Virus record (IMG/VR): IMGVR_UViG_3300034152_001291
Span: 1-64,000 of that record
Length of the DNA: 64,000 bases
Source of the DNA: a virus
Reading direction: 5' to 3' (one strand)
Of the stretch, positions 1-64,000 are shown piece by piece. How positions within the stretch are numbered: the first letter of the stretch is position 1; every line of letters begins with the position of its first letter. Made by a program: the position numbers and the translations under genes. The notes under the pieces were generated by a model. The model did no database searches, was not told the DNA's origin, and worked only from the letters and a program-made list of their open reading frames with translations.

Positions 1-207
1 CTCGAACTTCGTTGCTCTGTCCCAGGCCGCGTTTTCCTCGCCGGTGAGTTCGCTGGGGAGCGGATTGCCTTCGTCGTCCGTCTCGACCTCCTCGACCCAG
101 ACCGCCTCATCGGGGGCGGGTCGGTCAGGGACGCAATCCAGTACGACGACAGGGCCGCCGACTCTCCTCGAGAAGACGATTTTCCTTTTTCGCAGATCTT
201 TCTCCAT
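1..207 (-). CDS. Hypothetical protein, 3' part cut by the window edge
   Basis: The frame is open from an ATG at 207-205 to the window edge, giving 69 residues without a stop. The start is supported by AGGAAGGA about eight bases upstream. The visible part begins basic (MEKDLRKRKIVFSRR) and becomes acidic, with a run rich in Glu and Asp. It follows the groES-like gene by 14 bases in the same direction and probably shares its transcript. I do not recognise a family. Confidence 0.6.
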   Translation of the reverse strand, partial: MEKDLRKRKIVFSRRVGGPVVVLDCVPDRPAPDEAVWVEEVETDDEGNPLPSELTGEENAAWDRATKFE

Positions 208-221
208 CGGTGTCGTCCTTC

Positions 222-560
222 CTATCGTTCCTCGACGGCCAGGATGTCCTCGTCCCTGAAGACCATGAGAACCTGGCCGTCCACCTCGATCTCCATCCCG
301 TGGTAGGAGGAGTAGTAGACGCGATCGCCCGGCTTGACCGACATAGGGGCGCGGATCTTCGAGGCGGTCGCCCGGTCCACGGGTACCTTGGCGTTGACCG
401 CGTGGGGCGTGAGGAGTTTGCCGGGCCCCACGGCCATGACCTCTCCCTTGCTGGTCTTCTTGCGGGCCGTGTCGGGGATGTGGATGCCGCCTTCGGTCTT
501 CGAGGGGCCCATGAGGGGCTGGACGATGACGTGGTCGTGCGTGGGTTTGGGAACCGTCAT
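222..560 (-). CDS. groES: GroES-like co-chaperonin
   Basis: The 112-residue product has the Cpn10 signature: an N-terminal P-x-x-D-x-V-I-V strand, the mobile loop with GGIHIPDTA, then KGEVMAVGPG and, near the C-terminus, GDRVYYSSYHG followed by DEDILAV. Cpn10 proteins form a heptameric lid on GroEL; phage versions such as T4 gp31 retune the host chaperonin for capsid protein folding. At 112 residues it is a little longer than the bacterial protein (about 97), as T4 gp31 is. A gap of about 30 bases separates it from the tRNA-like RNA upstream, with GAAAGGAGCGCTCA before the ATG. No groEL is visible, so it presumably works with the host GroEL. Confidence 0.93.
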   Translation of the reverse strand: MTVPKPTHDHVIVQPLMGPSKTEGGIHIPDTARKKTSKGEVMAVGPGKLLTPHAVNAKVPVDRATASKIRAPMSVKPGDRVYYSSYHGMEIEVDGQVLMVFRDEDILAVEER

Positions 561-593
561 TGAGCGCTCCTTTCAAGAACTCGATAGAAATCT

Positions 594-760
594 GAAGCGG
601 TAGGCAGGATTCTAACCTGCAATGGGAGACCCGCGCCGCAAGCTACCCCTGGCAGGCGTCGTGCGGGTCCCTCCTGCTTGCGTCCAGGGCGGCCACCACC
701 TCCGGGCCTATCGTCTCGATCTAAGATGATCGGCCGGGATCTTTAGCCGTCTGCTACCGC
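594..760 (-). ncRNA. Possible tRNA-like structured RNA
   Basis: On the minus strand, seven bases GCGGTAG at the 5' end pair perfectly with CTACCGC at the 3' end. The latter follows directly after a 5-bp T-arm-like hairpin, GCAGG-TTAGAAT-CCTGC, with a 7-base loop. This is the geometry of a tRNA acceptor plus T arm, followed by TTCA. The interior is about 130 bases, far too long for a normal tRNA, and I find no convincing D arm. The T-loop has A where tRNAs have the invariant C56. The interior also holds a GC-rich hairpin (GGGA-CCCGC with GCGGG-TC-TCCC). It could be a reduced tmRNA-like molecule, a decayed tRNA or a leader of groES. A covariance-model search would decide. Confidence 0.35.
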
Positions 761-767
761 TCTTTTC

Positions 768-1043
768 CTACAGGTCGCAACGGATGCTGATCTCGTCGAT
801 CCTGTTTATGAGATCCATGACCCGGAAGTGGAGGCCCACGAGACGCTCCGCCACGGGAGAGGACTCGGGCCCGGCACGCTCCTTTTCGTTTTCGGAGTTT
901 TTCGGCACATCCGGGCCCAGGATCGGCGCCAGCTTTTTCTCGAGGTTGTTGATCTTCTCTTGGAGGTGGGAGAGGTCGTTACACAGATTGCCGAACTGAG
1001 TCTCGATCTTGCCCTGTTGCGTGACTTCCTTTTCTTCGCCCAT
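768..1043 (-). CDS. Small coiled-coil protein, unknown function
   Basis: The start chosen is the ATG at 1043, which has GAAAGGA eight bases upstream; a TTG at 1058 would add five residues but has no ribosome site. The 91-residue product has a heptad-like region near residues 15-40 (HLQEKINNLEKKL), a charged proline-containing linker, then a second helix (VAERLVGLHFRVMDLINRI). It looks like a small oligomeric helical protein. No family is recognised. It lies between the GTCATAAGA element at 1227-1235 and the tRNA-like RNA. Confidence 0.7.
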   Translation of the reverse strand: MGEEKEVTQQGKIETQFGNLCNDLSHLQEKINNLEKKLAPILGPDVPKNSENEKERAGPESSPVAERLVGLHFRVMDLINRIDEISIRCDL

Positions 1044-1070
1044 CCTTTTTCCTTTCAAACGACGATGCCT

Positions 1071-1211
1071 TCAGGTCTCGATCCTAATCCGCTCCGAGAA
1101 AGATTGCAAGCATGCAAGCCTAAAAACGAGACGGTTGCGCGGCGAGGCCAGTCTCGTGCCTCGGGCTGTTCGGGGAGCCGCCCCTTGTTGATAAGATCTC
1201 GGGAATAACAT
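1071..1211 (-). CDS. Doubtful small ORF in the leader after the first GTCATAAGA element
   Basis: An ATG at 1211 directly follows AAAGGAGGA and opens a 46-codon frame. The spacing of one or two bases is too short for good initiation, and the product, rich in Arg and Ser, has no recognisable features. It contains the 15-bp repeat at 1105-1119. The stretch 1044-1226 may instead be an untranslated leader for the coiled-coil gene. Confidence 0.22.
   Translation of the reverse strand: MLFPRSYQQGAAPRTARGTRLASPRNRLVFRLACLQSFSERIRIET
1105..1119 (-). repeat. 15-bp repeat GCTTGCATGCTTGCA
   Basis: On the minus strand this reads GCTTGCATGCTTGCA. It matches the plus-strand element at 19964-19978 (GCTTGCATGATTGCA) in 14 of 15 positions. 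Both lie in control regions and both contain repeated TTGCA units, as expected of a protein-binding site. Confidence 0.4.
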
Positions 1212-1226
1212 TCCTCCTTTCGTCCT

Positions 1227-1235
1227 TCTTATGAC
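1227..1235 (-). promoter_or_regulatory. GTCATAAGA element, copy 1 (candidate phage promoter)
   Basis: The minus strand reads GTCATAAGA directly after the T-tract of the terminator at 1237-1263 and upstream of the leader for the genes at 1043 and below. It is one of seven exact copies, all on the minus strand. No common -35 element is present upstream of the copies. Confidence 0.55.
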
Positions 1236-1236
1236 T

Positions 1237-1263
1237 AAAAAGAGGCCCCTTTTAGGGGGCCTC
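1237..1263 (-). terminator. Intrinsic terminator, minus strand
   Basis: The minus strand has an 8-bp stem (GAGGCCCC pairing with GGGGCCTC around a CTAAAA-type loop) followed by TTTTTA. It sits just after the gene ending at 1282 and directly before the GTCATAAGA copy. It therefore separates two minus-strand transcription units. Confidence 0.85.
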
Positions 1264-1281
1264 GGGTGGAGCGCCGGAGAG

Positions 1282-1443
1282 CTACCGACGCTCGCGGAGA
1301 AGGGAAAACTCCTTGATCCAGATCCGGCGCCGCTCTCGCGCCAGTCCCGGGTCGAGACTCCGGAGTTGCTTCAGGCGGTCGGTGATCAGTTGACGGGGAC
1401 GTTCCTTCTGGCGGGGGTACTCCCTGCTGAGGTTCTTCGACAT
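1282..1443 (-). CDS. Small basic protein, unknown
   Basis: The ATG at 1443 follows AAAGGAGAAGGA. The 53-residue product is strongly basic and largely helical, with many Arg and Lys and the core RLKQLRSLDPGLARERRRIW. It ends 19 bases before the terminator stem, so it is the last gene of its operon. Composition would allow nucleic-acid binding, but no family is recognised. Confidence 0.65.
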   Translation of the reverse strand: MSKNLSREYPRQKERPRQLITDRLKQLRSLDPGLARERRRIWIKEFSLLRERR

Positions 1444-1475
1444 TCCTTCTCCTTTCCTTTGTCTTCGGGCTTGGT

Positions 1476-1835
1476 TCAGAAGCCCGGGTCCAAGATGATG
1501 TACATGACCCTGGAGATGGGATGGTCCATCTGGTGATCGCGGACGGCATTGTTCGTCAGCCATTCCTGGGCCGCGCGTCTCCAGTCCTCCTCCCCGTCCA
1601 TGATCCTCCTCGGAATCCTCACACCTTTCGTCATCCAATGCTTGTCGGAAAAGATGAAGAGGCACGGGACTTCGACCGTGGGATTGAACTCGTCGGGGAG
1701 ATCGGATCTGTCCTCGGCCTTGATCTCATAGACGCCGTCCGGAAAAGGCGTGATCTCGATCCATCGCCCGGCCTTGATCATCTTGCCCGCCGCGTTCAGA
1801 GCGGCGACCTTCTTGACTTTCGCGGTGATGTACAC
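1476..1835 (-). CDS. Hypothetical protein sharing a domain with the protein at 11849-12484
   Basis: The start is GTG at 1835 with GAGGAG upstream. Residues about 20-55 (RWIEITPFPDGVYEIKAED, then LPDEFNP) align well with the C-terminal part of the protein at 11849-12484 (KWFSVTPLPNDMFEIEAKD, then LPDIFSP). The two genes therefore share a small phage domain. The C-terminal half is Trp and Asp rich (DGEEDWRRAAQEWL). No function is known. Confidence 0.78.
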   Translation of the reverse strand: MYITAKVKKVAALNAAGKMIKAGRWIEITPFPDGVYEIKAEDRSDLPDEFNPTVEVPCLFIFSDKHWMTKGVRIPRRIMDGEEDWRRAAQEWLTNNAVRDHQMDHPISRVMYIILDPGF

Positions 1836-1862
1836 GGCTCGTCATCTCCTCGTAGCATGTCC

Positions 1863-2072
1863 TCATGAAGGGCCTCCCCTGAGCATCGTCAGGATCGGGT
1901 AGGCCAACTTCCCGCACCTGGGGCATTCGGCGGCAGGGACCGTGCATCCGGGCTCTACTCGCAAATCGAGGTGCTTGATCTTGTAGAAGGCGTTCGGATC
2001 GAATTCGAAGATGCGGCGGCAGCTGTCGCAGACGGCCACCTCGTCAATGTTGACCACGACGAGTCTTCCCAT
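1863..2072 (-). CDS. Small zinc-ribbon protein
   Basis: The 69-residue product has two CxxC pairs, VCDSC at about residue 15 and ECPRC at about residue 50, separated by about 35 residues. That is the usual layout of a four-cysteine zinc ribbon. The ATG at 2072 has AGGA eight bases upstream. The specific role is unknown; zinc ribbons in phage accessory genes often bind nucleic acid or host proteins. Confidence 0.75.
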   Translation of the reverse strand: MGRLVVVNIDEVAVCDSCRRIFEFDPNAFYKIKHLDLRVEPGCTVPAAECPRCGKLAYPILTMLRGGPS

Positions 2073-2152
2073 CTTTCGATCCTGGATGCGGAATTGGAAT
2101 GATCTCTGGTCGAAGAGGATTTTCAGGGCCTCGTACAGCGCCCCAGAAGTTC

Positions 2153-2533
2153 TCAGTCTTCATCCGGGGGCTCCCCCATGGATTCGTAGAACTCTCTTTC
2201 CTCCCGGCTGTACAGGTGCTCGTCCTCCAGGTACATGCAGTGGGAGAGGATCAGGCGCCGGGCCACGAAATCGGCCGTGACCGTTCCGGGAGGATCGAAC
2301 TGCTTCGTCAGGTCTTCCAGGATCTTTTCGCAGTCGATCCTCTCACCCTCCTCGAAGGCGTCCCCCAGGAGATTTCGCAGGCGGGTCGTTTCCATGATCT
2401 CCCGCATCTCGTCGGCTCCCGTATCGAAGACGTGCGCCGCGCATTTCGGGCAGAGGTTTTGTTTCCGGCAGGCGATGAGGCCAACCCAGTCCCAGCCTCC
2501 GCAGTCGTCGCACCTTCTCTTCTCGATGCTCAT
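2153..2533 (-). CDS. Zinc-ribbon protein, acidic, unknown
   Basis: The N-terminus carries RRCDDCGGWDW and LCPKCAAH, a compact four-cysteine knuckle within the first 35 residues. An acidic helical C-terminal part of about 90 residues ends in PPDED. The ATG at 2533 is preceded by GAGGATCACG. The 80 bases between this gene and the next one at 2072 show nothing convincing. No family is recognised. Confidence 0.75.
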   Translation of the reverse strand: MSIEKRRCDDCGGWDWVGLIACRKQNLCPKCAAHVFDTGADEMREIMETTRLRNLLGDAFEEGERIDCEKILEDLTKQFDPPGTVTADFVARRLILSHCMYLEDEHLYSREEREFYESMGEPPDED

Positions 2534-2565
2534 CGTGATCCTCCACGGTCAGGCTTGCGAGTCCC

Positions 2566-2628
2566 TTATCCCTCGAGGTCTTCCAGGAGGGCCTCGGCCG
2601 CCTTCTGGGCTTCTTCTTTCGTCATCAT
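2566..2628 (-). CDS. Possible 20-residue peptide
   Basis: Two adjacent ATG codons follow AAAGGACAGACTCC. The frame encodes a 20-residue helical peptide rich in Ala and Glu (MTKEEAQKAAEALLEDLEG), then TAA. The good ribosome site and lone position between two genes favour a real peptide; its size makes this uncertain. Confidence 0.4.
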   Translation of the reverse strand: MMTKEEAQKAAEALLEDLEG

Positions 2629-2641
2629 GGAGTCTGTCCTT

Positions 2642-3184
2642 TCAAAACCAGGACGCGAAGGTGGGTTCGCGCCCCACGGCGACCGCGGCGATGACCAGGG
2701 CGAGCGCCTGCTTGTAGCTCGCCATGTACCCCGTGTGGTAGCGGCGGCTGGCGATCGTCTTCTTGATCTGCTTGGTGGGGTTGCGGTCGTGGCAGGTGTA
2801 GACGTACTCGCACCAGTCCTGCTCGCCTTTCAGGTGGTGGAGCAGCGTGTGGGCCGCGGCCGAGGGCGTGTAGTACCCCAGGGACTCGGCGATCATGTGA
2901 GCCACGAGCGCCGGCCAGCGGGCCATGACGTACTCGGGCGAGAAGGATTCGATCGAACGGCGCCGGTGCTCTTTGCAGGGGGACTTGAGGATCTCGTGGC
3001 AGTCGGAGTCATTGATGGAGAAGACGCGCCCGCAAGCGGGGCAGTGGAAGGCTCCGCTCGGCTTGGACTCCTCCCACACGTGAGCGTGCAGAATCTCGCG
3101 GCGTTTGGTTCTCAGGATCTCCAGGCTTTCCTCGCTGTCGAACTTGACCTTCGGAAAGCCGTCCGGAACGACTCCCTCTTCCAT
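2642..3184 (-). CDS. Hypothetical protein with a zinc-knuckle motif
   Basis: The 180-residue product has FHCPACGRVF near residue 48 and further Cys and His residues (DCHEILKSPCKEH), so it may bind zinc. Two later helices contain MARWPALVAHMIAESLGYY and an Ala-rich C-terminal segment. Its ATG overlaps the stop of the preceding gene as TGATG, which implies coupled translation. No family is recognised. Confidence 0.75.
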   Translation of the reverse strand: MEEGVVPDGFPKVKFDSEESLEILRTKRREILHAHVWEESKPSGAFHCPACGRVFSINDSDCHEILKSPCKEHRRRSIESFSPEYVMARWPALVAHMIAESLGYYTPSAAAHTLLHHLKGEQDWCEYVYTCHDRNPTKQIKKTIASRRYHTGYMASYKQALALVIAAVAVGREPTFASWF

Positions 3185-3510
3185 CAGTCTTCTTCCTCCT
3201 CTTCTTCCTCCTCGTCCTTCTTGTCGGGATCATAGACCCAGACCCACGCCTGGACGTAGCACCCGTCCTCGCACATGACGAGGCGCGCGTTCTCGTCGAT
3301 CTCCACCTCGCCCTCCGAGTTGTGGATCTCGTCCGCGAGTTCCTGGTAGCGCTTCTTCTTTTCCGGGGGCATGTCGTTCTTTTCGAACACGGCGATGACG
3401 GTTCCGCAATCGCACGCGAGCTGAAGGCGCCCATCCTCGCCCTTGATCACCTTCACCTTGTGGCCGACGCCGTGGTGCTGGTAGAGTTGGTCGACTTGGT
3501 CTTCCTTCAT
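3184..3510 (-). CDS. Hypothetical protein, paralogue of 9263-9472
   Basis: The start is the ATG at 3510, overlapping the stop of the upstream gene as ATGA. The C-terminal half (KKKRYQELADEI, then VEIDE and CYVQAWVWV) aligns with the protein at 9263-9472 (QKRYYLEQARKM, LEIDD, VWVKAWVLV). It ends in a run of about ten Glu. The N-terminal half has CDCG. This gene and the next one upstream form a cassette repeated at 9263-10301. Confidence 0.8.
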   Translation of the reverse strand: MKEDQVDQLYQHHGVGHKVKVIKGEDGRLQLACDCGTVIAVFEKNDMPPEKKKRYQELADEIHNSEGEVEIDENARLVMCEDGCYVQAWVWVYDPDKKDEEEEEEEED

Positions 3511-4097
3511 GGTTTCTCTTCCTCCTCGATTTCGACGCCCACGAGGACTTGCTTCTCCACGAGAATCGTCTCGGTTACGACCCGGTGAGTCTTGGCGTAC
3601 TCGATGTAGGCCTTGATAGCCCGCTCGCAAGTGGCGTCGAAGTCCTTGACGAGGTCGTACCGCTCCCGGACGTCATCGAGGCCCCATCCGTCCCTGCGCG
3701 AGAACTTTTCCGCCCCGGTGAAGTCTTCGTCCATATCGGTGCCCTTTCCGGGCATGGAGTAGGGCTGGTCGTCTCTCACCCCTCCCTGGTAGAGGACGAG
3801 GTAGCCGCCGGAGCGTCCGTTCGACCCGATCTGCCACCTGTATCTGTGGCGGGCATCGAACTCGCGCAGGATTTTATGAGGAGCCTCGAAGGCTTCCTCG
3901 AGCTGTAGGCAGTCGTACATCCTGTCGATCAGGGCGGAGCGCTCGTCGGGGGAGAGGTCTTTGGGGATGAACTCGTACAGGTCGCAGATCTTGACCCTGA
4001 AGGCGTAGCTCTTGCTTTGGTTCCAGGAGTTGGCGGTCCAGTACCGGAAGTGGTTCGAAAGGTACTCCATCATCTCTCTGCGAGTCGTCCGCGCCAC
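3507..4097 (-). CDS. Hypothetical protein, paralogue of 9462-10301
   Basis: The start is GTG at 4097 with AGGAGG five bases away. The product opens with MARTTRREMMEYLSNHFRYW and matches the protein at 9462-10301 (MVEYLENHFRYY) through an N-terminal region of about 110 residues. This includes NSWN, a RYRWQI or KYEWQI segment, NGRS and GYLVLY. This copy lacks the central CxxC pairs of the longer paralogue. The function is unknown. It is the first gene after the hairpin leader at 4127-4159 and the GTCATAAGA element. Confidence 0.82.
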   Translation of the reverse strand: MARTTRREMMEYLSNHFRYWTANSWNQSKSYAFRVKICDLYEFIPKDLSPDERSALIDRMYDCLQLEEAFEAPHKILREFDARHRYRWQIGSNGRSGGYLVLYQGGVRDDQPYSMPGKGTDMDEDFTGAEKFSRRDGWGLDDVRERYDLVKDFDATCERAIKAYIEYAKTHRVVTETILVEKQVLVGVEIEEEEKP

Positions 4098-4126
4098 GGG
4101 AACCTCCTAAAAACGGGCCAAAAGAA

Positions 4127-4159
4127 AAGTGCAGGTCCGGCGGTAAAGGACCTGCACTT
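4127..4159 (-). terminator. 12-bp perfect hairpin between GTCATAAGA and a gene start: terminator or attenuator
   Basis: A perfect 12-bp stem (AAGTGCAGGTCC with its complement) encloses a 9-base loop. On the minus strand it is followed by TTCTTTTGG, which fits an intrinsic terminator. It lies just downstream of the GTCATAAGA copy at 4161-4169, not upstream. It could therefore end read-through from the operon above, or act as an attenuator or stabilising leader for the gene at 4097. Confidence 0.65.
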
Positions 4160-4160
4160 C

Positions 4161-4169
4161 TCTTATGAC
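4161..4169 (-). promoter_or_regulatory. GTCATAAGA element, copy 2
   Basis: This is an exact copy on the minus strand, 64 bases upstream of the GTG at 4097. The bases after it (GAAGTG) match those after copy 4, and both copies are followed by a hairpin. That hints at a common leader design. Confidence 0.55.
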
Positions 4170-4191
4170 AGAAATCGGCCCTCCTCTTGGG

Positions 4192-4380
4192 CTACACGCG
4201 CTCCAGGAGGTAGTGCTCGTTGCAGTCCTTGCACCAGCACTTGTCGGAGTCCTTCTCGGGGCTGGCCTCGAAGTCCAGCTCGTACTTGTCCTTGTCGTCG
4301 ATATCGTTGGCATCGACCCACACGGGGAAGCTGAGTTGGACGTTCGATCCCCCGCAGACGCTGCACACGTACTTCTTCAT
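4192..4380 (-). CDS. Small zinc-ribbon protein
   Basis: The 62-residue product starts MKKYVCSVCGG and ends with CWCKDCNEH, giving two CxxC pairs about 40 residues apart and an acidic middle. The ATG overlaps the stop of the upstream gene as ATGA. It is the last gene before the hairpin at 4127-4159. Confidence 0.75.
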   Translation of the reverse strand: MKKYVCSVCGGSNVQLSFPVWVDANDIDDKDKYELDFEASPEKDSDKCWCKDCNEHYLLERV

Positions 4381-4622
4381 TTGAACGGCTCCTTCTGGAG
4401 GTCGACGTACCGGGCGCTTCCAGGTCCCGACGTATAGGTAACCTGCGCGGGTTCGACCATCTTGACCTCGCACTCGATGGTGTACTGGGACATGCAGCCA
4501 GGGCACTGGCGGAACTCAGGCTCTTTCTGCTTCTTCCGGTGGACGGCTTCCACGATCTCCCGGCCGCAGCACCAGCACGCGAACTTGAGGACGGGCGTTC
4601 TCGGGTTGTCAGCCTCGCTCAT
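4377..4622 (-). CDS. Small zinc-ribbon protein
   Basis: The 81-residue product has FACWCCGREI near residue 15 and RQCPGCMSQY near residue 38, a zinc-ribbon layout. The neighbours on both sides also carry zinc ribbons. The gene starts one base before the next gene's stop, so translation is tightly coupled. Function is unknown. Confidence 0.75.
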   Translation of the reverse strand: MSEADNPRTPVLKFACWCCGREIVEAVHRKKQKEPEFRQCPGCMSQYTIECEVKMVEPAQVTYTSGPGSARYVDLQKEPFK

Positions 4623-5129
4623 CTATTCCTCCTCTTCCGATCTCTCCGGAGGCCCGGGCACCTGCGTGGCCTTCTTCAGCTCGGGGCTGACCTCTTCATG
4701 GATCTTCACGTTCGCGCAGAACGCAGCGAGAATCTCCAGGTTCGGGAAGATGAGCTGGGCCTCGATTTCGTCCTTGAGGACGCCGAGCTTCAGGCCCTTC
4801 GTGGCGGCCTCGAGCAGCCGGATCCTCTCCACGACGTTGCTCTCGAGCCTCTTCCAGTCGGCCTTGGCCAGGTTGGACAGGCTGCGGTGCGCTCGCTTAT
4901 TCAGGTTCTTGGCCGCGTCGTCGAAGGCCTTCTTGACGTCCTCACCCGAGTAGACGCCTTCCGCCTTGGCGCAGCGCTTGCACCAGGTGAACTTCTCGTT
5001 CTGGACCATGACCTCGGTCGCTTCCTCCAAGGAAACGGTGTCGTGGCAGTTCTCGCAGAACGCCTGGTTGTCGCCGGCCTTTCGAGCTTTTCGGATCTCG
5101 TCTCCGTCCATCAGGATGGTCCAGTCCAC
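4623..5129 (-). CDS. Zinc-ribbon protein with long helical tail
   Basis: The start is GTG at 5129 with GGAGG upstream. Residues 24-52 hold FCENCHD and TWCKRCAK, a four-cysteine ribbon. The remaining 110 residues are predicted to be helical and charged, ending in a Glu run. It overlaps the upstream gene by 19 bases. No family is recognised. Confidence 0.75.
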   Translation of the reverse strand: MDWTILMDGDEIRKARKAGDNQAFCENCHDTVSLEEATEVMVQNEKFTWCKRCAKAEGVYSGEDVKKAFDDAAKNLNKRAHRSLSNLAKADWKRLESNVVERIRLLEAATKGLKLGVLKDEIEAQLIFPNLEILAAFCANVKIHEEVSPELKKATQVPGPPERSEEEE

Positions 5130-5425
5130 GATCCCTCCTCGAAGAAAAGAAGCTGCTTGAAGATGGCTTGTGGCGATACGACGTATAGCCGGTCACGACC
5201 CCAGACGGACCGAAGAGTCTCCTCGTCGTATCCGTTGAGCCAGTACTTGTTCCGCGGATTGCCGGGAGCGCAGCACGTGATGTGGATGTGAGGAGGAGAC
5301 GCCGGCGGCTCGGCCATGTTGATCGTGTCGAGATAGCTGGCCCACGTGCAGCCGCGCGTGATGCTCAGGATCTCGTAGGGTCCGGTGTTGTAGTTGGTCC
5401 TGACGTACATTCCTGGTCGGATCAT
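5111..5425 (-). CDS. Hypothetical protein
   Basis: The 104-residue product begins MIRPGMYVRTNYNTGPYEI, which reads like a small beta-barrel. It continues through PPHIHITCCAPG and a C-terminal LYVVSPQAIFKQL. Its ATG overlaps the upstream stop as ATGA. I have a sense of similar small proteins in other phages but cannot name a family. Confidence 0.72.
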   Translation of the reverse strand: MIRPGMYVRTNYNTGPYEILSITRGCTWASYLDTINMAEPPASPPHIHITCCAPGNPRNKYWLNGYDEETLRSVWGRDRLYVVSPQAIFKQLLFFEEGSWTGPS

Positions 5426-5895
5426 GACTCCTCCTTGTCGATTCCGAAGTAGTCCAGGACCTCGTCCTTGTCCATCACCTCCATACCAGCCTTCTCAGCG
5501 GCTTCGGTGATGACCTCCTCGGCTGTCTTGCCCTCGGGAACCTCGATGTTGATGATGGCGGGGTTCACGACGCCCTCGCCCTCGTGTCCGTAGCCCACGT
5601 TGTGGGCCAGCCTGAATTCCTCCCCCCGGGAGTGACACTGCACCACCATCTGTGTAGCGGCCCCGGCCATGAAGCCCGTGATGCCTCCGGCCTCGATGTC
5701 GTGGTCGGCCTTGCAGATCAGCCCGTGGGGCGTCTGTAGGTCCGGGTGGTAGCCGTGATGGAGCGGACCGGCGTGCTCCTCCATGTCCAGGAGCTCCATG
5801 ACCCGGCGTGCGATGTCCACACAGCACTTGCTGTACGGGTCCTCGCTGTTGACGCGCACGTACTCGTCCCACTTTTCTTGGTCTGTGATTGGCAT
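5422..5895 (-). CDS. Hypothetical protein
   Basis: The 157-residue product has a Cys pair in YSKCCVDIARRVMELLD. A central His-rich segment follows (AGPLHHGYHPDLQTPHGLI), then GGITGFMAGAATQMV. Several conserved-looking His residues could be metal ligands. The C-terminal part is an acidic helix. It sits in the operon led by the GTCATAAGA copy at 6561. No family is recognised. Confidence 0.72.
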   Translation of the reverse strand: MPITDQEKWDEYVRVNSEDPYSKCCVDIARRVMELLDMEEHAGPLHHGYHPDLQTPHGLICKADHDIEAGGITGFMAGAATQMVVQCHSRGEEFRLAHNVGYGHEGEGVVNPAIINIEVPEGKTAEEVITEAAEKAGMEVMDKDEVLDYFGIDKEES

Positions 5896-6089
5896 CAGTC
5901 CTCCTTGTCGTAGACGACGATGTCGCCCTCCTGGGCCTTGCCCTCACCCACGAAGCCGAAGCCCACCCAGTTCATTCTCTTGCCCAGAATGTTGAAGCGT
6001 CGCTGGCAGTTGTCGATGTCGTGGGTGATGCAGGCGTGTTTCAGGGCCTGGAATTCGATTCTGTCGATGTTCTCCCAGTCAACTGCCAT
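5895..6089 (-). CDS. Small hypothetical protein
   Basis: The start is placed at ATG 6089 (MAVDWENIDR), which gives eight bases from GGAGA; the ATG at 6095 would be too close to it. The 64-residue product contains CITHDIDNCQRRFNILG and a C-terminal beta-rich part. It overlaps the upstream stop by 11 bases. Function is unknown. Confidence 0.68.
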   Translation of the reverse strand: MAVDWENIDRIEFQALKHACITHDIDNCQRRFNILGKRMNWVGFGFVGEGKAQEGDIVVYDKED

Positions 6090-6546
6090 CGGCATTCTCC
6101 TCTCCGGGTACGAATCGGTGGGAGCAGTTCTCACACACGAAGTGGAACGCGTCGGTCTGCCGACAGCCGCCAGAGTTGCACTGCGGGCAGACGGCGGTGG
6201 GGCGCCTCGAGTCGGCGTGGAAGTACCCCTCCTCGCCAGGAGGTGGGCTGTTGTGCTCCTCTTCGCCGTAAAAGTGGCCCTGGTCGGCCGAGTTCCGGCT
6301 CGCCTTCTCGAACTTGGTGGGCTTGCCCGCCTTCTCCCAGCAGATCTTGTGGAAGACCTGGGGCTCGCCGGCGAGATGGATGTCGGCATCCGCGATGCGG
6401 CCGTAGCCGTCGTAGGCGCCCATCAGCATCTCGCCGTTGGGCTTGAGGGCCACCGCGTCGTGCATCCAGGCGTTCTTGTCCTGGATGTTGAAGTGGCAGA
6501 TCAGCGGGTGGCCGCAGTGGTCGCAGTCCCACGAAAACATACCCAT
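6079..6546 (-). CDS. Protein with two zinc-binding ends
   Basis: The N-terminus reads MGMFSWDCDHCGHPL. The C-terminal third holds CPQCNSGGC and CENCSHRFV, a second zinc ribbon. The middle carries GAYDGYGRIADAD and HKICWEKAG, the latter another possible metal site. The ATG at 6546 is the first start after the GTCATAAGA copy at 6561-6569, with AAAGG in between. This gene therefore heads its operon. Confidence 0.78.
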   Translation of the reverse strand: MGMFSWDCDHCGHPLICHFNIQDKNAWMHDAVALKPNGEMLMGAYDGYGRIADADIHLAGEPQVFHKICWEKAGKPTKFEKASRNSADQGHFYGEEEHNSPPPGEEGYFHADSRRPTAVCPQCNSGGCRQTDAFHFVCENCSHRFVPGEENADGS

Positions 6547-6560
6547 AGTTCACACACCTT

Positions 6561-6569
6561 TCTTATGAC
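6561..6569 (-). promoter_or_regulatory. GTCATAAGA element, copy 3, overlapping a stop codon
   Basis: The TAA inside this element is the stop codon of the gene at 6563-7246. The ATG of the next gene follows about 15 bases further on. An element that can double as the end of one gene and the signal for the next is more likely a transcription signal than a translated feature. Confidence 0.5.
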
Positions 6570-7246
6570 TGATCGTCGTCGGTTTCTGCGTCGGCGAAGA
6601 GGGCCCACAGAGAGGAGATGGGGCCCGACTCCGCCTCCTTGAAGTGCGGGTAGACGTCCACGGAGACACCCTCGTCGGTTCGGACCACGTACACGCTCAG
6701 ATTTCCCACAGTGATCCAGCAGGAGTTGTGGTCTTCCTTGAGGATGTAGTCGGCTCCGTCGCCGGCAGCCAGGTCAAGGATGAGGGCGCCTTTCTCGGCC
6801 GCTTCCTCGTAGACCTCTCGCCGGCAGCGTTCGACCTCGGCTCTGTCGTGGTCGGAAAGCTCGTTGTCGGCTTCAGCGTTGCGGAGCACCCCGTCCTTGA
6901 TGTTCTGCCACGCCGTGCTGGCTCGGCCGAAGAGGGTCATGATCTTTTCGCGGGGGAGGTCCATGGACTCCTCGATGGCCTGCCACTCGGCCTCCTTGAG
7001 CAGTTGCGGGACGCCGACGGCCGCGAGCTCGTCGAGGAGCCTCGGAAACTGAACGGCGTCGAGATTCCATCTCGATGGGACCTCTTCAGGCGTGTTCAGA
7101 GACCTCCGGACGCCCATCTCTCGATCCCACTGGTCCTTCATCCAGACCGTTCCGCACTCTCCTCGACAGTGAACTTCGTCCTCCTCGAGGCCGACGGTTC
7201 CGCTCCCGCACACGGGGCACTCCACTTCGTCGAACTTATCGGTCAT
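6563..7246 (-). CDS. Hypothetical protein with N-terminal zinc ribbon
   Basis: The 227-residue product starts with VECPVCGSGTVG and HCRGECGTVW, a zinc ribbon within the first 35 residues. A long helical region follows (residues about 60-160), and then a beta-rich domain (SCWITVGNLSVYVVRTDEG) near residues 180-205. It ends in an acidic tail. No known family is recognised. Confidence 0.75.
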   Translation of the reverse strand: MTDKFDEVECPVCGSGTVGLEEDEVHCRGECGTVWMKDQWDREMGVRRSLNTPEEVPSRWNLDAVQFPRLLDELAAVGVPQLLKEAEWQAIEESMDLPREKIMTLFGRASTAWQNIKDGVLRNAEADNELSDHDRAEVERCRREVYEEAAEKGALILDLAAGDGADYILKEDHNSCWITVGNLSVYVVRTDEGVSVDVYPHFKEAESGPISSLWALFADAETDDDQS

Positions 7247-7452
7247 AGAGACTCCCTCCAGTTGACGACGAGAAGTTTCTCGTCACCGCGGTTGTTGAAG
7301 TAGTCGAATCGCCTGAGATCGATCCCGAGTCGTCCGAGTTTTCGGACAAGCCCGATCTCCGTGGCCTGCGGCTGGACGAGACACTCCCCGCTCAGCCGAT
7401 GAGCGGAGTGCTCCCCGGGTCGATGGACGGTGTAAAATGCCGTCGCCGCCAT
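7243..7452 (-). CDS. Small hypothetical protein
   Basis: The start is ATG 7452, overlapping the upstream stop as TGATG. The 69-residue product begins MAATAFYTVHRPGEHSAHRL and ends in KLLVVNWRESL. It looks like a small alpha/beta protein. Function is unknown. Confidence 0.68.
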   Translation of the reverse strand: MAATAFYTVHRPGEHSAHRLSGECLVQPQATEIGLVRKLGRLGIDLRRFDYFNNRGDEKLLVVNWRESL

Positions 7453-7691
7453 CAGAACACCTCCATGATCGAGTCGGACGTGCCGAAGATGACGATCGTC
7501 CCACTCCCGCCGTCGTTGAAGGAGAAGCATTCCCTGAGCTCCTCCTCGTGCTCCTTGAACCAACCCCGATACTTGGGGGAGATGACGAGGCCGCTCAAGA
7601 TCGTGCCCCGCACGTCGCTGGCCGTCCTGATGGCCAGCAAGGTCCCGTCGGCTTGAAGGCCAACGGCTCGAATCTCATTCGGGTACAGCAC
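7452..7691 (-). CDS. Small hypothetical protein
   Basis: The start is GTG at 7691 with GGAGGAC upstream. The 79-residue product has a Gly-rich segment FNDGGSGTIVIFGTSD and is otherwise mixed alpha/beta. It overlaps the gene at 7675-7968 by 17 bases. Function is unknown. Confidence 0.68.
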   Translation of the reverse strand: MLYPNEIRAVGLQADGTLLAIRTASDVRGTILSGLVISPKYRGWFKEHEEELRECFSFNDGGSGTIVIFGTSDSIMEVF

Positions 7692-7968
7692 CGTCCTCCT
7701 CCTTCGGGGTCATGTCCTTGAGCCACCGCTCGAGCTCGCTGATGTGCGAGAACTCGAAGAGAGGGCTCTCCTTGGAAAAGATGGCACGAAGGAGGCGCTC
7801 GTCCTTTCCAGCGCCCTCCTTGTGCTCGCTCCAGTCGGCATCCACCAAGCCGCTGCCGTCAGCGAAGATCTTCAGGTGGATTTGCTGGATCCTCATGTTG
7901 TCCTTCACGCCCTGCACCATCCGCTTCTCGAGGATGTCGAGGCGCGACAGAATCTCGTTGAAGTCCAT
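7675..7968 (-). CDS. Hypothetical protein, paralogue of 11577-11849
   Basis: The 97-residue product aligns along nearly its whole length with the protein at 11577-11849. Shared positions include LEKRMVQGVKDN versus IEKRMLKGVRDN, FADGSG, ADWS, ERLLRAIF versus ERLLNAIF, and LERWL. An N-terminal helix and a central beta strand are likely. It is part of the set of duplicated small genes in this block. Function is unknown. Confidence 0.82.
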   Translation of the reverse strand: MDFNEILSRLDILEKRMVQGVKDNMRIQQIHLKIFADGSGLVDADWSEHKEGAGKDERLLRAIFSKESPLFEFSHISELERWLKDMTPKEEDGAVPE

Positions 7969-8858
7969 TACCCCTCCGTGTACTCATCGCCTTGTTTCCT
8001 GTCTGAGAACGGACAGGTGACGTCCACGCAGTGGCCGTCAGAGTTCAGAGAAGACCCACACCTCTCGCACTTGGGACCGATCACGCCGTCCCACCAGCCG
8101 AGGTTTTCGGCTGTGTTGAGAAGGCAGTCTGTGAGCCAGCCTGACATGTTGAACCGGCCCGAATTGACGCGAATGCTTTCGCGCAGATTGCCGTCTGCGT
8201 GCCGCTCCGATGCGGCCTTCCAGTCCGCGAGCATCTCGATGAGGTCGAGGAGGTTCATCGAGTGAATCCCGCTCTCGAAGTGCTCCGGATGGTGACGGTT
8301 GTGCGTGTAGTGGTGGTCAAGGGCCGGCTTCATGGCAGCGAGGAAGCCCTTGTACTCCTCGCTCCCGTAGGTCGAGTGCTTGAGCTTCGGAATGAACTCG
8401 TCGAAGATCGCCTTCTCGGGATCCTTGAGCTTGCTTGCGTCGTGCTCGCGGCCACGATCAACCAGCTCGGCAGCCACCGTCCCTACGAGCTGGAACACGC
8501 GCTTTCGGTGCTCCATCGTGTCTTGGGTCGAGTCGTAGGGTGCCTCGTCCTTCTCATCCCTCTTGGTCATGAGGGTGCGGATGAGTGCCACGAGGTCCTC
8601 TTCCCGGGTGTCTGGATCGAGGTAGGTCAGGATCTCCTTGTTGTTCATGCCGCTGGCGATGAGTTCGGCGATCCACTCGTCGAAGCCCATCGCACCCTGC
8701 TGGTCGTGTTCGGGGATCACGGCCACGCACTTGGCGTCTCCTGGCTCTCCGAAAGGACACGGCTCGCACTGGCTGGAGTCGTGGATGTTCCACGCCCCGC
8801 AATCACGGTTCGGGAATCTCTTGTTGCACTCCTCCGCCTTGTTGCATTTCACCTTCAT
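7968..8858 (-). CDS. DUF5662-like protein with cysteine-rich ends
   Basis: The 296-residue product has at about residues 115-230 the pattern I associate with DUF5662: HRKRVFQLV, RGREHDASKL, then YGSEEYK, HHYTHNRHHPEHF, MNLLDLIEMLADW and RFNMS. The conserved His and Asp residues resemble an HD-type metal site. The N-terminus is cysteine rich (CNKAEECNKRF, then CEPCPFG). The C-terminus has another ribbon (CERCGSS, then CPF). A short helical module (NNKEILTYLDPD) resembles the N-terminus of 10958-11332. Its start overlaps the upstream gene by 56 bases. The activity of DUF5662 is not known to me. Confidence 0.8.
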   Translation of the reverse strand: MKVKCNKAEECNKRFPNRDCGAWNIHDSSQCEPCPFGEPGDAKCVAVIPEHDQQGAMGFDEWIAELIASGMNNKEILTYLDPDTREEDLVALIRTLMTKRDEKDEAPYDSTQDTMEHRKRVFQLVGTVAAELVDRGREHDASKLKDPEKAIFDEFIPKLKHSTYGSEEYKGFLAAMKPALDHHYTHNRHHPEHFESGIHSMNLLDLIEMLADWKAASERHADGNLRESIRVNSGRFNMSGWLTDCLLNTAENLGWWDGVIGPKCERCGSSLNSDGHCVDVTCPFSDRKQGDEYTEG

Positions 8859-9273
8859 CCGGCTTCTCCTCCGATTGGATCATGCCCGTCATCACCATCA
8901 CATCGTGCTCGATGAACATGAAGCGGTGTTTCAAGGCGAACTCCACGATCTTCTCGTCGTCGAATAGGCGACGGAACGCCTCCTCTTTGAGGACGGCCCA
9001 GCCGCCGCTCCTCCACGGGTTGGGCCTCTTCTCCTTTTCCCAGCCTGGTTTGGACTTGGCGGCGTCGATGCCGATCATGATGATGCCCTGCTTCATCCAG
9101 TCGGCGCACTTCTGGCATGGCTCCATGTCGATGACCTTGCCGTCGAGCGGGGCCAGGTCCTTAGTCGGCTGCATGCCTTTCTTGGTCTGGTAGTAGTTCT
9201 TGGCCAGGAGGATGCGGTCGCCCTCCAGGCAGTAAAAGCACTTGGTCAGCGCTACGTGTTGTCTATCTCCCAT
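8803..9273 (-). CDS. Conserved phage zinc-binding protein
   Basis: The pattern TKCFYCLEGDRILL, then VIDMEPCQKCADWMKQGI, gives two CxxC pairs in a layout I recall from small conserved phage proteins with no known role. A longer tail includes FMFIEHDVMVM. The last 18 codons overlap the start of the DUF5662-like gene in another frame, a 56-base overlap that is longer than usual here. Confidence 0.75.
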   Translation of the reverse strand: MGDRQHVALTKCFYCLEGDRILLAKNYYQTKKGMQPTKDLAPLDGKVIDMEPCQKCADWMKQGIIMIGIDAAKSKPGWEKEKRPNPWRSGGWAVLKEEAFRRLFDDEKIVEFALKHRFMFIEHDVMVMTGMIQSEEKPDEGEMQQGGGVQQEIPEP

Positions 9274-9472
9274 CGCCCTGCTCTCCTCCTTCCGTGTCTT
9301 CCGATCTCAACGGCACCAGGACCCACGCCTTCACCCAAACACCGTCTTCGCCGACGGAGTACTCGGTGGGGTCGTCGATCTCGAGCATGTCGTCGCTCTT
9401 GTGCGCGTACATCTTCCGCGCTTGCTCGAGGTAGTACCTCTTCTGTTCGTCGGTGAGTTCGTCACTCGCCAT
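9263..9472 (-). CDS. Small protein, paralogue of 3184-3510
   Basis: The 69-residue product is a shorter version of the protein at 3184-3510, matching its C-terminal half (QKRYYLEQARKM, VWVKAWVLV). Its ATG lies inside the end of the gene at 9462-10301, exactly as the other copy does with its own partner. The two-gene cassette was therefore probably duplicated as a unit. Confidence 0.8.
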   Translation of the reverse strand: MASDELTDEQKRYYLEQARKMYAHKSDDMLEIDDPTEYSVGEDGVWVKAWVLVPLRSEDTEGGEQGDGR

Positions 9473-10301
9473 CCTCTTCTCCTTTCGGCACGGCCACCTG
9501 GACGGTCTTCGGCACCATGATCTGCTTCTCTACCACCTTGTGGTTCTTCACGAAGTCGATGAAGGCCTTGACCACTCTCTCCACGGTCTTGTCGAAATCC
9601 CAGACCACGTTCACGCGCCACCTCAGCGAGTCGATGTCCCAGGACTCGAAGTCCTCCCCGTCGTCGTCCACGCCCTTGTAGGGGTACGTGAAGGTCTGCA
9701 TGTGGGTCTTCGTGAAGTCGTGGAGGGTTCCTTCGGCGTTGCAGCGACCGCATTTGTTGGAGCCCACCTTGCCGTTCTTCTCCACGTCCTTCTTGGCGCG
9801 CCTCACGATCTCCACCACCCGCTCGACGGAGAGACCGAGCTTCACGATCTCGGACTGTGTTGGATAGATGTCTGGGACCCAGTGGTCCTTATCGAGAACG
9901 TAGACGTAGCACGCCCACTCTGCGTCGGTCAGGTCCTCCGGTTTGGCCGGCACGTTCCTGCGGTAGTTGAGTTGACCGCAGTTGTGGCAGTAGCGCTTGT
10001 ACCCGGACGGCTTCATGCCGCCCGTGTACAGCACGAGGTAGCCGCTGGATCGCCCGTTGCTGAAGATCTGCCATTCGTACTTGTGACGCTCCTCGAACTG
10101 CCGAATGATGTCCTTGCCCTCCCTGAAGGCCTCTTCGGTCTGAAGGAAGTCGTAGCCGTCGAGGTCGTCGGACATGATCCGGTGGAGTTTTACGTTGGCG
10201 GCGTAGCTCGTGGACCGATTCCACGAGTTGCCAGTGTAGTAGCGAAAGTGGTTTTCCAGGTACTCAACCATCGCCTTCTTGGTTCTCGGCTTCCTGGCCA
10301 T
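9462..10301 (-). CDS. Hypothetical protein with zinc-binding insert, paralogue of 3507-4097
   Basis: The start is ATG 10301 (MARKPRTKKAM) after GGAGGACGTG. The N-terminal region of about 110 residues matches the protein at 3507-4097. Unlike that copy it has YCHNCGQLNYR and, later, CGRCNAEG, so it probably binds zinc. The C-terminal part (VVWDFDKTVERVVKAFIDFV) also has a counterpart in the shorter copy (KDFDATCERAIKAYIEYA). Function is unknown. Confidence 0.82.
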   Translation of the reverse strand: MARKPRTKKAMVEYLENHFRYYTGNSWNRSTSYAANVKLHRIMSDDLDGYDFLQTEEAFREGKDIIRQFEERHKYEWQIFSNGRSSGYLVLYTGGMKPSGYKRYCHNCGQLNYRRNVPAKPEDLTDAEWACYVYVLDKDHWVPDIYPTQSEIVKLGLSVERVVEIVRRAKKDVEKNGKVGSNKCGRCNAEGTLHDFTKTHMQTFTYPYKGVDDDGEDFESWDIDSLRWRVNVVWDFDKTVERVVKAFIDFVKNHKVVEKQIMVPKTVQVAVPKGEEDGE

Positions 10302-10462
10302 CACGTCCTCCGATTCGGGCAGCCGTGCTCGTGGCACGCCACGCCATTGATCACGATGGCTTCGCACTGGCTGCACCGCACAACCCACATGCCTTCCGAC
10401 CGGTCGTACTCGGACAGGTCGAATCCGCGGTCTCGCAAGTCTTGCGTCTTGCTCTTGGCCAT
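10301..10462 (-). CDS. Small zinc-binding protein
   Basis: The start is ATG 10462, overlapping the upstream stop as TGATG. The 53-residue product has VVRCSQCEAIVINGVACHEHGC, a C-x-x-C ... C-x-H-x-x-C arrangement close to small phage zinc fingers. The stop lies at the start of the next gene. Function is unknown. Confidence 0.72.
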   Translation of the reverse strand: MAKSKTQDLRDRGFDLSEYDRSEGMWVVRCSQCEAIVINGVACHEHGCPNRRT

Positions 10463-10941
10463 CACACCTCCTTGATCAGGTCTTGCATGAACCTCTCTTC
10501 GGGACCGCGAGGCTTGATCCCTCCGAGCCCACATCCTTCGGCCAGGGCGACCCACTTATGGCCTCGAGCGTCGAGGATGTGGACACCGTAGCCCTCGAGA
10601 GCTTCGAGGAGGTCCTCAGAAGCGATGCGGCCTGTGGCCGTGATGCAGGGGAACTTGAGACCGCGGAGTGCGCGGAGAAGGGAGAGCTCCTTTCCGACCT
10701 CGGGGTTCCAGTGGTCCTTCCGGTGACAGAGAGCCGACCCCCTCGCCGAGATGAACGGAGGGAGACCCTCGGGCGTCTCCTCGTTGATGAGCAGGCAGCT
10801 CATCATGAATCGGTGGCGTCCGGGGCCGCGCTTCGGGATGGGTGTGCGGTGGACGAAGAAGTGAACGGCGAGTTCCTTCTTCTTTACCTGGTTCATCAGG
10901 TGGGGGAGCAAAGACCCCACCTTCTTTTTGTCTTCTTTCAT
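10462..10941 (-). CDS. Hypothetical protein
   Basis: The 159-residue product starts MKEDKKKVGSLLPHLMN and has a central HRTPIPKRGPGRHRF. A beta-rich C-terminal region includes ALEGYGVHILDARGHKWV. No motifs are recognised. The ATG at 10941 lies 16 bases after the upstream gene. Confidence 0.72.
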   Translation of the reverse strand: MKEDKKKVGSLLPHLMNQVKKKELAVHFFVHRTPIPKRGPGRHRFMMSCLLINEETPEGLPPFISARGSALCHRKDHWNPEVGKELSLLRALRGLKFPCITATGRIASEDLLEALEGYGVHILDARGHKWVALAEGCGLGGIKPRGPEERFMQDLIKEV

Positions 10942-10957
10942 GCGGAAACCTCCTGGA

Positions 10958-11332
10958 TCAGGTTGAACCCTTCTTGATCATCACCATCCCGTTCGGCATG
11001 GGCCCCGCGCCCAGCGTGAAGTAGCCGTGCCAGGGACAGTGGAACACGTTCCAATGGTTCCCGTCCTGGCTGTTGGGCCGCGCCCCGCAGAGCGGACAGC
11101 TGGGCCAGTTGGCTGGGTCGTCGAATCGGTGTGGGTTGGACAAGTGAGAGAGGTCTTCTTCCTGCTTGACCTTCATGTCCAGATGGACATGTCCGTACCG
11201 AAGGTTCTCGATCAGCACGACGAAGTCATGGACCACCTCGTCCTTCTCGTAGTCCATGAGGTAGCTGACGATCTCCTCGCGTGTCTTGCCCTCGTCCATC
11301 CAGCGTTCCAGGTCTTCCAGGAAACCACTCAT
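10958..11332 (-). CDS. Hypothetical protein with helical module and zinc ribbon
   Basis: The N-terminal 45 residues (WMDEGKTREEIVSYLMDYE, then LIENL) resemble the module inside the DUF5662-like protein (LIASGMNNKEILTYLDPD, then LIRTL). The C-terminal half has CPLCGARPNSQDGNHWNVF and HCPWHGYF, a likely zinc site. The ATG overlaps the upstream stop as ATGA. Confidence 0.74.
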   Translation of the reverse strand: MSGFLEDLERWMDEGKTREEIVSYLMDYEKDEVVHDFVVLIENLRYGHVHLDMKVKQEEDLSHLSNPHRFDDPANWPSCPLCGARPNSQDGNHWNVFHCPWHGYFTLGAGPMPNGMVMIKKGST

Positions 11333-11580
11333 TCCTCATCCTCCACATCGTTCCCATGCTCATCGAGCTGGAAGAACTCTGGATCCGAACCCTGCATGAT
11401 GAGCCGCTCGGCCATCTTCTTGCCGTCAATGATCTTGTGCTTGGTGATGTTGTAGTCGCCGGAGCAGTCGCCCTCTGTTATGGCATAGACGATTCCAGAG
11501 AGGCCCATAGCGCTGAGGTCCAGCTCGTCCTCGCTCAGCACCTCGATCCCGGCCACGTACTTCGCTTGTAGGCGTTTCAT
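11329..11580 (-). CDS. Small hypothetical protein
   Basis: The start is ATG 11580, overlapping the upstream stop as ATGA. The 83-residue product begins MKRLQAKYVAGIEVL and ends in an acidic tail. A central CSGDYNITKHKIIDGKKMAER segment looks alpha/beta. No family is recognised. Confidence 0.68.
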   Translation of the reverse strand: MKRLQAKYVAGIEVLSEDELDLSAMGLSGIVYAITEGDCSGDYNITKHKIIDGKKMAERLIMQGSDPEFFQLDEHGNDVEDEE

Positions 11581-11849
11581 TCGTTCCCTTCCTTTTCCTC
11601 GAGCCACCTTTCCAAATCCTCGACCCTGTCGAAGGTGAAGATCGGACCATCCCGGGTGAAGATCGCGTTGAGGAGACGCTCCTCTTTGCACATGTCTTCC
11701 CGGTAGTTGCTCCAGTCCGCCTGAATCTCTCCGCTGCCGTCAGCGAAGAGGACCAGGCGTAGCATCTGGATCTTCAGGTTGTCGCGGACGCCTTTCAGCA
11801 TTCGCTTCTCGATGCTTTCCAACCTCTCGCAGAGAGTCCTCAGATTCAT
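11577..11849 (-). CDS. Hypothetical protein, paralogue of 7675-7968
   Basis: The start is ATG 11849, overlapping the upstream stop as TGATG. The 90-residue product keeps nearly every feature of the copy at 7675-7968 (EKRMLKGVRDN, LFADGSG, ADWSNY, ERLLNAIF, DLERWL). The two genes diverged from a common ancestor after a duplication within this block. Function is unknown. Confidence 0.82.
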   Translation of the reverse strand: MNLRTLCERLESIEKRMLKGVRDNLKIQMLRLVLFADGSGEIQADWSNYREDMCKEERLLNAIFTRDGPIFTFDRVEDLERWLEEKEGNE

Positions 11850-12484
11850 CAGACCTCTTCCTCCGGCCGCTCGGCCTCTTTGGCGGGATCGAGGGGACTG
11901 AAGATGTCGGGCAGGCCGGGCTCGTCCTTCGCCTCGATCTCGAACATGTCGTTCGGAAGGGGCGTGACCGAGAACCACTTGCTGCGGTGGATCAGCGCTT
12001 CCGTCACCTCGTGAGTAACGTGGCGCTTGACGATGACGGAGACTTTGGCGGGCTTAGATCCTACTCGGCAGGGTGTGCAGACTCCAAGGACGGTGGGGCC
12101 GCCGCACACTGCGCAACGAGGTTCTGGGGGATCCTTCTCGTCCGGAACGATTTCGATATCGCCGCCCGTCCTGGCGAGGATCTTCTCTTGCTCGCTGGCC
12201 GCGCTCTCGGCGATTCGAATCGACCTGCGCTTCATCTGTTCTCCTCCAATGAGTTTCGGGTCTTCTTCGCGAGTCCGCTTGCGGTACTCCCGTGTGATCG
12301 TGTCGATCACGCTCTTCAGCGTGTTTCCGGCCTTCAGGGGCCTGACGCAGAGAAGATTCTCGGCTTTGAATCTACCGACCTGCTTCACGAGTACGTCTCC
12401 ATTCTCGGCGAAACGGTCGATCTCGAAGGCTACGACGTAAGGAAACGGGTGGTGCTTGAAGAAGCCTATCAGCCGTGGTTGCAT
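11849..12484 (-). CDS. Hypothetical protein with zinc knuckle and a domain shared with 1476-1835
   Basis: The start at ATG 12484 leaves eight bases after AAAGGAG; GTG 12493 and ATG 12490 are alternatives but lie too close to that site. The N-terminal 90 residues are alpha/beta. CAVCGGPTVLGVCTPC near residue 130 is a compact four-cysteine knuckle. The last 65 residues match the protein at 1476-1835 (WFSVTPLPNDMFEIEAKD). Function is unknown. Confidence 0.75.
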   Translation of the reverse strand: MQPRLIGFFKHHPFPYVVAFEIDRFAENGDVLVKQVGRFKAENLLCVRPLKAGNTLKSVIDTITREYRKRTREEDPKLIGGEQMKRRSIRIAESAASEQEKILARTGGDIEIVPDEKDPPEPRCAVCGGPTVLGVCTPCRVGSKPAKVSVIVKRHVTHEVTEALIHRSKWFSVTPLPNDMFEIEAKDEPGLPDIFSPLDPAKEAERPEEEV

Positions 12485-12520
12485 CGGCATCACTCCTTTT
12501 CATCTGGTTGCTCGTGCGAC

Positions 12521-13060
12521 TCACTCCTCCTCTTCCACGGTCTCGCTCTTGGGGCAGTCGCACTCGCCGCTGCATCTGTAGGCGCAGTCGGGGGCGTGGG
12601 ACCTGTCGGGCCCCCAGCGGGTCTCGCCGGGCATGATGGCGCACAGCATGGTGCCGCAGGAGGTGCAGCGCCCCCCGTCCACGTCTTCCTGGCTGTGATG
12701 CTTTCCGCAGCCGGGACAGTGTTCGCCATCGTCGAGGACGATTTCCTCAACCCATGCCGTCCACGTATCAACGGTGGCCGGCGTATCACCCGTGAATCCG
12801 CCGAAGCCAGACGCCCGGATTGCGAGGTCCGCGAGCAGGTCCTTGAGTTCCGCGATATCGAGACCGCCAGGATTGTATTCCACCTCGATGACGAGGCGGA
12901 GCTTCCGCGGGCGAAACTTCTCATGGCAGTGGAGGCAAACGATGCCCGACTCCCCCTCGTTCGCCGAATCCGCGTTGTATGGGAGCCTGGAGAAGGGGAT
13001 GAAGGCACCGTCCTCGATCTCCAGTCCGCAGTGGTCACAATACCTTGGTTCCTGCGTCAT
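12521..13060 (-). CDS. Cysteine-rich zinc-binding protein
   Basis: The product of about 179 residues has CDHCG and CLHCHEKF in its first 50 residues and a central helix. The C-terminus is very Cys rich: CPGCGKHH, CTSCG, and DCAYRCSGECDCPKS. That is enough ligands for three or four zinc sites. An alternative start at 13075 would overlap the upstream gene. No family is recognised. Confidence 0.75.
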   Translation of the reverse strand: MTQEPRYCDHCGLEIEDGAFIPFSRLPYNADSANEGESGIVCLHCHEKFRPRKLRLVIEVEYNPGGLDIAELKDLLADLAIRASGFGGFTGDTPATVDTWTAWVEEIVLDDGEHCPGCGKHHSQEDVDGGRCTSCGTMLCAIMPGETRWGPDRSHAPDCAYRCSGECDCPKSETVEEEE

Positions 13061-13064
13061 GACG

Positions 13065-13262
13065 TCACCATCCAATCTTCTTGGAGATTTCCGGACTGAA
13101 CCGGCCGATCTCCTGAAACCTCTTCTCGAAGTATTCGGCGATCTCCGTGCCGATCACGAAGTACGGGTGGCCTGCCGGGGCGAACCGCCACAGGCGGCAC
13201 ATATCCTCCCGGGTCATTGCGTCGATCTTGGCCTTGTGCTCGGCGATTTGTTCAGGTGTCAT
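13065..13262 (-). CDS. Conserved small phage protein
   Basis: The 65-residue product contains AMTREDMCRLWRFAPAGHPYF, then EYFEKRF and FSPEISKKIGW. I recall very similar short proteins in unrelated phages and plasmids, all without known function. The compact helix-turn pattern and conserved Trp and Pro residues suggest a stable small fold. Confidence 0.78.
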   Translation of the reverse strand: MTPEQIAEHKAKIDAMTREDMCRLWRFAPAGHPYFVIGTEIAEYFEKRFQEIGRFSPEISKKIGW

Positions 13263-13272
13263 CAGGCTCCTT

Positions 13273-13533
13273 TCAGTGCTTCACGATACGACCGGTCGAG
13301 TTCGCCATTCGGTGTGCGGCCTCCGCGTCGCACCCGACTTCGCACGTCGACGACCAGGTGCTGGAGATTGACAGGGAGCCGTCGTGCTCGACAAAGACCA
13401 TTCCGGCGCTCTCCGGCTTCCGGCCTTTCGGGACGTGACTGACGTGGCTCTCCATGGTGTCGAAGAAGTCGAAGACGCCGTCGACCTCGACGAACTTGTA
13501 CGATTCGTTCCTTTCCAGGTTCTCGTGGTTCAT
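13273..13533 (-). CDS. Hypothetical protein
   Basis: The start is ATG 13533, overlapping the upstream stop as ATGA. The 86-residue product has a beta-rich N-terminal half (SYKFVEVDGVFDFFDTM). A C-terminal segment, STCEVGCDAEAAHRMANS, has two Cys. Function is unknown. Confidence 0.68.
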   Translation of the reverse strand: MNHENLERNESYKFVEVDGVFDFFDTMESHVSHVPKGRKPESAGMVFVEHDGSLSISSTWSSTCEVGCDAEAAHRMANSTGRIVKH

Positions 13534-13739
13534 CGGTCTCCTCCGGCGAGGTTGGTGGGGAATCCAGGGTCGTAGGGGTCCTTCTCCTCCTCGGGAGGGT
13601 CGCCGCCCCTGGCGAAATACTCGTCGTGGGTGTTCCGTATCTCCAGGTTGTCCACTTCGATCCGGTCCGAGACTCGTTCGCACCACTCCTCGTGGGCGCC
13701 GTTCTCGGGATCGAAGTAGAGGTCGATAGCCTCGTCCAT
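13530..13739 (-). CDS. Small acidic hypothetical protein
   Basis: The start is placed at ATG 13739 although the ribosome site is weak. A 6-bp hairpin (CCGCAC with GTGCGG) lies just upstream and contains the stop of the previous gene. The 69-residue product is acidic (MDEAIDLYFDPENGAHEEW) and ends in a Pro-rich tail. Function is unknown. Confidence 0.55.
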   Translation of the reverse strand: MDEAIDLYFDPENGAHEEWCERVSDRIEVDNLEIRNTHDEYFARGGDPPEEEKDPYDPGFPTNLAGGDR

Positions 13740-13762
13740 GTCTTCGGGGAAGCCGCCGCACT

Positions 13763-13888
13763 TTAGTGCGTGCGGAGTGTCACGAACTCGTAGACCTTCT
13801 TCCTGGCCTCCTCGTCCGTCGCGCCCAGGAAGACGTCCGTTCCGTGCCTGTGGTGGACGACGTAGCCGTGGATGATGGCGTAGTTCAT
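13763..13888 (-). CDS. 41-residue hypothetical protein
   Basis: ATG 13888 follows TAGGAGGAGACC, one of the best ribosome sites in the block. The product (MNYAIIHGYVVHHRHGTDVF, then GATDEEARKKVYEFV) looks like a small folded alpha/beta domain. Confidence 0.65.
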   Translation of the reverse strand: MNYAIIHGYVVHHRHGTDVFLGATDEEARKKVYEFVTLRTH

Positions 13889-13897
13889 GGTCTCCTC

Positions 13898-14119
13898 CTA
13901 CGAGCCCATCCTCTTCTCGTATTCCCGGTCCTCGAGCTCCTGGTCGATGACGTCGGCGTTCCGCTCGATGTACTCCTGGACCAACGGCCACTCTTCGAGC
14001 CAGGTCTGGCCGCGGAGCCAGTCGAGGTAGGTCGCCGGGACGATCTTCATGGCCCGTCCCTTGTACTTCCCGAACGGCATGGGACTGGAATCGGTGAGTC
14101 TGGGTCGTCTCTCGGACAC
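13898..14119 (-). CDS. DUF3820-like protein
   Basis: Residues 14-36 read MPFGKYKGRAMKIVPATYLD followed by WLRGQ, which is the DUF3820 hallmark (FGKYKG, then P-x-x-YL-x-WL). The family is found beside exonuclease domains and in phages; its activity is not established. The start is GTG 14119 with AAAGGAGG upstream. At 73 residues it is a single-domain version. Confidence 0.82.
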   Translation of the reverse strand: MSERRPRLTDSSPMPFGKYKGRAMKIVPATYLDWLRGQTWLEEWPLVQEYIERNADVIDQELEDREYEKRMGS

Positions 14120-14131
14120 AGGTGCCTCCTT

Positions 14132-14227
14132 TCAGCTGATTTCGTAGACCACATAGGTTTTGCATTCCATGCCGTCGAACGGGCTGGACCGCAGGGCGTT
14201 GAAGACTTTTTCCGCGATCGCGGCATC
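14132..14227 (-). other. Protein-like open frame lacking a normal start codon
   Basis: The minus strand encodes AAIAEKVFNALRSSP, then DGMECKTYVVYEIS and a stop. This looks like a small real protein, but no ATG, GTG or TTG stands at its head. ATGATG near 14227 is in another frame. Either initiation is unusual (an ATC lies 12 bases after GAGGAGG), or a base change or frameshift has separated the start from the body. Confidence 0.2.
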
Positions 14228-14678
14228 ATGCCTCCTCTTCTGCGGCCTGCATGGAGTCCCGAAGACGCTCGGCGTCGCGCCAGACCGGCGCCTCGAATCC
14301 TCCCTGGTTCTTCTCCCATTCCAGGAGCCGGTTCAGGATGTCTACGACGGGATCGGGTTCGGGCGCCGTTCTCTCGGAGGGAGGGATCTTCTTGGCGATG
14401 ACCGGTCGCAGGGAAGCAATCGTCTCGGCCATGAGGTCAAGCTCCTTCCAGATCTCCTTCTCGATGTCTTCCGCGCTGAAGTCTTCGGGAAGATCATCGG
14501 AGTCCCAGATGTTGATGCCGCCGAACAGGATTCGGACGAAGCCGTCTGTCGTTTCCATAACGAGAGAGTAGGACATGCCCCCGCTGGCGTACTGTGCCTC
14601 GGAGATGTCGCTATCGATTCTGGACAAGATCCCCATGATCATGACGGCGAGCGTGTTCGTCGCTTCTCTGTCCATCAT
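14226..14678 (-). CDS. Hypothetical protein
   Basis: The start is ATG 14678, nine bases after AAAGGAG. The 150-residue product has an N-terminal helix (NTLAVMIMGILSRIDSDI), a beta hairpin (GGMSYSLVMETTDGFVRILF), then acidic helical sequence. No family is recognised. Confidence 0.72.
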   Translation of the reverse strand: MMDREATNTLAVMIMGILSRIDSDISEAQYASGGMSYSLVMETTDGFVRILFGGINIWDSDDLPEDFSAEDIEKEIWKELDLMAETIASLRPVIAKKIPPSERTAPEPDPVVDILNRLLEWEKNQGGFEAPVWRDAERLRDSMQAAEEEA

Positions 14679-14695
14679 TGGTTGATGCTCCTTTC

Positions 14696-15064
14696 TCAAA
14701 ATCCCATCCGTCGCGCGTAATCCATCTCTCGTTTGAATTCGGCGTCGGCCCGAATCTTCTCCCAGTACCGATCGAGCGCCTCCTTCTGGTCGTCGGAGAG
14801 ATTCTCTTCCTCGGGGACCAGCACGACTCGCCGGCCGTGGCAGACGGAGCACGGAACGTCGTACCAGCCTTTGTGGTATTGCTCTGCGAAGTCCGGATCC
14901 TCGGCGAAGTCCTCGGCCGTGATCCCGTCGGAGAATGCCTCGTGGTCGTGGACGCCGCGCCCCCGGCACCGCTCGCAGACTTCGTATCTGCCGGGCAGTT
15001 CCTCTTTGTGTTCGCAGCCCTCTTCGTCTTCCCATGTGAACTTGATTGTCATTGACCTTGACAT
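14696..15064 (-). CDS. DnaJ-type zinc-finger-like phage protein
   Basis: The 122-residue product has CERCRGRGVHDH and, after about 40 residues, CSVCHGRRVV. This is a pair of CxxCxGxG-type units like those in DnaJ. The segment between (GITAEDFAEDPDFAEQYHKG) recurs in conserved small phage proteins I remember from other genomes. The DnaJ J domain is absent. The role is unknown, perhaps protein or nucleic-acid contact through the zinc site. It overlaps no neighbour. Confidence 0.78.
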   Translation of the reverse strand: MSRSMTIKFTWEDEEGCEHKEELPGRYEVCERCRGRGVHDHEAFSDGITAEDFAEDPDFAEQYHKGWYDVPCSVCHGRRVVLVPEEENLSDDQKEALDRYWEKIRADAEFKREMDYARRMGF

Positions 15065-15078
15065 ATCTTGTCTCCGTT

Positions 15079-15384
15079 TCAAAGGAGTCGCTCCTTGTCG
15101 ATGTGGCCTCCTCGGAAACAGCCGCCGAATACGGCGAACAGGCTCATGGCGGTCCCGCCTTTCTCGAGATCGAACCACTCGTCGTAGCATTTCGCGCCTT
15201 CCATAACGACCCGGCTGCCGAGAGCCACCGCTTCTTCGTGATCCTTGAGCGGCTTGCTGAGGAGATGGACGTTCTTTCCCTTCACGATCACCTGGGGGCC
15301 GGCGCTGTCAGTGGCCGCGGTGATCTTGTTGCCTTGGGGGTCTTTTCCCAGGTCATCGAACCGGAGCCTCGTTTTTCTGGTCAT
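15079..15384 (-). CDS. Hypothetical protein
   Basis: The start is ATG 15384 after GGAGGACAGCTC. The 101-residue product has a beta-rich middle (GPQVIVKGKNVHLLSKPL) and a C-terminal hydrophobic Gly-rich segment (MSLFAVFGGCFRGGHIDKE). Function is unknown. Confidence 0.7.
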   Translation of the reverse strand: MTRKTRLRFDDLGKDPQGNKITAATDSAGPQVIVKGKNVHLLSKPLKDHEEAVALGSRVVMEGAKCYDEWFDLEKGGTAMSLFAVFGGCFRGGHIDKERLL

Positions 15385-15397
15385 GAGCTGTCCTCCG

Positions 15398-15643
15398 CTA
15401 CTGGGGCACGATCGTGATTTCGGTCCTGACCTCCATCTCGAAGGGAACCATCTCGACCCGGAAGAGGTCGTATCTCTGGAGGATCTCGTCACGCGTCGCG
15501 AATCCGTTGCCGATCTCCTCCTCGATAACGCTTCCGATGACCTCCAGCGACCCGGCGACCAGGACGGTTTCAAAACTGTCGTCCTCGGCCATGACGTAGA
15601 GGCCCTCGTCTTTCTTTTTCTTCGCCTTCTTTTTCGTGGCCAT
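15398..15643 (-). CDS. Small lysine-rich hypothetical protein
   Basis: The first dozen residues are a Lys-rich stretch (MATKKKAKKKKDEG), followed by an acidic alpha/beta body (SLEVIGSVIEEEIGNGFATR). The ATG at 15643 has CAGGAGG upstream. Function is unknown. Confidence 0.7.
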   Translation of the reverse strand: MATKKKAKKKKDEGLYVMAEDDSFETVLVAGSLEVIGSVIEEEIGNGFATRDEILQRYDLFRVEMVPFEMEVRTEITIVPQ

Positions 15644-15683
15644 GACTTTCCTCCTGGTTGGACCGGTTCCCCGGGTCCAAGTC

Positions 15684-16175
15684 TCATTTTTCGCTCAGCC
15701 ATTCGGGAGGATCCTTGGGGTCCCCAAACAGCACGTAGTCGTCCGTCTTCGCCATCTCTTCCGCGGGAAGACACCGGATGGGGACAGTCCAGTAGGGGGC
15801 GCGATCCAGGTACTTGTCGATGTTGGCGAGGAGTAGCGCTCTCTTCTGGCCGGACACGATCTTGACCAGGTCGATCCCCCGGACTACATGGACGTGCTTG
15901 AAGTTCTCGTAGGCGGATTCCATGGTCTCCAGGTAGCGCTGCTTCTTGCGCCGGCCCTTCTTCTGGGGCTTGGTGATCTTTCGCTTGAACCGGACGACCA
16001 CGAACTGCTTCCTCAGGGAGGCGAGGAGCTGGGTCGCGCGGAGCACCACCTGGTAGTGCTGCCAGGAGGAGGACTTGATCTCGTAGATGTCGCCTTCGGA
16101 GATGCCGAAGGCCTCGAGGCAGAATTCTTCCGCCAGGTTCCCGGCCTTCTTTATCCGTCTTGCTTTCGCGCCCAC
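15684..16175 (-). CDS. Hypothetical basic protein
   Basis: The start is GTG 16175 with GGAGG upstream. The 163-residue product has an N-terminal basic helix. The segment DIYEIKSSSWQHYQ, followed by a beta strand (QFVVVRFKRKI), is the kind of E-x-K arrangement seen in PD-(D/E)XK nucleases. I cannot place the other catalytic residues, so nuclease activity is only a guess. The C-terminal part is mixed. Confidence 0.68.
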   Translation of the reverse strand: MGAKARRIKKAGNLAEEFCLEAFGISEGDIYEIKSSSWQHYQVVLRATQLLASLRKQFVVVRFKRKITKPQKKGRRKKQRYLETMESAYENFKHVHVVRGIDLVKIVSGQKRALLLANIDKYLDRAPYWTVPIRCLPAEEMAKTDDYVLFGDPKDPPEWLSEK

Positions 16176-16207
16176 CTCTCCTCCATCACCTTGTCGAGAG
16201 GATCCAT
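16151..16207 (-). CDS. Possible 18-residue peptide
   Basis: ATG 16207 overlaps the upstream stop as TGATG and has GGAGG upstream. The frame (MDPLDKVMEERWARKQDG) ends inside the next gene. It may be a true coupled peptide or only a relay for the GTG at 16175. Confidence 0.28.
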   Translation of the reverse strand: MDPLDKVMEERWARKQDG

Positions 16208-16413
16208 CAGATTCTTCCTCCTTCGAGAAGCGCGACGAAATCCGCCACCGACACGGTGGACATGCCCGTCTTCACGAGGTGACCGTACTTCTCCTCGTAA
16301 CTCCAGGTGTTCCAGTCATTCTTGGACTGGGCATAGGCGGCGATCACGGCCTCCCGCGGCGAGCAGCTGAACGTCTGCTCCTCTCCCGTCATCGTGTTCA
16401 AAACCGTGGTCAT
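16207..16413 (-). CDS. Conserved small phage protein
   Basis: The start is ATG 16413, overlapping the upstream stop as ATGA. The 68-residue product contains CSPREAVIAAYAQSKNDWNT followed by a YEEKYGH segment. I recall this pattern from many phages and plasmids as a conserved protein of unknown role. Confidence 0.78.
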   Translation of the reverse strand: MTTVLNTMTGEEQTFSCSPREAVIAAYAQSKNDWNTWSYEEKYGHLVKTGMSTVSVADFVALLEGGRI

Positions 16414-17054
16414 GCCTGACCCTCCATGATTTCGGCGCGGACCTTCATGAGGATCTTGCCGAGGTGGTCTTCTCCGTTCCCTCGATGGACGCCCCAGAAC
16501 GTGTCGCCCCACCAGTTGGCGTGAATGATGCGGTGGGGGAACGTCTCGACCAGCCTCTCCCCCAGGTACTTGCTGCCGGTGAACTTGACCCGGACGATGT
16601 TCTCCATGATCTGGATCTTCACGTCTTCCCAGTCCGGACGAACCGAGATCTCGCGCCCGTCCCTCTTCGCCGATTTGGCGTCAGGAAGGGCGGCGATGGC
16701 CTCCCGGACCCTGGGATTGAGCGACTTGGCCGCCTGGTAGGCGTGCTCGGCCGAGGGGTAGTTGAGGCCCTCGTAGGGGACGAGGCAGGGGTAGAAGTTG
16801 GACAGGAAGAAGTGCTCGCCCCTGAAGATGTCGATGCTCATGGACTTGCTCTCCGAAACCGGGCGGGGATCTCTCATGGTCTGGCTCTCGTCGAGCTTCG
16901 TCCCGCAGAACATGCAGAACTTGGGCTGGACCAGGAGCGTCGCCCCCTCCCAGTCCTGGATGAAGTCGGCGAGCTCGACGGGCTCGGGGATTTCGGGGTC
17001 GACGTAGATGATTCCGACGTGGAACTTCGCCCTCATGTTGCAGCAATATGCCAT
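16410..17054 (-). CDS. NADAR-family protein (ADP-ribose glycosidase-like)
   Basis: Residues about 75-210 match the NADAR (YbiA-like) fold: FLSNFYPC at 83-90, PSAEHAYQAAK at 100-110, and HANWWGDTFWGVHR near 178-191. NADAR proteins cleave N-glycosidic bonds to ADP-ribose-type groups. Some remove ADP-ribose from guanine placed on DNA by DarT-type toxins. The first 70 residues are extra and include FCMFCGTKL, one CxxC pair. Its neighbours are a DUF4326 protein and a DnaQ-like exonuclease, so a nucleic-acid repair or counter-defence role is plausible but inferred. Confidence 0.88.
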   Translation of the reverse strand: MAYCCNMRAKFHVGIIYVDPEIPEPVELADFIQDWEGATLLVQPKFCMFCGTKLDESQTMRDPRPVSESKSMSIDIFRGEHFFLSNFYPCLVPYEGLNYPSAEHAYQAAKSLNPRVREAIAALPDAKSAKRDGREISVRPDWEDVKIQIMENIVRVKFTGSKYLGERLVETFPHRIIHANWWGDTFWGVHRGNGEDHLGKILMKVRAEIMEGQA

Positions 17055-17176
17055 CAGAGGTCCTCCTCTTCTTCCTCGGTGAAATCTTCCGGCCTGGTAA
17101 GGCGCAGGAGCAGCGCCGCGACGAGTGCCGGCCCGACGGTCAGGATGACGGCGGCCACGATTGAACAGGGCTCCAT
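17054..17176 (-). CDS. 40-residue membrane peptide
   Basis: The start is ATG 17176 after GGAGGAGAAATC. One transmembrane segment (SIVAAVILTVGPALVAALLL) is followed by a short basic turn and an acidic tail of seven Glu or Asp. The N-terminus overlaps the end of the DUF4326 gene. It could be a small inner-membrane effector, but the role is unknown. Confidence 0.65.
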   Translation of the reverse strand: MEPCSIVAAVILTVGPALVAALLLRLTRPEDFTEEEEEDL

Positions 17177-17556
17177 GATTTCTCCTCCAGGAGGCGACGA
17201 ATCACCTCTTCCTTGATGGCGTCGGCGTGGCAGGAGAGCGGCGCGCACCAGCACTCGAGCACGAGCCGGTCGTCCTGCTTGTAGATCTCGACGAGACGGG
17301 CGATCTCCTCGAGGAGCATCTTGTGGCGGGCCGTCTGGAGATTCGGGAGGAGCACCCGGGCCTCGGCCAGGTCCTTCCGGAACAGGTCGATCGCGCCCGT
17401 CCTTCCGTGGTTCTCGGGGTAGTGGGGGTTGCCCAGGCGGGACGGGCGCCCCACGTAGACCTTGAAGGGCTCGTCCTTGTAGAGGTTGTCCCGCGCGTTC
17501 ACGACGACGATGGTGTCGTTGAGGTACCGTTTCAGGGATTCTTTCTCGCCTTCCAT
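17140..17556 (-). CDS. DUF4326 protein
   Basis: The 138-residue product carries the DUF4326 pattern: TIVVVNARDN, VYVGRPSRLGNP, HGRTGAIDLFRKDL near residues 50-63, and LVLECWCAPLSCHADAIKE near 105. The conserved Arg, His and Cys residues suggest a catalytic or metal site, but the family has no assigned reaction that I know. The start is ATG 17556 (MEGEKESLKR). It overlaps the exonuclease gene by 25 bases, so the two are probably made together. Confidence 0.85.
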   Translation of the reverse strand: MEGEKESLKRYLNDTIVVVNARDNLYKDEPFKVYVGRPSRLGNPHYPENHGRTGAIDLFRKDLAEARVLLPNLQTARHKMLLEEIARLVEIYKQDDRLVLECWCAPLSCHADAIKEEVIRRLLEEKSWSPVQSWPPSS

Positions 17557-18161
17557 GCCTCGTAGTTCCTCCTCTGGATCTCGGCCTCTTTCTCGCAGAG
17601 GGCCATCATCTCGTGGATGTCGTCCGGGAGGTGGACGAACAGGTTCTTGAGGACCCGGAGGGTCATGACGCAGTCGGCCTCGGTCCGGTGCGCCTCCTCT
17701 TCCGCCACGCCGAGCCGCTCCGCGACCTTCTCGAGCTTGTGGCGCCCCATTCCCTTCCAGTAGCGGCCGATCGAGTCGAACCGCACCACGGTCAGGGTGT
17801 CGAAGTGGGGCTTGGTCATGAGGACCCACTCCCACGCGTCGCCGATCTCTGCCGAGAGAAAGGAGGAGTCGAAGGGCCAATTGTAGGCCGTGAGCGTCGC
17901 GGCCCGGTTGGCGTAGTTGACGAAGTCTTCCGCGATGTCCTCGATCGAGGGGGCGTTCGCGACGTCGGCGTCGGTGATCCCGTGGATCTTCGACACCTCT
18001 TCGGGGATGTGGATGCCGGGGTTGATGAGGCGGCTGTGGCGCTTGACGATCTCCCCCTTGTAGAGGACGGCCACGCCGAGCTCGACGATCTTGTCCTCTC
18101 CCGGCGTGAGCCCCGTGGTCTCGACGTCGATCGCCATGATGGCTCTCTCTTTCCAGGTCAT
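17532..18161 (-). CDS. DnaQ-like DEDDh 3'-5' exonuclease
   Basis: The 209-residue product has all three exonuclease motifs: Exo I as IDVETTG (Asp12, Glu14), Exo II around YNWPFDSSFL (Asp98), and Exo III as HRTEADC (His158, Asp163). This is the RNase T or DNA polymerase III epsilon family, using two metal ions to remove 3' nucleotides. No polymerase domain is attached. In a phage it may proofread, degrade host DNA or process RNA. It is the first gene after the terminator at 18191-18217, with AAGGAGG upstream of ATG 18161. Confidence 0.9.
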   Translation of the reverse strand: MTWKERAIMAIDVETTGLTPGEDKIVELGVAVLYKGEIVKRHSRLINPGIHIPEEVSKIHGITDADVANAPSIEDIAEDFVNYANRAATLTAYNWPFDSSFLSAEIGDAWEWVLMTKPHFDTLTVVRFDSIGRYWKGMGRHKLEKVAERLGVAEEEAHRTEADCVMTLRVLKNLFVHLPDDIHEMMALCEKEAEIQRRNYEAWKARKNP

Positions 18162-18190
18162 GGGGTTCCTCCTTGACGGTGGTGATCTAC

Positions 18191-18217
18191 TAAAAGAGAG
18201 GGATACGATCCCTCTCT
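18191..18217 (-). terminator. Intrinsic terminator, minus strand
   Basis: On the minus strand a perfect 10-bp stem (AGAGAGGGAT with ATCCCTCTCT) and a 3-base loop are followed by TTTTAG. It ends the transcript of the gene at 18314-18514. The rest of the gap (18218-18313) holds a 14-base A run on the minus strand and nothing else that I can support. Confidence 0.8.
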
Positions 18218-18313
18218 CTCTCTCGTTTCAATCCTCCCTCCCGCCGACGACTTCTTTTTTTTTTTTCAGACAGCTCCGCTCAGGCCTATGTTACTCGATG
18301 ATCTGGGCCCCCT

Positions 18314-18514
18314 TCATCTCTTGGGCGCGCCGTGCGTGACCATGCGAGAGAACACGCGCTGCTCGCGGTCGGTCAGCGCCTTGCCTGCGGAGACCTTGGC
18401 CCGGATGCGGGCCTTCCTTCTCTTCTTTTTCGCCGTGGTTCTTCTTCCCGGGGCTCTCAGTCCGGAGCCCGTCCGCGGGCGGTCTTCCTTCTGGTTTGCG
18501 GGACGTATCGACAT
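18314..18514 (-). CDS. Small very basic protein
   Basis: ATG 18514 follows AAAGGAGA at about ten bases. The 66-residue product is rich in Arg and Lys (TTAKKKRRKARIRAKVSAGK) with a helical C-terminus (DREQRVFSRMV). It could bind nucleic acid. It is alone between the leader at 18560-18609 and the terminator at 18191. Confidence 0.65.
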   Translation of the reverse strand: MSIRPANQKEDRPRTGSGLRAPGRRTTAKKKRRKARIRAKVSAGKALTDREQRVFSRMVTHGAPKR

Positions 18515-18559
18515 TTTCCGAGTCTCCTTTCGATCTCAAAAACCTCGATGACTTGGAAG

Positions 18560-18595
18560 GAGAACTGCACACAACGGGTGAGTCTCGCAGTTCTC
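18560..18595 (-). promoter_or_regulatory. Leader hairpin after GTCATAAGA copy 4
   Basis: A 9-bp perfect stem (GAGAACTGC with GCAGTTCTC) with an 18-base loop lies five bases downstream of the GTCATAAGA element on the minus strand, upstream of the gene at 18514. The order of motif, hairpin, then gene repeats that seen at 4127-4169. Confidence 0.5.
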
Positions 18596-18600
18596 ACTTC

Positions 18601-18609
18601 TCTTATGAC
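18601..18609 (-). promoter_or_regulatory. GTCATAAGA element, copy 4
   Basis: This exact minus-strand copy stands between the stop of the gene at 18635 and the leader hairpin of the gene at 18514. Like copy 2 it continues GAAGTG. Confidence 0.55.
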
Positions 18610-18634
18610 CGATAAGGAAGGCTTTTTCGAGGCG

Positions 18635-18829
18635 TCAGTTCCGCTCCGGCCAGAGGTAGGGACAGAGCCCGTGGATGGGATCGCGGGAGTGGCAGAACGG
18701 CTTGTCGACGATGCAGCGGCACTGCTCGGGATCGAAGTCGGGGCAGATCCTTCTCGAGATCACCGTGTACCGCACGGTCCCGGGGCTTGCGATGACCAGC
18801 GTCTCCATTCTCTTCTTCAGCACGTCCAT
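18635..18829 (-). CDS. Small cysteine-rich protein
   Basis: The ATG at 18829 overlaps the upstream stop as TGATG. The 64-residue product has five Cys in its C-terminal half (CPDFDPEQCRCIVDKPFC, then CPYLW), suggesting a metal-bound or disulphide fold. It ends its operon. Function is unknown. Confidence 0.7.
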   Translation of the reverse strand: MDVLKKRMETLVIASPGTVRYTVISRRICPDFDPEQCRCIVDKPFCHSRDPIHGLCPYLWPERN

Positions 18830-19530
18830 CAGTCAGGCAGGGGCACGAGGAGCCCCTTCTCGTTGTATCCGGTCTCCCGGATTCTCTTGCCGCCGCAGTC
18901 CTCCGTGTCCTTGAGATCACAGGTCTCGCAACGGTCGAGGCCCCAGATCTGGACCAGCCAGCACTCGTTGGAGAGACTCCTCTGTTTGATCGTTCTCGAC
19001 TGGACTCCCTCTCCCTGGCGCACGGTCCTTTTCTCCTCGAGCTGCGCCTTCGACCTGTGGAGGCCGGCGAGGATGTTCCCCTCGAGAAACTCCCTCCCGG
19101 TCGTTCCGATGCGGTTCACGACCCTGTCGAGGTAGCGGTCGACGGGGTCGTCAAAGTATGCGGGAGCCTCGGAGTCTCGCAAGCATTTCCTCTCGGCCGC
19201 CTTGAGGGTGGAAGCGAACCCTGTGGCGATCTGGATCGCCGTTCCGTGAAGGATCGCGCTCTCTACCCATACCTCGGAGTCCAGCTCGATCCCGGCCTCT
19301 TCGAGCCCCATGCAGGACACGACGCTCTTCTTCAGGTCCTCCGGGGCGATGGAGAGGTCGCAGACGAGAAGAAGATCCGCCACGACGTCGAACTTCTTGT
19401 TGCCGGTCATCTCCTCGATCTCGTCCTCTGCCATGTCCAGGCAGCTGACTCTGAGCGCCCACCAGTAGGGGTGCTCGCCGGCCTTTCTGATCCTCAGGAT
19501 CTCGTCGTCCCTAAGCGTTTTCCAGCTCAT
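18829..19530 (-). CDS. Hypothetical protein with C-terminal cysteine cluster
   Basis: The 233-residue product is mostly helical, with a central basic segment. Near the C-terminus are CWLVQIWGLDRCETCDLKD and EDCGGKRI, giving four close cysteines that could hold zinc or an iron-sulphur cluster. The ATG at 19530 lies inside the preceding gene (20-base overlap). No family is recognised. Confidence 0.72.
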   Translation of the reverse strand: MSWKTLRDDEILRIRKAGEHPYWWALRVSCLDMAEDEIEEMTGNKKFDVVADLLLVCDLSIAPEDLKKSVVSCMGLEEAGIELDSEVWVESAILHGTAIQIATGFASTLKAAERKCLRDSEAPAYFDDPVDRYLDRVVNRIGTTGREFLEGNILAGLHRSKAQLEEKRTVRQGEGVQSRTIKQRSLSNECWLVQIWGLDRCETCDLKDTEDCGGKRIRETGYNEKGLLVPLPD

Positions 19531-19843
19531 CTGTCCTCCTCGCGGTCAGCTTCCCCGGGTAGTGCCCGATGATCACGGTGAGGCGTGTGTGCGCGATTGT
19601 CTCCGCGTCTTTCTTCGTGCGGGCTTGCACTCGGGTCTCGTTGCCCTCGTCGTCCGCCACCATCCAGTTGCGCATCCTGAGTCTCGACCGGACCTCTATG
19701 GGGCCGCGGATCGACCGCCCGCTGACGTTGCGGTGGGCCTTCCGCACCAGGTACTGCAACTCGTCCGAGATCAGGAAGATCTCGACTTCTTTCGGACTCA
19801 CTCCGAGGGATAGAACTGCGCTTTCGGGTAGCACAATCCTCAT
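19511..19843 (-). CDS. Hypothetical protein, first gene of its operon
   Basis: The start is ATG 19843 (MRIVLPESAV), with GGAGG about nine bases upstream; a longer frame starting 21 bases earlier lacks a ribosome site. The 110-residue product is basic and alpha/beta, with RNWMVADDEGNETRVQART and a C-terminal helix. It follows the GTCATAAGA copy at 19902-19910 by about 60 bases. Confidence 0.7.
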   Translation of the reverse strand: MRIVLPESAVLSLGVSPKEVEIFLISDELQYLVRKAHRNVSGRSIRGPIEVRSRLRMRNWMVADDEGNETRVQARTKKDAETIAHTRLTVIIGHYPGKLTARRTDELENA

Positions 19844-19901
19844 GGTGAGAGCCTCCAAAAACAAAATTTTAGTCCGGCAGCAAACCGGTTCCTTTCACTC
19901 A

Positions 19902-19910
19902 TCTTATGAC
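19902..19910 (-). promoter_or_regulatory. GTCATAAGA element, copy 5, in the divergent control region
   Basis: This is an exact minus-strand copy in the 180-base gap between the minus block (start 19843) and the plus block (start 20024). A small hairpin (CCGG-TTTGCTG-CCGG) follows it in the leader. Confidence 0.55.
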
Positions 19911-19926
19911 ACCGGAGGGAAGGGTT

Positions 19927-19953
19927 TTGGACCGTTCCTCGCCGACCTAAAAT
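19927..19953 (+). promoter_or_regulatory. Weak bacterial-type promoter for the plus block
   Basis: TTGGAC at 19927-19932 and TAAAAT at 19948-19953 are 15 bases apart, which is short for a sigma-70 promoter. It points towards the first plus-strand gene at 20024. The repeat at 19964-19978 lies just downstream, where a repressor could act. Confidence 0.35.
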
Positions 19954-19963
19954 AAGAAAACAT

Positions 19964-19978
19964 GCTTGCATGATTGCA
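19964..19978 (+). repeat. 15-bp repeat GCTTGCATGATTGCA
   Basis: It matches the minus-strand element at 1105-1119 in 14 of 15 bases. With the bases just before it, it also forms CATGC-TT-GCATG, a short inverted repeat. It sits just after the candidate -10 box, an operator-like place. Confidence 0.4.
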
Positions 19979-20023
19979 GGCCCGAAAGTAGGATCGTTTC
20001 AGACCCTTTTCGAGGAAAGAGAT

Positions 20024-20425
20024 ATGAAATCGAAGATCCTCAACCTCGCGATCCTGATCTGGCTCACGGGCTGTTCCGCGGGCATCGTCCTCCTGGCGCT
20101 CGGCGTGAAGATTTTCGACGAGCCCACCGAGATGACCTTCGTCCGCCCGGAGGAGGGCCCCGACTTCATGCCCCTGGCCCGGACGATCGTCGCTGGGCGG
20201 GACAAGAGCATTCCCTGGGACGAGGTCGCAGCGGTCTGGCGCTATGAGACCCCCGTCGAGGTTGTCATACTCGCGAAGCACAAGAAGCTCATCTACCCCC
20301 TGATCATTTACGTGAAGAGGTACAACACGGGATGGCTGCCTACTTACGTGCAGACGGGGAAGTATCAGGACGAAGGATACTCGGTGAACCCTCTGTACGC
20401 GCTGACGATCGTGGAGGGAGACTGA
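20024..20425 (+). CDS. Membrane-anchored or lipoprotein-like protein
   Basis: The start is ATG 20024, which has GAGGAAAGAGAT upstream. The 133-residue product opens with KSKILNLAILIWLTGCSAGI, which contains an LTGC lipobox, but the hydrophobic run continues past the Cys, so a plain membrane anchor is equally possible. The rest is a soluble beta-rich domain (VEVVILAKHKKLIYPLIIYV). It is the first plus-strand gene. Function is unknown; envelope proteins at this place may affect superinfection. Confidence 0.7.
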   Translation: MKSKILNLAILIWLTGCSAGIVLLALGVKIFDEPTEMTFVRPEEGPDFMPLARTIVAGRDKSIPWDEVAAVWRYETPVEVVILAKHKKLIYPLIIYVKRYNTGWLPTYVQTGKYQDEGYSVNPLYALTIVEGD

Positions 20426-20682
20426 TGGAGAGAGTCTACGCCGGAGGGGGCGTGGAGGTGACGCCGTGGATGTGCGGGCCGCCTCCCGCGATCGGGCAAA
20501 AGCAGCAGTTCCCGAGGCGGTTCATCTACAACCTCAAGAAGAACTACCCTCTCGAGGACAAGAGAGTCCTGTCCATGTTCAGCGGAGCCTCGGACATCGG
20601 CGTGACCCTGGACTTCCGGTCCGAGACGCATGCCGACTTCAAGGAGAAGTTCGACCAGACTGGTTTGAGGGCGGAAGTGTGA
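20425..20682 (+). CDS. Short protein with a methyltransferase-like N-terminal motif
   Basis: The 85-residue product overlaps the previous stop as TGATG. Residues about 46-70 (KRVLSMFSGASDIGVTLD) resemble the SAM-binding start of Rossmann methyltransferases (VLDLFSG, then an acidic residue after the second strand). The protein ends about 18 residues later, so no catalytic region is present. It may be a remnant, or a binding protein that reuses this fold. Confidence 0.6.
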   Translation: MERVYAGGGVEVTPWMCGPPPAIGQKQQFPRRFIYNLKKNYPLEDKRVLSMFSGASDIGVTLDFRSETHADFKEKFDQTGLRAEV

Positions 20683-21155
20683 TCATTGCGAAGAGACATC
20701 TGACGAGTCCGAGGGACTTTGACGACTTTCTTCTCGCTCTGAATCGGGAGGGTCACTACCTGAGTCCGGGGAGTGAGGTTCCGAGGGGGTACCCCTGCGT
20801 GTGCACGGCCGTGGAATTTCCGTCCCCGCCGTTCACTGCCGCGGTCTACCTCACGTATCCCAACGACTTCTCTTCCAAGTTCAATTCTCTCTACGAGGAG
20901 AGGAACAGGATCGTGGCTCTCGTGGTCTTTCTTGCTCGGCGGCAGGGGTACAAGACCGGGTGCAAAAAGGACCCCGAGGACCCGGAGTACCCGATCGTGT
21001 TCATCGATCTTCCGTGCGGGCAGGTATCCTGGCGCGTTCACGGCTCCGACCTGCGGTACTTCCCGAGCCTCGGGCCATACCCGAAGGAGTGGGACAAGCA
21101 CACGAGCCGGGAGAAGTACGACCGCATCCTGCGCATGGTCAGGGGATTGCTCTGA
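20679..21155 (+). CDS. Conserved phage protein of unknown role
   Basis: The start is GTG 20679, overlapping the previous stop by four bases. The 158-residue product has FIDLPCGQVSWRVHGSD, then a YPKEWDKHTSREKYDRIL tail. I recall similar GQVSWH and WDGHT-type segments in small phage and bacterial proteins without known function. Conserved His, Asp and Trp residues suggest a binding or catalytic pocket. Confidence 0.68.
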   Translation: MIIAKRHLTSPRDFDDFLLALNREGHYLSPGSEVPRGYPCVCTAVEFPSPPFTAAVYLTYPNDFSSKFNSLYEERNRIVALVVFLARRQGYKTGCKKDPEDPEYPIVFIDLPCGQVSWRVHGSDLRYFPSLGPYPKEWDKHTSREKYDRILRMVRGLL

Positions 21156-21174
21156 GGCTCCATTTTTGTACACT
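21147..21174 (+). promoter_or_regulatory. Bacterial-type promoter (TTGCTC-N16-TACACT)
   Basis: TTGCTC at 21147-21152 and TACACT at 21169-21174 are 16 bases apart, just upstream of the gene at 21205. The same 16-base spacing and TAyACT box occur at 21496, 31561 and, with TACCCT, at 56187. Confidence 0.6.
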
Positions 21175-21204
21175 CCTTACGGGAACAGTCCGTGAGGTGT
21201 GGCG

Positions 21205-21426
21205 ATGACTTCCAAGAGCAGATTCGACCAGGGATTCGAGGAGGAGCTGGAGAAGATCTCCATCTTCGGCCTTCCCGGTCGGGGAGGCGTGTCGCCCCGG
21301 AACGTGAAGGACATCGAGGTGAAGAAGCAGGGCGGTTCTTTCACCCTCGTCTATGTCATGACGGACGGGACCCGTCGGGAGATCAAAAACGCGCAGAACC
21401 TGGTATCAGGTTCCATGCAGGCCTGA
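21205..21426 (+). CDS. Small protein with the N-terminal F-x-x-EL-x-KI motif
   Basis: The start is ATG 21205 (GTG 21199 is an alternative). It opens SRFDQGFEEELEKISIFG, the first example of the motif shared by at least ten virion-region proteins. The remaining 50 residues form a beta-rich domain (GGSFTLVYVMTDGTRREI). The gene stands alone between its own promoter and the terminator at 21447, so it may be strongly expressed. Confidence 0.72.
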   Translation: MTSKSRFDQGFEEELEKISIFGLPGRGGVSPRNVKDIEVKKQGGSFTLVYVMTDGTRREIKNAQNLVSGSMQA

Positions 21427-21446
21427 GACGCCAGTGTTCCCCTTCC

Positions 21447-21490
21447 GAAAAGGGCGCGCCAGTAGCGAGAGCGAAGACGCGCCCTTTTCT
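21447..21490 (+). terminator. Hairpin terminator between 21205-21426 and 21564
   Basis: A 12-bp perfect stem (GAAAAGGGCGCG with CGCGCCCTTTTC) surrounds a 19-base loop. The A and T ends make it usable in both directions. Confidence 0.75.
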
Positions 21491-21495
21491 ACAGG

Positions 21496-21523
21496 TTGGC
21501 TTCCCCGAAAAGGTCCGTATACT
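21496..21523 (+). promoter_or_regulatory. Bacterial-type promoter (TTGGCT-N16-TATACT)
   Basis: TTGGCT at 21496-21501 and TATACT at 21518-21523 are 16 bases apart, directly after a terminator and 40 bases before ATG 21564. It probably drives the following run of virion-region genes. Confidence 0.7.
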
Positions 21524-21563
21524 ATTTGGAAAATCCGTGGTTCCCTGATTTCCAGGAGGACAG

Positions 21564-21974
21564 ATGTTCAACGAACGCATGGCCTTCTCCATGATGCGGG
21601 AGCTGGAGAAGATCGGGATGTGCGGGCCGGGGCACGTGTCAGGGAAGAAGAAGGAGATGGCCAAGAAGGCCTCCATCTTCGACACCGTCCTCGAGAAGAT
21701 CTCCGAGACCGAGACCTCCGAGATCGGGGGAAAGAAGATCAAGGAGAAGGAGGGGAAGCTGACCGAGGACCTCGGCAAGCCCCCATCCGAGGCCAGCGAG
21801 GAGGAGCTGAAGCGCTACATCGAGTCCGGCGGCACCGAGGAGGAGCGCCGCAAGCGCCTCGCTCGGGTCAACCTGGCCCGGGCCCACATGAAGGGCGTCA
21901 AGGCCCAGCACGGGCACGGCCCGAACATGCCGGACGTCGAGGGAGTGGACATCGAGAAGAGCAAAAAGGACTGA
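21564..21974 (+). CDS. Charged protein with the N-terminal EL-x-KI motif
   Basis: The ATG follows CCAGGAGGACAG. The N-terminus MAFSMMRELEKIGMCG carries the shared motif. The rest of the 136 residues is charged and probably disordered or helical (KKIKEKEGKLTEDL, then EEERRKRLARVNLARAH). The pattern LEKIS also recurs at residue 45. This would suit an internal or scaffold-like virion protein, but function is unknown. Confidence 0.72.
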   Translation: MFNERMAFSMMRELEKIGMCGPGHVSGKKKEMAKKASIFDTVLEKISETETSEIGGKKIKEKEGKLTEDLGKPPSEASEEELKRYIESGGTEEERRKRLARVNLARAHMKGVKAQHGHGPNMPDVEGVDIEKSKKD

Positions 21975-21980
21975 CGCGGC

Positions 21981-22352
21981 ATGATCGAGCGCGCCCTCGA
22001 AACTTCCGGATTCAGCGAGGAGATGACCAAGATCTCCCGGTCGCTGAAGGGAAAGGCCAGGGCGGCCGTCATGAGGGCGCTCGCGTCTCTCAGGAAACGG
22101 AAGGGAGGAATCGCCGGGGCCGGGGCCTCCTATCTCGCCACGATGGGTCTGGCGCCTCTGCTGGGATACGGGGCCGGTTCTCTTCTGGCGCCCGGGTCCT
22201 TGCAGAAATCCCGGGAGGAGGTCAAGAAGCCCGAGAGCGTGATCCTTCACTCGATCATGCCCGGCTACAGCGAGTATCTCTACGGGCGAAAGGCCAGGGC
22301 CCGTGAGAAGCTGAGGGAGCACACTCGGAAACGAAACCCGGAGAAGAAGTGA
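21981..22352 (+). CDS. Small protein with shared N-terminal motif and hydrophobic segment
   Basis: It opens TSGFSEEMTKISRS, a variant of the shared motif. A basic helix follows, then a Gly and Ala-rich hydrophobic stretch (IAGAGASYLATMGLAPLLGY) that could cross a membrane, and a basic tail. At 123 residues it resembles other small proteins in this region (42338, 22928). Function is unknown. Confidence 0.7.
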   Translation: MIERALETSGFSEEMTKISRSLKGKARAAVMRALASLRKRKGGIAGAGASYLATMGLAPLLGYGAGSLLAPGSLQKSREEVKKPESVILHSIMPGYSEYLYGRKARAREKLREHTRKRNPEKK

Positions 22353-22420
22353 TGAAAGAGAAGATACTCGCTTTCTTCAAGAAGAATCCGAAGCCCAGCG
22401 ACGAGGAGTTTCATCGGTAG
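22352..22420 (+). pseudogene. 22-codon frame ended by an in-frame amber; continues open into 22508-22918
   Basis: ATG 22352 overlaps the previous stop as TGATG and encodes MKEKILAFFKKNPKPSDEEF, then two residues and TAG at 22418-22420. After the TAG the same frame stays open, encoding AQSQGIDPEKAEEAAYSLLS and on into the gene at 22508. The joined sequence reads like one conserved domain. Other genes here end in TAG, so general recoding is unlikely. A nonsense mutation, read-through or an independent leader peptide are the options. Confidence 0.5.
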
Positions 22421-22507
22421 GCGCAGAGCCAGGGAATCGATCCCGAGAAGGCGGAGGAGGCCGCGTACAGTCTCCTGTCGAAGCGCGTCGGAAAGGAGCC
22501 CTCGAAC

Positions 22508-22918
22508 ATGGAAAAGAAAGCGACGGACCTGTTCTTCAGCTCATTCGCCTCCGAGCTGTCTTCCATCTTCAAGGAGGGCGCAACGGGCGCGGAGATCAAG
22601 GCGAAGATTCAGTCGTCGAAGGGCGACACGGGCCCTCCGGGGAAGGGGCTCGAAGATCCCCGGGTCGAGAAGAAGCAGCAGGCGCTCCAGAAGGCAGAAC
22701 GCTCGGTCGACCGGATGCCGGACCTGCCGGGAAAGGGCCTGAAGGATCCCCGCCCGGCCGCCATGCGCCAGGTCGTGAAAGGCGTCAAGACCGGCCTCTC
22801 GAAGACGAGTGAGGTCCGGAAAGAAGGGTCGGGTCTGAGAGGGCTCATGTCCAAGGCTTCGCCCAGGGCCCGGGATTTCATCAAGGCCCTGGCGGAGAAG
22901 ACGAAACGGAAAGTTTGA
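22508..22918 (+). CDS. Charged protein with a variant of the shared N-terminal motif
   Basis: ATG 22508 has GGAAAGGAG about nine bases upstream, so it can start independently of the upstream amber-ended frame. It opens KKATDLFFSSFASELSSIFK. Two near-identical segments follow (GPPGKGLEDPR near residue 42 and DLPGKGLKDPR near 72), which form a short internal repeat. The C-terminus is basic and helical. Function is unknown. Confidence 0.7.
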   Translation: MEKKATDLFFSSFASELSSIFKEGATGAEIKAKIQSSKGDTGPPGKGLEDPRVEKKQQALQKAERSVDRMPDLPGKGLKDPRPAAMRQVVKGVKTGLSKTSEVRKEGSGLRGLMSKASPRARDFIKALAEKTKRKV

Positions 22919-22927
22919 GGAGGCCCG

Positions 22928-23191
22928 ATGAACTCTTTCGAGATGGGTTTCCTGAAGGGAGCCCTGGAACTGGAGAAGACGGCGGCGATGCCTCCGGCAG
23001 CCAAGAAGGCGGCGGAGGCGGCGAGAGCCGCAGCGACCAAAGCCGCCGGCGGAGCGGCCAAGGCCGGAGCGGGCGCCGCGAAGGCGGCACCCGAGGCCGT
23101 GAAGAAGCTCATCGAGATGGCCAAGAGACACCCGTTCCTCGCCGGGGGTCTGGGGGGCTATCTCCTCGGAAAATCGAGCTCGAACTCGTAG
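22928..23191 (+). CDS. Alanine and lysine-rich protein with shared N-terminal motif
   Basis: The 87-residue product starts MNSFEMGFLKGALELEKTAA. Residues 22-60 are almost only Ala, Lys and Gly (AAKKAAEAARAAATKAAGGA), like histone H1 tails or TolA linkers. It ends HPFLAGGLGGYLLGKS, a hydrophobic Gly-rich tail. Such a basic protein could bind DNA inside the head, but this is inference from composition. Confidence 0.72.
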   Translation: MNSFEMGFLKGALELEKTAAMPPAAKKAAEAARAAATKAAGGAAKAGAGAAKAAPEAVKKLIEMAKRHPFLAGGLGGYLLGKSSSNS

Positions 23192-23218
23192 GAACCCAGC
23201 GTTGAAGGAGTCTCCACC

Positions 23219-24289
23219 ATGGAGAGCAGAAACGCCCTGTTGGACTTCTCGAACCTGGCCCTCAGCGGGTGCGAGGTTCTCTCCTATCTGGAGCCCGAGA
23301 CCGAGGGGATTCCCGCGGCGATCGGCACCAAACCCGATCCCTACGATCCCTTCGACGACGCGACGATCGACACCAGCAAGTGGGCGGTCACGGGCACGGT
23401 CACCGAGCAGGCATTCCTCGGCGTGGACGGCCTGACGATCACGGGTCCCGCCACGCCGGGGTACGATCAGGCCGGGGTGATCTACAAGCCCGCGATCACG
23501 GCGGCCGTCGGAAAGACCGTGCTGTCCCGGTACATCATGAGCCACCCCACGGAGTTCGCGGTCGCCCTCCAGGAGTACGCCTTCACGGTCGACAGCGTGG
23601 TCACGCCGACCACCTGGACCCTGAAGTACCTGACGGCGCCCCAGGACCTCCGGAATTCGATGGGCCTGATCTTCACCCTCTCGGGACTCTTCTTCTTCGA
23701 GGGAGGGGACGCTGGAAACAAGGAGCTCCTCCTGCGGGTCCCGTCCCGGGTGAGCAGGCTCGGCGAGATCAACCCTATCCAGGCGGCTTTCGTCTTCACG
23801 GCCTCCGGGTTCGACATCTACGTCCATCTCCCGGGGTACTGGGACCAGTTCCAGCTCGTGAAGAGCTACGCGCGCCCCGGAGGCTCCCACGCCTCGGACG
23901 GATACTCCCTCTGCGTCAACGCATGGACCGCCGACGACGATCTCCACTTCTACGACCCGGCGAGCTCCTTCAAGTCCAACACCGAGGTCCTGGGGGCCAG
24001 GATCCTGGCGGCCTCGGAGCAGGATCAGGTCGTGATCGGTTCCATGAGCGTCCTGAACGAGATCGGGACGCAGATCGGAGGCCTGGGGTCCGTGGGTGTC
24101 CGGATTCCGGACTACTCCTCGAGTCTTCTCACCCTCGAGGACCTCGCCCAGGTCACCGAGAAGCTGACCGGCAAGAACGTCTACGAGGTCGAGTTCGTCC
24201 TCACGGGAGACGCGGTCCTGAAGTACCCGGTTCGGGTCACGATCGAGGACCAGGCGCTGCCCCTTGAGACGGACGTGACACCTTCCTGA
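23219..24289 (+). CDS. Putative virion protein with lectin-like N-terminal signature
   Basis: The ATG follows GAAGGAGTCTCCACC. Residues about 40-60 read FDDATIDTSKWAVTGTVTEQ, typical of concanavalin-like beta-sandwich domains that begin F-x-D-x-x-ID-x-x-KW. The remaining sequence is beta rich with many aromatic residues, and a smaller domain lies near 300-350. Placement before the tail-fibre genes suggests a tail or receptor-side protein. No exact family is recognised. Confidence 0.68.
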   Translation: MESRNALLDFSNLALSGCEVLSYLEPETEGIPAAIGTKPDPYDPFDDATIDTSKWAVTGTVTEQAFLGVDGLTITGPATPGYDQAGVIYKPAITAAVGKTVLSRYIMSHPTEFAVALQEYAFTVDSVVTPTTWTLKYLTAPQDLRNSMGLIFTLSGLFFFEGGDAGNKELLLRVPSRVSRLGEINPIQAAFVFTASGFDIYVHLPGYWDQFQLVKSYARPGGSHASDGYSLCVNAWTADDDLHFYDPASSFKSNTEVLGARILAASEQDQVVIGSMSVLNEIGTQIGGLGSVGVRIPDYSSSLLTLEDLAQVTEKLTGKNVYEVEFVLTGDAVLKYPVRVTIEDQALPLETDVTPS

Positions 24290-24296
24290 GGCTGCG

Positions 24297-24746
24297 ATGA
24301 AGCGGACAGTACCGAGAACGGGCACAGCAGGCCCTGAGGGGCCCAGAAAGCGGTTCGACGAGGCTTTCGTTCGGGAGCTCGCCAAGATCGGCGCAGGCGT
24401 GCACTGGAGCCCTCTATCGAAGGCCCAGAAGGCCTCGACGGTTAGAGCCGGGTTCAAGCCTGTTCCCAGGCGCACCGAGTCCGGTGTCCCTTTCATGAGC
24501 TCCAAGCCGGTCCATAGCGTCCCCTCCGAGGCTCAGGTCCAGCGGACGGCCCAGAAGATGAAACGCTTGCCCCAGATAGGCCCCAACCCTCTCCTCTCCA
24601 AGACGGGTGCCGAGAACAGGCGGGCGGGGATGTCCCGGGAGGAGATCGAGAAGGCCAGGAAGAGGGCCAAGTATGCCTCCATCGCCAAACGACGGAAGCT
24701 CCAGGAAATGCTCGGTCGCTTGGACCGGACCTCCGGGTCCAAATAG
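24297..24746 (+). CDS. Basic protein with the shared motif after a short leader
   Basis: The 149-residue product has RFDEAFVRELAKIGAG at residues 22-37, the shared motif, preceded by a basic leader. The rest is Lys and Arg rich and low in hydrophobics (REEIEKARKRAKYASIAKRR), so it is probably extended or helical. Function is unknown. Confidence 0.68.
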   Translation: MKRTVPRTGTAGPEGPRKRFDEAFVRELAKIGAGVHWSPLSKAQKASTVRAGFKPVPRRTESGVPFMSSKPVHSVPSEAQVQRTAQKMKRLPQIGPNPLLSKTGAENRRAGMSREEIEKARKRAKYASIAKRRKLQEMLGRLDRTSGSK

Positions 24747-24755
24747 GTTCGACGT

Positions 24756-25553
24756 GTGGACTCCAAAGACCCCATCGCCCGAGGATTCGAGGGAGAGCTG
24801 AGAAAGATCGCTCTCGACGTGGGGGCTATGGCTGGCCCCGCCAAGCGGATCCTCTCCAGTCCCGGAGTCCAGGCAGCGGCTGTCCCCGCGGTGGCCGGTG
24901 TCGGTTTGGGCGTCCTCAGTCTCTACGACCTCCTCAAGGCCCGTGGGCTGACCCGGGAGCCGATCACGAGCGAGGAACTCCAAGGGATCGGGCCGGGCCG
25001 GAAACAGGTGGACGCGGAGAAGTACATCAAGGAGATGGAGAAGGCTCACCCCACCGAGCGCCCCCTGGTGCCCGTGACGTCCTCCAGGGACGTTTCCAAG
25101 ATGGTCCGCGACCCCTCGGCCAAAAATCCACTCCTGAAGGTCGTCCTGAAGACGAAGGCCAAGAAGGTCCACAAGGACAAGTCGAACGCTTTCATGTTTC
25201 CCGGCAAGGAGAAGGACTACATCGTTGTCCCCGAGAAGGTCAACCCTCGGGTGGTGGAGCACGAGGTGGGTCACGCCTGGGACATCGAGGGGAAGCCCGA
25301 GAAGGGCCTTCTCCACCGCCTGCATCTGGCCCTCGGAAAGCTCTGGAAGCCGGCCTACCAGAAGACGAAGATGGAGCCCGAGGAGCGCGCTTGGGAGGCG
25401 GCCAAGAAGACGCCCAGCCGGGAGAGGGCGCTCAAGAGCTATGAGGCGGCCTTCCACAAGAGCCGGGGACGTCTGGCAGGCCGGATCGCCATACCTGTGG
25501 CCCTCAGGGCTCTCCTCGCCGGTCTCGGAGCAGGAATGGGGGCCTCGCCATGA
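24756..25553 (+). CDS. Putative zinc metallopeptidase with the shared N-terminal motif
   Basis: The start is GTG 24756. The N-terminus PIARGFEGELRKIALD carries the shared motif, followed by a hydrophobic Ala and Gly-rich stretch (VQAAAVPAVAGVGLGVLSLY). Residues 166-173 read VVEHEVGH, the HExxH zincin motif, followed by AWDIEG. A Glu-containing helix (EPEERAWEAAK near 210-220) could supply the third ligand. A protease carried in or processed into the virion is a reasonable inference; the substrate is unknown. Confidence 0.75.
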   Translation: MDSKDPIARGFEGELRKIALDVGAMAGPAKRILSSPGVQAAAVPAVAGVGLGVLSLYDLLKARGLTREPITSEELQGIGPGRKQVDAEKYIKEMEKAHPTERPLVPVTSSRDVSKMVRDPSAKNPLLKVVLKTKAKKVHKDKSNAFMFPGKEKDYIVVPEKVNPRVVEHEVGHAWDIEGKPEKGLLHRLHLALGKLWKPAYQKTKMEPEERAWEAAKKTPSRERALKSYEAAFHKSRGRLAGRIAIPVALRALLAGLGAGMGASP

Positions 25554-26467
25554 GCAATCCCGGATTCGTGGACCTGGATGTCCGGTACGTCTCCTCGTCA
25601 CTGGGGGTGGGGCTCGCCGTCGACTCGATCGAGGGCGAGGTCTATAGCGCCGACGGAGCGCTCATCGACAAGATCGTTCCGGACCCGATCGTGGACTCGT
25701 TCGGAATCAAGTACGTCAAGTCCGACTACGACGTCCGCGACCTCTCCAAGTACGGGGGTCCTCCTTTCGTCACGGTCGTCTGGATCGCCAAGAGAGCCGG
25801 GGTGCTCCTGCCCGATTTCACCAAGCAATACTGGATCGAGCCTGCCGGCCGGGAGTACACCAACCAGACCGTCCTGATGTGGAAGCCCCCGGACCTCACC
25901 GACGGGCCCGTCATCTTCTACGAGGTCTATCGCCGGCGGGGCGAGGAGGATCCGATCTTCGCCGGAAGGAGCATCTACCCCCTCTTCATCGACGAGACGG
26001 TCTTCACGAACGAGTTCGAGGCGAGGTCATACAAGTATTACCTGAACCCGGCCGTTCACGTGGAGGGGGAGTTGCAGGCCGATGGGAGCGATTACGTCGT
26101 CAGGAACTCCCAGATCGTGCCGGACCAGATTTTCAGGACCGGGCTGCCCGTGTGCGTGATCGAGGGCTCCCTCCGGGACCTCTACGGGAGATCGGCCAGA
26201 CAGACCACCAGCCGGGGCGCCGACACCTACGTGGTGTTCAGACAGAACTGGCGTGACCGGTTCCAGCTGAGGGGGGACGTCTTCTTCGCCCCGGAAGACG
26301 TCTACGCATTCGTTCACGAGACCGACGGGAAGTTCGCCGCCCCTCTCGTCCAGGGGGTCGTGACCGAGATCGAGATCCTTTCGTGGAACTACCGGGGACG
26401 TTTCGTCGTGCCCGCTCTTCCGAGAATAGGATTGGGTTCCCTGGACGTTACACTACTCAGAGAATAG
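25550..26467 (+). CDS. Putative tail-associated protein
   Basis: The 305-residue product begins SNPGFVDLDVRYVSSSLGVG. It has a fibronectin-like segment (VLMWKPPDLTDGPVIFYEVY) at about 105-125 and is beta rich throughout. It overlaps the metallopeptidase stop and directly precedes the long fibre gene. An adaptor or fibre-associated role is inferred from position. No family is recognised. Confidence 0.68.
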   Translation: MSNPGFVDLDVRYVSSSLGVGLAVDSIEGEVYSADGALIDKIVPDPIVDSFGIKYVKSDYDVRDLSKYGGPPFVTVVWIAKRAGVLLPDFTKQYWIEPAGREYTNQTVLMWKPPDLTDGPVIFYEVYRRRGEEDPIFAGRSIYPLFIDETVFTNEFEARSYKYYLNPAVHVEGELQADGSDYVVRNSQIVPDQIFRTGLPVCVIEGSLRDLYGRSARQTTSRGADTYVVFRQNWRDRFQLRGDVFFAPEDVYAFVHETDGKFAAPLVQGVVTEIEILSWNYRGRFVVPALPRIGLGSLDVTLLRE

Positions 26468-26482
26468 TCGGGGAGCGCAAGA

Positions 26483-29400
26483 ATGGGTTTCACTCCCAAC
26501 ATCAATCTCGAGACGCCGGCGAACGGCGACTACCTGGACACCTGGGATTCGCCGGTCAATCTCAACTGGGACAAGATCGACGCCTTGTTCGACGCCACCC
26601 GGTCGGACATGGGAGGCTCGGGGCACGTTCACGACGGGACCGCCGGGCAGGGCCCCCAGGTGGACCACGACGAGCTCCTGAACGCCGGCACGGTCAGCCA
26701 CGCCGATCTCGACTCCGAGATCACCCAGGTCCGCGTGACGAGCAACGACGGGACCGTGGACTACATCGGGACGAAGTTGCAGGCCGGCTCGGGGATAACC
26801 CTGACCGAACTCAACGACGGAGGGGACGAAAAGCTCGAGATCGCTTCGACCGGAGGGGCTCCGACGCTCGGGGACGTGAACGATCCGACAGGGCAGTACG
26901 GGTGGCGGACCATGCCCTCGAGCTCAGCGCCGGTCATCTACACCGACAACTTCAACTATCCCGCGAGCAAGACTCTTTCCGACTGCGACTACGCCACGGA
27001 CTCCTTTACGCCCACGGGGGCGCCGTTCGATTTCTACGCCACGGGGAGGTCGATGCGGGTCGACGTGGATCCCCAGCTCCTCGGGTCGGATCTCTACGGG
27101 CAGTACGCGGCTACCGTCGCCTGCCATATCCCGCACGGGCGCGCCCAACGATGCACGCTCTCCATCACGGACGCGGACTTCGAGGATCTCGAGGTCGGGG
27201 ACTCGTTCAACTTCGTCCTCGCGGTCCACTCGACGCATCAGCTCGGGCCCGCCCTTCCCAACCGGTACGGAGTCTTCCTCGAGATTCACCTGGTCCGAGT
27301 CGCGTCGAGCACCTCCGCCGACTTTCAGGTCACGCACCGCATCATCGTGGTCCCCGACGACACGACCCAGGTTCAGATCTTCGAGTGCCACAACCACACG
27401 AGTGGGGACGACATCAAGGGATGCTGGGAGATCAGCCTGGATGCCTGGGGGCACGTCTACCACTACTGGCGCCGGCGTCTGGTCTACAGCAGCCAGACCT
27501 CCCCGCCGAACACGCCGGGCCCGGTCTACTCCTACTTCGGGAATCTCTCGGCCTCGCTGCTGGCGATCTCGGACCCCAAATACGGCGCCATCGGATTCGG
27601 CAGCCAGTACGCTGTCTCGCCGCACGCGAAGTTCTTCATCGAGGCCTCCTGGCTCTCGATCGCGGCCGAGGGGGACATTTACGACGAGGTTCCGGGGTCC
27701 TGCCCGGGCTCGCTTCCTCCGATCGGGATTCCGACCGAGGTCGACATCCCGCTCGTTTTCTACACGGTTCCTCCAGGGGGTCACAATCCTCCCGGCAATC
27801 CGGGCGCCCAGTGCTGCCCGCCCCCGAACGCGGTCGACATCGGGGACGTCCTGGCCACGGATTCATTCGGAAACCCCACGGTGTGGGTCACGGGGTGCAA
27901 CGAACTCATTTCCGAGGAGGTTCCGGAGGGGAAGATCGACGGCTACACCACGAACATCTCGGCTCCCTGGTGCTTCCCCTGCGGCGCGCCCTCGGGGACG
28001 CCGACCTTCTACGACGTCCCGGACGACTGGCCCCAGGAGGGAACCGAGGGCGCCATCATCGTCCACGGCATCGAGCCGCTCCCTCCCTACATCGACGTGA
28101 TTCCGGACACCCCGGGATTCACGGTCGTGGATGCGGTGCCGCTCAACCTCAACGAGTTCCTTCTGAAGTACCAGATCGCCGACGGGTACGCAGGGACGAC
28201 GGTCGGCATCGACATCAACAACCCCTACACCGGGTCGACGCTCCTGACCGTTCCGTCCTTCGTCGAGATCGACGATGCGCCTCCGGTGATCGACACGATC
28301 AACTGGGTGGATCAATGGACGAAGAATCTGACGGTGGCGACGGCCGGCTATCCCTTCGACGTCACCATCAATGGGTCGGGTTTCGATCTGGGCTCGATTG
28401 TCAGTTCCCCCACGGCGGGCGTCACGGTCCTCTCCTACCTCTACGTGAGCCCCTCCCAGATGGTCGCGGAGATCGAGCTGGACTTCCTCACCACGCGGGG
28501 GCAGCTGATCACGATCGAGGTGTCGGACGGGGCAGCGACAGGATCGAAAGAGGTCCTCTCGAACTACCCCATCCCGATCGGGGCGTGGCTCGATATCTCG
28601 GCGACCACCCCGGGGATCGGAAGAACGGGAACGATCTACGGGAACCTCTTCCCGAGCAACGTCGAGGTGACGGCCGTGAACCCCGCGCTCGTCGCCAATC
28701 TCGTCCCGATCTGGGTCGACGAGAACACGGTCAACTTCACCATGGATATCATCGGCTTCGCGGGACAGGTGATCGAGTTCGAGGTGAAGGACCCCGACGG
28801 GGGAGGGACGATCACGATGCCCGTCTGCGAGATCGACGACGCCGCGCCTCCGAGTGTCTCGTCGGCCTCCACGATCCCCGTCAGCGTCTACGAGGCGGCG
28901 CGCGATAAGATCTATGAGGTGACGGCTTTCGGCTCCGGCTTCGGGCCGGCGTCCTACATCTTCATCAACAGCATCCCCGTGGGTCCGCTCTACGGAACCG
29001 AGGGGGACATCCACACCACGGTCCGGGCCCCGACGAGCGTGAAGGGAGAGTTCTGGGTGCCCTGCAGCACCGTCACGGGAGTGGACGTCAGCGTGTTCAA
29101 GCCGGGGGTCGGCTCCGACGCCCTTCCCGCGGCCTTCAACACCCTGGCCGTGCCCGCGACATCCATTACCGCCGGAACGGCGGTCTGGTCGGGCGGACTC
29201 CGTCCCGGCGCCTCGGGGACCGTCACGTTCCCCTTCACCGGGGGTCTCATCCATCTCACGGACATCCAGAGCGTGGTCGGCAGCGACCTCTCGATCGATC
29301 TCGGAACGAGGATCCAGAACCCGGCATCCCTGGACTACGACTACCAGGTGGCGGCCGGCGCCGTTCCCGCGACGACGGTCTCGGTCTTCTTCGCCAACGG

Positions 29401-30625
29401 GGCCTGCGACACCTCTCCCTCCCAGTACGACGTGGAGATCGACTATGACAACCCGGTCATCACTTCCGTGGACCTCGAGCTCTACGAGGACATGACGGGC
29501 GTGACCGGGAAGATCTACGGGTCGGGGTTCTACGACACTCCTCCCGGGACACTCGTCGTGGCCGGAACGGGAAACATCACGGTCGTCTCGAGCAACGTGA
29601 TCAGCGATACCGAGATCGAAGTGACCGTGGATAACGGGTCGCCGGGGGCGGCGGGCTTCTTCGTGACGAACTCGAACGGAGACACGTCCCCCACGTACGC
29701 CCTGACGATCCTCGCCGAGGAGGCGCCCGTCATCTACCACGCGGAACTGGTTCCTTCGGTCACGGGGACCTTCTCGACCCTCTACGTCTACGGAAGAAAC
29801 CTCTACCCGCCCGGAGCGGCTTACGTATTCACGGGATTCAGTTTGACGGCTACTAACAAGACCCTTCCGACCTATCTGGAATTCGAGGGCACCATCACGG
29901 CCGCAGCGGGCAACGACGTATTTCTCGACATCACCTCGACCTCTCACAGCTACCTCAACCTCTACCTCGACACGGCCACGGCTTCGCCCGGCGGGGACGT
30001 CCTCGTCCACGACATCGGGAACCCGAATCCCGTGGAAAACCAGACGAGCGTGCTCGTCACCATCAGCGGGGAGAATCTCGACCAGGTGGCAACGGTGGAG
30101 GCCGAGCCGTTCGACGCGGCCCGGCAGGCCCTGCGGTACGTTCCCGCGGGCGTCGTCGTCCCCGTCTCCGTCTCGATCGCGGAGATTCGCCCGGACAATC
30201 TCGTTCTCAGCGTCGATCTCGAAAAGGGCCTGACGCCCAACGACTACAACTTCCTCCTCTACGACGGGGGGATGTCCCTCTTGACGATCGCCCCGCAGGC
30301 GATCCACGTGGAGCCGTCCCTCAACGCCCCCGTGATCAGCGACCCCGTACGACTTCTTCTCGACGCGGCGATTCCCTCGGGAACCGGCCTGTCGTGGATG
30401 GTGGTCTTTGAGGTCTCCGGACCCACGCCGTGGATGTTCGGGGACCAGATCGTGGGCTACGGATTCACGGTGGACAGCTCGTCCTTCAATCCCTCGACCA
30501 ACGAGTGGACCGTGGAGGGCACGAACGGAGCGCCGGCCTCGGACTGGCAGCTCACGATCGAGCGTCCCGCGATCTCCGGAGTCGAGGAAGGCAACTACAG
30601 GATCCCCGGAGGAGTCGTCACCTAA
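26483..30625 (+). CDS. Large tail-fibre protein with IPT-like Ig repeats
   Basis: The 1380-residue product starts MGFTPNINLETPANGDYLDT, then LNWDKIDALFDATR, the N-terminal pattern of many phage tail fibres. Residues 50-130 contain HVHDGT and HADLDSEI segments. From about residue 530 onward several Ig-like units recur with a TIYGNLFP, VYGRNLYP or GSGF core, as in IPT/TIG domains, separated by acidic strands. It is Thr, Val and Gly rich. It probably forms the receptor-contacting fibre. It is followed by a strong terminator. Confidence 0.82.
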   Translation: MGFTPNINLETPANGDYLDTWDSPVNLNWDKIDALFDATRSDMGGSGHVHDGTAGQGPQVDHDELLNAGTVSHADLDSEITQVRVTSNDGTVDYIGTKLQAGSGITLTELNDGGDEKLEIASTGGAPTLGDVNDPTGQYGWRTMPSSSAPVIYTDNFNYPASKTLSDCDYATDSFTPTGAPFDFYATGRSMRVDVDPQLLGSDLYGQYAATVACHIPHGRAQRCTLSITDADFEDLEVGDSFNFVLAVHSTHQLGPALPNRYGVFLEIHLVRVASSTSADFQVTHRIIVVPDDTTQVQIFECHNHTSGDDIKGCWEISLDAWGHVYHYWRRRLVYSSQTSPPNTPGPVYSYFGNLSASLLAISDPKYGAIGFGSQYAVSPHAKFFIEASWLSIAAEGDIYDEVPGSCPGSLPPIGIPTEVDIPLVFYTVPPGGHNPPGNPGAQCCPPPNAVDIGDVLATDSFGNPTVWVTGCNELISEEVPEGKIDGYTTNISAPWCFPCGAPSGTPTFYDVPDDWPQEGTEGAIIVHGIEPLPPYIDVIPDTPGFTVVDAVPLNLNEFLLKYQIADGYAGTTVGIDINNPYTGSTLLTVPSFVEIDDAPPVIDTINWVDQWTKNLTVATAGYPFDVTINGSGFDLGSIVSSPTAGVTVLSYLYVSPSQMVAEIELDFLTTRGQLITIEVSDGAATGSKEVLSNYPIPIGAWLDISATTPGIGRTGTIYGNLFPSNVEVTAVNPALVANLVPIWVDENTVNFTMDIIGFAGQVIEFEVKDPDGGGTITMPVCEIDDAAPPSVSSASTIPVSVYEAARDKIYEVTAFGSGFGPASYIFINSIPVGPLYGTEGDIHTTVRAPTSVKGEFWVPCSTVTGVDVSVFKPGVGSDALPAAFNTLAVPATSITAGTAVWSGGLRPGASGTVTFPFTGGLIHLTDIQSVVGSDLSIDLGTRIQNPASLDYDYQVAAGAVPATTVSVFFANGACDTSPSQYDVEIDYDNPVITSVDLELYEDMTGVTGKIYGSGFYDTPPGTLVVAGTGNITVVSSNVISDTEIEVTVDNGSPGAAGFFVTNSNGDTSPTYALTILAEEAPVIYHAELVPSVTGTFSTLYVYGRNLYPPGAAYVFTGFSLTATNKTLPTYLEFEGTITAAAGNDVFLDITSTSHSYLNLYLDTATASPGGDVLVHDIGNPNPVENQTSVLVTISGENLDQVATVEAEPFDAARQALRYVPAGVVVPVSVSIAEIRPDNLVLSVDLEKGLTPNDYNFLLYDGGMSLLTIAPQAIHVEPSLNAPVISDPVRLLLDAAIPSGTGLSWMVVFEVSGPTPWMFGDQIVGYGFTVDSSSFNPSTNEWTVEGTNGAPASDWQLTIERPAISGVEEGNYRIPGGVVT

Positions 30626-30649
30626 AGCCACGCTCAGTCTTCTGAGTGG

Positions 30650-30688
30650 GGACCCGAGAGGACTCGTTCCTCCGGGTCCTTTTTTTTT
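30650..30688 (+). terminator. Strong intrinsic terminator, plus strand
   Basis: The stem GGACCCG pairs with CGGGTCC, with a further inner GAGGA-TCCTC stem, and is followed by nine T. It lies 25 bases after the stop of the tail-fibre gene. Confidence 0.92.
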
Positions 30689-30691
30689 CAT

Positions 30692-30722
30692 AAAAAAAAA
30701 CCGGGCAGCGCCGACTGCCCGG
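30692..30722 (-). terminator. Strong intrinsic terminator, minus strand
   Basis: On the minus strand CCGGGCAG pairs with CTGCCCGG around a 6-base loop and is followed by nine T. It converges on the plus-strand terminator next to it and closes the gene at 30758-31243. Confidence 0.92.
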
Positions 30723-30757
30723 TATTCCCGCCACGCCGGGGCGGGTTTGGAGAGGGA

Positions 30758-31243
30758 TCAGCTCTTCTCCTTCTCCTCCTCGAAGACGACCTCCTCGGCG
30801 TCCTCGTCCTCGTCGCCGTCGTCGTTGATGGTGACGAGGATTCTCAGGTCCTTCTCCTTGAAGAAGTCCTCGAAGGACCTCTTCGAGGACCGGTAGAGGA
30901 AGCCCTCCATCCCCTCCCAGGCGTCCAGGACCTCCAACATCTCTGCCGGGGTCATTTCGACGCCGATCTCCTTGAGCAAGGCCAGCCACATCTGAGCCTG
31001 CTGGCTTTTGCTTCTTGCTGCGGAGAGGATGGCGCCCTGGATGTAGGAGACGATCTCGTTCTGGTATCGCCTCTTGATGTCCAGGGCCTTGAGGATCTTC
31101 TCGATCCTGGAGTTGAACCGCCGGACCGGTTCCGACGGTTTCGGGACCTCCAACGAGGGGATCCCGGCTGCGGCGAGGAGGCTCAGTCCCCGCTGCAACC
31201 CCTGGAGGTGGAACCTCCAGTACATCTTGTTCTTCTTCTCCAT
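30758..31243 (-). CDS. Helical hypothetical protein, minus-strand island
   Basis: The start is ATG 31243 (MEKKNKMYWRFHL), which follows GAAAGGAGACCC and the GTCATAAGA copy at 31277-31285. The 161-residue product is helical, with a basic first half (KILKALDIKRRYQNEIVSYI), and ends in a strongly acidic tail of Asp and Glu. It is one of two minus-strand genes inside the plus-strand virion block, with its own promoter candidate and terminator. It could be a regulator. No family is recognised. Confidence 0.75.
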   Translation of the reverse strand: MEKKNKMYWRFHLQGLQRGLSLLAAAGIPSLEVPKPSEPVRRFNSRIEKILKALDIKRRYQNEIVSYIQGAILSAARSKSQQAQMWLALLKEIGVEMTPAEMLEVLDAWEGMEGFLYRSSKRSFEDFFKEKDLRILVTINDDGDEDEDAEEVVFEEEKEKS

Positions 31244-31276
31244 TGGGTCTCCTTTCAAAGAGCTGTCTCTCATCTT

Positions 31277-31285
31277 TCTTATGAC
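31277..31285 (-). promoter_or_regulatory. GTCATAAGA element, copy 6
   Basis: This exact copy lies directly after a terminator (31295-31325) and 34 bases upstream of ATG 31243. It has the same order of terminator, motif, gene as copy 1. Confidence 0.6.
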
Positions 31286-31294
31286 GCAGAGATC

Positions 31295-31325
31295 TAAAAA
31301 ATTGGGACCCACGAAGGGTCCCAAT
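31295..31325 (-). terminator. Intrinsic terminator, minus strand
   Basis: On the minus strand the 10-bp stem ATTGGGACCC with GGGTCCCAAT encloses TTCGT and is followed by six T. It is the last of four consecutive hairpins. Confidence 0.9.
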
Positions 31326-31330
31326 CGAAA

Positions 31331-31406
31331 GGAGGCCCAGGAGGCTCGCCTCCAAGGCAGTCCCGGGAAGCATCCCGGGTTGGCCGTGGAGTGGCCTACT
31401 CCACGG
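31331..31406 (-). ncRNA. Three tandem hairpins before the terminator: possible small structured RNA
   Basis: Read on the minus strand, three perfect stems follow each other: CCGTGGAGT with its complement (31384-31406), CCCGGGA with its complement (31362-31379), and GGAGGC with GCCTCC (31331-31353). The terminator at 31295-31325 comes next. No reading frame explains them. They may form a stable 3' end or a separate small RNA. Confidence 0.45.
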
Positions 31407-31433
31407 CGTCCGACCTATCGGACGATCCTCATG

Positions 31434-31535
31434 CTACTTCTTTCGAAGCATCTTCCGGAGCTTCCTGCCCAGGCGTCGCCCGAGAAAGAAAGAGTCCTGG
31501 AAGAGCATGAGGAAGCTGTGGTAATTCTTACGCAC
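31434..31535 (-). CDS. 33-residue very basic peptide
   Basis: The GTG at 31535 has AAAGGAGG six bases upstream; an in-frame ATG at 31574 would give 46 residues but lacks a ribosome site. The peptide (RKNYHSFLMLFQDSFFLGRR, then LRKMLRKK) is amphipathic and strongly basic at the C-terminus. It lies downstream of GTCATAAGA copy 7. Confidence 0.5.
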   Translation of the reverse strand: MRKNYHSFLMLFQDSFFLGRRLGRKLRKMLRKK

Positions 31536-31560
31536 AGCTGCCTCCTTTCTGCCACGGTTC

Positions 31561-31588
31561 TTGATCGCCTCCATGAAGTGTTTACACT
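31561..31588 (+). promoter_or_regulatory. Bacterial-type promoter (TTGATC-N16-TACACT)
   Basis: TTGATC at 31561-31566 and TACACT at 31583-31588 are 16 bases apart, about 60 bases upstream of ATG 31651. It probably restarts plus-strand transcription after the minus island. Confidence 0.65.
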
Positions 31589-31619
31589 ACAGGAGAGCGA
31601 AAAGGCTCCGTGGCATTGT

Positions 31620-31628
31620 TCTTATGAC
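31620..31628 (-). promoter_or_regulatory. GTCATAAGA element, copy 7
   Basis: This exact minus-strand copy is 85 bases upstream of the GTG at 31535. It lies within the leader of the divergent plus-strand gene at 31651. Confidence 0.5.
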
Positions 31629-31650
31629 AGAATTCGGGAGGTTCTTGGCG

Positions 31651-32235
31651 ATGAGCCGACTCTTGGACCGGATTCAGGGATTCCATCGCAACCTGATCAA
31701 GACGGCTGCGGAGGAATCGGATTCCTACGTCGTCAAGGTAGCCATGGGAATGGGCGAGGGCGGCCTCGAGGCCTTCCTCTCGAATCTCTTGCAGGAAAGC
31801 CCTCCCGCCAACATCCAGGAGATCCGGGACACGGCGGGCGAGCTGCTCCTCCGGAGGATCGAGCGTATGCTCTCCGAGGAGGAGCAGAGGATGACGAGCG
31901 AGCCCCTCGAGGGACAGATCAAGCAGCTCGAGAACCTGTCCGCTCTCCTGTCGAAGAGAATCCAGATCTCGGAACTCCAGAAGAAGTTCATGGAGAAGCA
32001 GAGGGAGATGGGTCTCCTCTCGCCCCCGGCGGGAATGCTTCCCCAGGGGGCTCCGCCGATGCCCATGCCGGCCCCTCCGGCCGGACCGATGCCGGCGCCC
32101 GTGCCGGGAGCCGCGCCCCTGCCGGGAGCAGCGTCCCCGGCGGCACCCGCGCCGCCTCCGCCGCCCCCGCCCTCGCCGGGTCCCGGAGTTCCCGAAAGTC
32201 CCATGGAGGCGGCGTCGCCTCCTCGAAGAATGTAG
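31651..32235 (+). CDS. Virion-region protein with shared motif and Pro-rich tail
   Basis: The start is ATG 31651 after GGGAGGTTC. It opens IQGFHRNLIKTAAEE, a variant of the shared motif. A helical body of about 110 residues (LRRIERMLSEEEQRM, then LENLSALLSKRIQI) is followed by a 65-residue tail of Pro, Ala, Gly and Met ending in PPRRM. The tail is probably a flexible linker. It heads the operon that contains the portal. Function is unknown. Confidence 0.74.
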   Translation: MSRLLDRIQGFHRNLIKTAAEESDSYVVKVAMGMGEGGLEAFLSNLLQESPPANIQEIRDTAGELLLRRIERMLSEEEQRMTSEPLEGQIKQLENLSALLSKRIQISELQKKFMEKQREMGLLSPPAGMLPQGAPPMPMPAPPAGPMPAPVPGAAPLPGAASPAAPAPPPPPPPSPGPGVPESPMEAASPPRRM

Positions 32236-32272
32236 GTTTGGACCCGCACGACGGGACCAAACGGAGGTGAGC

Positions 32273-33436
32273 ATGATGTTCAAGATGGCAGGAGCCGTCG
32301 TCGACTTCTACGACGACCCCGACTTCCATTCCTCGTCCCGAGCCCAGGAGTTGATGAAGGAAGGGATGGTCACGCCCGTAGAGGACCTCGATTCCCTTCG
32401 GGACAAGGACTTCGCGGTCAAGATCATCACCAAGGTCGGCCAGCACCGGAAGTTCCCGATCAACACGCCGGCCGCAGCGGCTCTCTCCGGGAGGTACTTC
32501 GAGGAGATCGAGTCCCGCCTTCCTGAAGGAATCCGGAAGGTGGCGGGGTTCTTCCTGAAGAGAGCTCACGACCTCTACGGTCTCGACTTCCCCCCGTCCC
32601 TCCTCGAGCCCTTCGAGCCCGTGCCTCACAACGAGGCCGAGATGGAGCCGGCCGTCCCGCCCCTCCACGCCTCGTCGGACGGAGTGGCCAAGCTCGCTCA
32701 GCACGGTTTCGTCTCGCGGGCGAGGAGCACGCCTCCCCTGGAGAAGGTGGCGAGGGCCCGGGAGGTCGCCCAGATTCTCCAGAAGGTCGGCGAGCCCCTG
32801 ACCGAGCAGGAGGTCTGGGACTACGTCCCGAAGTACGAGTACGGGCCCCATGCCGAGGAGATGCTTCGACAGAGGGTCTCCCTGGCGAAGAACGCGGGCC
32901 TCTCGAAGCAGGCGGCACTGAAGGGAATCCTCAAGGAGGCGGCCAAGATGTCACCCCTGGAGGCTCCCTTCCTGATCCACCAGTACGACAAGACCGCGGG
33001 GCTCGATCTCCGCTACGGGATGGGCGGGGTCGTCGATCCCTTCTTCGGGGCCTGGGGAGGCTTCCCGCTCCCGAAGGCCGCTGGCGTCAAGGAGGACCTC
33101 CTGAAGTACAAGCTGGAGACGATCGCGATCTACGATCAGCTTCTCCGCCGGAACTTCGGGGAGCCCTTCGTCACGAAGTTCACGCAGGACCCCAAGGGAA
33201 CCTACGAGACGGCTGACGAGGCCCACAAGAAGGTTCTCGACTACTTGATGGAGAACATCCCGACCAAGCGCAGCGAGGACGACCAGGACCCCGAGAAGGC
33301 GGGGCGGCAGCACGACAAGATCGAGGGGAGCGTCACCAAGGCCCTCGAGAAGGAGCAGGCGAGGCCGTCCGAGAAACCCCGCGGGAGCGTCTGGAACGCC
33401 AGCAGTCTGTTAGGGGCCACGAATGACGGTCTCTGA
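32273..33436 (+). CDS. Putative structural protein
   Basis: The start is ATG 32273 after GGAGGTGAGC. The 387-residue product has DKDFAVKIITKVGQHRKFPI, then NTPAAAALSGRYFEE. I associate this arrangement with conserved virion proteins of large phages. The middle contains VAKLAQHGF and PLEKVARAR, similar to the LEKIA tag. The C-terminus is helical. It overlaps the next gene by 14 bases. It stands two genes before the portal. Confidence 0.68.
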   Translation: MMFKMAGAVVDFYDDPDFHSSSRAQELMKEGMVTPVEDLDSLRDKDFAVKIITKVGQHRKFPINTPAAAALSGRYFEEIESRLPEGIRKVAGFFLKRAHDLYGLDFPPSLLEPFEPVPHNEAEMEPAVPPLHASSDGVAKLAQHGFVSRARSTPPLEKVARAREVAQILQKVGEPLTEQEVWDYVPKYEYGPHAEEMLRQRVSLAKNAGLSKQAALKGILKEAAKMSPLEAPFLIHQYDKTAGLDLRYGMGGVVDPFFGAWGGFPLPKAAGVKEDLLKYKLETIAIYDQLLRRNFGEPFVTKFTQDPKGTYETADEAHKKVLDYLMENIPTKRSEDDQDPEKAGRQHDKIEGSVTKALEKEQARPSEKPRGSVWNASSLLGATNDGL

Positions 33437-34049
33437 GGTCATTCTTCACGAGGAGGTCCTGCCGAGGACCCTGAAGTCCCTTCTCGACGCGAGGTTTCCG
33501 GAGTGGCACAAGTGGGAGCCGGAGACGCTCGAGACGGAGCTTCGTGACCTCATCGGGGCCCCGGTCCTTCCGGAAGTATTCGAAAGGATCATGGCCCTCC
33601 AGACCTTCCTCAACACGGAGCTGTTCTGGGACGACGTTCTCGTCTTCGAGAACATCTGCCTGGCGTTCAACGGTTCTCACGTGGACCCCGACCTCATCCA
33701 GGGGGCGTCGCCGCGAGAGATCGCCTTCGGCGTCATGGCGGCGAATCAGGTGCGAAAGCATGACAACTACGTCTCCGACATCCTGGAGTACATCCGGCAG
33801 TCTCACAAGACCCACGGGGTGCTCGTCTACCACCCGATCCTCCGGTTCGCGCAGCCCCATTACGACGGCTTCCGCGAGCAGATCGCCAGGTTCGTGAAGA
33901 ACCGGGTTCGGAAGAGCGAGCCTCCCCCGGAAGAGATCGACCAGAAGAGCCCAATCGAAGTCCAGTACATGAAGACCTTCGATTGCATCGCCTACGTCCG
34001 GGAAAAGATGGAACTCGGTGAGCAGGTAGAGCGGCAAACAGGCCGATGA
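33423..34049 (+). CDS. Conserved protein preceding the portal
   Basis: The 208-residue helical product (VLPRTLKSLLDARFPEWHKW, then FWDDVLVFENICLAFNG) has no CxxC or known motif. Small proteins in this place next to the portal often serve head or neck completion, but that is inference from position. Its start overlaps the preceding gene. Confidence 0.68.
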   Translation: MTVSEVILHEEVLPRTLKSLLDARFPEWHKWEPETLETELRDLIGAPVLPEVFERIMALQTFLNTELFWDDVLVFENICLAFNGSHVDPDLIQGASPREIAFGVMAANQVRKHDNYVSDILEYIRQSHKTHGVLVYHPILRFAQPHYDGFREQIARFVKNRVRKSEPPPEEIDQKSPIEVQYMKTFDCIAYVREKMELGEQVERQTGR

Positions 34050-34059
34050 GGAGTAAGTC

Positions 34060-35937
34060 TTGTCCACCGCCGATATTCGAGGACAGGTGAGCGATCGCGC
34101 CTACCCGGCGCCGAACTACCGTAGACTCGGTCTGGACATCTACCCGAGTCCGTATTTCGACCCTTCCAGCTGGTACATGCCCCCGACCATCAAGGAGCTG
34201 TTCCGCTGGTGCCTGTTCTTCTACCTGACCAACTCCACGATCGGTCCGATCATCCGGAAGAAGGCCTCCTACCTGATCACGGACCTGATCTACAGCACCA
34301 TGTCCTCGCGGACGAAGGACATCTGGAAGAACCTTCTCGAGAAGAGCCTCAAGATCAAGGAGTTCGAGTTCATCCTGATGATCGACTTCGAGGTGTTCGG
34401 GAACGCCTACGCCTCGATCATCTACCCCTTCGACCGCTTCCTGGTCTGCAAGAGCTGCGGCTTCGAGAACCTCATCGGGTCTTCCAAGTGGGAATACGAC
34501 GGGGCCAACTTCATCGTCAAGTGCAAGGAGTGCCACACGAAGCAGACGGCGAAGGTCAAGGACGTCCCCGTCAGGAACCGGAACCGGGTCCGCCTCCACA
34601 GGTGGTTCCCGATGTACATCGATCCCAAGAAAAACCCGATCACGGGGAAGACCCGGTACATCTACCGGATTCCGGGCTGGATCAAGAACAAGGTCAAGGA
34701 CCAGAAGATCAACAAGATCTACGTGGAGGACACGCCGCTCGAATTCCTCGAGGCGATCAAGAAGAACCAGGTGATCGAGCTGGACCCCGACAACCTCTAC
34801 CACTTCAAGCACGAGTCCGTCTCCATGGACGACGACTCGCTGGGGATTCCGCAGCTCCTCAACGTCATGAAGGACGCCTGGCTCTACTCCACCTACAACA
34901 AGTCCCAGGAGGCGGTGGCACTCGAGCACGTCCTTCCCCTCGACCTCATCTCGCCGGCGCCGGCGGCGGGGGCTCCCGCTCCGCACATGAGCACGGACCT
35001 CGGGACGTGGCGGGGCAGGATACAGAACATCATTTCCAACTGGCGCCGCGACCCCAACGCCCTGTTTCCCGTTCCCTTCCCGGTACAGGTGTCCCGTGTT
35101 CGCGGCGACGCGCAGGCCCTGACGCTTCACAACGACCTCCAGATGGTCCGGCAGCAGATCGCCGGCGGCCTCGACGTCCCTCCGGACTTCGTCTACGGGA
35201 ACATGACCTGGAGCGGAGGAAACGTCACGCTTCGGGTCCTCGAGAACCTCCTGATCAACCGCCTGTCCCGTCTCGAGTTCTTCGTTTCGGAATGGGTCGT
35301 TCCGCGGATGCGGAGATTCTTCCTTCTCCCTGCATGCGAGATCCGCCACCAGGAATTCAAGATGGCGGACGACGTGCAGCAGAAGCGGATCGCCATGGAG
35401 CTGCGCGCGACGAATACCGTGTCCGACAAGACCGTCCTCGAGGAGCTCGGCTTCGACCCGCACAAGGAGGAGGTCCGGAAGAACAAGGAGATGGAGCAGC
35501 GCCTGGCCGACATGAGGAAGCAGCAGATCGCCCAGGCCGAGATCGAGGCCGAGGTCAACATCATCCGGGCGAAGGCGGAGGCCGAGATCAGGAAGGTTCA
35601 GCAGGAGAGCATGGGGCAGCCCGGAATGGAGGGGCAGATGCCCGCGGAGCAGATTCCCACGGAGGTGCAGCCCGCGCAGGCTCCCGCGCCTCAGGCGCCT
35701 GCGCGTCCTCAAGCGCCCCCGCCGGAGGTTCTTGAAGCTCAGGTCATGAACTTCATGAAAAGCGTGCCTCCGGAGCAGCAGGAGTACCAGCTGAACGTGC
35801 TTGCCCAGCAAGATCCCATGTTGGCGAGGGCGATCCGCAGTCACCTGCTCCGGATTCAGAAGGGAAACCGGGAAGCATTTCGACCTCTTCCGGAACAGAA
35901 GCCCCCGGCAAGAGGGCCCGAGACGGCTCTTGTATAA
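34060..35937 (+). CDS. Portal protein
   Basis: The start is TTG 34060, preceded by GAGGAGTAAGTC. The 625-residue product has the portal body pattern: an N-terminal PPTIKELFRWCLFFYL, FGNAYASIIYPFDRFL near 110-125, and later GGLDVPPDFVYGNMTWSGGN near 369-388, then helices and a Gln, Pro and Ala-rich tail. Portals form the dodecameric gate through which DNA is packaged. This one carries a zinc finger inserted in the wing (Cys130, Cys133, Cys155, Cys158), which recurs in some large-phage portals. The long helix with EIEAEVNIIRAKAEAEI lies near 510. Confidence 0.85.
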   Translation: MSTADIRGQVSDRAYPAPNYRRLGLDIYPSPYFDPSSWYMPPTIKELFRWCLFFYLTNSTIGPIIRKKASYLITDLIYSTMSSRTKDIWKNLLEKSLKIKEFEFILMIDFEVFGNAYASIIYPFDRFLVCKSCGFENLIGSSKWEYDGANFIVKCKECHTKQTAKVKDVPVRNRNRVRLHRWFPMYIDPKKNPITGKTRYIYRIPGWIKNKVKDQKINKIYVEDTPLEFLEAIKKNQVIELDPDNLYHFKHESVSMDDDSLGIPQLLNVMKDAWLYSTYNKSQEAVALEHVLPLDLISPAPAAGAPAPHMSTDLGTWRGRIQNIISNWRRDPNALFPVPFPVQVSRVRGDAQALTLHNDLQMVRQQIAGGLDVPPDFVYGNMTWSGGNVTLRVLENLLINRLSRLEFFVSEWVVPRMRRFFLLPACEIRHQEFKMADDVQQKRIAMELRATNTVSDKTVLEELGFDPHKEEVRKNKEMEQRLADMRKQQIAQAEIEAEVNIIRAKAEAEIRKVQQESMGQPGMEGQMPAEQIPTEVQPAQAPAPQAPARPQAPPPEVLEAQVMNFMKSVPPEQQEYQLNVLAQQDPMLARAIRSHLLRIQKGNREAFRPLPEQKPPARGPETALV

Positions 35938-35949
35938 AGGAGAAGCACG

Positions 35950-36078
35950 ATGGGATTCGAGGAGACTTTCGTCCTGAGCCGCGGAACCGTCGTAGGCACC
36001 CGGGGCCTCAAAGGGGCCCTGAAGGGGGCACTCTATGGCGGGGCCGGGGGATTCCTTCTCCGGAAGAAGAGAGACTGA
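35950..36078 (+). CDS. 42-residue Gly-rich protein
   Basis: ATG 35950 follows GGAGAAGCACG. The product reads MGFEETFVLSRGTVVGTRGL, then GALKGALYGGAGGFLL and a basic end. It resembles the hydrophobic Gly and Ala tails of several small proteins in this region. A membrane peptide is possible. Confidence 0.55.
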   Translation: MGFEETFVLSRGTVVGTRGLKGALKGALYGGAGGFLLRKKRD

Positions 36079-36084
36079 CGAGCG

Positions 36085-36822
36085 ATGCCGAAACCCACAA
36101 CGGAAAATTTCGACATCCCGAAAGAGATCTTCGGGACGGGAATCGCCGACGCCGAGACCTACAACGACGCTATGGACCGGATCGATGACATCCTTCTCCG
36201 TGGCAAAAATTGGAAGGAGCCCGTCGCGACAATCCTGGATCTCCCTTTATCAGGCAACGATGACGGTGACACTCGCGTGGTCCTGGCCGACGCCGAGATC
36301 TACGTCTGGGTGACCGCCCTCGGCGGCTGGCAATCCTCGACGGTGGGCGGCGATTCGCACTGGAAAGCTCCCGTTACGTCTCCGCTGGCTCTGCCCACCA
36401 CCGGCAACAGCCCTGGCGATGTCCGGGTGGTTCTGAGCGATCTAGCGGCCTACGTCTGGAGCGGTACGGGTTGGCAGTACCTGGTGGCCCTGGACAAGAC
36501 CCACGAGACCTACCCGTTCGCCCGGGCCGCGATTCTGACGAACGGCTTCACCAATGTGGTGGACGCGGTGCCGTCCAACTTGATCGGGTACCCCCAGCGG
36601 ACCAACGGCCTGCTCATTGCCGTGACGGCGGCCTTCTTCCTCCCATCCACCTGCACGGTGAGGATCTGGAACAAGGGCGTGGCCGTGTTGGATTCCCTGA
36701 ACGTGGTGAACACCACCTTCGCCACGAAGGTCAGCAGCGTGGCCATCACGCAGGGAATGGAGTTGTCCTGCGACGTGGTGGGGACGGCGAACGGAATCGT
36801 GGCAACGGCGATCGTGGAGTGA
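36085..36822 (+). CDS. Tail-fibre-type protein with two internal repeats
   Basis: The 245-residue product begins PKPTTENFDIPKEIFGTGIA, then MDRIDDILL, which is similar in style to the N-terminus of the large fibre. Two repeats follow: LDLPLSGNDDGDTRVVLADA with YVW and GGWQ, and LALPTTGNSPGDVRVVLSDL with YVW and GWQ (about residues 45-135). These match a repeat I know from phage fibres. A C-terminal beta domain closes it. Confidence 0.75.
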   Translation: MPKPTTENFDIPKEIFGTGIADAETYNDAMDRIDDILLRGKNWKEPVATILDLPLSGNDDGDTRVVLADAEIYVWVTALGGWQSSTVGGDSHWKAPVTSPLALPTTGNSPGDVRVVLSDLAAYVWSGTGWQYLVALDKTHETYPFARAAILTNGFTNVVDAVPSNLIGYPQRTNGLLIAVTAAFFLPSTCTVRIWNKGVAVLDSLNVVNTTFATKVSSVAITQGMELSCDVVGTANGIVATAIVE

Positions 36823-36826
36823 TCCA

Positions 36827-38176
36827 ATGGCGCGATCTGTCATCTTCGTGAACAACAGCGGCACCGACTGGGATCTTCCCGGTCTCGGGGGCCGTATCGT
36901 CCCGGCCGCCGGCACTCTCGACGTCACCAACGAGATCACCGACGACGAATTGATCGCCGCGCTCCAGAACCCGCTCGCCGGGATCGTGTTCGCGGCCGAT
37001 CGCTTCCTGCGCGTCAACGGCGTGGACTGGACACAGGCGCAGTCCGAGAACTACGGGAACCAGGCCGACCCTACGGCCACTCCGGCGGCGAACCACGCGC
37101 TGGGGGGCACTCAGCACGAGACCGACACGCTTGCCAACCTCAACGCCAAGATCAGCGACGACGATGTCCAAGGCACCTCTCAGAAAGGAGCGGCGAACGG
37201 TTACGCTTCTCTGGGTGCAGCCGCGGAGGTTCCTAACATCGAACTTCCGGGCCACCCTGACTTCCACGAGGCCGGAGGAAAGGGCGAGATCAGCATCTCT
37301 GGATTGGCGGGCGTGGCTGGAGATCCGCAGGTTCCTCAGGCCCACGCCCCCAATCATGAAGGTGGATCCGACCCCATCTCTCCCGCAGGAATAGGAGCCG
37401 AGTCGGCGTTCTCCAAGAATACGGCCTTCAACAAGAACTTCGGGTCAGGCGCGGGAACGGTGTGTGAAGGGGATGACGCCCGGCTTTCCGACGCTCGCGA
37501 TCCCACGGCTCACCCGCTCGCTTCCGGTGCGGGGCCGCACACGGGCGATCTCCCCTGGAGCGAACTCAACAAGACTGGCTCCAGCCTCGCCGATCTCGCC
37601 ACCCGAGCGCACGCGAACCTCACGGGGGTCGGCGCGGACGATCACCACAACCGGCAGCACGCCCTGGACAGCGGCTCGGATCACACAGGCGCGATTACGG
37701 ATGCCCAGCATGGCTCTCGTGGCGGGAGCGCCCTTCACTCCGCCGCCACTCCGAGCGTCAACGGGTTCATGTCCTCGGCGGACAAGACGAAACTGGACGC
37801 TTTTGGGACGCCCCAGCAGGCCAGCGCCACGAGCAATGCTACCACGTCCAGCGGCGGGGACGTGCTGATGGCCGGGATGACCCTGACGCCCGGCGCGGGC
37901 AACTACATCGTCAACTTCAGCACGTCGCTGAACATCAATGCCAGCAACCAGACCGGGTTCATCTCGGTGTATGTCAACGGCGTTCAGGTGACCCACACGG
38001 AGCGTAGATATGCCAGCCCGGGTTTCGTCGGAGCCCAGCTGATCATCCCGATCTCCGTCTGCGCCTACATCACCGGAGTCGGCGCGGGACAGGCCGTGGA
38101 GATTCGGTGGCGCAGCACCGGCGGCGCGACTCTCACGGTGCCCCAGAGGACCCTCGTTCTTCAGAAGGTGATGTAA
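36827..38176 (+). CDS. Tail-fibre protein with His-rich repeats
   Basis: The 449-residue product has HALGGTQHETDTLANLNAKI, HAPNHEGGSDPIS, EGDDARLSDARDPTAH and DDHHNRQHALDSGSDHTG. All are typical shaft elements of trimeric phage fibres. NGFMSSADKTKLDAF leads into a C-terminal beta domain of about 120 residues that resembles a C1q or TNF-like head (FSTSLNINASNQTGFISVYV). It probably contributes to adsorption. Confidence 0.8.
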   Translation: MARSVIFVNNSGTDWDLPGLGGRIVPAAGTLDVTNEITDDELIAALQNPLAGIVFAADRFLRVNGVDWTQAQSENYGNQADPTATPAANHALGGTQHETDTLANLNAKISDDDVQGTSQKGAANGYASLGAAAEVPNIELPGHPDFHEAGGKGEISISGLAGVAGDPQVPQAHAPNHEGGSDPISPAGIGAESAFSKNTAFNKNFGSGAGTVCEGDDARLSDARDPTAHPLASGAGPHTGDLPWSELNKTGSSLADLATRAHANLTGVGADDHHNRQHALDSGSDHTGAITDAQHGSRGGSALHSAATPSVNGFMSSADKTKLDAFGTPQQASATSNATTSSGGDVLMAGMTLTPGAGNYIVNFSTSLNINASNQTGFISVYVNGVQVTHTERRYASPGFVGAQLIIPISVCAYITGVGAGQAVEIRWRSTGGATLTVPQRTLVLQKVM

Positions 38177-39102
38177 TGACCCTGACCAAGTATGAATACG
38201 CGTACTCGGCCTTCACGGGGCTCACTCCCCCGCACACGAAGCCGAATTCTGGCCGCTTGAAGGACGACATCCGGAAGAGCACGATCGTCACGGCCGAAGA
38301 CTACATCGACACCGATGACGGCACCCAGGCCTGCGACATTTGGTTCAAGGACGCTTTGAGCCAGGATGACCAGACTACGCTGGACGCGGTCGTGGCGGCC
38401 CACAGTGGGATCCCGATGACTCCGGCGCTTCCTGTTCAGCCGGTCAAGGAGATCGACGTTGCCGATCTCGACTCCAACTACGCCAGGACCAAGGTGCAGG
38501 GCGTCAATTTTAGCGCCGATCCCGGGATGTGGACCAAGAAGGTCGAGTCTTGGCCTTATTCCGTCGACATCCTGAACGGGGAGGGATACGCCGGATTTGC
38601 TGATGACGGCGACAAGTCTGCCTTCCGGATTGTGCCCACGTTGGTAGGCGTGGCGGTGGCCCCGGCTTCGCAGGACGCCACACAGATCGTGGTCGACGAT
38701 GGGATCAAGGCTCTGTTTGTCAACAAGACGATCTTTCCGGGCATGTACCTCAAGTTCGAGCGCGGCGGAGACCCCCAGGATCCTCAGGGTCCCGATAATC
38801 CAGATCCGGAGACCGACGAATACGAGATCGTGTCTTTCGATCCCGATACGAACACCGTGACGCTGGGAACCGGGCTGTCGACCGGAATCAGCGCGATGGA
38901 TCTCGTCTACCTGGTGATCTACTACGGGGAGTCGATCGAGCTCCAGCAGGGGGAGAACGTGGATGTCGGGGGGAGGGCCGCCGGTGCCGCTCCGGTTCCT
39001 GCCGATACCGAATTCGAGATCTGGTACTACAACGTCGGAGCGTCACAGAAGAGGGCTCGGCTGCGGCTGAACTACAAGTACGGGCCTTTGAAGGAGGAGT
39101 AG
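38176..39102 (+). CDS. Putative fibre-associated virion protein
   Basis: The ATG at 38176 overlaps the previous TAA by one base. The 308-residue product is acidic and beta rich. It starts TLTKYEYAYSAFTGLTPPHT and has an acidic loop (DPQDPQGPDNPDPETDEYE) near 218-236. Its place inside the fibre cluster suggests a chaperone or fibre part. No family is recognised. Confidence 0.68.
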   Translation: MTLTKYEYAYSAFTGLTPPHTKPNSGRLKDDIRKSTIVTAEDYIDTDDGTQACDIWFKDALSQDDQTTLDAVVAAHSGIPMTPALPVQPVKEIDVADLDSNYARTKVQGVNFSADPGMWTKKVESWPYSVDILNGEGYAGFADDGDKSAFRIVPTLVGVAVAPASQDATQIVVDDGIKALFVNKTIFPGMYLKFERGGDPQDPQGPDNPDPETDEYEIVSFDPDTNTVTLGTGLSTGISAMDLVYLVIYYGESIELQQGENVDVGGRAAGAAPVPADTEFEIWYYNVGASQKRARLRLNYKYGPLKEE

Positions 39103-39104
39103 GT

Positions 39105-40160
39105 ATGGGAATCAGTGATCGAGTCAGATTCCCGCAGGCCTTCCCTACGGGTCTGGTCGTGGGGGACGAGTTTTCCGAATTTTCCGAGTCTCTGCTGAGA
39201 TTTCTCAGTCTTTTCGTGAACATGGGCGCATACGTCGTGCACCCTTCGGGGGAGGGGGGTTCGATCGAGACGTTCGCCAAGGTGATGGCCCAGGCTCGAG
39301 AGGTGCCTGAGGGCTGGCCGGTCATCATCAACCTCGTTCCCAACACTGAGTACACCGAAGACCTGGTGGTCCCCCAAGAACTCGCCGAGACTCACGACTT
39401 CTACGTGATGAATCCCTTCGAGGATTACACGGAGTCCGAGCACACCATCAACTTCACCGGCGATATCATCCTTCCCGAGATCCATACCTGGCCGACGCGC
39501 CGCAAGATGTTCAACCTTTTCGGGATTCAGACCCAGAACATCGAGTTCCAGACCGACAGCGGGTGGGACTGCAATGTGCGCCGCGGTCAGCACAGCAATA
39601 TGACGGTCAAGCGCCGCCACCAGGCCGAGGGCTCCAAGATGTGGTTCCACGACTGCATCCTCGACGGGAACTTCACAATGGAGGATCTCGACAACGGGAC
39701 AGCCGGCTCCCACCTCTACATCAGCCACTGCTCGATGATCAATTCGGACAATCCCGAGGCTGCATTCAAACTCCGTGGGAGCTACACCTTCCAGATCATC
39801 GAGAGCTACGTCCAGTGGTTCTTCAGTACCGGAGGCGGGCTGTTCAATTTCAACAGTGGGGCTTTTTTCACCGGCTACGTCAAGCTCACCGGCAACAGCT
39901 TCATCTGCTGGATGTCGGGATCTCCTCTTCTGTTCCGGAACGGGATCAACACCAACATCGAATGGGAAGGCAACAACACCATCCAAAAGAGATCCGGCGG
40001 TGCGTCCTCCTTCGATTTTGGTGCCGTACAGAAGAACACCGGATGGCCCGATTGCCGTCTTGAAGGAATCCTTCCCACGAACCCTCCGAATGGTTGCCGA
40101 GCTTCGGACGACAAGAGCGACTACAAGGACAAGGTCTGGAACGGCACCGCTTGGGGATAG
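39105..40160 (+). CDS. Putative beta-helix tail protein
   Basis: The ATG follows AAGGAGGAGTAGGT. The 351-residue product has many short strand-turn units (FHDCILDGNFTMEDLDNG, ISHCSMINSDNPEAAFKLRG) typical of right-handed beta helices. A C-terminal KDKVWNGTAWG is a common fibre end. A receptor-binding or tailspike role is likely; enzymatic residues were not identified. Confidence 0.72.
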   Translation: MGISDRVRFPQAFPTGLVVGDEFSEFSESLLRFLSLFVNMGAYVVHPSGEGGSIETFAKVMAQAREVPEGWPVIINLVPNTEYTEDLVVPQELAETHDFYVMNPFEDYTESEHTINFTGDIILPEIHTWPTRRKMFNLFGIQTQNIEFQTDSGWDCNVRRGQHSNMTVKRRHQAEGSKMWFHDCILDGNFTMEDLDNGTAGSHLYISHCSMINSDNPEAAFKLRGSYTFQIIESYVQWFFSTGGGLFNFNSGAFFTGYVKLTGNSFICWMSGSPLLFRNGINTNIEWEGNNTIQKRSGGASSFDFGAVQKNTGWPDCRLEGILPTNPPNGCRASDDKSDYKDKVWNGTAWG

Positions 40161-40169
40161 GAGGCCGAG

Positions 40170-40358
40170 ATGCTCACGTACAGGTACCAGGATTTCTGGG
40201 ATGCCGTGGACGGCGGCGTCCTCACGGGCGGCGAGCCTGACGATCTCAAGACCGCGGCCGAGAACGGTACGGTAGCAGTGCTGCTTGCTGACTGGGCCCA
40301 AAACCATGCGGATGAGGATTTCAGGGCCGTCTGCGAGGCCACTCTGGGTCTGTTGTAG
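40170..40358 (+). CDS. Small acidic protein, end of fibre cluster
   Basis: ATG 40170 follows GGAGGCCGAG. The 62-residue product (MLTYRYQDFWDAVDGGVLTG) is acidic and helical, with no known motif. Small proteins after fibre genes may act in fibre assembly, but there is no direct evidence. Confidence 0.65.
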   Translation: MLTYRYQDFWDAVDGGVLTGGEPDDLKTAAENGTVAVLLADWAQNHADEDFRAVCEATLGLL

Positions 40359-40383
40359 GAGCAATGTTGCGGGAGGCCGAACA

Positions 40384-40650
40384 ATGGAATCCGAAGAGCT
40401 GCCGATCGAGAAAATCAGGGAGGACTGTCCGAGCGCGGCGGCCAGTCTGGAGATTGCGAACTCCATTATTCTCAAACTGGAGGAGTTTCTCGATGGCGGG
40501 AGAAACGGACGCAATGTGGGAGGGGTTCGAGCGTCGACTGGCACGGATCGAGCAGCTCGTGACCCAATTACTGGACCGTTTGAGTTCGACTCAAGCAAAC
40601 GTGTCCTCCGTCGAGCGGACCGTCACTGCGGTCCAGAAGGATCTGGTTGA
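40384..40650 (+). CDS. Small protein overlapping 40493-41047 by 158 bases
   Basis: ATG 40384 follows GGGAGGCCGAACA. The first 38 residues (MESEELPIEKIREDCPSAAA, then ILKLEEFL) look like a normal helical protein. The remaining 50 residues share DNA with the next gene in another frame and look less natural. It may be a real overlapping gene, a short protein with an extended tail, or the front of a frameshift fusion. Confidence 0.45.
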   Translation: MESEELPIEKIREDCPSAAASLEIANSIILKLEEFLDGGRNGRNVGGVRASTGTDRAARDPITGPFEFDSSKRVLRRADRHCGPEGSG

Positions 40651-41047
40651 CCTTCGGGCCAGGATTCCGAGGGAATGCGAGGACCACAGAAGGAAAGTCA
40701 TCGAGGACATTCACGGGCAGATGGTTTCGTTGGAAAAGAGGATTCTCAGGGAGGTCGAGGACGTCGAGGAAAATTTGTCCGTCACCAAGGACGGGTTGAA
40801 CGGAAAAATGGAGAGAGAAGTCGGAAAAACCGTCGGGTACAAGGTCAGCGGCATCGAGTCGAGGATGAACAACCTGGCGGATGCTTTCGGGAATCTCGTG
40901 ACCAGGATCAAGTATCTCGAGGAGAATCCCCGCATTCCGGTGAAAGAAGAGAAGAAGATCGAGGTGGTTTCTCTTCTTTCTCTCCTGGTGTCCGTGGGAG
41001 TGGCCGTGGCCGCAATCATCTTCGGGATTCTGAACTCGACAGGATGA
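40493..41047 (+). CDS. Coiled-coil protein with C-terminal membrane anchor
   Basis: ATG 40493 follows GGAGGAGTTTCTCG. The 184-residue product is a long charged coiled coil (FERRLARIEQLVTQLLDRL, then SVERTVTAVQKDL). It ends in one membrane segment, LLSLLVSVGVAVAAIIFGIL. The position before a putative peptidoglycan peptidase suggests a lysis or membrane-attachment role, such as a spanin or holin-like protein. This is inference. Confidence 0.7.
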   Translation: MAGETDAMWEGFERRLARIEQLVTQLLDRLSSTQANVSSVERTVTAVQKDLVDLRARIPRECEDHRRKVIEDIHGQMVSLEKRILREVEDVEENLSVTKDGLNGKMEREVGKTVGYKVSGIESRMNNLADAFGNLVTRIKYLEENPRIPVKEEKKIEVVSLLSLLVSVGVAVAAIIFGILNSTG

Positions 41048-41051
41048 GAGC

Positions 41052-41285
41052 ATGAATGCCATCGAGCGAGCCTTCCGGGGAGAATTGGCCAAGATCGCCA
41101 AGATGGAGATCGAGGACCTTCGTCCTCCGATTGTGAAGTCCCGCCCCAAGGACCAGGATATCAAACCTCCCAAGAGGAAGGGCCCCGTCGCTCTGATCAT
41201 GGGCCCGAAAGGAGGATCAGAGGCGACGAAGAGCATGGGCAAGGCGATGGCGGCGATGGGCAAGCGCCCGGTGAGGTTCGTATGA
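41052..41285 (+). CDS. Small basic protein with the shared N-terminal motif
   Basis: The N-terminus MNAIERAFRGELAKIAKMEI is the clearest form of the shared motif. The remaining 57 residues are basic and Pro rich (KSRPKDQDIKPPKRKGP). The next gene begins with a near-identical tag, so the pair probably arose by duplication of the tag or of the whole gene. Confidence 0.75.
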   Translation: MNAIERAFRGELAKIAKMEIEDLRPPIVKSRPKDQDIKPPKRKGPVALIMGPKGGSEATKSMGKAMAAMGKRPVRFV

Positions 41286-41437
41286 CGGCGCTGGAGAGAG
41301 CGTTCCGGGAAGAGATGGCCAAGATCGCCCGGAAAGAGATTCCGAAGAACAGGGGGGCCGTGAAGACCGACGATGTTCCGGCCAAGACTAAGAAGGGTTT
41401 CGACTTCCTGTACGTCCATAGGAAGACTCGAGAATGA
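41282..41437 (+). CDS. 51-residue protein with the shared N-terminal motif
   Basis: ATG 41282 overlaps the previous stop as ATGA. The protein begins MTALERAFREEMAKIARKEI, close to the previous gene's start, then turns into an unrelated basic tail (KTDDVPAKTKKGFDFLYVHR). The tag makes up nearly half of it. Confidence 0.7.
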   Translation: MTALERAFREEMAKIARKEIPKNRGAVKTDDVPAKTKKGFDFLYVHRKTRE

Positions 41438-42063
41438 ACAAGATCCACTTCGTCTTCACGAGAAACGACGAGTCCTTCGTGAGCCGGGCCATCATGTGGT
41501 TCGAGCAGCGGCGGACCGATAAGGAGCGGCGGACGTCTCACGGCCTGATGAAGTTCTGGCCCGGGGGTCCTGTGTTTTCGGCCCTCCCCGTGTCCTTCGA
41601 GGCCGCGGAGCGCGGAGTCTGGATGGATCTCTACCACAAGTCGATCGGCAAGCAGACGATCGTGGCCGAGTTCGAGCTTCTCCTCGACGACGACTATTCC
41701 CTCTGGGCGGTCCAGGAGTCGCTGCGCCGCTACTCGGACTGGTACTACGACTTCGAGGGCGTGGCGCAGAATGCGGTCTGGATCCTCATGAAGAAGTGGT
41801 TCGGCACGATTCTGAGGTGGACCAAGTTCGTGTGGAAGTTCGAGACGGACGAGAAGTCGCTCTTCTGCACGGGCCTTCTCTACGAAATCGCGAAGCTGGC
41901 CGAGACCGCTTCTCCCGATCCGGGATGGGTCGGCCCCATCGAGAGCGCTCGAGAAGCCACGCCCCGAAAACTCATCGATGTTTGCTACGCGAACCCCAAC
42001 GTGTATAAATTGATAAGGGAGAATGTGGCTCCCGGTTCACCGGAACACCCGTCGACGAAGTAG
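41434..42063 (+). CDS. Putative permuted NlpC/P60-like cysteine peptidase
   Basis: The 209-residue product starts MNKIHFVFTRNDESFVSRAI. It has RTSHGLMKF (His36) and, about 110 residues later, KSLFCTGLLYEIAKLA (Cys145). A His-first, Cys-later order with a Cys at the head of a helix is the layout of the YiiX/YebB-type permuted papain fold. Such enzymes cut peptidoglycan peptides or related amide bonds. Its neighbour with a membrane anchor supports a lysis role. The catalytic assignment is from motif reading only. Confidence 0.65.
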   Translation: MNKIHFVFTRNDESFVSRAIMWFEQRRTDKERRTSHGLMKFWPGGPVFSALPVSFEAAERGVWMDLYHKSIGKQTIVAEFELLLDDDYSLWAVQESLRRYSDWYYDFEGVAQNAVWILMKKWFGTILRWTKFVWKFETDEKSLFCTGLLYEIAKLAETASPDPGWVGPIESAREATPRKLIDVCYANPNVYKLIRENVAPGSPEHPSTK

Positions 42064-42068
42064 CAGCC

Positions 42069-42521
42069 ATGAAGAACAACCGAAGCTTGGTGAGTTCCGC
42101 CGAGACCCAGACGCTTCTCAGAAATCTCGGGGAGCCCGCCCTCATCGCGGGTAGGATCGATCCCCTCGAGGAAGAAGGGCAGGCTACGATCGTCGAGCTG
42201 GTCCCCTCCATTCCCGAGCACAGGGCGGCGTACGAGGAGATCCACAACAACCCGGACAAGTTCGAGGTCGTGCATGAGACGGACTTCGGAGGGCGGGGCA
42301 AGTGCCACGTGCTGGTGAGATTCGTGAGGAAGGGTCCATGGGACATCAATCTTCCTTCGCCTTCCGGGGATTCGCCGAAGAGATCCAGAAGATCGCCGAC
42401 TGGAGGGAAGAAGTCCTCGGTGATGGGGTTCGGAGCGACGCCCAAGAAGTCCTCCCCGAAGAAGGAGGCGCCCAAGAAAAAATCGCCCGCAAAAAGAAAA
42501 AGGAAGAAGACGGGGCGCTGA
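42069..42521 (+). CDS. Hypothetical protein with Lys-rich tail
   Basis: The first 90 residues form an alpha/beta domain (GQATIVELVPSIPEHRAAYE, then KCHVLVRFVRKGP). The last 45 are nearly all Lys, Ser and Pro (SSPKKEAPKKKSPAKRKRKK). This tail shares 184 bases with the start of the next gene in another frame. DNA or RNA binding is possible from composition. Confidence 0.65.
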   Translation: MKNNRSLVSSAETQTLLRNLGEPALIAGRIDPLEEEGQATIVELVPSIPEHRAAYEEIHNNPDKFEVVHETDFGGRGKCHVLVRFVRKGPWDINLPSPSGDSPKRSRRSPTGGKKSSVMGFGATPKKSSPKKEAPKKKSPAKRKRKKTGR

Positions 42522-42790
42522 CGCTCGGCGCGGCGGGCGCCGGGCTGGGGATCGGCGGGGGGCTTGCCTCCCATCTCAGGAAGTACCGGGCTCAGAAGAA
42601 GGAGTGGCTCGCAGGACGGGCCAGTCCTCCCATCCACCCCAAGAGCGTCAAGGTCTGGGATTACCTCAGGCGTCCTTCCATGATCACGCCGAGCCTGGCC
42701 CGTCGCATCATGGGCGGGGCCGCCGCCGGGGCCGGGACCGCTCTCGCCTTGAATGAGATCCTCAAGCGTCTAAAGAAGCGCAAGAAATGA
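42338..42790 (+). CDS. Small protein with the shared motif and hydrophobic Gly-rich parts
   Basis: ATG 42338 follows GAGGAAGGGTCC. It opens SFAFRGFAEEIQKIADWREE, the shared motif. A charged stretch follows, then LTLGAAGAGLGIGGGLASHL and RIMGGAAAGAGTALALNEIL, two Gly and Ala-rich segments that may cross a membrane, and a basic end. It overlaps the previous gene by 184 bases and the polymerase gene by four. Confidence 0.68.
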   Translation: MGHQSSFAFRGFAEEIQKIADWREEVLGDGVRSDAQEVLPEEGGAQEKIARKKKKEEDGALTLGAAGAGLGIGGGLASHLRKYRAQKKEWLAGRASPPIHPKSVKVWDYLRRPSMITPSLARRIMGGAAAGAGTALALNEILKRLKKRKK

Positions 42791-45700
42791 TCAACGCCGA
42801 CCAGCAGTTTCCGGAGATGATGAAGCGGGTGGAGAACGCGATCTCCCGCGCTTTTCCCATCGAGTCCAAGCGGCACGTCATGGACGTCCGGAACCTGCGT
42901 TGGAAGAACTTCGGGCCTTCGATCCGGGACAACATCCGGCTTCAGAAAGAGTTCAAGAACAAGGACAAGACCCTCTCCGCCGACCTGGTCGGGGACGTGA
43001 GGATCCGGTCGAGAGCGGGGAGGGTGGTCGACACCAAGCCCGGCATGGTGCTCGTCACCCTCCCTCACATTACCAACCGGGCCTCCTACATCGTCAACGG
43101 CCACGAGGTGCAGACGGTGAACCAGCTCCGGCTGCGCCCGGGCCCCTACTCGAGGTTCACCTCCGACGACAACACGGAGACCTTCATCAATGCGGCGGGC
43201 GGAGGTTATAAGATCATCTTCAACCGCCAGACGGGCGTGCTCCGCTTGAAGTCCGGCTCCTCATTCTTCTACCTCTACCCGATCCTGAAGAGCCTCGGCG
43301 TCACGGACGCGCAAATGAAGTCGGCGTGGGGTGGCGATATCTTCACCGCTAACAAGGCGCACGACAAGAGCGATCAGGTTACGCGCCTCTACCGGAACAT
43401 GCGTCCTTACGCCGAGATCCCGGAGGATCCGGAGGAGCTGTCCACCGCCGTCGACACCTTCTTTCGTTCGAAGCAGCTCGACCCGAAGATCTCCAAGATC
43501 ACGATGGGGAAGGAATACGATCGGATCTCTCCCGACCTTCTTCTCCGGTCCAGCGGGAAGGCGATCGACCTGGCCAAGGGCAGCGTGGAGATGGACGACA
43601 CCGAGTCGCTCGCTTTCAAGTCCATCCACAGCGTCGAGGATTTCATCCCCGAGAGAATCGAGAAGGCCATCCCGAGCGTGAAGCGCGCGATCCAGTTCAA
43701 GATGGACAGGGCCCCCAAGATCTCGAGCCTTCTCTCTCCCGCGTCCTTCTCCAATCCCGTGATCGATTGGTTCATCACGAGCGAGTTCACCCGCTACTCG
43801 GACCAGCAGAATCCCGTGGACATGGCGTCGACGAGCCAGCTAACGACCACCATGGGAGAGGGAGGAATTCGAAGCGCCCACGCCGTGACCGACCAGGTGC
43901 GCATGGTTCACCCCTCCCAGATGGGTTTCTTGGATCCCATTCACAGCCCGGAGGGTGGTCGGATCGGTGTGACGGGGCACCTCACGATCGGAGCGGAGAA
44001 GAAGGGCGACAGCCTCTACACCAAGGTCATCGACGCGAAGACCGGCCGCCAGGTCTCGAAGAGCGCTCAGGACCTCGAGAACGCGGTCATCGCCTTCAAT
44101 GACCAGTACGACCTGACTGGGGACCGGCCACGTCCCTTGAAGCCGAGGGTGGAGGTCCGGGCAAAGGGGAAAATTCAGATTGTTCCAGCGTCGCAGGTCG
44201 AGTACGTCTTCAGGGATCCCAGGTCGTTCTTCTCGGTCACGTCGAACGCGATTCCCTTCCTCCACAACAACAACCCCAACCGCGGGCAGATGGCGGACCG
44301 CCACATCGAGCAGACCGTCCCCCTGACCGATCCGGACAGTCCCGTGGTTCAATCCAAGTTTCAAGGCAAGGAGGGCTTCGACGACTTCTTCGGCCGGAAC
44401 GTGAGCATCCAGTCCCCGGTGGATGGGACGGTCACCCTGGTTCGGAACGACCGGCTCAAGATCCGGGGAGACGACGGAAAGATGTACCTGGCCTACCTTC
44501 ACTACCAGTACCCCCTGAACGGAGGTTCGTTCCTCACGGACAGGCCGACCGTGAAGGCGGGGGACCGCGTCAAGAAAGGGCAGGTCATCGCGGAGAACAA
44601 CTTCTCGAAGGGAGGGGCGCTGGCTCTCGGCAAGACGCTCAGGACAGCTTACGTTCCTTACAAGGGCTACAACTTCGAGGACGGGGTGGTCATCTCCCAG
44701 GCCGCCGCGAGGAAGCTGACTTCCGAGCACCAGTATCAGCTCAGGCTCGACATCGACAGGAACACCAGGGTGGGGCTCGACATCTTCCTCGCGCACTTCC
44801 CGGACGAGATCGTGAACATCGATCGGGCCAAGTACGATCGGGACGGGATAGTCAGGAAGGGAAGCCGGGTCACCAAGGATGAGATCCTGGTCCCGGCCGT
44901 GTCCCAGACCGAGGTCAGCGAAGAATTCGACTACGCCCGTCTTCACAAGTCGCTGAAGAAGCCGTGGCGCAACGCCTCCATCGTGTGGGAGAGCGACTTT
45001 CCGGGTGAGGTCGTGGACGTCGTGAAGACCTCGAAATTCATCAAGGTGTTTCTTCGAACGGAGGAAGCTGCGCAGGTGGGCGACAAGGTCTCCCAGCGAT
45101 CAGGCGGGAAGGGAATCATCGTCAACATACTCCCGGATAATGAGATGCTCCAAGGAGAGGACGGGAAGCCGGTGGATGTCCTCTTCAATCCCGGGGGCGT
45201 CACGGGGCGCGTGAATCCGGGACAGCTCTACGAAGCGAGCATGGGGAAGGTCTCGAGGAAGACCGGCGAGAAGTACCTGGTGGAGAACTTCTCTCCGGAG
45301 TCGTCTCTCGACCGCGTTCAGGCGGAGATGCGAAAAGCGGGCGTCAAGGATACCGAGACGCTCACGGATCCCGGCACGGGGAACAAGATCAACGATATTT
45401 TTACGGGCGACATTCACTTCCTGAAGCTCCAGCATCAGGTTCGGAACAAGTTCAAGGCGAGAGGCCTCGGCAGTTACACGACGGACGAGCAGCCGAGCAA
45501 GGTCGGGAAGGAGTCGGCACAGAACATCGGATCTGGGGAGCTCTACGCTCTTCTCGCCTCGGGAGCCATGCACTTCCTGAAAGACACGACGACACTGAAG
45601 TCGCAGTCGAATCCTGAATACTGGCGCGCCCTTCAGACCGGCCTCCCCACGCCGCCCCCGCAGCAGCCTTTCATTCTCGACAAGTTCGTCACGAGTCTGG

Positions 45701-48700
45701 AGGGGGCCGGCGTCAACCTGGCCCGCGAAGGATCGAAGGTGAAGGCCCTCCCCATGACGGACAAGGACGTGGAGTCCCGGTCCAGGGGAGAGATCAAGAA
45801 CTTCACCGTGGTCCGGGCGTCAGACTTGAAGCCGGAGGCCGGAGGGCTCTTCGACAAGGGGATCACGGGAGGCTACGACGGGGTCCACTGGGCCCATATC
45901 GATCTCGAGACCCCCATGCCGAGCCCGCTCATGGAGAAGGCCCTGATCGCGGTCGCGGGCCTGAAGCCCGCCGAGTACAAGTCGATCATGCGAGGCACGC
46001 TCTTCGTGACGAGGGACGGGCACTTGACGACGGACTCGAAGAAGGGGGCGCCGGCGGGAGAAGGCCTGAAGATTCTCCTCGATAAGGTCAATGTGGAGAG
46101 GGATCTCGAGGATACGATTTCCCAGATCCGGATCGCCCGGGGCAGCAGGCTGGACGACCTGAACAAGAAGCGTCGCTACCTCCAGGCCCTGAAATCGTCG
46201 AAGCTCACGCCCTCCGAGGCCTACATCACAAGCAAGGTCCCCGTGATCCCGCCCAAGTTCAGGCCGGTCTACCCCCTGCCGGACGGGTCTCTGAACGTGG
46301 CCGACCCTAATCACGGGTATCGTGAAGTCCTGATGATCAACAATCAGCTGAAGGCGCTGAGGAATCAGGGTGTCGACAACAGGAATCTCGCTTCCATGCG
46401 GGCGGATCTCTACGGGGCTCTCCAGGGGTTGACGGGCATGACGGAGCCTCTCACCAGGGCCAAGAACTTCAGGGGCTTCGTCTCGACCATCAAGGGGAGG
46501 TCGAACAAGAGAGGGCTGTTCCAGGGAAAGGTGGTGAAGAGGCCCCAGGACCTCTCCGGGCGCTCTACGGTGATCCCCGATCCGAATCTCGGAATCGACG
46601 AGGTGGGTCTTCCGGCCGACATGGCGCTGACCATCTACAAGCCGTTTTTGGTGCGCCGTCTCGTGGGCATGGGCTACAAGCCCACCGAGGCCATGGATCT
46701 CGTCGACAAGAAAGATCCGAAGGTTTTGGACATCCTGAAGGACGAGGCGGCGGAGCGCCCGGTCTGGATGAATCGCGCGCCGAGCCTTCACAAATTCAGC
46801 ATGCTTCCCTTCAGGCCGAGGATCGCTCCCGGCAAGGCGATCCAGGTCAATCCCCTCATCGTGAAGGGGTTCAACATGGACTTCAACGGGGATTCCTGCT
46901 CGCCCGATACCGTCGTTTACGTTCGGCGTGTCTCCGATAGAACATTATTCGTGGGGTCTTTCGATGAATTTGTGAAGAACGAGCTCTTGCCTGGAATCGA
47001 TGACGCCGGTTTGGAGGAGATAGCCGGGGGCGTCACTGGAATTCTTGAGTTCGCTGATTCAGCTTATGAGGTCCTGGGACTTTTCGAGGGGAAAATTGCG
47101 TGGCAGCCTTTGAACCAGATAACGATACACACATCTCACGGGCCATGCTTTGAAGTCTCGTTCAAATCCGGTGACACTTTGATCTGTTCCGAGCACCACA
47201 ATCTATTCGGGGTGGATCCAGATACCCTCGATCTTTTCACTTTCAAAACCGAAAAGCATGAGGAGTATCCCGACGTTGTCGTCCCTATCGTCTCATTGTG
47301 GGATTCCGAACCGGTCGGCAACGCAAGGATTCCGGCCCTGGACTCGGGCAGGCGGCTGGATACTGTCCCTGTCGATGACGATTTGGCCTGGTGGACGGGA
47401 GTCTATGTTGGGGAGGGAAGCCTGACCGGACGGAATGATATCGTATCCTGTTCGTCTTCCGATCCGGAGATGCTTGGCCAGATCAAGATCGCTATGGAAC
47501 GCATTGGGCCCGTGTGGGAAACAGATAACCAGGTGAGGATAACAAGTAAAGATCTCTTCAAGGCTTTTGAGAGTGCTTTCGGAAAGGGAAGCCAGAACAA
47601 GAAGTTTCCGGATTTCGTCTTCGAGATGCCTCCGGCGCTTCGGTTGCAGGCCGTTGTCGGTTTCCTCGACGCGGAAGCACAGGCCGCATTTGATATCAAC
47701 GGTCGTCCATTCTTGACGGTAGAATTGACGAGTCTCCAGGCTCTCCGGCAAGTATCCATGTTGATGAGAAGCGTAGGCATCCGGAGCTCCATAAGAGAAG
47801 GTCGACCGGAAAAAACCGGAAGGAAGAAGACCTGGATTCTTTACGTTGAGAAATCCGGATTCGGGCTTCTTCCAAACTTTCGATCAAAATCGAAAAAAGA
47901 ATGGCAGGCTAAAGTTCGAAACTTTTCTGAAATCTCCAGAAGTCGGATGGATATGGTTCCAATGTTCGATTCGGTCTTCTCGGCTCTCACGAAGAAAGGC
48001 CTGGAGAATAGGACAGAGGATAAAAAGACGCGGGCCGAACGCAGAGCGTGGGCGAAAGAGTATGCTTCCAGCCATGGAGTTCCTTTCGGGCCTGTATCGA
48101 AAAGCGATCTTGTCGGGCATTCTTTGATAACACGTCGAGCCGCGTTCAGAATTGCGGCCTGGTACGGTCCATTCGAGAAGGATTCTCTTCTCGACAAGTG
48201 GAGATCCCTGGTGGAGAACACTTCCGTATCGTACACGGAGATTTCTTGCCGAGAAATCGACCGGCTCCCGATCCTTTACGATTTCAGCGTTCCTCCGAAT
48301 GAAGCCTTTGTTGTCAACTCTGGAATCGTGACGCACAACACCGTCGGCATCCATGTCCCCGTCAGCGAGGAGGCCCGGCAGGAGGCTTTCCAGAAGCTTC
48401 CGTCCAAGCAGCTGCTCTCGGTCCGGGAGCAGTCGGCGGTCCACACTCCGTCGAAGGAATATGTCCTCGGTCTCTACCTCATGACGCATCCCAAAGGAAA
48501 GACTGTCACGGCGAAGTCTCGTACCGACATGATGGCCCAGTATCAGGCCAAGAAGATCAAGGTGAACACGCCCGTGAAGATAGGGTCGGATATCTGGACG
48601 CCGGGCCAGGCTCTGGTCGACGATGTCTTTCCCGTAGGGCTGAAGCCCGGCAACAGGGTGATGGACAAGAGGACGGTGGAGACCCTTCTCTTCGAGGTCG

Positions 48701-50247
48701 CCAGAAAGGAGCCCAACAAGGCCGGTGACGTCATCAGCAGGATCAAGGACCTCGGCGCTCATTTCGTGACCGAGATCGGCTACTCCTTCGGGCTCGAGGA
48801 CCTCAAGTTCGACTACAAGAAACGCGAGCAGATCCTGGATGAGGCCGAGAAGAAAACGCCCAAGATCGGTTTCGAGAAGGCCTACGGGCAGGCTCTTGAC
48901 AAGATGAACAGCGAGATTCGGAAGACGAAAGGGAATCGGGTCGTCGAAGGCAGCATCACTTCGGGAGCTTTCGGCAAGGCCGACATGGTCACGCAGATGA
49001 TTGCCACGCCCGTGGCGGTCCGGGACCACAAGAATGAGATCATCCCGGTCCCTATCAAACGATCGTTTGCGGAAGGGCACGGAATTTCGAGCTACTGGGC
49101 AACGGCGCCGGGGGCTCGCAAGGGTCTGATCGAGAAGGGCCTCGGCACGGCGGAGACGGGAGCGCTGAGCAAGCGCCTGATCAACACCACCGTCACGCAG
49201 ACAATCAGCATGAAGGACTGCGGCACGACCGAGGGAACTCTGATGCCGATCGAGTCCCGCGACGCGCTGGACCACTTCGTCGCCGACGGCCCGTTCAAGA
49301 AGGAGGCGATCACGTCCGAGCTCGTGACACAGATGAAGCGACGCGGCCTGAAGCAGGTGCTCGTTCGGTCTCCGCTGAAGTGCGAGGCTCCCCAGGGAGT
49401 CTGCGCGATGTGCTTCGGCCTGCTGGAAAACGGGAAGGTCCCGCCGATCGGCTACAACGTGGGCGTCCTTTCGGGCCAGGCCGTCTCGGAACCCATGACC
49501 CAGCTCACTCTGAGGGCCTTCCATACGGGCGGAGCAATGGCGCAGAAGGCGGTCGGCTTCGACCGGATCAAACAGATTTTCGAACTCCCGGAGAATCTCC
49601 CTGGACGCGCCCCGCTCGCTCAGACCACGGGCAAGGTCGAATCGATCGACCCGGCTCCCGGCGGGGGTTGGATCGTGGTCATCGGGGGTGTGGACCATTT
49701 CGTGCCTCAGGAGCGCGGGCTCGGGGTGAAGAGAGGCGACAGGGTCTTGGCGGGTCAGCAGATCTCCAAGACCGGGGTCATTCGCCCTCAGGAACTACTC
49801 GCAGCCACGAACGACATCGATAAGGTTCGTGGCCAGATGGTGAAGGATCTCAACAAGGAGTTCGGGACGGGTGGTGTCCATATTCAGCGAAAGCTCCTCG
49901 AGACCGTCGTGCGCCCGATGACTGATCGAGCTGAGGTGACGGACGCCGGCGACGGAGAAAAGAAGGGCTACTTCAAGGGGGACGTCGTCGCCATAAACAA
50001 GCTCGAGAAGACGAACAAGGAGATCCGTAAGGCCGGCGGGAAACCGATCGAATATCAGCCCACTCTTTTGTCCATCCGCGTCGCCCCGTATCATAGCGGC
50101 GACTTCATCGGGAAGCTGATGTTCGAGCGTCCTCACGAGACGATCTCGGCCGCCCCGAGGATCGGCGCCGAGGCGGATGTGGTGAAGGGACACCCGATCA
50201 CGCGCCACACGTTCGGTCGCTACTTTGGAGCTCGGAATAAGAAATGA
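42787..50247 (+). CDS. Fused beta-beta' RNA polymerase with an intein in the catalytic loop
   Basis: One 2486-residue frame. Residues 1-~960 are beta-like: GYNFEDG at 627-633, VLFNPGGVTGRVNPGQLYE near 798-816, and a C-terminal GELYALLASGAMHFL. From about 975 it is beta'-like: LKPEAGGLFDKGITGG, GLFQGKVVKRPQDLSGRSTV, and PVWMNRAPSLHKFS. The catalytic loop GFNMDFNGD (1361-1369) is cut by an intein at 1370-1851, then TVGIHVP resumes. The zinc site C2145, C2199, C2206, C2209 and a trigger-loop region (QLTLRAFHTGGA from 2239) are present; the N-terminal beta' zinc finger seems absent. The middle catalytic Asp is Asn. Spliced length is about 2004. No alpha, omega or sigma gene is visible. Its place among virion genes may mean late or virion-carried enzyme. 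Confidence 0.93.
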   Translation: MINADQQFPEMMKRVENAISRAFPIESKRHVMDVRNLRWKNFGPSIRDNIRLQKEFKNKDKTLSADLVGDVRIRSRAGRVVDTKPGMVLVTLPHITNRASYIVNGHEVQTVNQLRLRPGPYSRFTSDDNTETFINAAGGGYKIIFNRQTGVLRLKSGSSFFYLYPILKSLGVTDAQMKSAWGGDIFTANKAHDKSDQVTRLYRNMRPYAEIPEDPEELSTAVDTFFRSKQLDPKISKITMGKEYDRISPDLLLRSSGKAIDLAKGSVEMDDTESLAFKSIHSVEDFIPERIEKAIPSVKRAIQFKMDRAPKISSLLSPASFSNPVIDWFITSEFTRYSDQQNPVDMASTSQLTTTMGEGGIRSAHAVTDQVRMVHPSQMGFLDPIHSPEGGRIGVTGHLTIGAEKKGDSLYTKVIDAKTGRQVSKSAQDLENAVIAFNDQYDLTGDRPRPLKPRVEVRAKGKIQIVPASQVEYVFRDPRSFFSVTSNAIPFLHNNNPNRGQMADRHIEQTVPLTDPDSPVVQSKFQGKEGFDDFFGRNVSIQSPVDGTVTLVRNDRLKIRGDDGKMYLAYLHYQYPLNGGSFLTDRPTVKAGDRVKKGQVIAENNFSKGGALALGKTLRTAYVPYKGYNFEDGVVISQAAARKLTSEHQYQLRLDIDRNTRVGLDIFLAHFPDEIVNIDRAKYDRDGIVRKGSRVTKDEILVPAVSQTEVSEEFDYARLHKSLKKPWRNASIVWESDFPGEVVDVVKTSKFIKVFLRTEEAAQVGDKVSQRSGGKGIIVNILPDNEMLQGEDGKPVDVLFNPGGVTGRVNPGQLYEASMGKVSRKTGEKYLVENFSPESSLDRVQAEMRKAGVKDTETLTDPGTGNKINDIFTGDIHFLKLQHQVRNKFKARGLGSYTTDEQPSKVGKESAQNIGSGELYALLASGAMHFLKDTTTLKSQSNPEYWRALQTGLPTPPPQQPFILDKFVTSLEGAGVNLAREGSKVKALPMTDKDVESRSRGEIKNFTVVRASDLKPEAGGLFDKGITGGYDGVHWAHIDLETPMPSPLMEKALIAVAGLKPAEYKSIMRGTLFVTRDGHLTTDSKKGAPAGEGLKILLDKVNVERDLEDTISQIRIARGSRLDDLNKKRRYLQALKSSKLTPSEAYITSKVPVIPPKFRPVYPLPDGSLNVADPNHGYREVLMINNQLKALRNQGVDNRNLASMRADLYGALQGLTGMTEPLTRAKNFRGFVSTIKGRSNKRGLFQGKVVKRPQDLSGRSTVIPDPNLGIDEVGLPADMALTIYKPFLVRRLVGMGYKPTEAMDLVDKKDPKVLDILKDEAAERPVWMNRAPSLHKFSMLPFRPRIAPGKAIQVNPLIVKGFNMDFNGDSCSPDTVVYVRRVSDRTLFVGSFDEFVKNELLPGIDDAGLEEIAGGVTGILEFADSAYEVLGLFEGKIAWQPLNQITIHTSHGPCFEVSFKSGDTLICSEHHNLFGVDPDTLDLFTFKTEKHEEYPDVVVPIVSLWDSEPVGNARIPALDSGRRLDTVPVDDDLAWWTGVYVGEGSLTGRNDIVSCSSSDPEMLGQIKIAMERIGPVWETDNQVRITSKDLFKAFESAFGKGSQNKKFPDFVFEMPPALRLQAVVGFLDAEAQAAFDINGRPFLTVELTSLQALRQVSMLMRSVGIRSSIREGRPEKTGRKKTWILYVEKSGFGLLPNFRSKSKKEWQAKVRNFSEISRSRMDMVPMFDSVFSALTKKGLENRTEDKKTRAERRAWAKEYASSHGVPFGPVSKSDLVGHSLITRRAAFRIAAWYGPFEKDSLLDKWRSLVENTSVSYTEISCREIDRLPILYDFSVPPNEAFVVNSGIVTHNTVGIHVPVSEEARQEAFQKLPSKQLLSVREQSAVHTPSKEYVLGLYLMTHPKGKTVTAKSRTDMMAQYQAKKIKVNTPVKIGSDIWTPGQALVDDVFPVGLKPGNRVMDKRTVETLLFEVARKEPNKAGDVISRIKDLGAHFVTEIGYSFGLEDLKFDYKKREQILDEAEKKTPKIGFEKAYGQALDKMNSEIRKTKGNRVVEGSITSGAFGKADMVTQMIATPVAVRDHKNEIIPVPIKRSFAEGHGISSYWATAPGARKGLIEKGLGTAETGALSKRLINTTVTQTISMKDCGTTEGTLMPIESRDALDHFVADGPFKKEAITSELVTQMKRRGLKQVLVRSPLKCEAPQGVCAMCFGLLENGKVPPIGYNVGVLSGQAVSEPMTQLTLRAFHTGGAMAQKAVGFDRIKQIFELPENLPGRAPLAQTTGKVESIDPAPGGGWIVVIGGVDHFVPQERGLGVKRGDRVLAGQQISKTGVIRPQELLAATNDIDKVRGQMVKDLNKEFGTGGVHIQRKLLETVVRPMTDRAEVTDAGDGEKKGYFKGDVVAINKLEKTNKEIRKAGGKPIEYQPTLLSIRVAPYHSGDFIGKLMFERPHETISAAPRIGAEADVVKGHPITRHTFGRYFGARNKK
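46894..48339 (+). mobile_element. Intein with LAGLIDADG endonuclease in the RNA polymerase
   Basis: The 482-residue element starts SCSPDTVVYV and ends FVVNSGIVTHN, with Thr as the next extein residue. Block B-like GDTLICSEHHNLFG is present. Two LAGLIDADG-type helices, GVYVGEGSL (near 1538) and VVGFLDAEA (near 1623), mark a homing endonuclease. I place the first residue at Ser, because the flanks then join as NGD-TVGIHVP, as in other polymerases; Cys one residue later is the alternative. The DNA is visibly richer in A and T than its flanks, which suggests recent arrival. Confidence 0.92.
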
Positions 50248-51545
50248 TCTCTGTGGGAGAGGTTACGCAGCCCGTCCCCAGCAAGAGAGCCTACCTTGTC
50301 AGCTTCTACAACGGGACCGAGCAGCTCTGCCAGACGGGAAATTTCGGGATCGAGGTCACCTATGATGTAGGAGACCAGGTCGTCTGCGTGACCCCCACCT
50401 CGGGCGTGCGGCAGGGTCCCATCATCCTCTGCCGGATAAATCCGCCCGCCATCCCCAACAAAGACAAGGAGAACCTGGGCAAGAGCGTCTTGCAGCTCCT
50501 CGCCGAGGAGGAAGAGAATCTCATCGCAAACGCCGTTCAGGGGTACCAACCGGACGGCATCCCCGACTGGGGGCGGGTCGAGGACAGGAACCCCCTCTCG
50601 ATCGGTGATATCCAGACGAGGAGCCGGACGTCGGAGGCCTTCAGCCAGATCACACCGGACGGGTCCATCATCAACTTCGTGAACGAGCTCCTACACCTCG
50701 TCCTGGCTTCCAGGAAGAGCGCCGCGATCCTCCGGATGAAAGAGCTGTTCATGGATGTGATCCCGGGCTTCCGCCTGAACGTCGGCGAGGTCTCGGATCC
50801 CGAGATTCAGAAGCCGGACGCCCCCAAGAGGATCGAAGACAAGAAGGTGAGGCTGGAATCTTTCCTGGCTTCGGATCCGGAGGAGCCCAATACGCTGGAT
50901 TTCGGCGCGCTTCTGGGGGCCTTGAATCCGAATGACGACCCCAAGTTCGGGCAGAGTCAGGCCACTCGGGGAAAGAGGTTCAAGAGAGGAGGCAGGATCC
51001 GTCTCGGCGATCTCGGGGTTTTCGAGGTGGACCTGGACCAGAACGAGATCCGCTTCACCCTGAGCCGCAGCGATGCCCCCGGTCTTTACCAGATACGCCT
51101 GAACAAGGAGGAGGCTGTCTTCTCCTGGGGGAGCCAGTTCGTGTCGTTCAGAGACGAGGGCCTTCTGATCAAGGCCGACATGATCGGCCTCGCGGGCCCA
51201 TGGGGGATGTGGTCACCCGAGACCGTGGCCGGCTTCACACACGATGTTCAGCCGGACGAACAGACCTTCCAGCCGATCGCCGAGTGGAAGACTTCGGCGG
51301 GGGAGAGCGGCATCAAGTTCAGCCGGAGCGTATACTTCGGTAGTAAAGAGGAGCCGGCGATCCTGGAGGGATACATTGACACGTTCTTGAAGCCCCAGCT
51401 GGAACTGTTGGGCGCCCACACGCACAATGTGACGGCTGTCGGGGCCCCCACGGGGCCCATGCTGCCGCCGATAACGGTGCTGAACTCCTTGATCCAGGAA
51501 CCGACGGTTGACACGTACCTCAGCCTGGTGAAAATCGCTCTGTAG
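50244..51545 (+). CDS. Baseplate spike-like protein (gpV/gp5-type)
   Basis: The start overlaps the polymerase stop as ATGA. The 433-residue product has an N-terminal OB-like region (KRAYLVSFYNGTEQLCQTGN, then DVGDQVVCVTPTSG), and a beta-rich middle. Near the C-terminus is LLGAHTHNVTAVGAPTGPML, the H-x-H-N ... PTGP pattern of baseplate assembly V or gp5-type spikes. Such proteins form the trimeric membrane-piercing tip. The central part is longer than usual and unassigned. Confidence 0.68.
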   Translation: MISVGEVTQPVPSKRAYLVSFYNGTEQLCQTGNFGIEVTYDVGDQVVCVTPTSGVRQGPIILCRINPPAIPNKDKENLGKSVLQLLAEEEENLIANAVQGYQPDGIPDWGRVEDRNPLSIGDIQTRSRTSEAFSQITPDGSIINFVNELLHLVLASRKSAAILRMKELFMDVIPGFRLNVGEVSDPEIQKPDAPKRIEDKKVRLESFLASDPEEPNTLDFGALLGALNPNDDPKFGQSQATRGKRFKRGGRIRLGDLGVFEVDLDQNEIRFTLSRSDAPGLYQIRLNKEEAVFSWGSQFVSFRDEGLLIKADMIGLAGPWGMWSPETVAGFTHDVQPDEQTFQPIAEWKTSAGESGIKFSRSVYFGSKEEPAILEGYIDTFLKPQLELLGAHTHNVTAVGAPTGPMLPPITVLNSLIQEPTVDTYLSLVKIAL

Positions 51546-51555
51546 GAGGCATTCG

Positions 51556-53319
51556 ATGACGACGAGTATCGACGGAAAGCCCCTCTTCATCACGAAAGAC
51601 GCCATCGCCGGCGACTTCGAGAAGACGGCGATGTACCGTTTGAGCCGCGACCCCTCCCAGTGGGAGAGGGAGATTCTGACCTTCCTGCACGAGCAGCAGC
51701 CCTTCCTCCAGGACTACGACGTGCGCGTTCACATGAACAAGACCGATCCTGATACTGGGGCCGGGGTGGGCCAAGTCGTCATCGAGGACAAGGTCGCCGT
51801 CCCCGTCATCATCGAGAACTTCAAGCTCTACCCTCTCGACATCTTCTGGCACGAGGACAAGCTGAAGCCCATGACCAAGCCGTCGATCATGTCGGCGCTC
51901 CAGACGATCTCCATCGGCAAGTCGGTGGAGCCGGGGCGGGGCGAGATCAGCGACATGAGCATCTACAACCTGACCCGTGCCCCCTTCTCGGGGAAGTACA
52001 GCTTCGCCGAGGGGCTCACGTACTCGCTCGACGATCTCCAGAGGATGGTCGAGACCCTCGGGGACGAGGGCTTCGAGTACGCGATGCGGTCCAACTTGAT
52101 GTTCAAGGAGGCCTTCGTCTCCTACGTCACGGGGGCGCAGGAAGGTCCCATCGAGAAGACCGCCCAGGACGAGAAGGGAGACGTCAGGGAGGTGGATTTC
52201 ACGCCCTACTACCCCGTCCAGTCAGCGGGCCTCCACGCGGTGGTCCGCGGCGGCCTCGACAAGGCGGCGGCCTTCGTCTTCGACCAGGTCATGGACTGGG
52301 ACGGAAATCTCGAGGAAGGTCGGAAGATGGCTCTCTGCCTGGACGACGGGTCGTACGCGATCCAGGAGTCCTTCGCCGGGCTCCCCATCGAGTCCGATGG
52401 GCTCGAGAAGAACGCGGAGGCCATGGATCCCTCCCGTCCGAGAAAGGGGGATGTGGGATTTTTCTGGCGCGTCAAGGAGGGCAGCGCCGTGGCTATGCGC
52501 CCGGCGGCGGTTCTCTATTCGGGAAGCGGGGAGGACTACGTGCCCTACGTCAAGGTGGCTGCATTGGGGTTCGATGGGAAGGAGAGAAGCATCTACCAGG
52601 GAGAGGCCTACCGGGACGCACTCGTCGTGGGTGAGGGGGTTTTCCTCTCCTCCGACTGGAACTGGACCAAGCTGGGGCGGGCCCGCACGCTCTCCGACCC
52701 TGCGGAGGCCAACCGGTTCGAGTGGCCGGATGGGGTTGCGAGCATTCACCGCCAGGGCTCCGGTCTCCGGGTCGAGGGTCTCGACGGATTTCCCAAGTAC
52801 GCCGAGAGCGAGAAGGTGGTGAAGGGAAAGCTCGAGAAGATCATGGCCCCGGAGATTCTCGGCACACTCCTCAAGAAGGCCAAGGGCGGCGGGAGCGTCT
52901 ACTTCGTCTTCACCAAGAGAGGGGTGGTCAAGGAGGCGTCCGAGCGTAAGCGCGACGCCCTGGTCAAGGTGGCCGGCACCCGGCTTGGACCCGTGAACCT
53001 GGTCCAAGCGGCAGCTCACCTGAAGCCGGCCCGCTATGACTTCTTCAAGCTGGCGGTCGACTTCGACGAGGAGAAGACCAAGAAGACCATCGACTCGGTC
53101 CTGAGCCTGAACTTCATCAATGATGACAACCTCTACAAATTCGTGGAGAATACATCGGATCTGGAGGAGGCAGTCGATGCCCTGGCGAAACTCCTGATCG
53201 GGGCGCGCCTCGGTCTCGACATCGAGGACTCTCCCATTCGGACCGCCCTCTTCTCGATGGACGAGGTGGTCAGGCAGCTGAAGCACTTGGGGTCCCAGGT
53301 GTATGGCGAAGAAAGCTAA
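51556..53319 (+). CDS. Large virion-region protein, unknown
   Basis: The 587-residue product starts MTTSIDGKPLFITKDAIAGD, followed by FEKTAMYRL, which loosely resembles the shared tag. It contains repeated IEKTAQD, LEKNAEA and VVKEASER segments. The body is alpha/beta with no clear domain. The ATG at 51571 lies shortly after the listed start but is less likely. Its place between the spike and terminase suggests a structural or baseplate role. Confidence 0.68.
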   Translation: MTTSIDGKPLFITKDAIAGDFEKTAMYRLSRDPSQWEREILTFLHEQQPFLQDYDVRVHMNKTDPDTGAGVGQVVIEDKVAVPVIIENFKLYPLDIFWHEDKLKPMTKPSIMSALQTISIGKSVEPGRGEISDMSIYNLTRAPFSGKYSFAEGLTYSLDDLQRMVETLGDEGFEYAMRSNLMFKEAFVSYVTGAQEGPIEKTAQDEKGDVREVDFTPYYPVQSAGLHAVVRGGLDKAAAFVFDQVMDWDGNLEEGRKMALCLDDGSYAIQESFAGLPIESDGLEKNAEAMDPSRPRKGDVGFFWRVKEGSAVAMRPAAVLYSGSGEDYVPYVKVAALGFDGKERSIYQGEAYRDALVVGEGVFLSSDWNWTKLGRARTLSDPAEANRFEWPDGVASIHRQGSGLRVEGLDGFPKYAESEKVVKGKLEKIMAPEILGTLLKKAKGGGSVYFVFTKRGVVKEASERKRDALVKVAGTRLGPVNLVQAAAHLKPARYDFFKLAVDFDEEKTKKTIDSVLSLNFINDDNLYKFVENTSDLEEAVDALAKLLIGARLGLDIEDSPIRTALFSMDEVVRQLKHLGSQVYGEES

Positions 53320-54373
53320 GCGAGAAGAACTGTCCAGGGTACGGATTCTGACCAAGTACGACTTGAGTTCGGTATCGCTGGATGTTCTGGAGGGGATGGG
53401 CCTCCTCAAGGGAGACTTCGAGTACAAGAGGGGCAAGGCGTACCTCGAGGTAACCAAGGAGGACGACTTCACGCTTCGCTGCGCCAGGAACGACCTCAGG
53501 AGCTTTCCCGGGACGACACTTCCCTTCCACCGCTTTCTCTGTCTCCGTTTCATCAACACGTCCATCGAGGAGATCCAGGAGGAAATCTTCAGGCTCGATC
53601 TCCTTCCGTCCAGAAAGGTCTTCACGATCGCCGCGCTGAAGAAGATCAAGGCGGAGTTCATGAAGCGGCTTCCCAAGGAGCTGTCGGATCTGGTCAAGAA
53701 AGGGAGAGAGCCCAAAAACAAGACGGAGACTGCGAGGCTCGATCATTTCCTGACGGTCCTCGGGGTGTCCGCCTACTACGCCCGTCCCGACCTCCTGGAG
53801 GATCTGCGGTCCCTCATGCCTCTCAAGAGTACGGTCGATCCATTCCTGACCACGGCCTGCCTCGACCATGAAGTCTCGGAGGCGTTGAGCAAGATCGTCG
53901 GGGAGAAGGTCCCCGATATCGCGGTCTCTTCCTACCGGATCGTCTTTCACGCTGTTGGGGAGATGAACGATCAGGCCTTCGAGAAATACCTGACCTTCGT
54001 CGAGCCTACGAGGGCTCGGATGTTTCGGGAGGCGCGCCGCCTGACGTTCCAGGAGTTCGCCGCGAAGAGGGGCCTCGACGTCGTCGAATATCAGGAAGTC
54101 CTGAAGCGCTTGATGATGGAGAAGCAGAAGCTGATTCTCAACGCCGGGCGTTTCAAGAGCGCGGAAATGGTGCAAGCCCATCGCGCGGCCGTGGACGCCT
54201 ACCTGAAGATCTACAAGGTCCTCGAGGACGCCGGTTCGGTCGGGAAGGAAAGTCGCAAGAAGATCTCGGACATCTTCGGCAAGTTCATTGTGAAGAAAGT
54301 CTCCGGGCAGGGAGACGTCCCTCTCAGGAGGATCACCGACCTCGAGGGGGAAGCGGAAGCTGACGTCGGCTGA
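53303..54373 (+). CDS. Helical protein preceding the terminase
   Basis: The 356-residue product begins MAKKAKREELSRVRILTKYD. It is helical and charged, with DLLPSRKVFTIAALKKIKAE near 95-115 and a basic C-terminal third. It ends six bases before the terminase start. Position would suit a terminase partner, but I see no helix-turn-helix or small-terminase signature. Confidence 0.66.
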   Translation: MAKKAKREELSRVRILTKYDLSSVSLDVLEGMGLLKGDFEYKRGKAYLEVTKEDDFTLRCARNDLRSFPGTTLPFHRFLCLRFINTSIEEIQEEIFRLDLLPSRKVFTIAALKKIKAEFMKRLPKELSDLVKKGREPKNKTETARLDHFLTVLGVSAYYARPDLLEDLRSLMPLKSTVDPFLTTACLDHEVSEALSKIVGEKVPDIAVSSYRIVFHAVGEMNDQAFEKYLTFVEPTRARMFREARRLTFQEFAAKRGLDVVEYQEVLKRLMMEKQKLILNAGRFKSAEMVQAHRAAVDAYLKIYKVLEDAGSVGKESRKKISDIFGKFIVKKVSGQGDVPLRRITDLEGEAEADVG

Positions 54374-54378
54374 GGTTC

Positions 54379-56184
54379 ATGAAAATCTCCTACGAAGATC
54401 CCGTCTCCAGCGGAATCCGCCGCGCGATCAATCCGGACAAGTTCCGGGTATGGGACACCCCTTCCTGTTCGGGAGACCTGGTCCAGGAGGGGGTGGTCGA
54501 TGTCGCCAAGGATTTCGAGTTCGAGCAGGCCTTCGAGGATAATGAGATCCTCCTCGAGGGGAAATACTCGGACTTCGCCCAGCACCTCGTGACGATCAAC
54601 CGGAAGCCCTTGTCTCTCGAGGGGCGGGAATACCTGAAGCCGATCTACGACCAGTACGAGGAGTTTCCCCGGGGATCGAAAGACATCGTCCTTGTCGCGG
54701 GAAGGCAGGTCGAGAAGTCCAGCTCGATGGCGTCCATTGCCATCACGCGCTGCTGTGTGATCCCCTCCCATACCGTGCTGGTCATCCAGCCCCGGGACGC
54801 CCAGACCAAGATCTTCAGCCAGCAGCGCTTCGACCCGATGGCCACCGACTCCGAGGTCCTTCAGGAGCTTTTCCTCGGGACCAAGAACGTGTGGCAGGTC
54901 GGCGCCAAGATCTTCAACAACGGTTCGGTCGCCAACTTCAAGTCCTGCTTCTATTCGGCGGACCCCATCCGGGGCATCACGTCGGGCGATCTCTTCATCG
55001 ACGAGTTGCAGGACGTGATATCGGACAACATCCCCGTTCTCGAGGAGTGCCAGTCCCACATCTTCCCCGAGGACCGGTTCAACCTCTACGCCGGGACGCC
55101 GAAGACGACCTCCAACACCCTGAACCTCCACTACAAGGAGACATGCCAGTTCGAGTGGATGGTGAAGTGCCAGGGCTGCAAGCACTACAACTTTCTCGAT
55201 GCGAAGGTCATCGGGAAGCACCACTACATCTGCTCGAGGTGCGGGAAGCAGATCTATCCTCTCCTGCACGGGGAGTGGGTCGCGATGCGCCCGAGCAAGA
55301 TCGACGATCGGTGGGGATTTCGCGTGTCGCAGATCATGGTCCCCTTCATGCGTCACAGCGAGGTCCTCAACAAGATGGAGAACCCGAACATCCCGACACG
55401 GGTTTTCCACAACGAGGTCCTCGGCCTCTCTTACGACGTGGGGCAGCTTCTCCTGACGGAGGGGGACATCCTCCGTCGTTGCGAGCCCAGGGTCCCCGAC
55501 ACGCACGAGACGATTCACAAGAGGAGGGATGTCTTCCTCTGCGCCGGGGTGGATCACGGGACCGGGGACTTCGCGGCAGGGGGCATGACGGATCTGGGTG
55601 TGGCCCGGAAGGCCTCCACCCGCCCCTCGTTCACTGCGATAGCGCTCGGCGGTTTCTGCTCCGACAACAAGTTCAGGATCTTCCGGCTGATCAAGTTCAC
55701 GGGGGAGATGGCGAATCTCGCCCGGCAGCCCGAGTTCATCGACGAGGTCATCCGATCCTATGGGGCGAAGTGGATCATGTCCGACCACGGTTTCGGCGCC
55801 CATACGAACGCCAGACTGGTGTCGGACCATGGCTGGACCCGCGTGGAGGACGAGCTGAATCCCCTTCTCATGGAGTGCGAATACTCGGGGATCCAGAAGA
55901 TTCCCGTGAAGTGGCACTCCCGAGCCTACCGCTACATCGTCCAGCGGAACTTCGCGATCGAGCACACCGTGGACGGGATCAAGAAGGGCGAGATCCTCTT
56001 CTTCAACGAGGGGGAGATGAAGCCCTACCTGGACGACTTCACGACCATGTTCACGGAGTACGATTTCAGGAGCAAGTCGGTTCGTTACGACCACGTCCTG
56101 CCGGACGACTGTTTCCAGGCCGTGGTCTACTGTTATCTGGCCGCCTTGCAGCGGCGGGGGAGGCTCACCCCCAGCTACGGTTAG
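54379..56184 (+). CDS. terL: Terminase large subunit
   Basis: The 601-residue product has the ATPase motifs of large terminases: a Walker A-like GRQVEKSSS (108-116, with Glu where Gly is usual), Walker B DLFIDELQD (204-211) and the coupling motif GTPKTT near 238. A zinc finger (CQGCKHY and CSRCGK near 264-289) is inserted between ATPase and nuclease parts. Nuclease Asp candidates lie in AGVDHGTGD (391), SDHGFGA (about 469) and LPDDC (about 576). The enzyme drives DNA into the head through the portal and cuts it. The small subunit is not recognised. Confidence 0.9.
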   Translation: MKISYEDPVSSGIRRAINPDKFRVWDTPSCSGDLVQEGVVDVAKDFEFEQAFEDNEILLEGKYSDFAQHLVTINRKPLSLEGREYLKPIYDQYEEFPRGSKDIVLVAGRQVEKSSSMASIAITRCCVIPSHTVLVIQPRDAQTKIFSQQRFDPMATDSEVLQELFLGTKNVWQVGAKIFNNGSVANFKSCFYSADPIRGITSGDLFIDELQDVISDNIPVLEECQSHIFPEDRFNLYAGTPKTTSNTLNLHYKETCQFEWMVKCQGCKHYNFLDAKVIGKHHYICSRCGKQIYPLLHGEWVAMRPSKIDDRWGFRVSQIMVPFMRHSEVLNKMENPNIPTRVFHNEVLGLSYDVGQLLLTEGDILRRCEPRVPDTHETIHKRRDVFLCAGVDHGTGDFAAGGMTDLGVARKASTRPSFTAIALGGFCSDNKFRIFRLIKFTGEMANLARQPEFIDEVIRSYGAKWIMSDHGFGAHTNARLVSDHGWTRVEDELNPLLMECEYSGIQKIPVKWHSRAYRYIVQRNFAIEHTVDGIKKGEILFFNEGEMKPYLDDFTTMFTEYDFRSKSVRYDHVLPDDCFQAVVYCYLAALQRRGRLTPSYG

Positions 56185-56186
56185 GA

Positions 56187-56214
56187 TTGACACGGGCGGA
56201 TCGGGGCGTACCCT
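56187..56214 (+). promoter_or_regulatory. Bacterial-type promoter (TTGACA-N16-TACCCT)
   Basis: A perfect TTGACA at 56187-56192 and TACCCT at 56209-56214 are 16 bases apart, directly after the terminase stop and 25 bases before ATG 56239. It has the best -35 box of the series. Confidence 0.7.
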
Positions 56215-56238
56215 TTTGATGCTACGAGGAGAAACGCC

Positions 56239-57360
56239 ATGAACATCGATCCCATGAAGCTGGCCGACCTGGCCAAGATCGCGAGCGAGCGGTACCTCTC
56301 GGAAGGGAAGCCCCTGAAGGAGGTGGTCGCCGCCCTGGCGGAGGAGCACGAGCTCTCCCCCATGCAGATTCGCAGGGTCGCGGAGTTCGCCAACCACGAG
56401 ACCAACCTGGCGCTCCTGAAACGCTCCGAGGACAAGAATTACACCTTCGATCTGGCCGATCCCGACCAGATCATCCAGGAGGTCCAGTCGGGGACCGTCA
56501 AGACGGCCTCCGTCACGGAGATGGACCTCCTCTCCGTCCTCGACATCTTCCGTCCCTCCCAGGACATGACGAAGGTCGCCGAGGAGATCGAGGGCGTCCG
56601 GAACGACGCCCCGTGGAACAAGGAGGCCTGTGAGCGGCAGGTCGAAATGCTTCTCGAGGACCTCCTCCGGGAGACCGTGTCCCTCAAGAAGGAGGGGGAG
56701 GCGCGGGGTTTCCAGATCCGTGCGGAGATGGAGGTCTGCTTCGAGAAGATCGCTGGGATGGCGCGGGAGCACCTTCAGCAGAATCGTGGAAAGCTGTCCG
56801 ACCTCCTGAAGTTCGCCTGCTCTTACGATCCCGAGAGTTCGGAGGTCTGGAAAGCGCTCTTCGGAGGGCTGAAGGACGAGCTGATGAAGCTGGGCTCCCC
56901 CGTGGACGCCAGGCTCATCGCCGACGACCTGGAGATTCCGGACGGTACGCTTGAGATCGTGAACGGCGAGCACACGCTCGCCATCCAGCTGGACACCCTG
57001 AAGAACAAGATCAGCGACGAGGACCGCTGCAAGAGGAAGACCGCCGTTCTCGGCACCTTTGGCAACGCGGTCATCGACCAGATGGAAATCCTGAAGACGC
57101 CGGAGGACGTGGACCGGAACATGGCCGAGTCCCTGGAGTACCTCTCGAAGAAGGCTTCCGAGGGGTTCGACGCGTTCACGGACTTCCTCCTGAAGGAATC
57201 GAAGCTTCTCGGTCCCACCGGGAAGATTCTTCTCCTCCTCGGCGGCGCCGGCGCCGTGAAGACGCTCGGCGACATCGAGAAGGAGACGGTGAAGGGAACG
57301 ATCAAGGGCACGGCCCGGGAACGGGACGAGCGTCGGAGGCTCCGCGAACTCACCCGATAG
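56239..57360 (+). CDS. Virion-region protein, helical, unknown
   Basis: The 373-residue product begins MNIDPMKLADLAKIASERYL, a loose form of the shared tag. It is largely helical, with another LEDLLRETVSL segment. The C-terminal region has ILLLLGGAGAVKTLGDIEKE, a short hydrophobic Gly-rich stretch, and a basic tail. It heads a new transcript that continues to the protease-like gene. Confidence 0.7.
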   Translation: MNIDPMKLADLAKIASERYLSEGKPLKEVVAALAEEHELSPMQIRRVAEFANHETNLALLKRSEDKNYTFDLADPDQIIQEVQSGTVKTASVTEMDLLSVLDIFRPSQDMTKVAEEIEGVRNDAPWNKEACERQVEMLLEDLLRETVSLKKEGEARGFQIRAEMEVCFEKIAGMAREHLQQNRGKLSDLLKFACSYDPESSEVWKALFGGLKDELMKLGSPVDARLIADDLEIPDGTLEIVNGEHTLAIQLDTLKNKISDEDRCKRKTAVLGTFGNAVIDQMEILKTPEDVDRNMAESLEYLSKKASEGFDAFTDFLLKESKLLGPTGKILLLLGGAGAVKTLGDIEKETVKGTIKGTARERDERRRLRELTR

Positions 57361-57391
57361 CTCGATGGTTCTGCTCGTGAGGAGATGCTGG

Positions 57392-58066
57392 ATGTCTCTT
57401 CTGAAGAAATACTCCTGCCTGTACGGCGATCTCGACTTCACCCCCGAAGAGGAGGCGGATCTCGGGGCGTTCGCCGCGCGCCTGATCAAGGTGGCCGTGG
57501 ACGGAAATCCGGAGGCGCTCGAAGAGTTCTTCCGGAGGGAGTTCGAGGGGGAAATGGACAAGGTGGCGTGCGAGCGCGTCCTGGACTACGGGAACTGGAT
57601 CGTCGAGTTCGACAAGACGGCCGCGCCGCTGGGAGCCGTGATGTCCACCCTCGGGAAGGCATTGGCTCCGCTTTCGCTCGCGCTTGCCGCTGCGCCCCTC
57701 GTTGGACACGGCGTGAAGGCGCTCGGCCGCAAGGGGGGCCTGGAGAAGTCCCTGGAGCAGATCTACAAGCAGAAGCCCCACCTTCGCCAGGACCCCCACA
57801 CGAAGGACTACTTCGAGTCGATCGCATCGTTTGCCCCCGAGGTCGCGAGGAGTCCGCTTCTGGCGGGGAACGTGATCGACCAAATGCACCGGGTCGGTCC
57901 GTCCTACGTGACGCCCCAGCTGATCCGGGAACTGGTGGGGCTCCAGACCCAGACCCAGATGCAGGGTCCGATGGCGACGCCGACGGGGGCGGCGGCCGGC
58001 ATGGCCAAGCCCACCATGGACCTCGCCCAATTTCTCTCGCAGCAGTACGGCAAGGGAGGTCGGTAG
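57392..58066 (+). CDS. Virion-region protein, unknown
   Basis: The start is ATG 57392 after GAGGAGATGCTGG. The 224-residue product has a helical acidic first part (EEEADLGAFAARLIKVAVDG). A hydrophobic segment (MSTLGKALAPLSLALAAAPL) lies near 89-110, and the tail is rich in Gln, Met and Gly. It ends one base before the next ATG. Function is unknown. Confidence 0.7.
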   Translation: MSLLKKYSCLYGDLDFTPEEEADLGAFAARLIKVAVDGNPEALEEFFRREFEGEMDKVACERVLDYGNWIVEFDKTAAPLGAVMSTLGKALAPLSLALAAAPLVGHGVKALGRKGGLEKSLEQIYKQKPHLRQDPHTKDYFESIASFAPEVARSPLLAGNVIDQMHRVGPSYVTPQLIRELVGLQTQTQMQGPMATPTGAAAGMAKPTMDLAQFLSQQYGKGGR

Positions 58067-61000
58067 ATGGGCTACTACCAGGGCCCCCAGATGTACGTGC
58101 TTCCCCGCGAAGAATTGAACCGCCTCTACGACAGGGTCGGCGTGAAAGGGAATCCCCCGTCCAAGGCCGCCCCCGACGTGGAGGATCTGAAGAAGACCGC
58201 GTCGGATCGGTTCGCCAGTTCCTTCGCCGCGCGCCAGATGGGAATGCTGGTGAAGAAGGCCCAGACGCCGGGACGTATTGGGCCGTTGTCGAGAAGAGGG
58301 CTGCCGAAGATGACGCCTGAGTCTCGTGAGGCAGCCCGGAAACGTCTCGCGGAACGAGAACGTCCACCGCGCGGCACCCTTCCCGGCGGCCGCACCCAAG
58401 GTACCAACCCCTTTTCCGAGTGGCCGTCGCCGGGACCTGAGCCGGGGTCGGAACCCGGCGGGAGGACCACGCCTCAACTTGCGCAGCGTGAGGCTGCCCG
58501 AAAGCGTCGTGCGACAAGAATAGGGCGGGAGAAGATCGAAGAGGCCAGGGCGAAGGTCTCGAGGCCGTCCGTGGCGAAAGAGCCCCCGCTTGAGCTTCCC
58601 AGGGCAGCGTTGAAAGGTGTGGGGCGTGGAGTTCGCGCACTCGGAAAAGGGGTTGGTACCTTGGGTGCGGCCGCCGGGAAGGGTGCCGCACGGTACGCCA
58701 AGGGGGTAGCCGGGAAGGGCCTGCCGGCAATGGTCGCGGGTGCGGCTCCCATCGCCCTGGCTCCTTTCAGAGCGGCTTCGTCCGGACTGGCAGCCGTATC
58801 TCCCGGCTACAAGGAGCATATCTACAAGACCGTGCAAAAAGAGAAGGCCGGTCTTCACCCCGGGGTCAGCGGCGTTTTTCAGAGGAGAAGCGCCGAGGGT
58901 CTTCCCGAGAAGATGAAACCCGAGCCCGAAACGATCCCGAAGAAACCTCCGACCACTATGGAATTCGGAGGGAAGAAGGTCACCTACGAGAGGACGCCGG
59001 AGGGCGAACTCCGTCCGGCCAAGCCTCTCCCCGAGCCCGGTCGTCTCGGACGGGTGTTTCAGAAGGTTCCAGGAATGCGCCCCCTCGCGCGCCCCGAGCA
59101 GGCCGAGGCCTACCCGGAGCGTCAGACAAGAGCTCTCCGGGCGGAGAAGGCCGTGAAGGCTCCTTTCGCGGCTATCAGAAGAGTGGTCGGGCGTGGACCC
59201 GAGCGCGCCGCCTGGGGAGAGCTTACGAAAGCATTCGAAGCCCTCCCGGAAAAGGAAAAAGGGAAGGTCCTCGGTCTTCCAGAAAAGGAGCAGCTCGAGT
59301 ATATCAGGAAGAAGATCTCCAAAAAACCAGAGGAACAGCTCCTGAAGGGAAGAATGGGAAAGACGCCCGAAGTGCAGCAGCGCATTCTCGAGGCGGTGGA
59401 GGAGCAGCGCAGGCGCGAGCAGATTCCCCTCCCGGAGAGGGCCAGGGGCATCGCCGAGCGGAAAGAGATCGTGTTTCCCGAGGTCAAGGGGAAAAAGACT
59501 TTTGAGCGCCCCGCGACGGAGGAGGAAGTCCGCCGGTATCTCGAGACCAGAAAGCTCCCGGAGGGCGCAGAGTACAGGGGAAAGCTCAAGGAGATCAAGG
59601 ACATCGAGAAAGCCGTGGCGACCGGTCAGCCCCCGGAGTGGATCAGATCTCGAAAAGGTAAGGTCACCATCACTCCTCCTGGAACGCCTGCCGAGGAGGC
59701 GGCCAAGCAGCGGCTACAGGGAGTCCAGAAGACCAGGGCGGAAGAGCGGCGCCGCGCCAGGATGACGGCGGGCTATCCCGAGGAAAGGGAAGGTCTCGAG
59801 GGACTCCGCCCCGGGAAGGAGAAGGCTCCTCCCGTCGAGAAGCCCGAAGCCAAGAAGCCGGCCGGTGAGCCGAAGCCTCCGCCGCCATCCGGGGCCCCGA
59901 AGGAGGCTCCCGCAGGAGAGAGGCCGACCACCACTGAAGGATTGCGCCGGTGGGCCAACCAGGGGACGCTACATCAGATTCCCAAAGCCGAGATCCAGGC
60001 GATCGTGGCGAAGGAAGGCCTCACCAATCCGGAGGGAATCACGCAGAGTCTCCTGGCCCAGAGCAACCGGATGCGCGAAGCGGGGGCGGCGCAGCGAGGC
60101 CGGCCGCAGGCTGCTCAAGCCGCTCCCAGCGCCGAGGAGATGGCCCAACTGGGGAGGCGGGCGGCGGAGACTTCCCGACCAGGCGACGCCCTCGATCCTG
60201 CTGCTTATATGCTCAACAGGGCGGCAGAGATTCGAGAAATGACACCGAAGGAGATGCAGCCTCTCATCGACCTGGCGAGGAAAATGAGAAACACTCCTCC
60301 GAGGAAGCAGGGCGAAGTTCTTTCCGAGTTCCTCTCCAAAGCTCCCGAAGACAAAAGGGGGTTTTACAGAAGCCTCCTCGAGGAGTACGGGACCGCCTCC
60401 CAGACATCCGGGCGCGTCCGGGTGATGACGGAGGAGGCGGCCCGGGGGAGACTTCCCGAGGTCCAGTTCCGGCCCACGGGATCGCAAGCACAGATGAACG
60501 AGCAGGTCAGCAAGTACAACAAGTGGGCCGAAGAGATGAAGCGCGAGATCCCCGACTTCGATCCGAAAAGGGCGGAGGATGTCGCGGCGGCCCGGCAGCA
60601 CTTCCCGGAGCTTTTCCCCAAGGGTCTCGAGGAAGCGCTCCATGTGACCGAACCGGCCGCGCCTCAGATGCGCCAGGTCGTAGTGGAGTCGGCCCCCCTG
60701 TCTTCCCAGATCACGGCTCCGCAGGCCGAGGCCCGCCAGGCCGCCACGCAGCGCCTGATGGAAAGCGGCTGGACCCCGGAGCAGGCTCAGCAGATGACCG
60801 CGTTCATGGAGGGTCTGGGAGCCTTCCGGTCCACCGGAGTTCCGACCACACCGGCCCAGGGCCCTCCCGCCCCGGGAACTGCGCCCCCGGCCACCGGGGC
60901 CCCCGCTCCGGGGCAGATTCCCGTCGAGGAACTTGGGCAGCTGATCGGAGGGGGAGTGCCTCCCGGGCTTCAGCAGGCATTCGAGCAGGCCGGGGTCCGC

Positions 61001-61270
61001 CAACCCTCGGGGATAATGCGGACCGTTCTCGATATCGCTCCCTACATCGGTCTCCCGATGGCGGCTTCCATGCTCGGGCTGGAGGGAATCGTTCCCCAGC
61101 TCGGAGCCTTCGCGCTCGCTCCCTACGCCGGAGGCCGGCTCCAGTCCATGATGGGGTACGACCCGGCGATGGCGGAGCAGGTCAGGCAGCAGTATGCTCA
61201 ACAGCTCCTTCAGGGATTTCAGCAGGGGATGGGAAGGCAACGGACACTTCCCCCTCCTTCCATGAGTTAG
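58067..61270 (+). CDS. Large low-complexity protein, possible scaffold or internal protein
   Basis: The 1067-residue product is rich in Pro, Arg, Lys, Glu and Gln and probably mostly extended. RFASSFAARQMGMLVKKAQ near residue 48 resembles the shared tag. Two copies of REAARKR surround the inverted repeat (58371-58689). Residues near 185-240 form a hydrophobic Gly and Ala-rich patch. The C-terminal 150 residues (GQIPVEELGQLIGGGVPPGL, then YIGLPMAASMLGLEGI) are more ordered. Scaffold or core function is inferred from composition and position before the protease-like gene. Confidence 0.72.
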   Translation: MGYYQGPQMYVLPREELNRLYDRVGVKGNPPSKAAPDVEDLKKTASDRFASSFAARQMGMLVKKAQTPGRIGPLSRRGLPKMTPESREAARKRLAERERPPRGTLPGGRTQGTNPFSEWPSPGPEPGSEPGGRTTPQLAQREAARKRRATRIGREKIEEARAKVSRPSVAKEPPLELPRAALKGVGRGVRALGKGVGTLGAAAGKGAARYAKGVAGKGLPAMVAGAAPIALAPFRAASSGLAAVSPGYKEHIYKTVQKEKAGLHPGVSGVFQRRSAEGLPEKMKPEPETIPKKPPTTMEFGGKKVTYERTPEGELRPAKPLPEPGRLGRVFQKVPGMRPLARPEQAEAYPERQTRALRAEKAVKAPFAAIRRVVGRGPERAAWGELTKAFEALPEKEKGKVLGLPEKEQLEYIRKKISKKPEEQLLKGRMGKTPEVQQRILEAVEEQRRREQIPLPERARGIAERKEIVFPEVKGKKTFERPATEEEVRRYLETRKLPEGAEYRGKLKEIKDIEKAVATGQPPEWIRSRKGKVTITPPGTPAEEAAKQRLQGVQKTRAEERRRARMTAGYPEEREGLEGLRPGKEKAPPVEKPEAKKPAGEPKPPPPSGAPKEAPAGERPTTTEGLRRWANQGTLHQIPKAEIQAIVAKEGLTNPEGITQSLLAQSNRMREAGAAQRGRPQAAQAAPSAEEMAQLGRRAAETSRPGDALDPAAYMLNRAAEIREMTPKEMQPLIDLARKMRNTPPRKQGEVLSEFLSKAPEDKRGFYRSLLEEYGTASQTSGRVRVMTEEAARGRLPEVQFRPTGSQAQMNEQVSKYNKWAEEMKREIPDFDPKRAEDVAAARQHFPELFPKGLEEALHVTEPAAPQMRQVVVESAPLSSQITAPQAEARQAATQRLMESGWTPEQAQQMTAFMEGLGAFRSTGVPTTPAQGPPAPGTAPPATGAPAPGQIPVEELGQLIGGGVPPGLQQAFEQAGVRQPSGIMRTVLDIAPYIGLPMAASMLGLEGIVPQLGAFALAPYAGGRLQSMMGYDPAMAEQVRQQYAQQLLQGFQQGMGRQRTLPPPSMS
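58371..58422 (+). repeat. Left arm of a 52-bp perfect inverted repeat
   Basis: This arm begins GCGGCACCCTTCCCGG and is the exact reverse complement of 58638-58689. A 215-base spacer separates the arms, all inside one coding region. It encodes GTLPGGRTQGTNPFSE. Confidence 0.9.
58638..58689 (-). repeat. Right arm of the 52-bp perfect inverted repeat
   Basis: On the plus strand it encodes LGKGVGTLGAAAGKGAA, which looks like the original protein sequence here. The left arm may have been copied from it. Inverting the enclosed segment would keep the frame open. Confidence 0.9.
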
Positions 61271-61277
61271 AGGGAAA

Positions 61278-63890
61278 ATGATCACCGACGAAGGTCTTCT
61301 GATCACGCCTCTGGGGATGGACGTTCCCGAGTGGGGCCCGACGGCCATCCCGCTCCACCCCCGCGCCATGGAGAAGATCGCGTCGGGCATCTACATCCCG
61401 GATCGTCTCCTGGAGTTCATGGACCAGGTTCGGCCGAGGGATGACGGCCGCTACGTTCTTTTGCACGCGATCGGGGCGGGAGAGTATTGGGGATGTTTTC
61501 TGCCGGGCTCCCCTGTATTGACGGAAAGCGGTAGGTACCTTCCCATCGAAAAGATCTCTAAGGGGATGCGGGTGATGGGCCGCAGCGGCCTTTTCAGGGA
61601 AGTCCTCACTACATGGGAATACCGTCATCACCGTAGCGGTGTCCGGATCTCGGTGGAAGGTCTTGTCGATGATATAGGAACAACCCCAAACCACGAATTT
61701 CTCTCCCTCTCACATGAGGAGATTCTGTGCGCAAGAGATCGGACTGCGAGGTGTATTCCGGAGACGCAGGGCGCTCAAGGTATCTGCAAACGCCCCCAGT
61801 CGGTCGCTTGCGCCAAGAAGCCCAGGATCCTGACCGGGAAGTGGAGGCGTGCCGATAGCCTTGCCTTGAAGGATTTTCTGCTGTGCTCCATTCCGAAGCA
61901 CGACGCGCCTGCAATCTTCACCGAGGCGGAGGCTCGAGTAGTCGGTCTCTGGGTTGCTGACGGCAATTTCGTGTCGAATGGTGGTAGTGTCGACCTGGAG
62001 TTCTCAGTCTCCGATTCCGAGGCCTATCTGATCGACGACCTTCGGGCTCTCGGGTCTCCCCAGGTTTATAGAGGGCATGGGGCTTGTAAGTCTGTCCGGT
62101 TGAGGAACCACGAATTAGTGTCCAGAATCTATCGGCTGTTCGGCGAGTATTCTCATGGTAAACGGATTCCCGGAGACTTCGCCCGTCAGCCGGAGAACGT
62201 CATACTGGCTTTCCTTTCCGGCTACTTCGACGGCGATGGTTCTCAAAATCTGAAGGATGGCAGCGCCTACGCCCACACTGTCTCGAAGGATCTGGCTCTC
62301 GGAGTTCAGAGGCTTCTTTGGTCCGTCAGGATTCCGTCCACTGTCTGTCCCGCTCCGAAGGCCTATCATGTTCATTTCTCGCTCAGTAGAGGTAGAAGTC
62401 TGGCCGAGAAGTGTCGGAAATTCCGGAGGCACGCTCCGAAAGGACGGCCGCGTTACAGGCAGTTTTTCATCGATGACTACGTTTGTCTTCCGATTCGAAA
62501 GATGGAGAGATTCGAGATCGACGGCCCGGTCTACGATCTCGAAGTGGAAGAAGAGCACACTTATAACGTGGCTCAAGTCGTCTGTCACAACAGCAACAAA
62601 AATTCGGACTACTTCCCCGAGTGGAGTCTGAAGGGCGAGGAGATGCCTCCGGATGTGAAGGAGTACATCCGGGAGCACCGTCTGCCGATTCCGATCGAGT
62701 ACGGGCACAAGACGTTCGAGAGGTACGGGTATCCTTACTTCCATCACAACAACCACGACCCGATCCATTCGATCGGCGAGCGAGTCTGCTGCTCGGCCTA
62801 CAACGACAGGATGCACCGGGTCGAGCTGATCGTTTTCATCCTGAAGAGAAAGGCCCCAGATGTGATTCGAAGGATCGACCGGGGCGAGCCGGTTCCCTGG
62901 TCAATGGGGGCCAAGTTGCCTTTCGACGTGTGCGTGGTTTGCCGCCACCCGGCCCGGAAGAGGAGCGACTACTGTGAGCACCTTCGAAGCATGCTGGGGA
63001 GGATTCTTCCTGACGGTCAGAGGGTTTTCTCCCTGAACTACTTCCCCAGGTTCTTCGACATCAGCGTGGTGAGCGTTCCGGCGGACCGCAGTGCCTACTC
63101 CTTGAAGAAGGTCGCCTCCTATCTCCAGGAAGGGAAGGCCAGGGTGGTCTGGACCCCGGGCATGGACCACGCGTCGGTAGAGCCGGTCCCCGTGGGAGGT
63201 TCAGAAGAGATGGAAAAGTTCGCCGGCATGCTCGACTACCTGGCGAGCGGAGGGGAGAAGTCCGCGGACATCGAGAAAGAGGTTCCGGCCCAGGAGCCCG
63301 CCAAGGACCTCGGAGAGAGTCCGATCCACCCTGATCTCTGGAAGGTCCTCTACGACATGGCGGCCAAGGATCGCGCCGGGACCCCCGAGATGGAGGGCGG
63401 TCTCCTCTCCAGCCTGAGGAGCGAACCCCTGAGAAAGGCCCTGACCGCCCTCACCTCCCTGGGGATCATGTTGAAGCCCAGGGAGGCTGACAGCCTGATC
63501 GGGGATCAGGAAATGCCAGACGGACTTGACGAAGAGGAACCTTCCTCTAAACTGTTAGATGAGTTGACGGGGCTGGTTCCGGAGCGATCCATGGTCGAGC
63601 CTCATTTCTCGATCAGGATCATCCGGATTCGACGTCCGGATTCGTCCCCTTCGGACATCGTCAAGGAAGGGGGCGCCTACGACAGGTACCTGAAGTGGCT
63701 GAGATCGATCGACCTCGAGAAGTTCGCGGAACTGGCGGAGCGTCCCGAGGTCGAGGCCGCGATGGCCGGGAAGGCGCTGAAAGAGAAAAGCCTGAACTTC
63801 CTGGACAAGACGGCCGGAAGGGACTTCGGTCCTTTCCTTCCTTTCGTCGCAGCCATGATGGTCGAGTCGGATCTCCGACCAACCCCGTAG
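61278..63890 (+). CDS. Prohead-protease-like structural protein interrupted by an intein
   Basis: The 870-residue frame loses 366 residues on splicing, leaving about 504. The spliced junction reads GAGEYWG-SNKNSDYFPEW, matching the conserved EYWG-x-N-x-NGD segment of a protein found in head operons of large phages and often called prohead protease. FHHNNHDPIHSIG, RVELIVFIL, WSMGAKL, DVCVVC, RSDYCEHL and FFDISVVSVPADR follow in the expected order. The C-terminal 250 residues are less conserved. Whether it is the protease itself or a linked capsid protein is not settled from sequence alone. The next gene should be scaffold or capsid. Confidence 0.78.
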   Translation: MITDEGLLITPLGMDVPEWGPTAIPLHPRAMEKIASGIYIPDRLLEFMDQVRPRDDGRYVLLHAIGAGEYWGCFLPGSPVLTESGRYLPIEKISKGMRVMGRSGLFREVLTTWEYRHHRSGVRISVEGLVDDIGTTPNHEFLSLSHEEILCARDRTARCIPETQGAQGICKRPQSVACAKKPRILTGKWRRADSLALKDFLLCSIPKHDAPAIFTEAEARVVGLWVADGNFVSNGGSVDLEFSVSDSEAYLIDDLRALGSPQVYRGHGACKSVRLRNHELVSRIYRLFGEYSHGKRIPGDFARQPENVILAFLSGYFDGDGSQNLKDGSAYAHTVSKDLALGVQRLLWSVRIPSTVCPAPKAYHVHFSLSRGRSLAEKCRKFRRHAPKGRPRYRQFFIDDYVCLPIRKMERFEIDGPVYDLEVEEEHTYNVAQVVCHNSNKNSDYFPEWSLKGEEMPPDVKEYIREHRLPIPIEYGHKTFERYGYPYFHHNNHDPIHSIGERVCCSAYNDRMHRVELIVFILKRKAPDVIRRIDRGEPVPWSMGAKLPFDVCVVCRHPARKRSDYCEHLRSMLGRILPDGQRVFSLNYFPRFFDISVVSVPADRSAYSLKKVASYLQEGKARVVWTPGMDHASVEPVPVGGSEEMEKFAGMLDYLASGGEKSADIEKEVPAQEPAKDLGESPIHPDLWKVLYDMAAKDRAGTPEMEGGLLSSLRSEPLRKALTALTSLGIMLKPREADSLIGDQEMPDGLDEEEPSSKLLDELTGLVPERSMVEPHFSIRIIRIRRPDSSPSDIVKEGGAYDRYLKWLRSIDLEKFAELAERPEVEAAMAGKALKEKSLNFLDKTAGRDFGPFLPFVAAMMVESDLRPTP
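61494..62591 (+). mobile_element. Intein with LAGLIDADG endonuclease in the protease-like gene
   Basis: The 366-residue element starts CFLPGSPVLTESG, has block B GTTPNHEFLSLS, and ends VYDLEVEEEHTYNVAQVVCH followed by Asn; Ser is the next extein residue. VVGLWVADGNF (near 221) and FLSGYFDGDG (near 312) are the paired LAGLIDADG helices. All splicing residues are intact, so it should be active. It is shorter than the polymerase intein and not closely similar to it. Confidence 0.93.
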
Positions 63891-63930
63891 AACGGAGGTG
63901 AGAAGGTCTCAACCTTCACAAGGAGGACCC

Positions 63931-64000
63931 ATGAAACTGGACTTCGAAAAGCTGATGACCGAGATCAGGACCAAAGGCCTCGACAAGAAGGCCGAGGCCC
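63931..64000 (+). CDS. Start of a further head gene, cut by the window edge
   Basis: ATG 63931 follows AGGAGGACCC and the frame is open to the edge. The first residues are MKLDFEKLMTEIRTKGLDKK. A small imperfect hairpin precedes it. The place after a protease-like gene suggests scaffold or major capsid protein, but the visible part is too short to tell. Confidence 0.6.
   Translation, partial: MKLDFEKLMTEIRTKGLDKKAEA

Follow-up and report, generated by a model that had tools for sequence, protein, structure and literature searches.

The closest described relatives of the polymerase analysed here are those of Salmonella phage Arash (gp206 and gp216) and of the Vibrio phages D69, D148 and D181. 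In these phages beta is fused to the N-terminal part of a beta' that lacks the zinc finger Zn1, portal and capsid genes are close by, and the phage has sigma-like genes. Their beta' is split again around 90 aa after the catalytic motif (DYDGD) into a separate gene, and the polymerase genes that were read contain no intein. The passages covered of the Arash paper (PMC10585845) do not mention that gp206 is a fusion. The polymerases of phiKZ and AR9 are also phage relatives of cellular beta and beta', and their virion enzyme is injected for early transcription. Inteins are found elsewhere in RNA polymerase genes, namely in archaeal A'/A'' and in eukaryotic second-largest subunits, where they likewise occupy conserved polymerase sites (PMC1635734).

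Our locus belongs to the same family as Arash and the three Vibrio phages, with an identity of around 30%, but it differs from them in that beta' is not split again, in the catalytic motif and in the presence of an intein. It lies in a stretch of 64,000 nucleotides of a virus record, called here the window, in which a single frame on the plus strand (42787..50247) encodes a fused beta-beta' RNA polymerase precursor of 2486 aa, predicted to be 2004 aa long after splicing. The Pfam domains appear in the order Rpb2 domains 3 and 6 and then Rpb1 domains 1, 2, 3 and 5, the Rpb1 series being broken by LAGLIDADG_3 and Intein_splicing. The beta portion (approximately aa 1-985, 42787..45741, +, approximate boundary) contains Rpb2_3 and Rpb2_6 and matches solved bacterial beta chains in phmmer (E 9e-79) as well as in the predicted model. 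The beta' N-terminal portion of the N-extein (approximately aa 986-1369, 45742..46893, +) contains Rpb1_1 and Rpb1_2 and lacks Zn1 in the alignment with Salmonella beta'. The C-extein (48340..50244, +) is the beta' C-terminal portion, with Rpb1_3, Rpb1_5, bridge helix, Zn2 and trigger loop, according to Pfam, predicted fold and alignment.

Zn2, the clamp coiled coil, the bridge helix and the trigger loop align with Salmonella beta', and both double-psi barrel halves are present, as in bacterial-type enzymes. Regarding the predicted folds (pLDDT around 83, pTM 0.73-0.76), the model of aa 1-1060 of the window protein, which comprises beta and the junction, matches cyanobacterial, Thermus and mycobacterial beta (Foldseek E 7e-75, TM around 0.76). 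In the relative L015, the similarity of the beta' half to bacterial beta' starts ahead of the clamp and runs on to the C-terminal part (E 7e-108), and the predicted model of this half matches the bacterial subunit (Foldseek E 3e-68). Judged by sequence and models, the window enzyme is plainly bacterial-type, both halves matching RpoB and RpoC. The first-pass annotation had read beta and then beta' in one frame of about 2004 residues after splicing, and ORF, Pfam order and intein length agree with it. It had also noted that the beta' N-terminal zinc finger seemed missing, which the alignment bears out for the window protein and its relatives. It had proposed a check by RpoB and RpoC profiles and structure prediction, and both subunits were matched by profile and by predicted fold; a loss of major core elements, which it had named as evidence against its reading, was not seen, Zn1 being the sole major core domain absent.

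Of the 80 IMG/VR loci closest to the window gene, all on other contigs, 66 carry the fusion in a single ORF, with lengths mostly of 2000-2200 aa, and therefore the fusion is not an artefact of assembly or of a frameshift. These relatives were gathered with an alignment query, since a single-sequence scan gave none. In the tree the phage family is separate from bacterial RpoB and RpoC, and the window protein groups within it with Arash and D69 (family node 0.92; node of the family and Carin-5, 1.0); like the Arash-type family, the window protein has beta fused to the beta' N part in one chain, without Zn1. In the subclade with Salmonella phage Arash, beta' is re-split downstream of the catalytic motif. 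Three GenBank 'phage' contigs with separate beta and beta' (L004, L005 and L006) were set aside, because they group with Clostridia and Bacteroidetes and are thus probably bacterial contigs. In this large and widespread phage family the beta-beta' fusion is the normal arrangement. The fusion had initially been called unusual when compared with the split enzymes of phiKZ and AR9. The difference from the split enzymes stands, but the fusion is typical of its own family, and the single-chain polymerases of phi14:2 and P23-45 and bacterial fused rpoBC were already known.

The intein (aa 1370-1851, 46894..48339, +), placed by Pfam, junctions and alignment, begins directly after the catalytic motif and has 482 aa, from which the length of the predicted spliced product follows. 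It has the features of a LAGLIDADG intein, that is, a Ser1 nucleophile, a C-terminal His-Asn, a +1 Thr and an endonuclease domain. The LAGLIDADG_3 homing-endonuclease region covers aa 1625-1687 (47659..47847, +; Pfam E 1.9e-7), and Intein_splicing scored E 0.001, below its cut-off. With the Ser1 junction the ligated product would read NMDFNGD-TVGIHVPV, equal in length to the relatives (NMDFDGD-TVGIHVPV in L021). A Cys1 junction, with the N-extein ending in DS, was dropped since its product is one residue longer; block A spacing and the intein-free relatives fit Ser1. In the Cys1 class a shift of the junctions brings DFDGD back (DFDGN/C...WD/T, slashes marking the junctions), but in the class of the window it does not.

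The catalytic motif itself reads NMDFNGD (aa 1363-1369, 46873..46893, +; sequence and alignment), instead of keeping the three Asp of multisubunit RNA polymerases (NADFDGD). One catalytic Asp, the middle one, is replaced by Asn (codon AAC), which was overlooked in the first-pass annotation, and splicing would leave this Asn in the mature enzyme, at a catalytic position that normally does not vary. With any one of the three Asp substituted, a multisubunit polymerase should be crippled. Therefore, catalytic competence is not to be assumed for a triad that reads DFNGD. The three catalytic Asp are kept in 76 of the 76 readable intein-free relatives; within the family, every allele with Asn also has an intein at that site, and such alleles occur in several lineages. 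Many intein-bearing copies lack this catalytic Asp, which elsewhere hardly ever changes. The same codon change is present in L100, L131, L169/L185/L206 and L221, each time directly before the intein. Tyr815 of beta, found in all five intein-bearing DFNGD sequences that have a residue in this column (L100 is gapped there), was rejected as a compensating change, as it is also present in the intein-free L015, L016 and L030. A second polymerase copy was not found on this contig, and no second intact copy was evident on 11 other intein-bearing contigs; matches in the twelfth record (L240/G012) were fragmented.

A single G-to-A transition would be enough to produce DFNGD, which could then have arisen by faulty sequencing or assembly, or could represent a dead allele that is rare in the sampled population, and such codons do turn up in assemblies, as the rpoC of a MAG (L273) has DFNGD without an intein. 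This reading is already largely refuted and we give it hardly any credence, because the change recurs on other contigs, always directly before the intein, and DFNGD occurs in 0 of the 76 readable intein-free relatives. The close intein-free sister L030, 73% identical, has Asp, and DFNGD alleles recur across separate lineages with intact ORFs; both facts tie the Asn to the intein and not to decay. They also argue against a dead or crippled polymerase in this phage, kept as a structural or promoter-binding protein of the virion or rescued by co-infecting relatives. We consider such a protein improbable, given the intact and conserved frame of 2000 aa, although the Asn at the middle catalytic position and the single gene copy found on the contig would fit it. 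A third possibility, which we put forward tentatively and with rather less than even confidence, is that the intein-bearing members make a working polymerase, either because Asn is tolerated or because the Asn of the Asn-Gly pair is turned into Asp after splicing. If the latter is true, the activation of a virion polymerase would be delayed and linked to an intein, a form of control of which we know no description. The repeated pairing of an active-site intein with a lost catalytic Asp calls into question whether the DFDGD triad is, as the rule has it, indispensable.

Regarding the neighbourhood, the polymerase had been placed inside the virion gene block, and indeed a homologue of the Arash portal protein gp204 (34087..35937, +) and a homologue of Arash gp218 (51556..53319, +), which according to the available Arash data is detected in virions, are found close to the RNAP gene, in 66 and 62 loci respectively. 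Nevertheless, the position between lysis-like and baseplate-like genes was not confirmed, since the conserved neighbours are the portal, the gp218-like virion protein and the terminase, whose large subunit of the GpA type (54379..56184, +) was recognised by matches to the profiles PF05876/phrog_675. The contig has a second LAGLIDADG intein, within an Arash gp222-like gene of the virion block (61278..63890, +; sequence comparison) that shows a weak head-protease match. Scanning the window for Rfam families and for tRNAs gave no hits.

Of all the proteins in purified Arash virions, gp206, with beta and the N part of beta', gave the most spectra (3516; 128 unique peptides, 100% coverage), gp216, with the C part of beta', was also high (1210 spectra) and the sigma factor gp10 was present (467 spectra), according to the available proteomics data (PMC10585845). 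Calculated from the published counts, gp206 has 2.3 and gp216 has 2.0 spectra per residue, compared with 1.5 in the portal and 4.3 in the capsid protein; by this ratio gp206 and gp216 are approximately equimolar. Arash is the family's one isolated and analysed member, and its polymerase was found in the virus particle. That the polymerase of the window phage would also be packaged is well supported by homology, since in Arash virions it ranks first by spectra and a sigma factor accompanies it. The 116 'virion' proteins listed for the same preparations include RNR, ligase and primase, which makes carry-over possible, as the authors themselves point out (PMC10585845). The enzyme might then be a non-virion polymerase, made after infection to transcribe middle or late genes like the nvRNAP of phiKZ and AR9, with the Arash signal due to carry-over or bulk trapping; the many metabolic enzymes in the preparations fit this, the phage sigma-70-like genes might serve a late programme, and a position in the virion block alone is no proof of packaging. 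We find this unlikely, though less so than a dead enzyme, because the top rank of gp206, its complete peptide coverage and its near equimolarity with gp216 speak against it, as does the fact that throughout the family the gene sits close to the portal and further virion genes.

Two sigma-70-like genes are present on the window contig, and sigma-like genes were found in 5 of the 5 window-clade contigs tested. Sigma_r2 had no match in 14 of 24 family contigs, some of which may be incomplete, and therefore sigma use may not be general. RpoA-type domains were over the cut-off in 0 of the 24 family contigs, with positive controls giving a signal, and no alpha-like gene was detectable on the window contig. 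A motif scan gave a candidate phage promoter, GTCATAAGA-NN-RRTG, with 8 occurrences, all on the same strand and all upstream of genes. They include GTCATAAGAGAAGTG at 4155..4169 and again at 18595..18609, GTCATAAGAAAGGTG at 6555..6569, GTCATAAGATGAGTG at 19896..19910, GTCATAAGAAAGATG at 31271..31285 and GTCATAAGAACAATG at 31614..31628, all on the minus strand. The motif is also present in three related contigs, and reversed-pattern controls were near zero; its link to the fused polymerase is circumstantial.

The whole explanation that we favour, and regard as fairly probable, is a one-chain, sigma-assisted, bacterial-type virion polymerase that is spliced, packaged and injected and starts early transcription. 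The 2486-aa precursor would be translated late, and the intein of the catalytic loop would splice itself out to leave the 2004-aa chain. This chain would fold as beta and beta' without an alpha dimer, which we propose to be dispensable because the fusion itself joins the two halves. Once spliced, the enzyme would be packaged, would enter the cell along with the DNA and, together with a phage sigma-70-like factor, would begin early transcription at promoters specific to the phage, for which the above motif is the candidate.

Thus, a large family of tailed phages has a compact bacterial-type polymerase in one gene, apparently without alpha subunits and probably borne in the virion. As a naturally minimal polymerase, the fused enzyme lends itself to work on assembly, sigma use and promoter recognition, and a cultured relative, Arash, exists. 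As for its intein, the archaeal and eukaryotic polymerase inteins differ in that no intein-linked substitution of a catalytic Asp was found in PMC1635734. The mReC phages (Weinheimer and Aylward 2020) are likewise tailed and have bacterial-like beta and beta' branching outside bacteria, but their main-text description gives no fusion, intein or virion location. Their usual TerL is PF03237 / VOG01069, unlike the PF05876/phrog_675 TerL of the window; PF03237 was over the cut-off in 2 of the 24 family contigs, and PF07068, the mReC capsid protein, in 0 of 24, its control likewise giving no signal anywhere. The overlap between mReC and the Arash-type family may be substantial. The phiKZ and AR9 polymerases consist of four or five separate polypeptides without a sigma homologue and match much more weakly in sequence, whereas the window has a single ORF and sigma-70-like genes. 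The fused rpoBC of Helicobacter and Wolbachia (NF007172, NF011417) is a natural one-chain beta-beta' fusion too, but it is cellular and around 2840-2890 aa long, and the window protein scores 478 bits against NF007172, whose cut-off is 5372. Finally, the virion RNA polymerase of crAss-like phi14:2 and the TMP-fused vRNAP of P23-45 also have two double-psi barrels in one chain and serve early genes from the virion; they belong to the highly divergent, QDE-1-like two-barrel clade, on which cellular RpoB and RpoC models fail, whereas the bacterial-type protein of the window matches the rpoB and rpoC models strongly.

The ORF at 42787-50247 (+), in an IMG/VR record of 124,703 bp, encodes 2486 aa, and its Pfam matches follow the order Rpb2_3, Rpb2_6, Rpb1_1, Rpb1_2, intein, Rpb1_3, Rpb1_5, which bears out the first-pass annotation of beta and beta' in one frame. 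The intein (LAGLIDADG_3 and Intein_splicing, between Rpb1_2 and Rpb1_3) starts with Ser1, ends with His-Asn and is followed by Thr at +1; with a slash for the splice point, its junctions are NMDFNGD/SCSPDTVVYV and VTHN/TVGIHVPV. Its removal (aa 1370-1851) would leave 2004 aa, the length of about 2004 residues estimated in that annotation.

Regarding the core elements, the window N-extein matched bacterial beta chains (E 9e-79), and the beta' half of L015, an intein-free family member, matched bacterial beta' (E 7e-108) over a stretch that starts ahead of the clamp and extends to the C-terminal part. AlphaFold gave pLDDT 83.6 and pTM 0.76 for window aa 1-1060, and pLDDT 83.3 and pTM 0.73 for the L015 beta' half, which stood in for the spliced window beta'; both models rest on shallow alignments, of 31 and 26 rows, and Foldseek matched them to beta and beta' structures from bacteria with E-values of 7e-75 and 3e-68. 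In the motif alignment the beta GYNFED and K-motif regions are present, and the clamp coiled coil (sigma-binding in bacteria), bridge helix, trigger loop and second beta' zinc site are all aligned. The N-terminal zinc finger of beta', suspected to be missing at first, is indeed deleted in all family members there.

The closest annotated records (tblastn, GenBank phages) were Salmonella phage Arash and Vibrio phages D69, D148 and D181, where a protein of ~1525 aa comprises beta and beta' up to ~90 aa past the catalytic motif, the remainder of beta' being encoded by a separate gene (~606 aa). Searching IMG/VR with an alignment brought up 364 related loci. Of the best 80, a few of which are near-duplicates, 66 hold beta and beta' in a single ORF, six are split as in Arash, and eight are cut short or incomplete in some other way. 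When the tree was rooted on bacterial sequences, the family came out as one group (support 0.92, or 1.0 if Carin-5 is included), and so did its split members (support 1.0); therefore, the simplest reading of these sequences is that the fusion is ancestral and beta' was split again later, the deepest branching order inside the family having weak support (0.13). Three GenBank records labelled as phages (L004, L005, L006) were rejected, as they have separate beta and beta' genes and group with Clostridia or Bacteroidetes; they are probably bacterial contigs deposited as phage.

The catalytic motif of the window, NMDFNGD, carries an Asn (codon AAC) in the triad. Among the best 80 of the 364 loci, all 76 readable motifs without an intein there were DFDGD or DYDGD. 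In the unbiased set an intein exactly behind the motif was found in four sequences (window, L018, L062, L076), two of which have Asn in the triad against 0/76 without intein (Fisher ~0.002, run with 75 intein-free loci and ignoring relatedness). In IMG/VR the pattern G[FY]NADFNGD matched five stretches, each from the fused-polymerase family and each with an intein immediately after the motif; NMDFNGD matched one polymerase, L100, which also has an intein. Across 257 Gb of genome contigs, the pattern [FY]NADFNGD matched only a 95-aa fragment (L260) and one clear rpoC without intein, L273. The latter, from a Salinibacterium MAG (JANXTJ010000228.1), is cellular-looking and carries FNADFNGDQMAVH; its DFNGD may be a MAG error or a real variant. 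The close intein-free relative L030 (73% identical to L169 and its sister group, support 1.0) has DFDGD. The Asn thus comes and goes with the intein, a pattern that co-conversion of the adjacent codon during homing would produce. No other alignment position that could be interpreted set the DFNGD group apart, except Tyr815, which intein-free relatives have too.

A scan of C-terminal junctions, blind to the motif, yielded three intein classes at this site. The class Ser1...HN/T goes with DFNGD in the window, L131, L169/L185/L206 and L221 and with DFDGD in L234. The class SN/T, whose first residue is not a nucleophile (Leu, Asp, Gln, Glu or Ala) and which has Thr at +1, goes with DFDGD in L018, L229, L235, L239 and L240 and with DFNGD in L100. 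The class Cys1...D/T has DFDGN in L062 (= L226) and L222 (= L224, L225), and DFDGD in L076. In L062 and L222 the front reads DFDGN/C and the end WD/T, so that Asn and Asp look swapped; shifting both junctions by one residue would restore DFDGD in this class, and the swap looks as though splicing really took place one residue upstream, giving a product with DFDGD again. No junction shift restores DFDGD in the Ser1 class of the window. Asn-Gly pairs deamidate fast in proteins generally, and conversion of the catalytic Asn to Asp in the mature window enzyme is therefore conceivable.

The same phage has more intein/LAGLIDADG matches, at 89817-93200 (-) and 95782-98934 (-) of its sequence G000 and at 61278-63890 (+) of the window, in genes for DNA polymerase A, class II ribonucleotide reductase and a virion-block protein. 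Further inteins occupy other conserved beta sites in L018 (GDKL/C...GN/SNRAGGKGI), L054 (HTPEG/C...GN/SKVGVTGH) and L021.

Near the polymerase gene we found a homologue of the portal (Arash gp204) in 66 loci, a gp218-like virion protein in 62 and TerL in 41; farther along the contig lie a gp222-like gene, which has an intein of its own, and a gp226-like major capsid protein. According to the Arash virion proteomics paper (PMC10585845), gp204, gp206, gp216, gp218, gp222 and gp226 are all present in virions, gp206 being the top protein (3516 spectra, 128 unique peptides, 100% coverage), with 1210 spectra for gp216 and 467 for the sigma factor gp10. A rough calculation from these counts places gp206 and gp216 at about the same spectra per residue, both above the portal. 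The Arash authors give two readings there, early transcription and carry-over. For the window phage, anatomy, family and neighbourhood were observed directly, and virion presence would follow by analogy with this relative.

The contig has two sigma-70-like genes, at 76024-76875 (-) and 121121-121819 (+) of the record; such a gene was present in each of the five window-clade contigs tested. An RpoA-type domain scored above cut-off in none of 24 contigs, the control genomes being positive. The contig contains nine copies of the 9-mer GTCATAAGA against ~0.4 expected from composition, always on the minus strand and upstream of minus-strand genes (window 1235, 4169, 6569, 18609, 19910, 31285 and 31628; record 110865 and 123473); eight of the nine lie between genes, and the usual distance to the following gene start is 40-100 bp. 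The extended form GTCATAAGA-NN-RRTG has 8 copies here and 2-4 in each of L018, L014 and L017 of the window clade, confined to one strand per genome, against a single match of the reversed pattern in 24 contigs. Several copies are directly followed by an inverted repeat or hairpin (e.g. GTGCAGGTCC...GGACCTGCAC after 4169). On sequence grounds these are likely phage promoters with 5' stem-loops, and we infer that the fused polymerase may use them.

The best-supported course of events is that the precursor would be synthesised late, the intein would then splice out of the catalytic loop, the spliced chain would fold without alpha, and the polymerase would be packaged in the virion and injected, where it would carry out sigma-dependent early transcription.

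The searchable literature yielded no account of tailed phages with a fully fused bacterial-type beta-beta' polymerase, and none of an intein-linked loss of a catalytic Asp. In two bacterial MAGs (G013 contig C36, G017 contig C11), open frames of 2662 and 2729 aa match both beta and the N part of beta', hinting at rpoB-rpoC in one frame. The mReC phages (Weinheimer and Aylward, 2020), with bacterial-like beta and beta', may overlap our family. Precedents exist for virion polymerases in phages, for single-chain polymerases with two barrels and for rpoBC fusions in bacteria.

Follow-up and report, generated by a model that had tools for sequence, protein, structure and literature searches.

The catalytic loop of a fused β–β′ RNA polymerase encoded by a virus contains Asn instead of the second of its three Asp residues and is directly followed by an intein; among the phage polymerases compared here, Asn was found at this position exclusively where an intein occupies the same insertion site. 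The gene lies in the window, i.e., the whole stretch of 64,000 nucleotides analyzed (positions 1 to 64,000 of IMG/VR record IMGVR_UViG_3300034152_001291, a viral contig of 124.7 kb).

The fused polymerase and its catalytic loop

The polymerase is encoded by an ORF of 2486 aa (42787..50247, + strand; ORF, Pfam and NCBIfam evidence) consisting of an N-extein (42787..46893, +; Pfam, NCBIfam) that comprises β and the N-terminal part of β′ through the catalytic loop, an in-frame intein and a C-extein (48340..50247, +; TIGR02386 rpoC, E = 5e-90) with the remainder of β′, including bridge helix and trigger loop. Pfam matches are Rpb2_6 (E = 3e-52), Rpb1_5 (9e-24), Rpb1_2 (1e-20) and Rpb2_3 (9e-12), the NCBIfam rpoB/rpoC models also match, and by both collections the double-psi barrel homology of the two large subunits is present. 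The other catalytic elements, namely NRAP, the NFEDG of β, GDKxxxRxGxKG, the trigger loop and the Zn block, are intact and read, in this order, NRAPSLHKF, GYNFEDGVVIS, GDKVSQRSGGKG, SSYWATAPGARKGLIEKGLGTAETGALSKRL and CEAPQGVCAMC.

Few known residues are as strongly conserved as the three Asp of the loop NADFDGD. In the window the β′ active-site block NRAP...NMDFNGD (46771..46893, +) has the same spacing as in cellular RpoC and the loop itself, N-M-D-F-N-G-D (46873-46893, +), is read from the codons of ORF 42787-50247, which start at 46870 (ttc), 46873 (aac), 46876 (atg), 46879 (gac), 46882 (ttc), 46885 (aac), 46888 (ggg) and 46891 (gat), the translation being ...VKGF-N-M-D-F-N-G-D-S.... The segment 46879-46893 therefore encodes DFNGD and not the three-Asp DFDGD, the middle catalytic Asp being replaced by Asn (AAC, 46885-46887, +) at the position of E. 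coli β′ D462, that is at position −3 of the splice junction and immediately before Gly. Codons and coordinates as reported for this loop in an earlier note were exact. After removal of the intein, NMDFNGD-TVGIHVPVS of the window aligns without gaps with cellular NADFDGD-QMAVHVPLS, with the middle Asp changed to Asn. No shift of the junction rebuilds DFDGD in the window, because the C-extein starts with TVGIHVP and the intein ends with THN.

The window polymerase shares with cellular RpoC/Rpb1 the position of the loop, its NRAP flank, the spacing and the first and third Asp, and with cellular β/β′ also NFEDG, GDKxxxRxGxKG, the trigger loop and the Zn-ligand block, but differs in the middle Asn, in having β and β′ in one chain and in the intein right behind the loop. 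The fused architecture is common to phage polymerases of bacterial type, such as those of Salmonella phage Arash (gp206), of Vibrio phages D69/D181 and of relatives in IMG/VR, to which the window polymerase is about 30% (Arash/D69/D181) and up to 69% (IMG/VR) identical. Unlike the window, these have AADYDGD or NADFDGD, i.e., three Asp, and in most of them the site is intein-free. In L002 and L005 (Arash gp206 and gp216), L003, L046, L047, L052, L055, L085, L092, L100 and L117 the ORF of the fused polymerase stops about 85–90 residues past the catalytic loop; since Arash has, some kb farther on, a further gene with the annotation of a polymerase subunit, β′ is apparently split just behind the active site. 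A separate peculiarity is an exact in-frame tandem duplication of 13 residues, FQPVKGGFFDTRTFQPVKGGFFDTRTF, in the L012/L014 polymerase, which the close relative L011 does not have.

Occurrence of Asn in other polymerases

A degenerate pattern (RAP, a fixed spacing of 31 residues and xD[FY]NGD) was searched in IMG/VR and in prokaryote genomes. From IMG/VR it retrieved, besides one chance match, six further phage RNA polymerases (L010, L011, L012, L014, L015 and L016), whose contigs, belonging to six metagenome ids, encode NADFNGD or NMDFNGD, the Asn codon being AAC in the window and in L016 and AAT in the other Asn contigs. While these motif patterns did find relatives, a single-protein search yielded no close relative in IMG/VR. 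Among 84,980 bacterial and archaeal genomes (one per species) a single RpoC has the pattern, the other 22 matches being unrelated or due to chance; this RpoC (L038, JANXTJ010000228.1), which contains NADFNGDQMAVHLPLS and no intein, is on a 5.3-kb contig of a Salinibacterium MAG and represents either an error or a rare allele. No residue but Asn was found to replace the middle Asp, Asn was never found at the first Asp of the triad, and IMG/VR yielded no loop whose middle codon has A or G in third position. None of the intein-bearing loops departs from Asp at the first or the third position, and of the three triad positions only the middle one is followed by Gly.

To judge from these sequences, the Asp → Asn change in the window is genuine. 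A single base separates AAC from the expected codon, which is what a sequencing or assembly error might produce; however, the recurrence of Asn in the six other contigs, with two different codons and with an intein every time, leaves such an error a negligible probability and excludes it for practical purposes. The replacement described in the earlier note is thus real, and the circumstance there considered indicative of an assembly error, that all relatives have Asp, is excluded by six independent Asn contigs.

The intein of the window

The intein (46894..48339, +) has 482 aa, begins with Ser1, ends with His-Asn482 and is referred to here as group I. It is recognized by TIGR01443 and LAGLIDADG_3, both above cut-off; the match to PF14890 (E = 4e-5) scores 23.9 and stays below the curated cut-off of 35.8, which the inteins of L010 and L015 exceed. 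In the predicted structures, in which the N-extein is disordered, model confidence jumps at Ser1 from about 40 to about 80, supporting the intein boundaries, and the model matches the intein endonucleases TliVMA, PI-PkoII and PI-PfuI, the fold being that of an intein plus a LAGLIDADG endonuclease, the second repeat of which corresponds to 47659..47850 (+; PF14528, intein residues 256-319). Ser1 (46894..46896, +), which all four group I inteins have, is the presumed first splicing nucleophile; with the junction there and not at the following Cys, the block A Thr falls at position 6 and the extein stays in register. Block B (TxxH) reads TTEHH/ATEHH in L010, L011 and L015 and CSEHH in the window, where Ser may replace the Thr. 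The C-terminal region reads YDF...THN|T, and its D463 (block F), H481 and N482 are the same throughout group I. The codons of Asn482 and of the C-extein residue Thr+1 lie at 48337..48342 (+).

With the class 1 LAGLIDADG inteins TliVMA, PI-PkoII and PI-PfuI the window intein shares, as far as sequence and model tell, the fold, Ser1, the block F Asp, the C-terminal His-Asn and Thr+1, but it is inserted within a catalytic loop, and three positions before it a catalytic residue of the extein is altered. To our knowledge, and in the open-access literature searched, no case has been described of an intein in a catalytic loop accompanied by an altered catalytic extein residue. Like the RNA polymerase inteins of eukaryotes and viruses it occupies a highly conserved position near the active site, although those mapped are in the second-largest subunit and not behind the DFDGD triad (PMC1635734). 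A second intein-bearing phage gene, with LAGLIDADG and intein-splicing matches and an extein weakly resembling a head maturation protease, is found at 61278-63890 of the window.

Association of Asn with inteins at the site

Each of the six Asn relatives carries an intein at the very insertion site used in the window, and this site is shared by three kinds of intein. Group I (Ser1, EHH in block B, C-terminal His-Asn) comprises the inteins of the window, L010, L011/L012/L014 and L015; all four are accompanied by Asn, even if the window intein is just 27–29% identical to the others. Group II (position 1 neither Cys nor Ser, block B without His, C-terminal Ser-Asn) occurs with Asn in L016 and with Asp elsewhere, and group III (Ser1, C-terminal Asp) with Asp in the loop of both L107 and L163.

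Inteins of group II type were recorded in L072 (615-2150), L042 (410-1912, −), L082 (10624-12198, −), L145, L133, L144, L149, L153, L156 and L016 (1483-3072); their position 1 is Q, F, D, K, E, L or A, the His of block B is replaced (TDDDPRAVYG) and Ser-Asn is followed by Thr+1. The L072/L042/L016 type resembles class 2 (KlbA, with Ala1 and Ser at G:6) but has Thr+1 and no His B:10, so that its sequences possibly represent a new splicing class. In the inteins of L107 (8073-9608, ending VVYD|T) and L163 (ending IVQD|T) a C-terminal Asp is present where Asn is usual. The same polymerase chains can harbor further inteins, i.e., in the β region of L012/L014 (HTPE|C...GN|S) and, as a second one in β′, in L016 (CLERTT...THN|T), so that a single gene can contain at least two inteins; no altered catalytic residue was noticed beside the extra ones.

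Among 75 distinct phage polymerases, Asn is found in 5 of the 18 with an intein at the site and in none of the 57 without one (Fisher p 5e-4), the remaining 13 intein-bearing polymerases having Asp. The Asp sample, drawn with a RAPxLHKF pattern, does not amount to a census. The equivalent Asp pattern gave 86 contigs, nearly all intein-free, and a search with intein profiles added Asp polymerases with inteins, that is, cases running counter to the association. A perfect two-way link, the first impression, was ruled out by these 13 Asp-bearing cases, in which other inteins occupy the site, and the link is therefore one-sided: Asn implies the intein, not the reverse.

Phylogeny, gene conversion and homing

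A quick IQ-TREE analysis of the spliced polymerase (646 columns, motif residue masked) places the five Asn rows as five separate changes, each on well-supported branches and usually next to Asp sisters: L010 with L059 and L011 with L040 (both sisters Asp and intein-free), the window with L072 (Asp, group II intein). A constraint of all five Asn rows to one clade is rejected (p-AU 3e-6), as is that of L010/L011/L015 (4e-6). In independent pairs the intein tracks Asn in 3.9 of 5 and the opposite direction never occurs (sign test p 0.06–0.25), five tree-corrected pairs being too few to reach significance.

The way in which Asn reached at least some of these genes can be read from their flanks. 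L010 and L059 differ by about 11.5 positions per 42 bases over 6054 aligned nt save for one patch that flanks the insertion site (−27 to +44); the only mismatches inside it, five in number, lie at −13, −10, −9, −7 and +3, positions at which L010 is in each case identical to L011, another lineage with Asn and intein. This conversion footprint shows that the AAT codon reached L010 along with the intein. Furthermore, the active-site inteins of L011 and L012/L014 are near-identical (L011 vs L012: pS 0.006, i.e., 0.6% of synonymous sites) in exteins that differ at 14–23% of synonymous sites, which points to recent homing between phages. With an intein phylogeny that differs from the polymerase phylogeny and with converted flanks, the element is a co-converting homing element, and, on the evidence of these alignments, intein and Asn codon are one mobile unit moving among phage polymerase genes, at least in the L010/L011 group. 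For L016 a separate gain of Asn must be assumed, since its intein belongs to another family, and the Asn of the window (AAC) may be of separate origin too. The relation of Asn to the neighboring intein surmised in the earlier note is thereby borne out, while the “homing-site evolution” invoked there is too vague, the evidence being that codon and intein share a short conversion tract.

Selection on the Asn-bearing polymerases

Single Asp → Asn mutants, as in the work of Sosunov of 2005, reportedly suffer a severe loss at each of the three positions. The test of selection suggests that the Asn-bearing polymerases are functional: dN/dS between L011 and L012, both with Asn, amounts to 0.10 upstream of the intein and to 0.03 downstream of it, values that rule out a decaying gene. 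When 22 whole polymerases are aligned, only at the catalytic position do the five Asn rows have a common residue that none of the 15 Asp rows has, so that this alignment contains no compensating extein substitution. A second β′ was not found in the ten records searched (G000, G001 twice; the records may be incomplete), and no gene for the isoaspartate repair methyltransferase PCMT was found in these phage records.

The earlier note had raised the possibility of an inactive or repurposed enzyme. An inactive or decaying polymerase, or a remnant repurposed for DNA binding, would be in keeping with the lack of one catalytic metal ligand and with the finding that the exchange of all three Asp of YonO for Asn abolishes its activity (PMC5467207). 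Against this stand the seven contigs with ORFs of some 2500 aa, the retention of the other catalytic motifs, strong purifying selection and the failure to find another β′ in the records, all of which render it very improbable.

Possible meaning of Asn beside the intein

How a near-invariant Asp can be exchanged in enzymes that remain under selection may be explained in more than one way. Asn could be tolerated, as the earlier note considered, having arisen once or twice beside an intein and spread through homing co-conversion, with a mature enzyme that runs on Asp-Asn-Asp, if perhaps at a lower rate or preferring a different metal; Asn would then be rare without intein because it enters only with the intein and leaves when an inteinless Asp allele replaces the whole site. 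The conversion footprint and the recent homing display the linkage directly, no modification chemistry is necessary and the metal can be bound by the Asn carbonyl. On the other hand, the incidence of Asn in 0/57 inteinless phage polymerases and in one RpoC from 84,980 genomes implies that selection normally rejects it; Asp is one transition away, yet this return has not occurred in any of the four diverged group I cases; the exteins have no compensating change; and Asn beside a different intein family in L016 means that Asn originated twice or more, in each case where an intein is present. Tolerance has a substantial chance of being correct, albeit clearly below even. Far less probable is that Asn benefits splicing alone, a better yield being paid for with a weak polymerase that is accepted since the host polymerase does most transcription. 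Extein residues adjacent to the junction do influence splicing (PMC4031507) and every Ser1/His-Asn group I intein here accompanies Asn, but a C-extein dN/dS of 0.03 is unlike that of a weakly needed enzyme, and inteins of groups II and III cope with Asp at this site.

The explanation tentatively favored, only slightly ahead of a tolerated Asn in probability, is that the group I intein reverses selection at the middle Asp, the precursor gaining from Asn and the mature enzyme being restored by Asn-Gly deamidation. Selection would keep Asn where a group I intein is present and allow only Asp where the intein is absent. Asn at −3 might help the precursor if, for instance, three clustered carboxylates and a metal beside Ser1 hindered splicing or promoted side cleavage. 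Asn-Gly is the classical, most deamidation-prone pair; since Asn sits before Gly, Asn462 could be converted via a succinimide to Asp462 during or after splicing, and the mature enzyme would regain its triad. Precise loss of the intein without correction of the codon would leave an Asn polymerase of the kind that selection disallows among inteinless ones, making the intein hard to lose. Restoration to Asp would explain at once why the enzyme functions, why compensation is lacking, why the intein is needed and why the substitute is Asn, even though Asn, as the nearest mutational neighbor of Asp (one transition) and of similar size, need not owe its status as sole alternative to deamidation. The inactivity of YonO with three Asn is likewise in its favor. 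Against restoration speak the slow uncatalyzed rate, with half-lives in free peptides on the order of one day, long compared with a phage cycle, isoaspartate as by-product and usually the main product, and the fact that no PCMT was found in the records; a general need for Asn is contradicted by the 13 Asp rows, in which most other inteins at the site coexist with Asp. The same dipeptide chemistry underlies the deamidation of NGR to isoDGR with gain of function, e.g., in ceruloplasmin (PMC7827708), where it belongs to ageing and damage and not, as proposed here, to the restoration of a catalytic metal ligand.

In its strongest form, which is doubtful, the proposal would have the intein carry the inactivating Asp → Asn change and, by splicing-linked Asn-Gly deamidation, supply the only way back to the active residue, its indispensability being of its own making. 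Were this true, a mobile protein element would alter the chemistry of a catalytic residue of its host and, coupled to post-translational repair, become needed for it. The repeated exchange of a near-invariant Asp, only beside an intein, represents in any case a natural experiment on the function of a multisubunit polymerase with Asp-Asn-Asp, informative whether restoration or tolerance holds.
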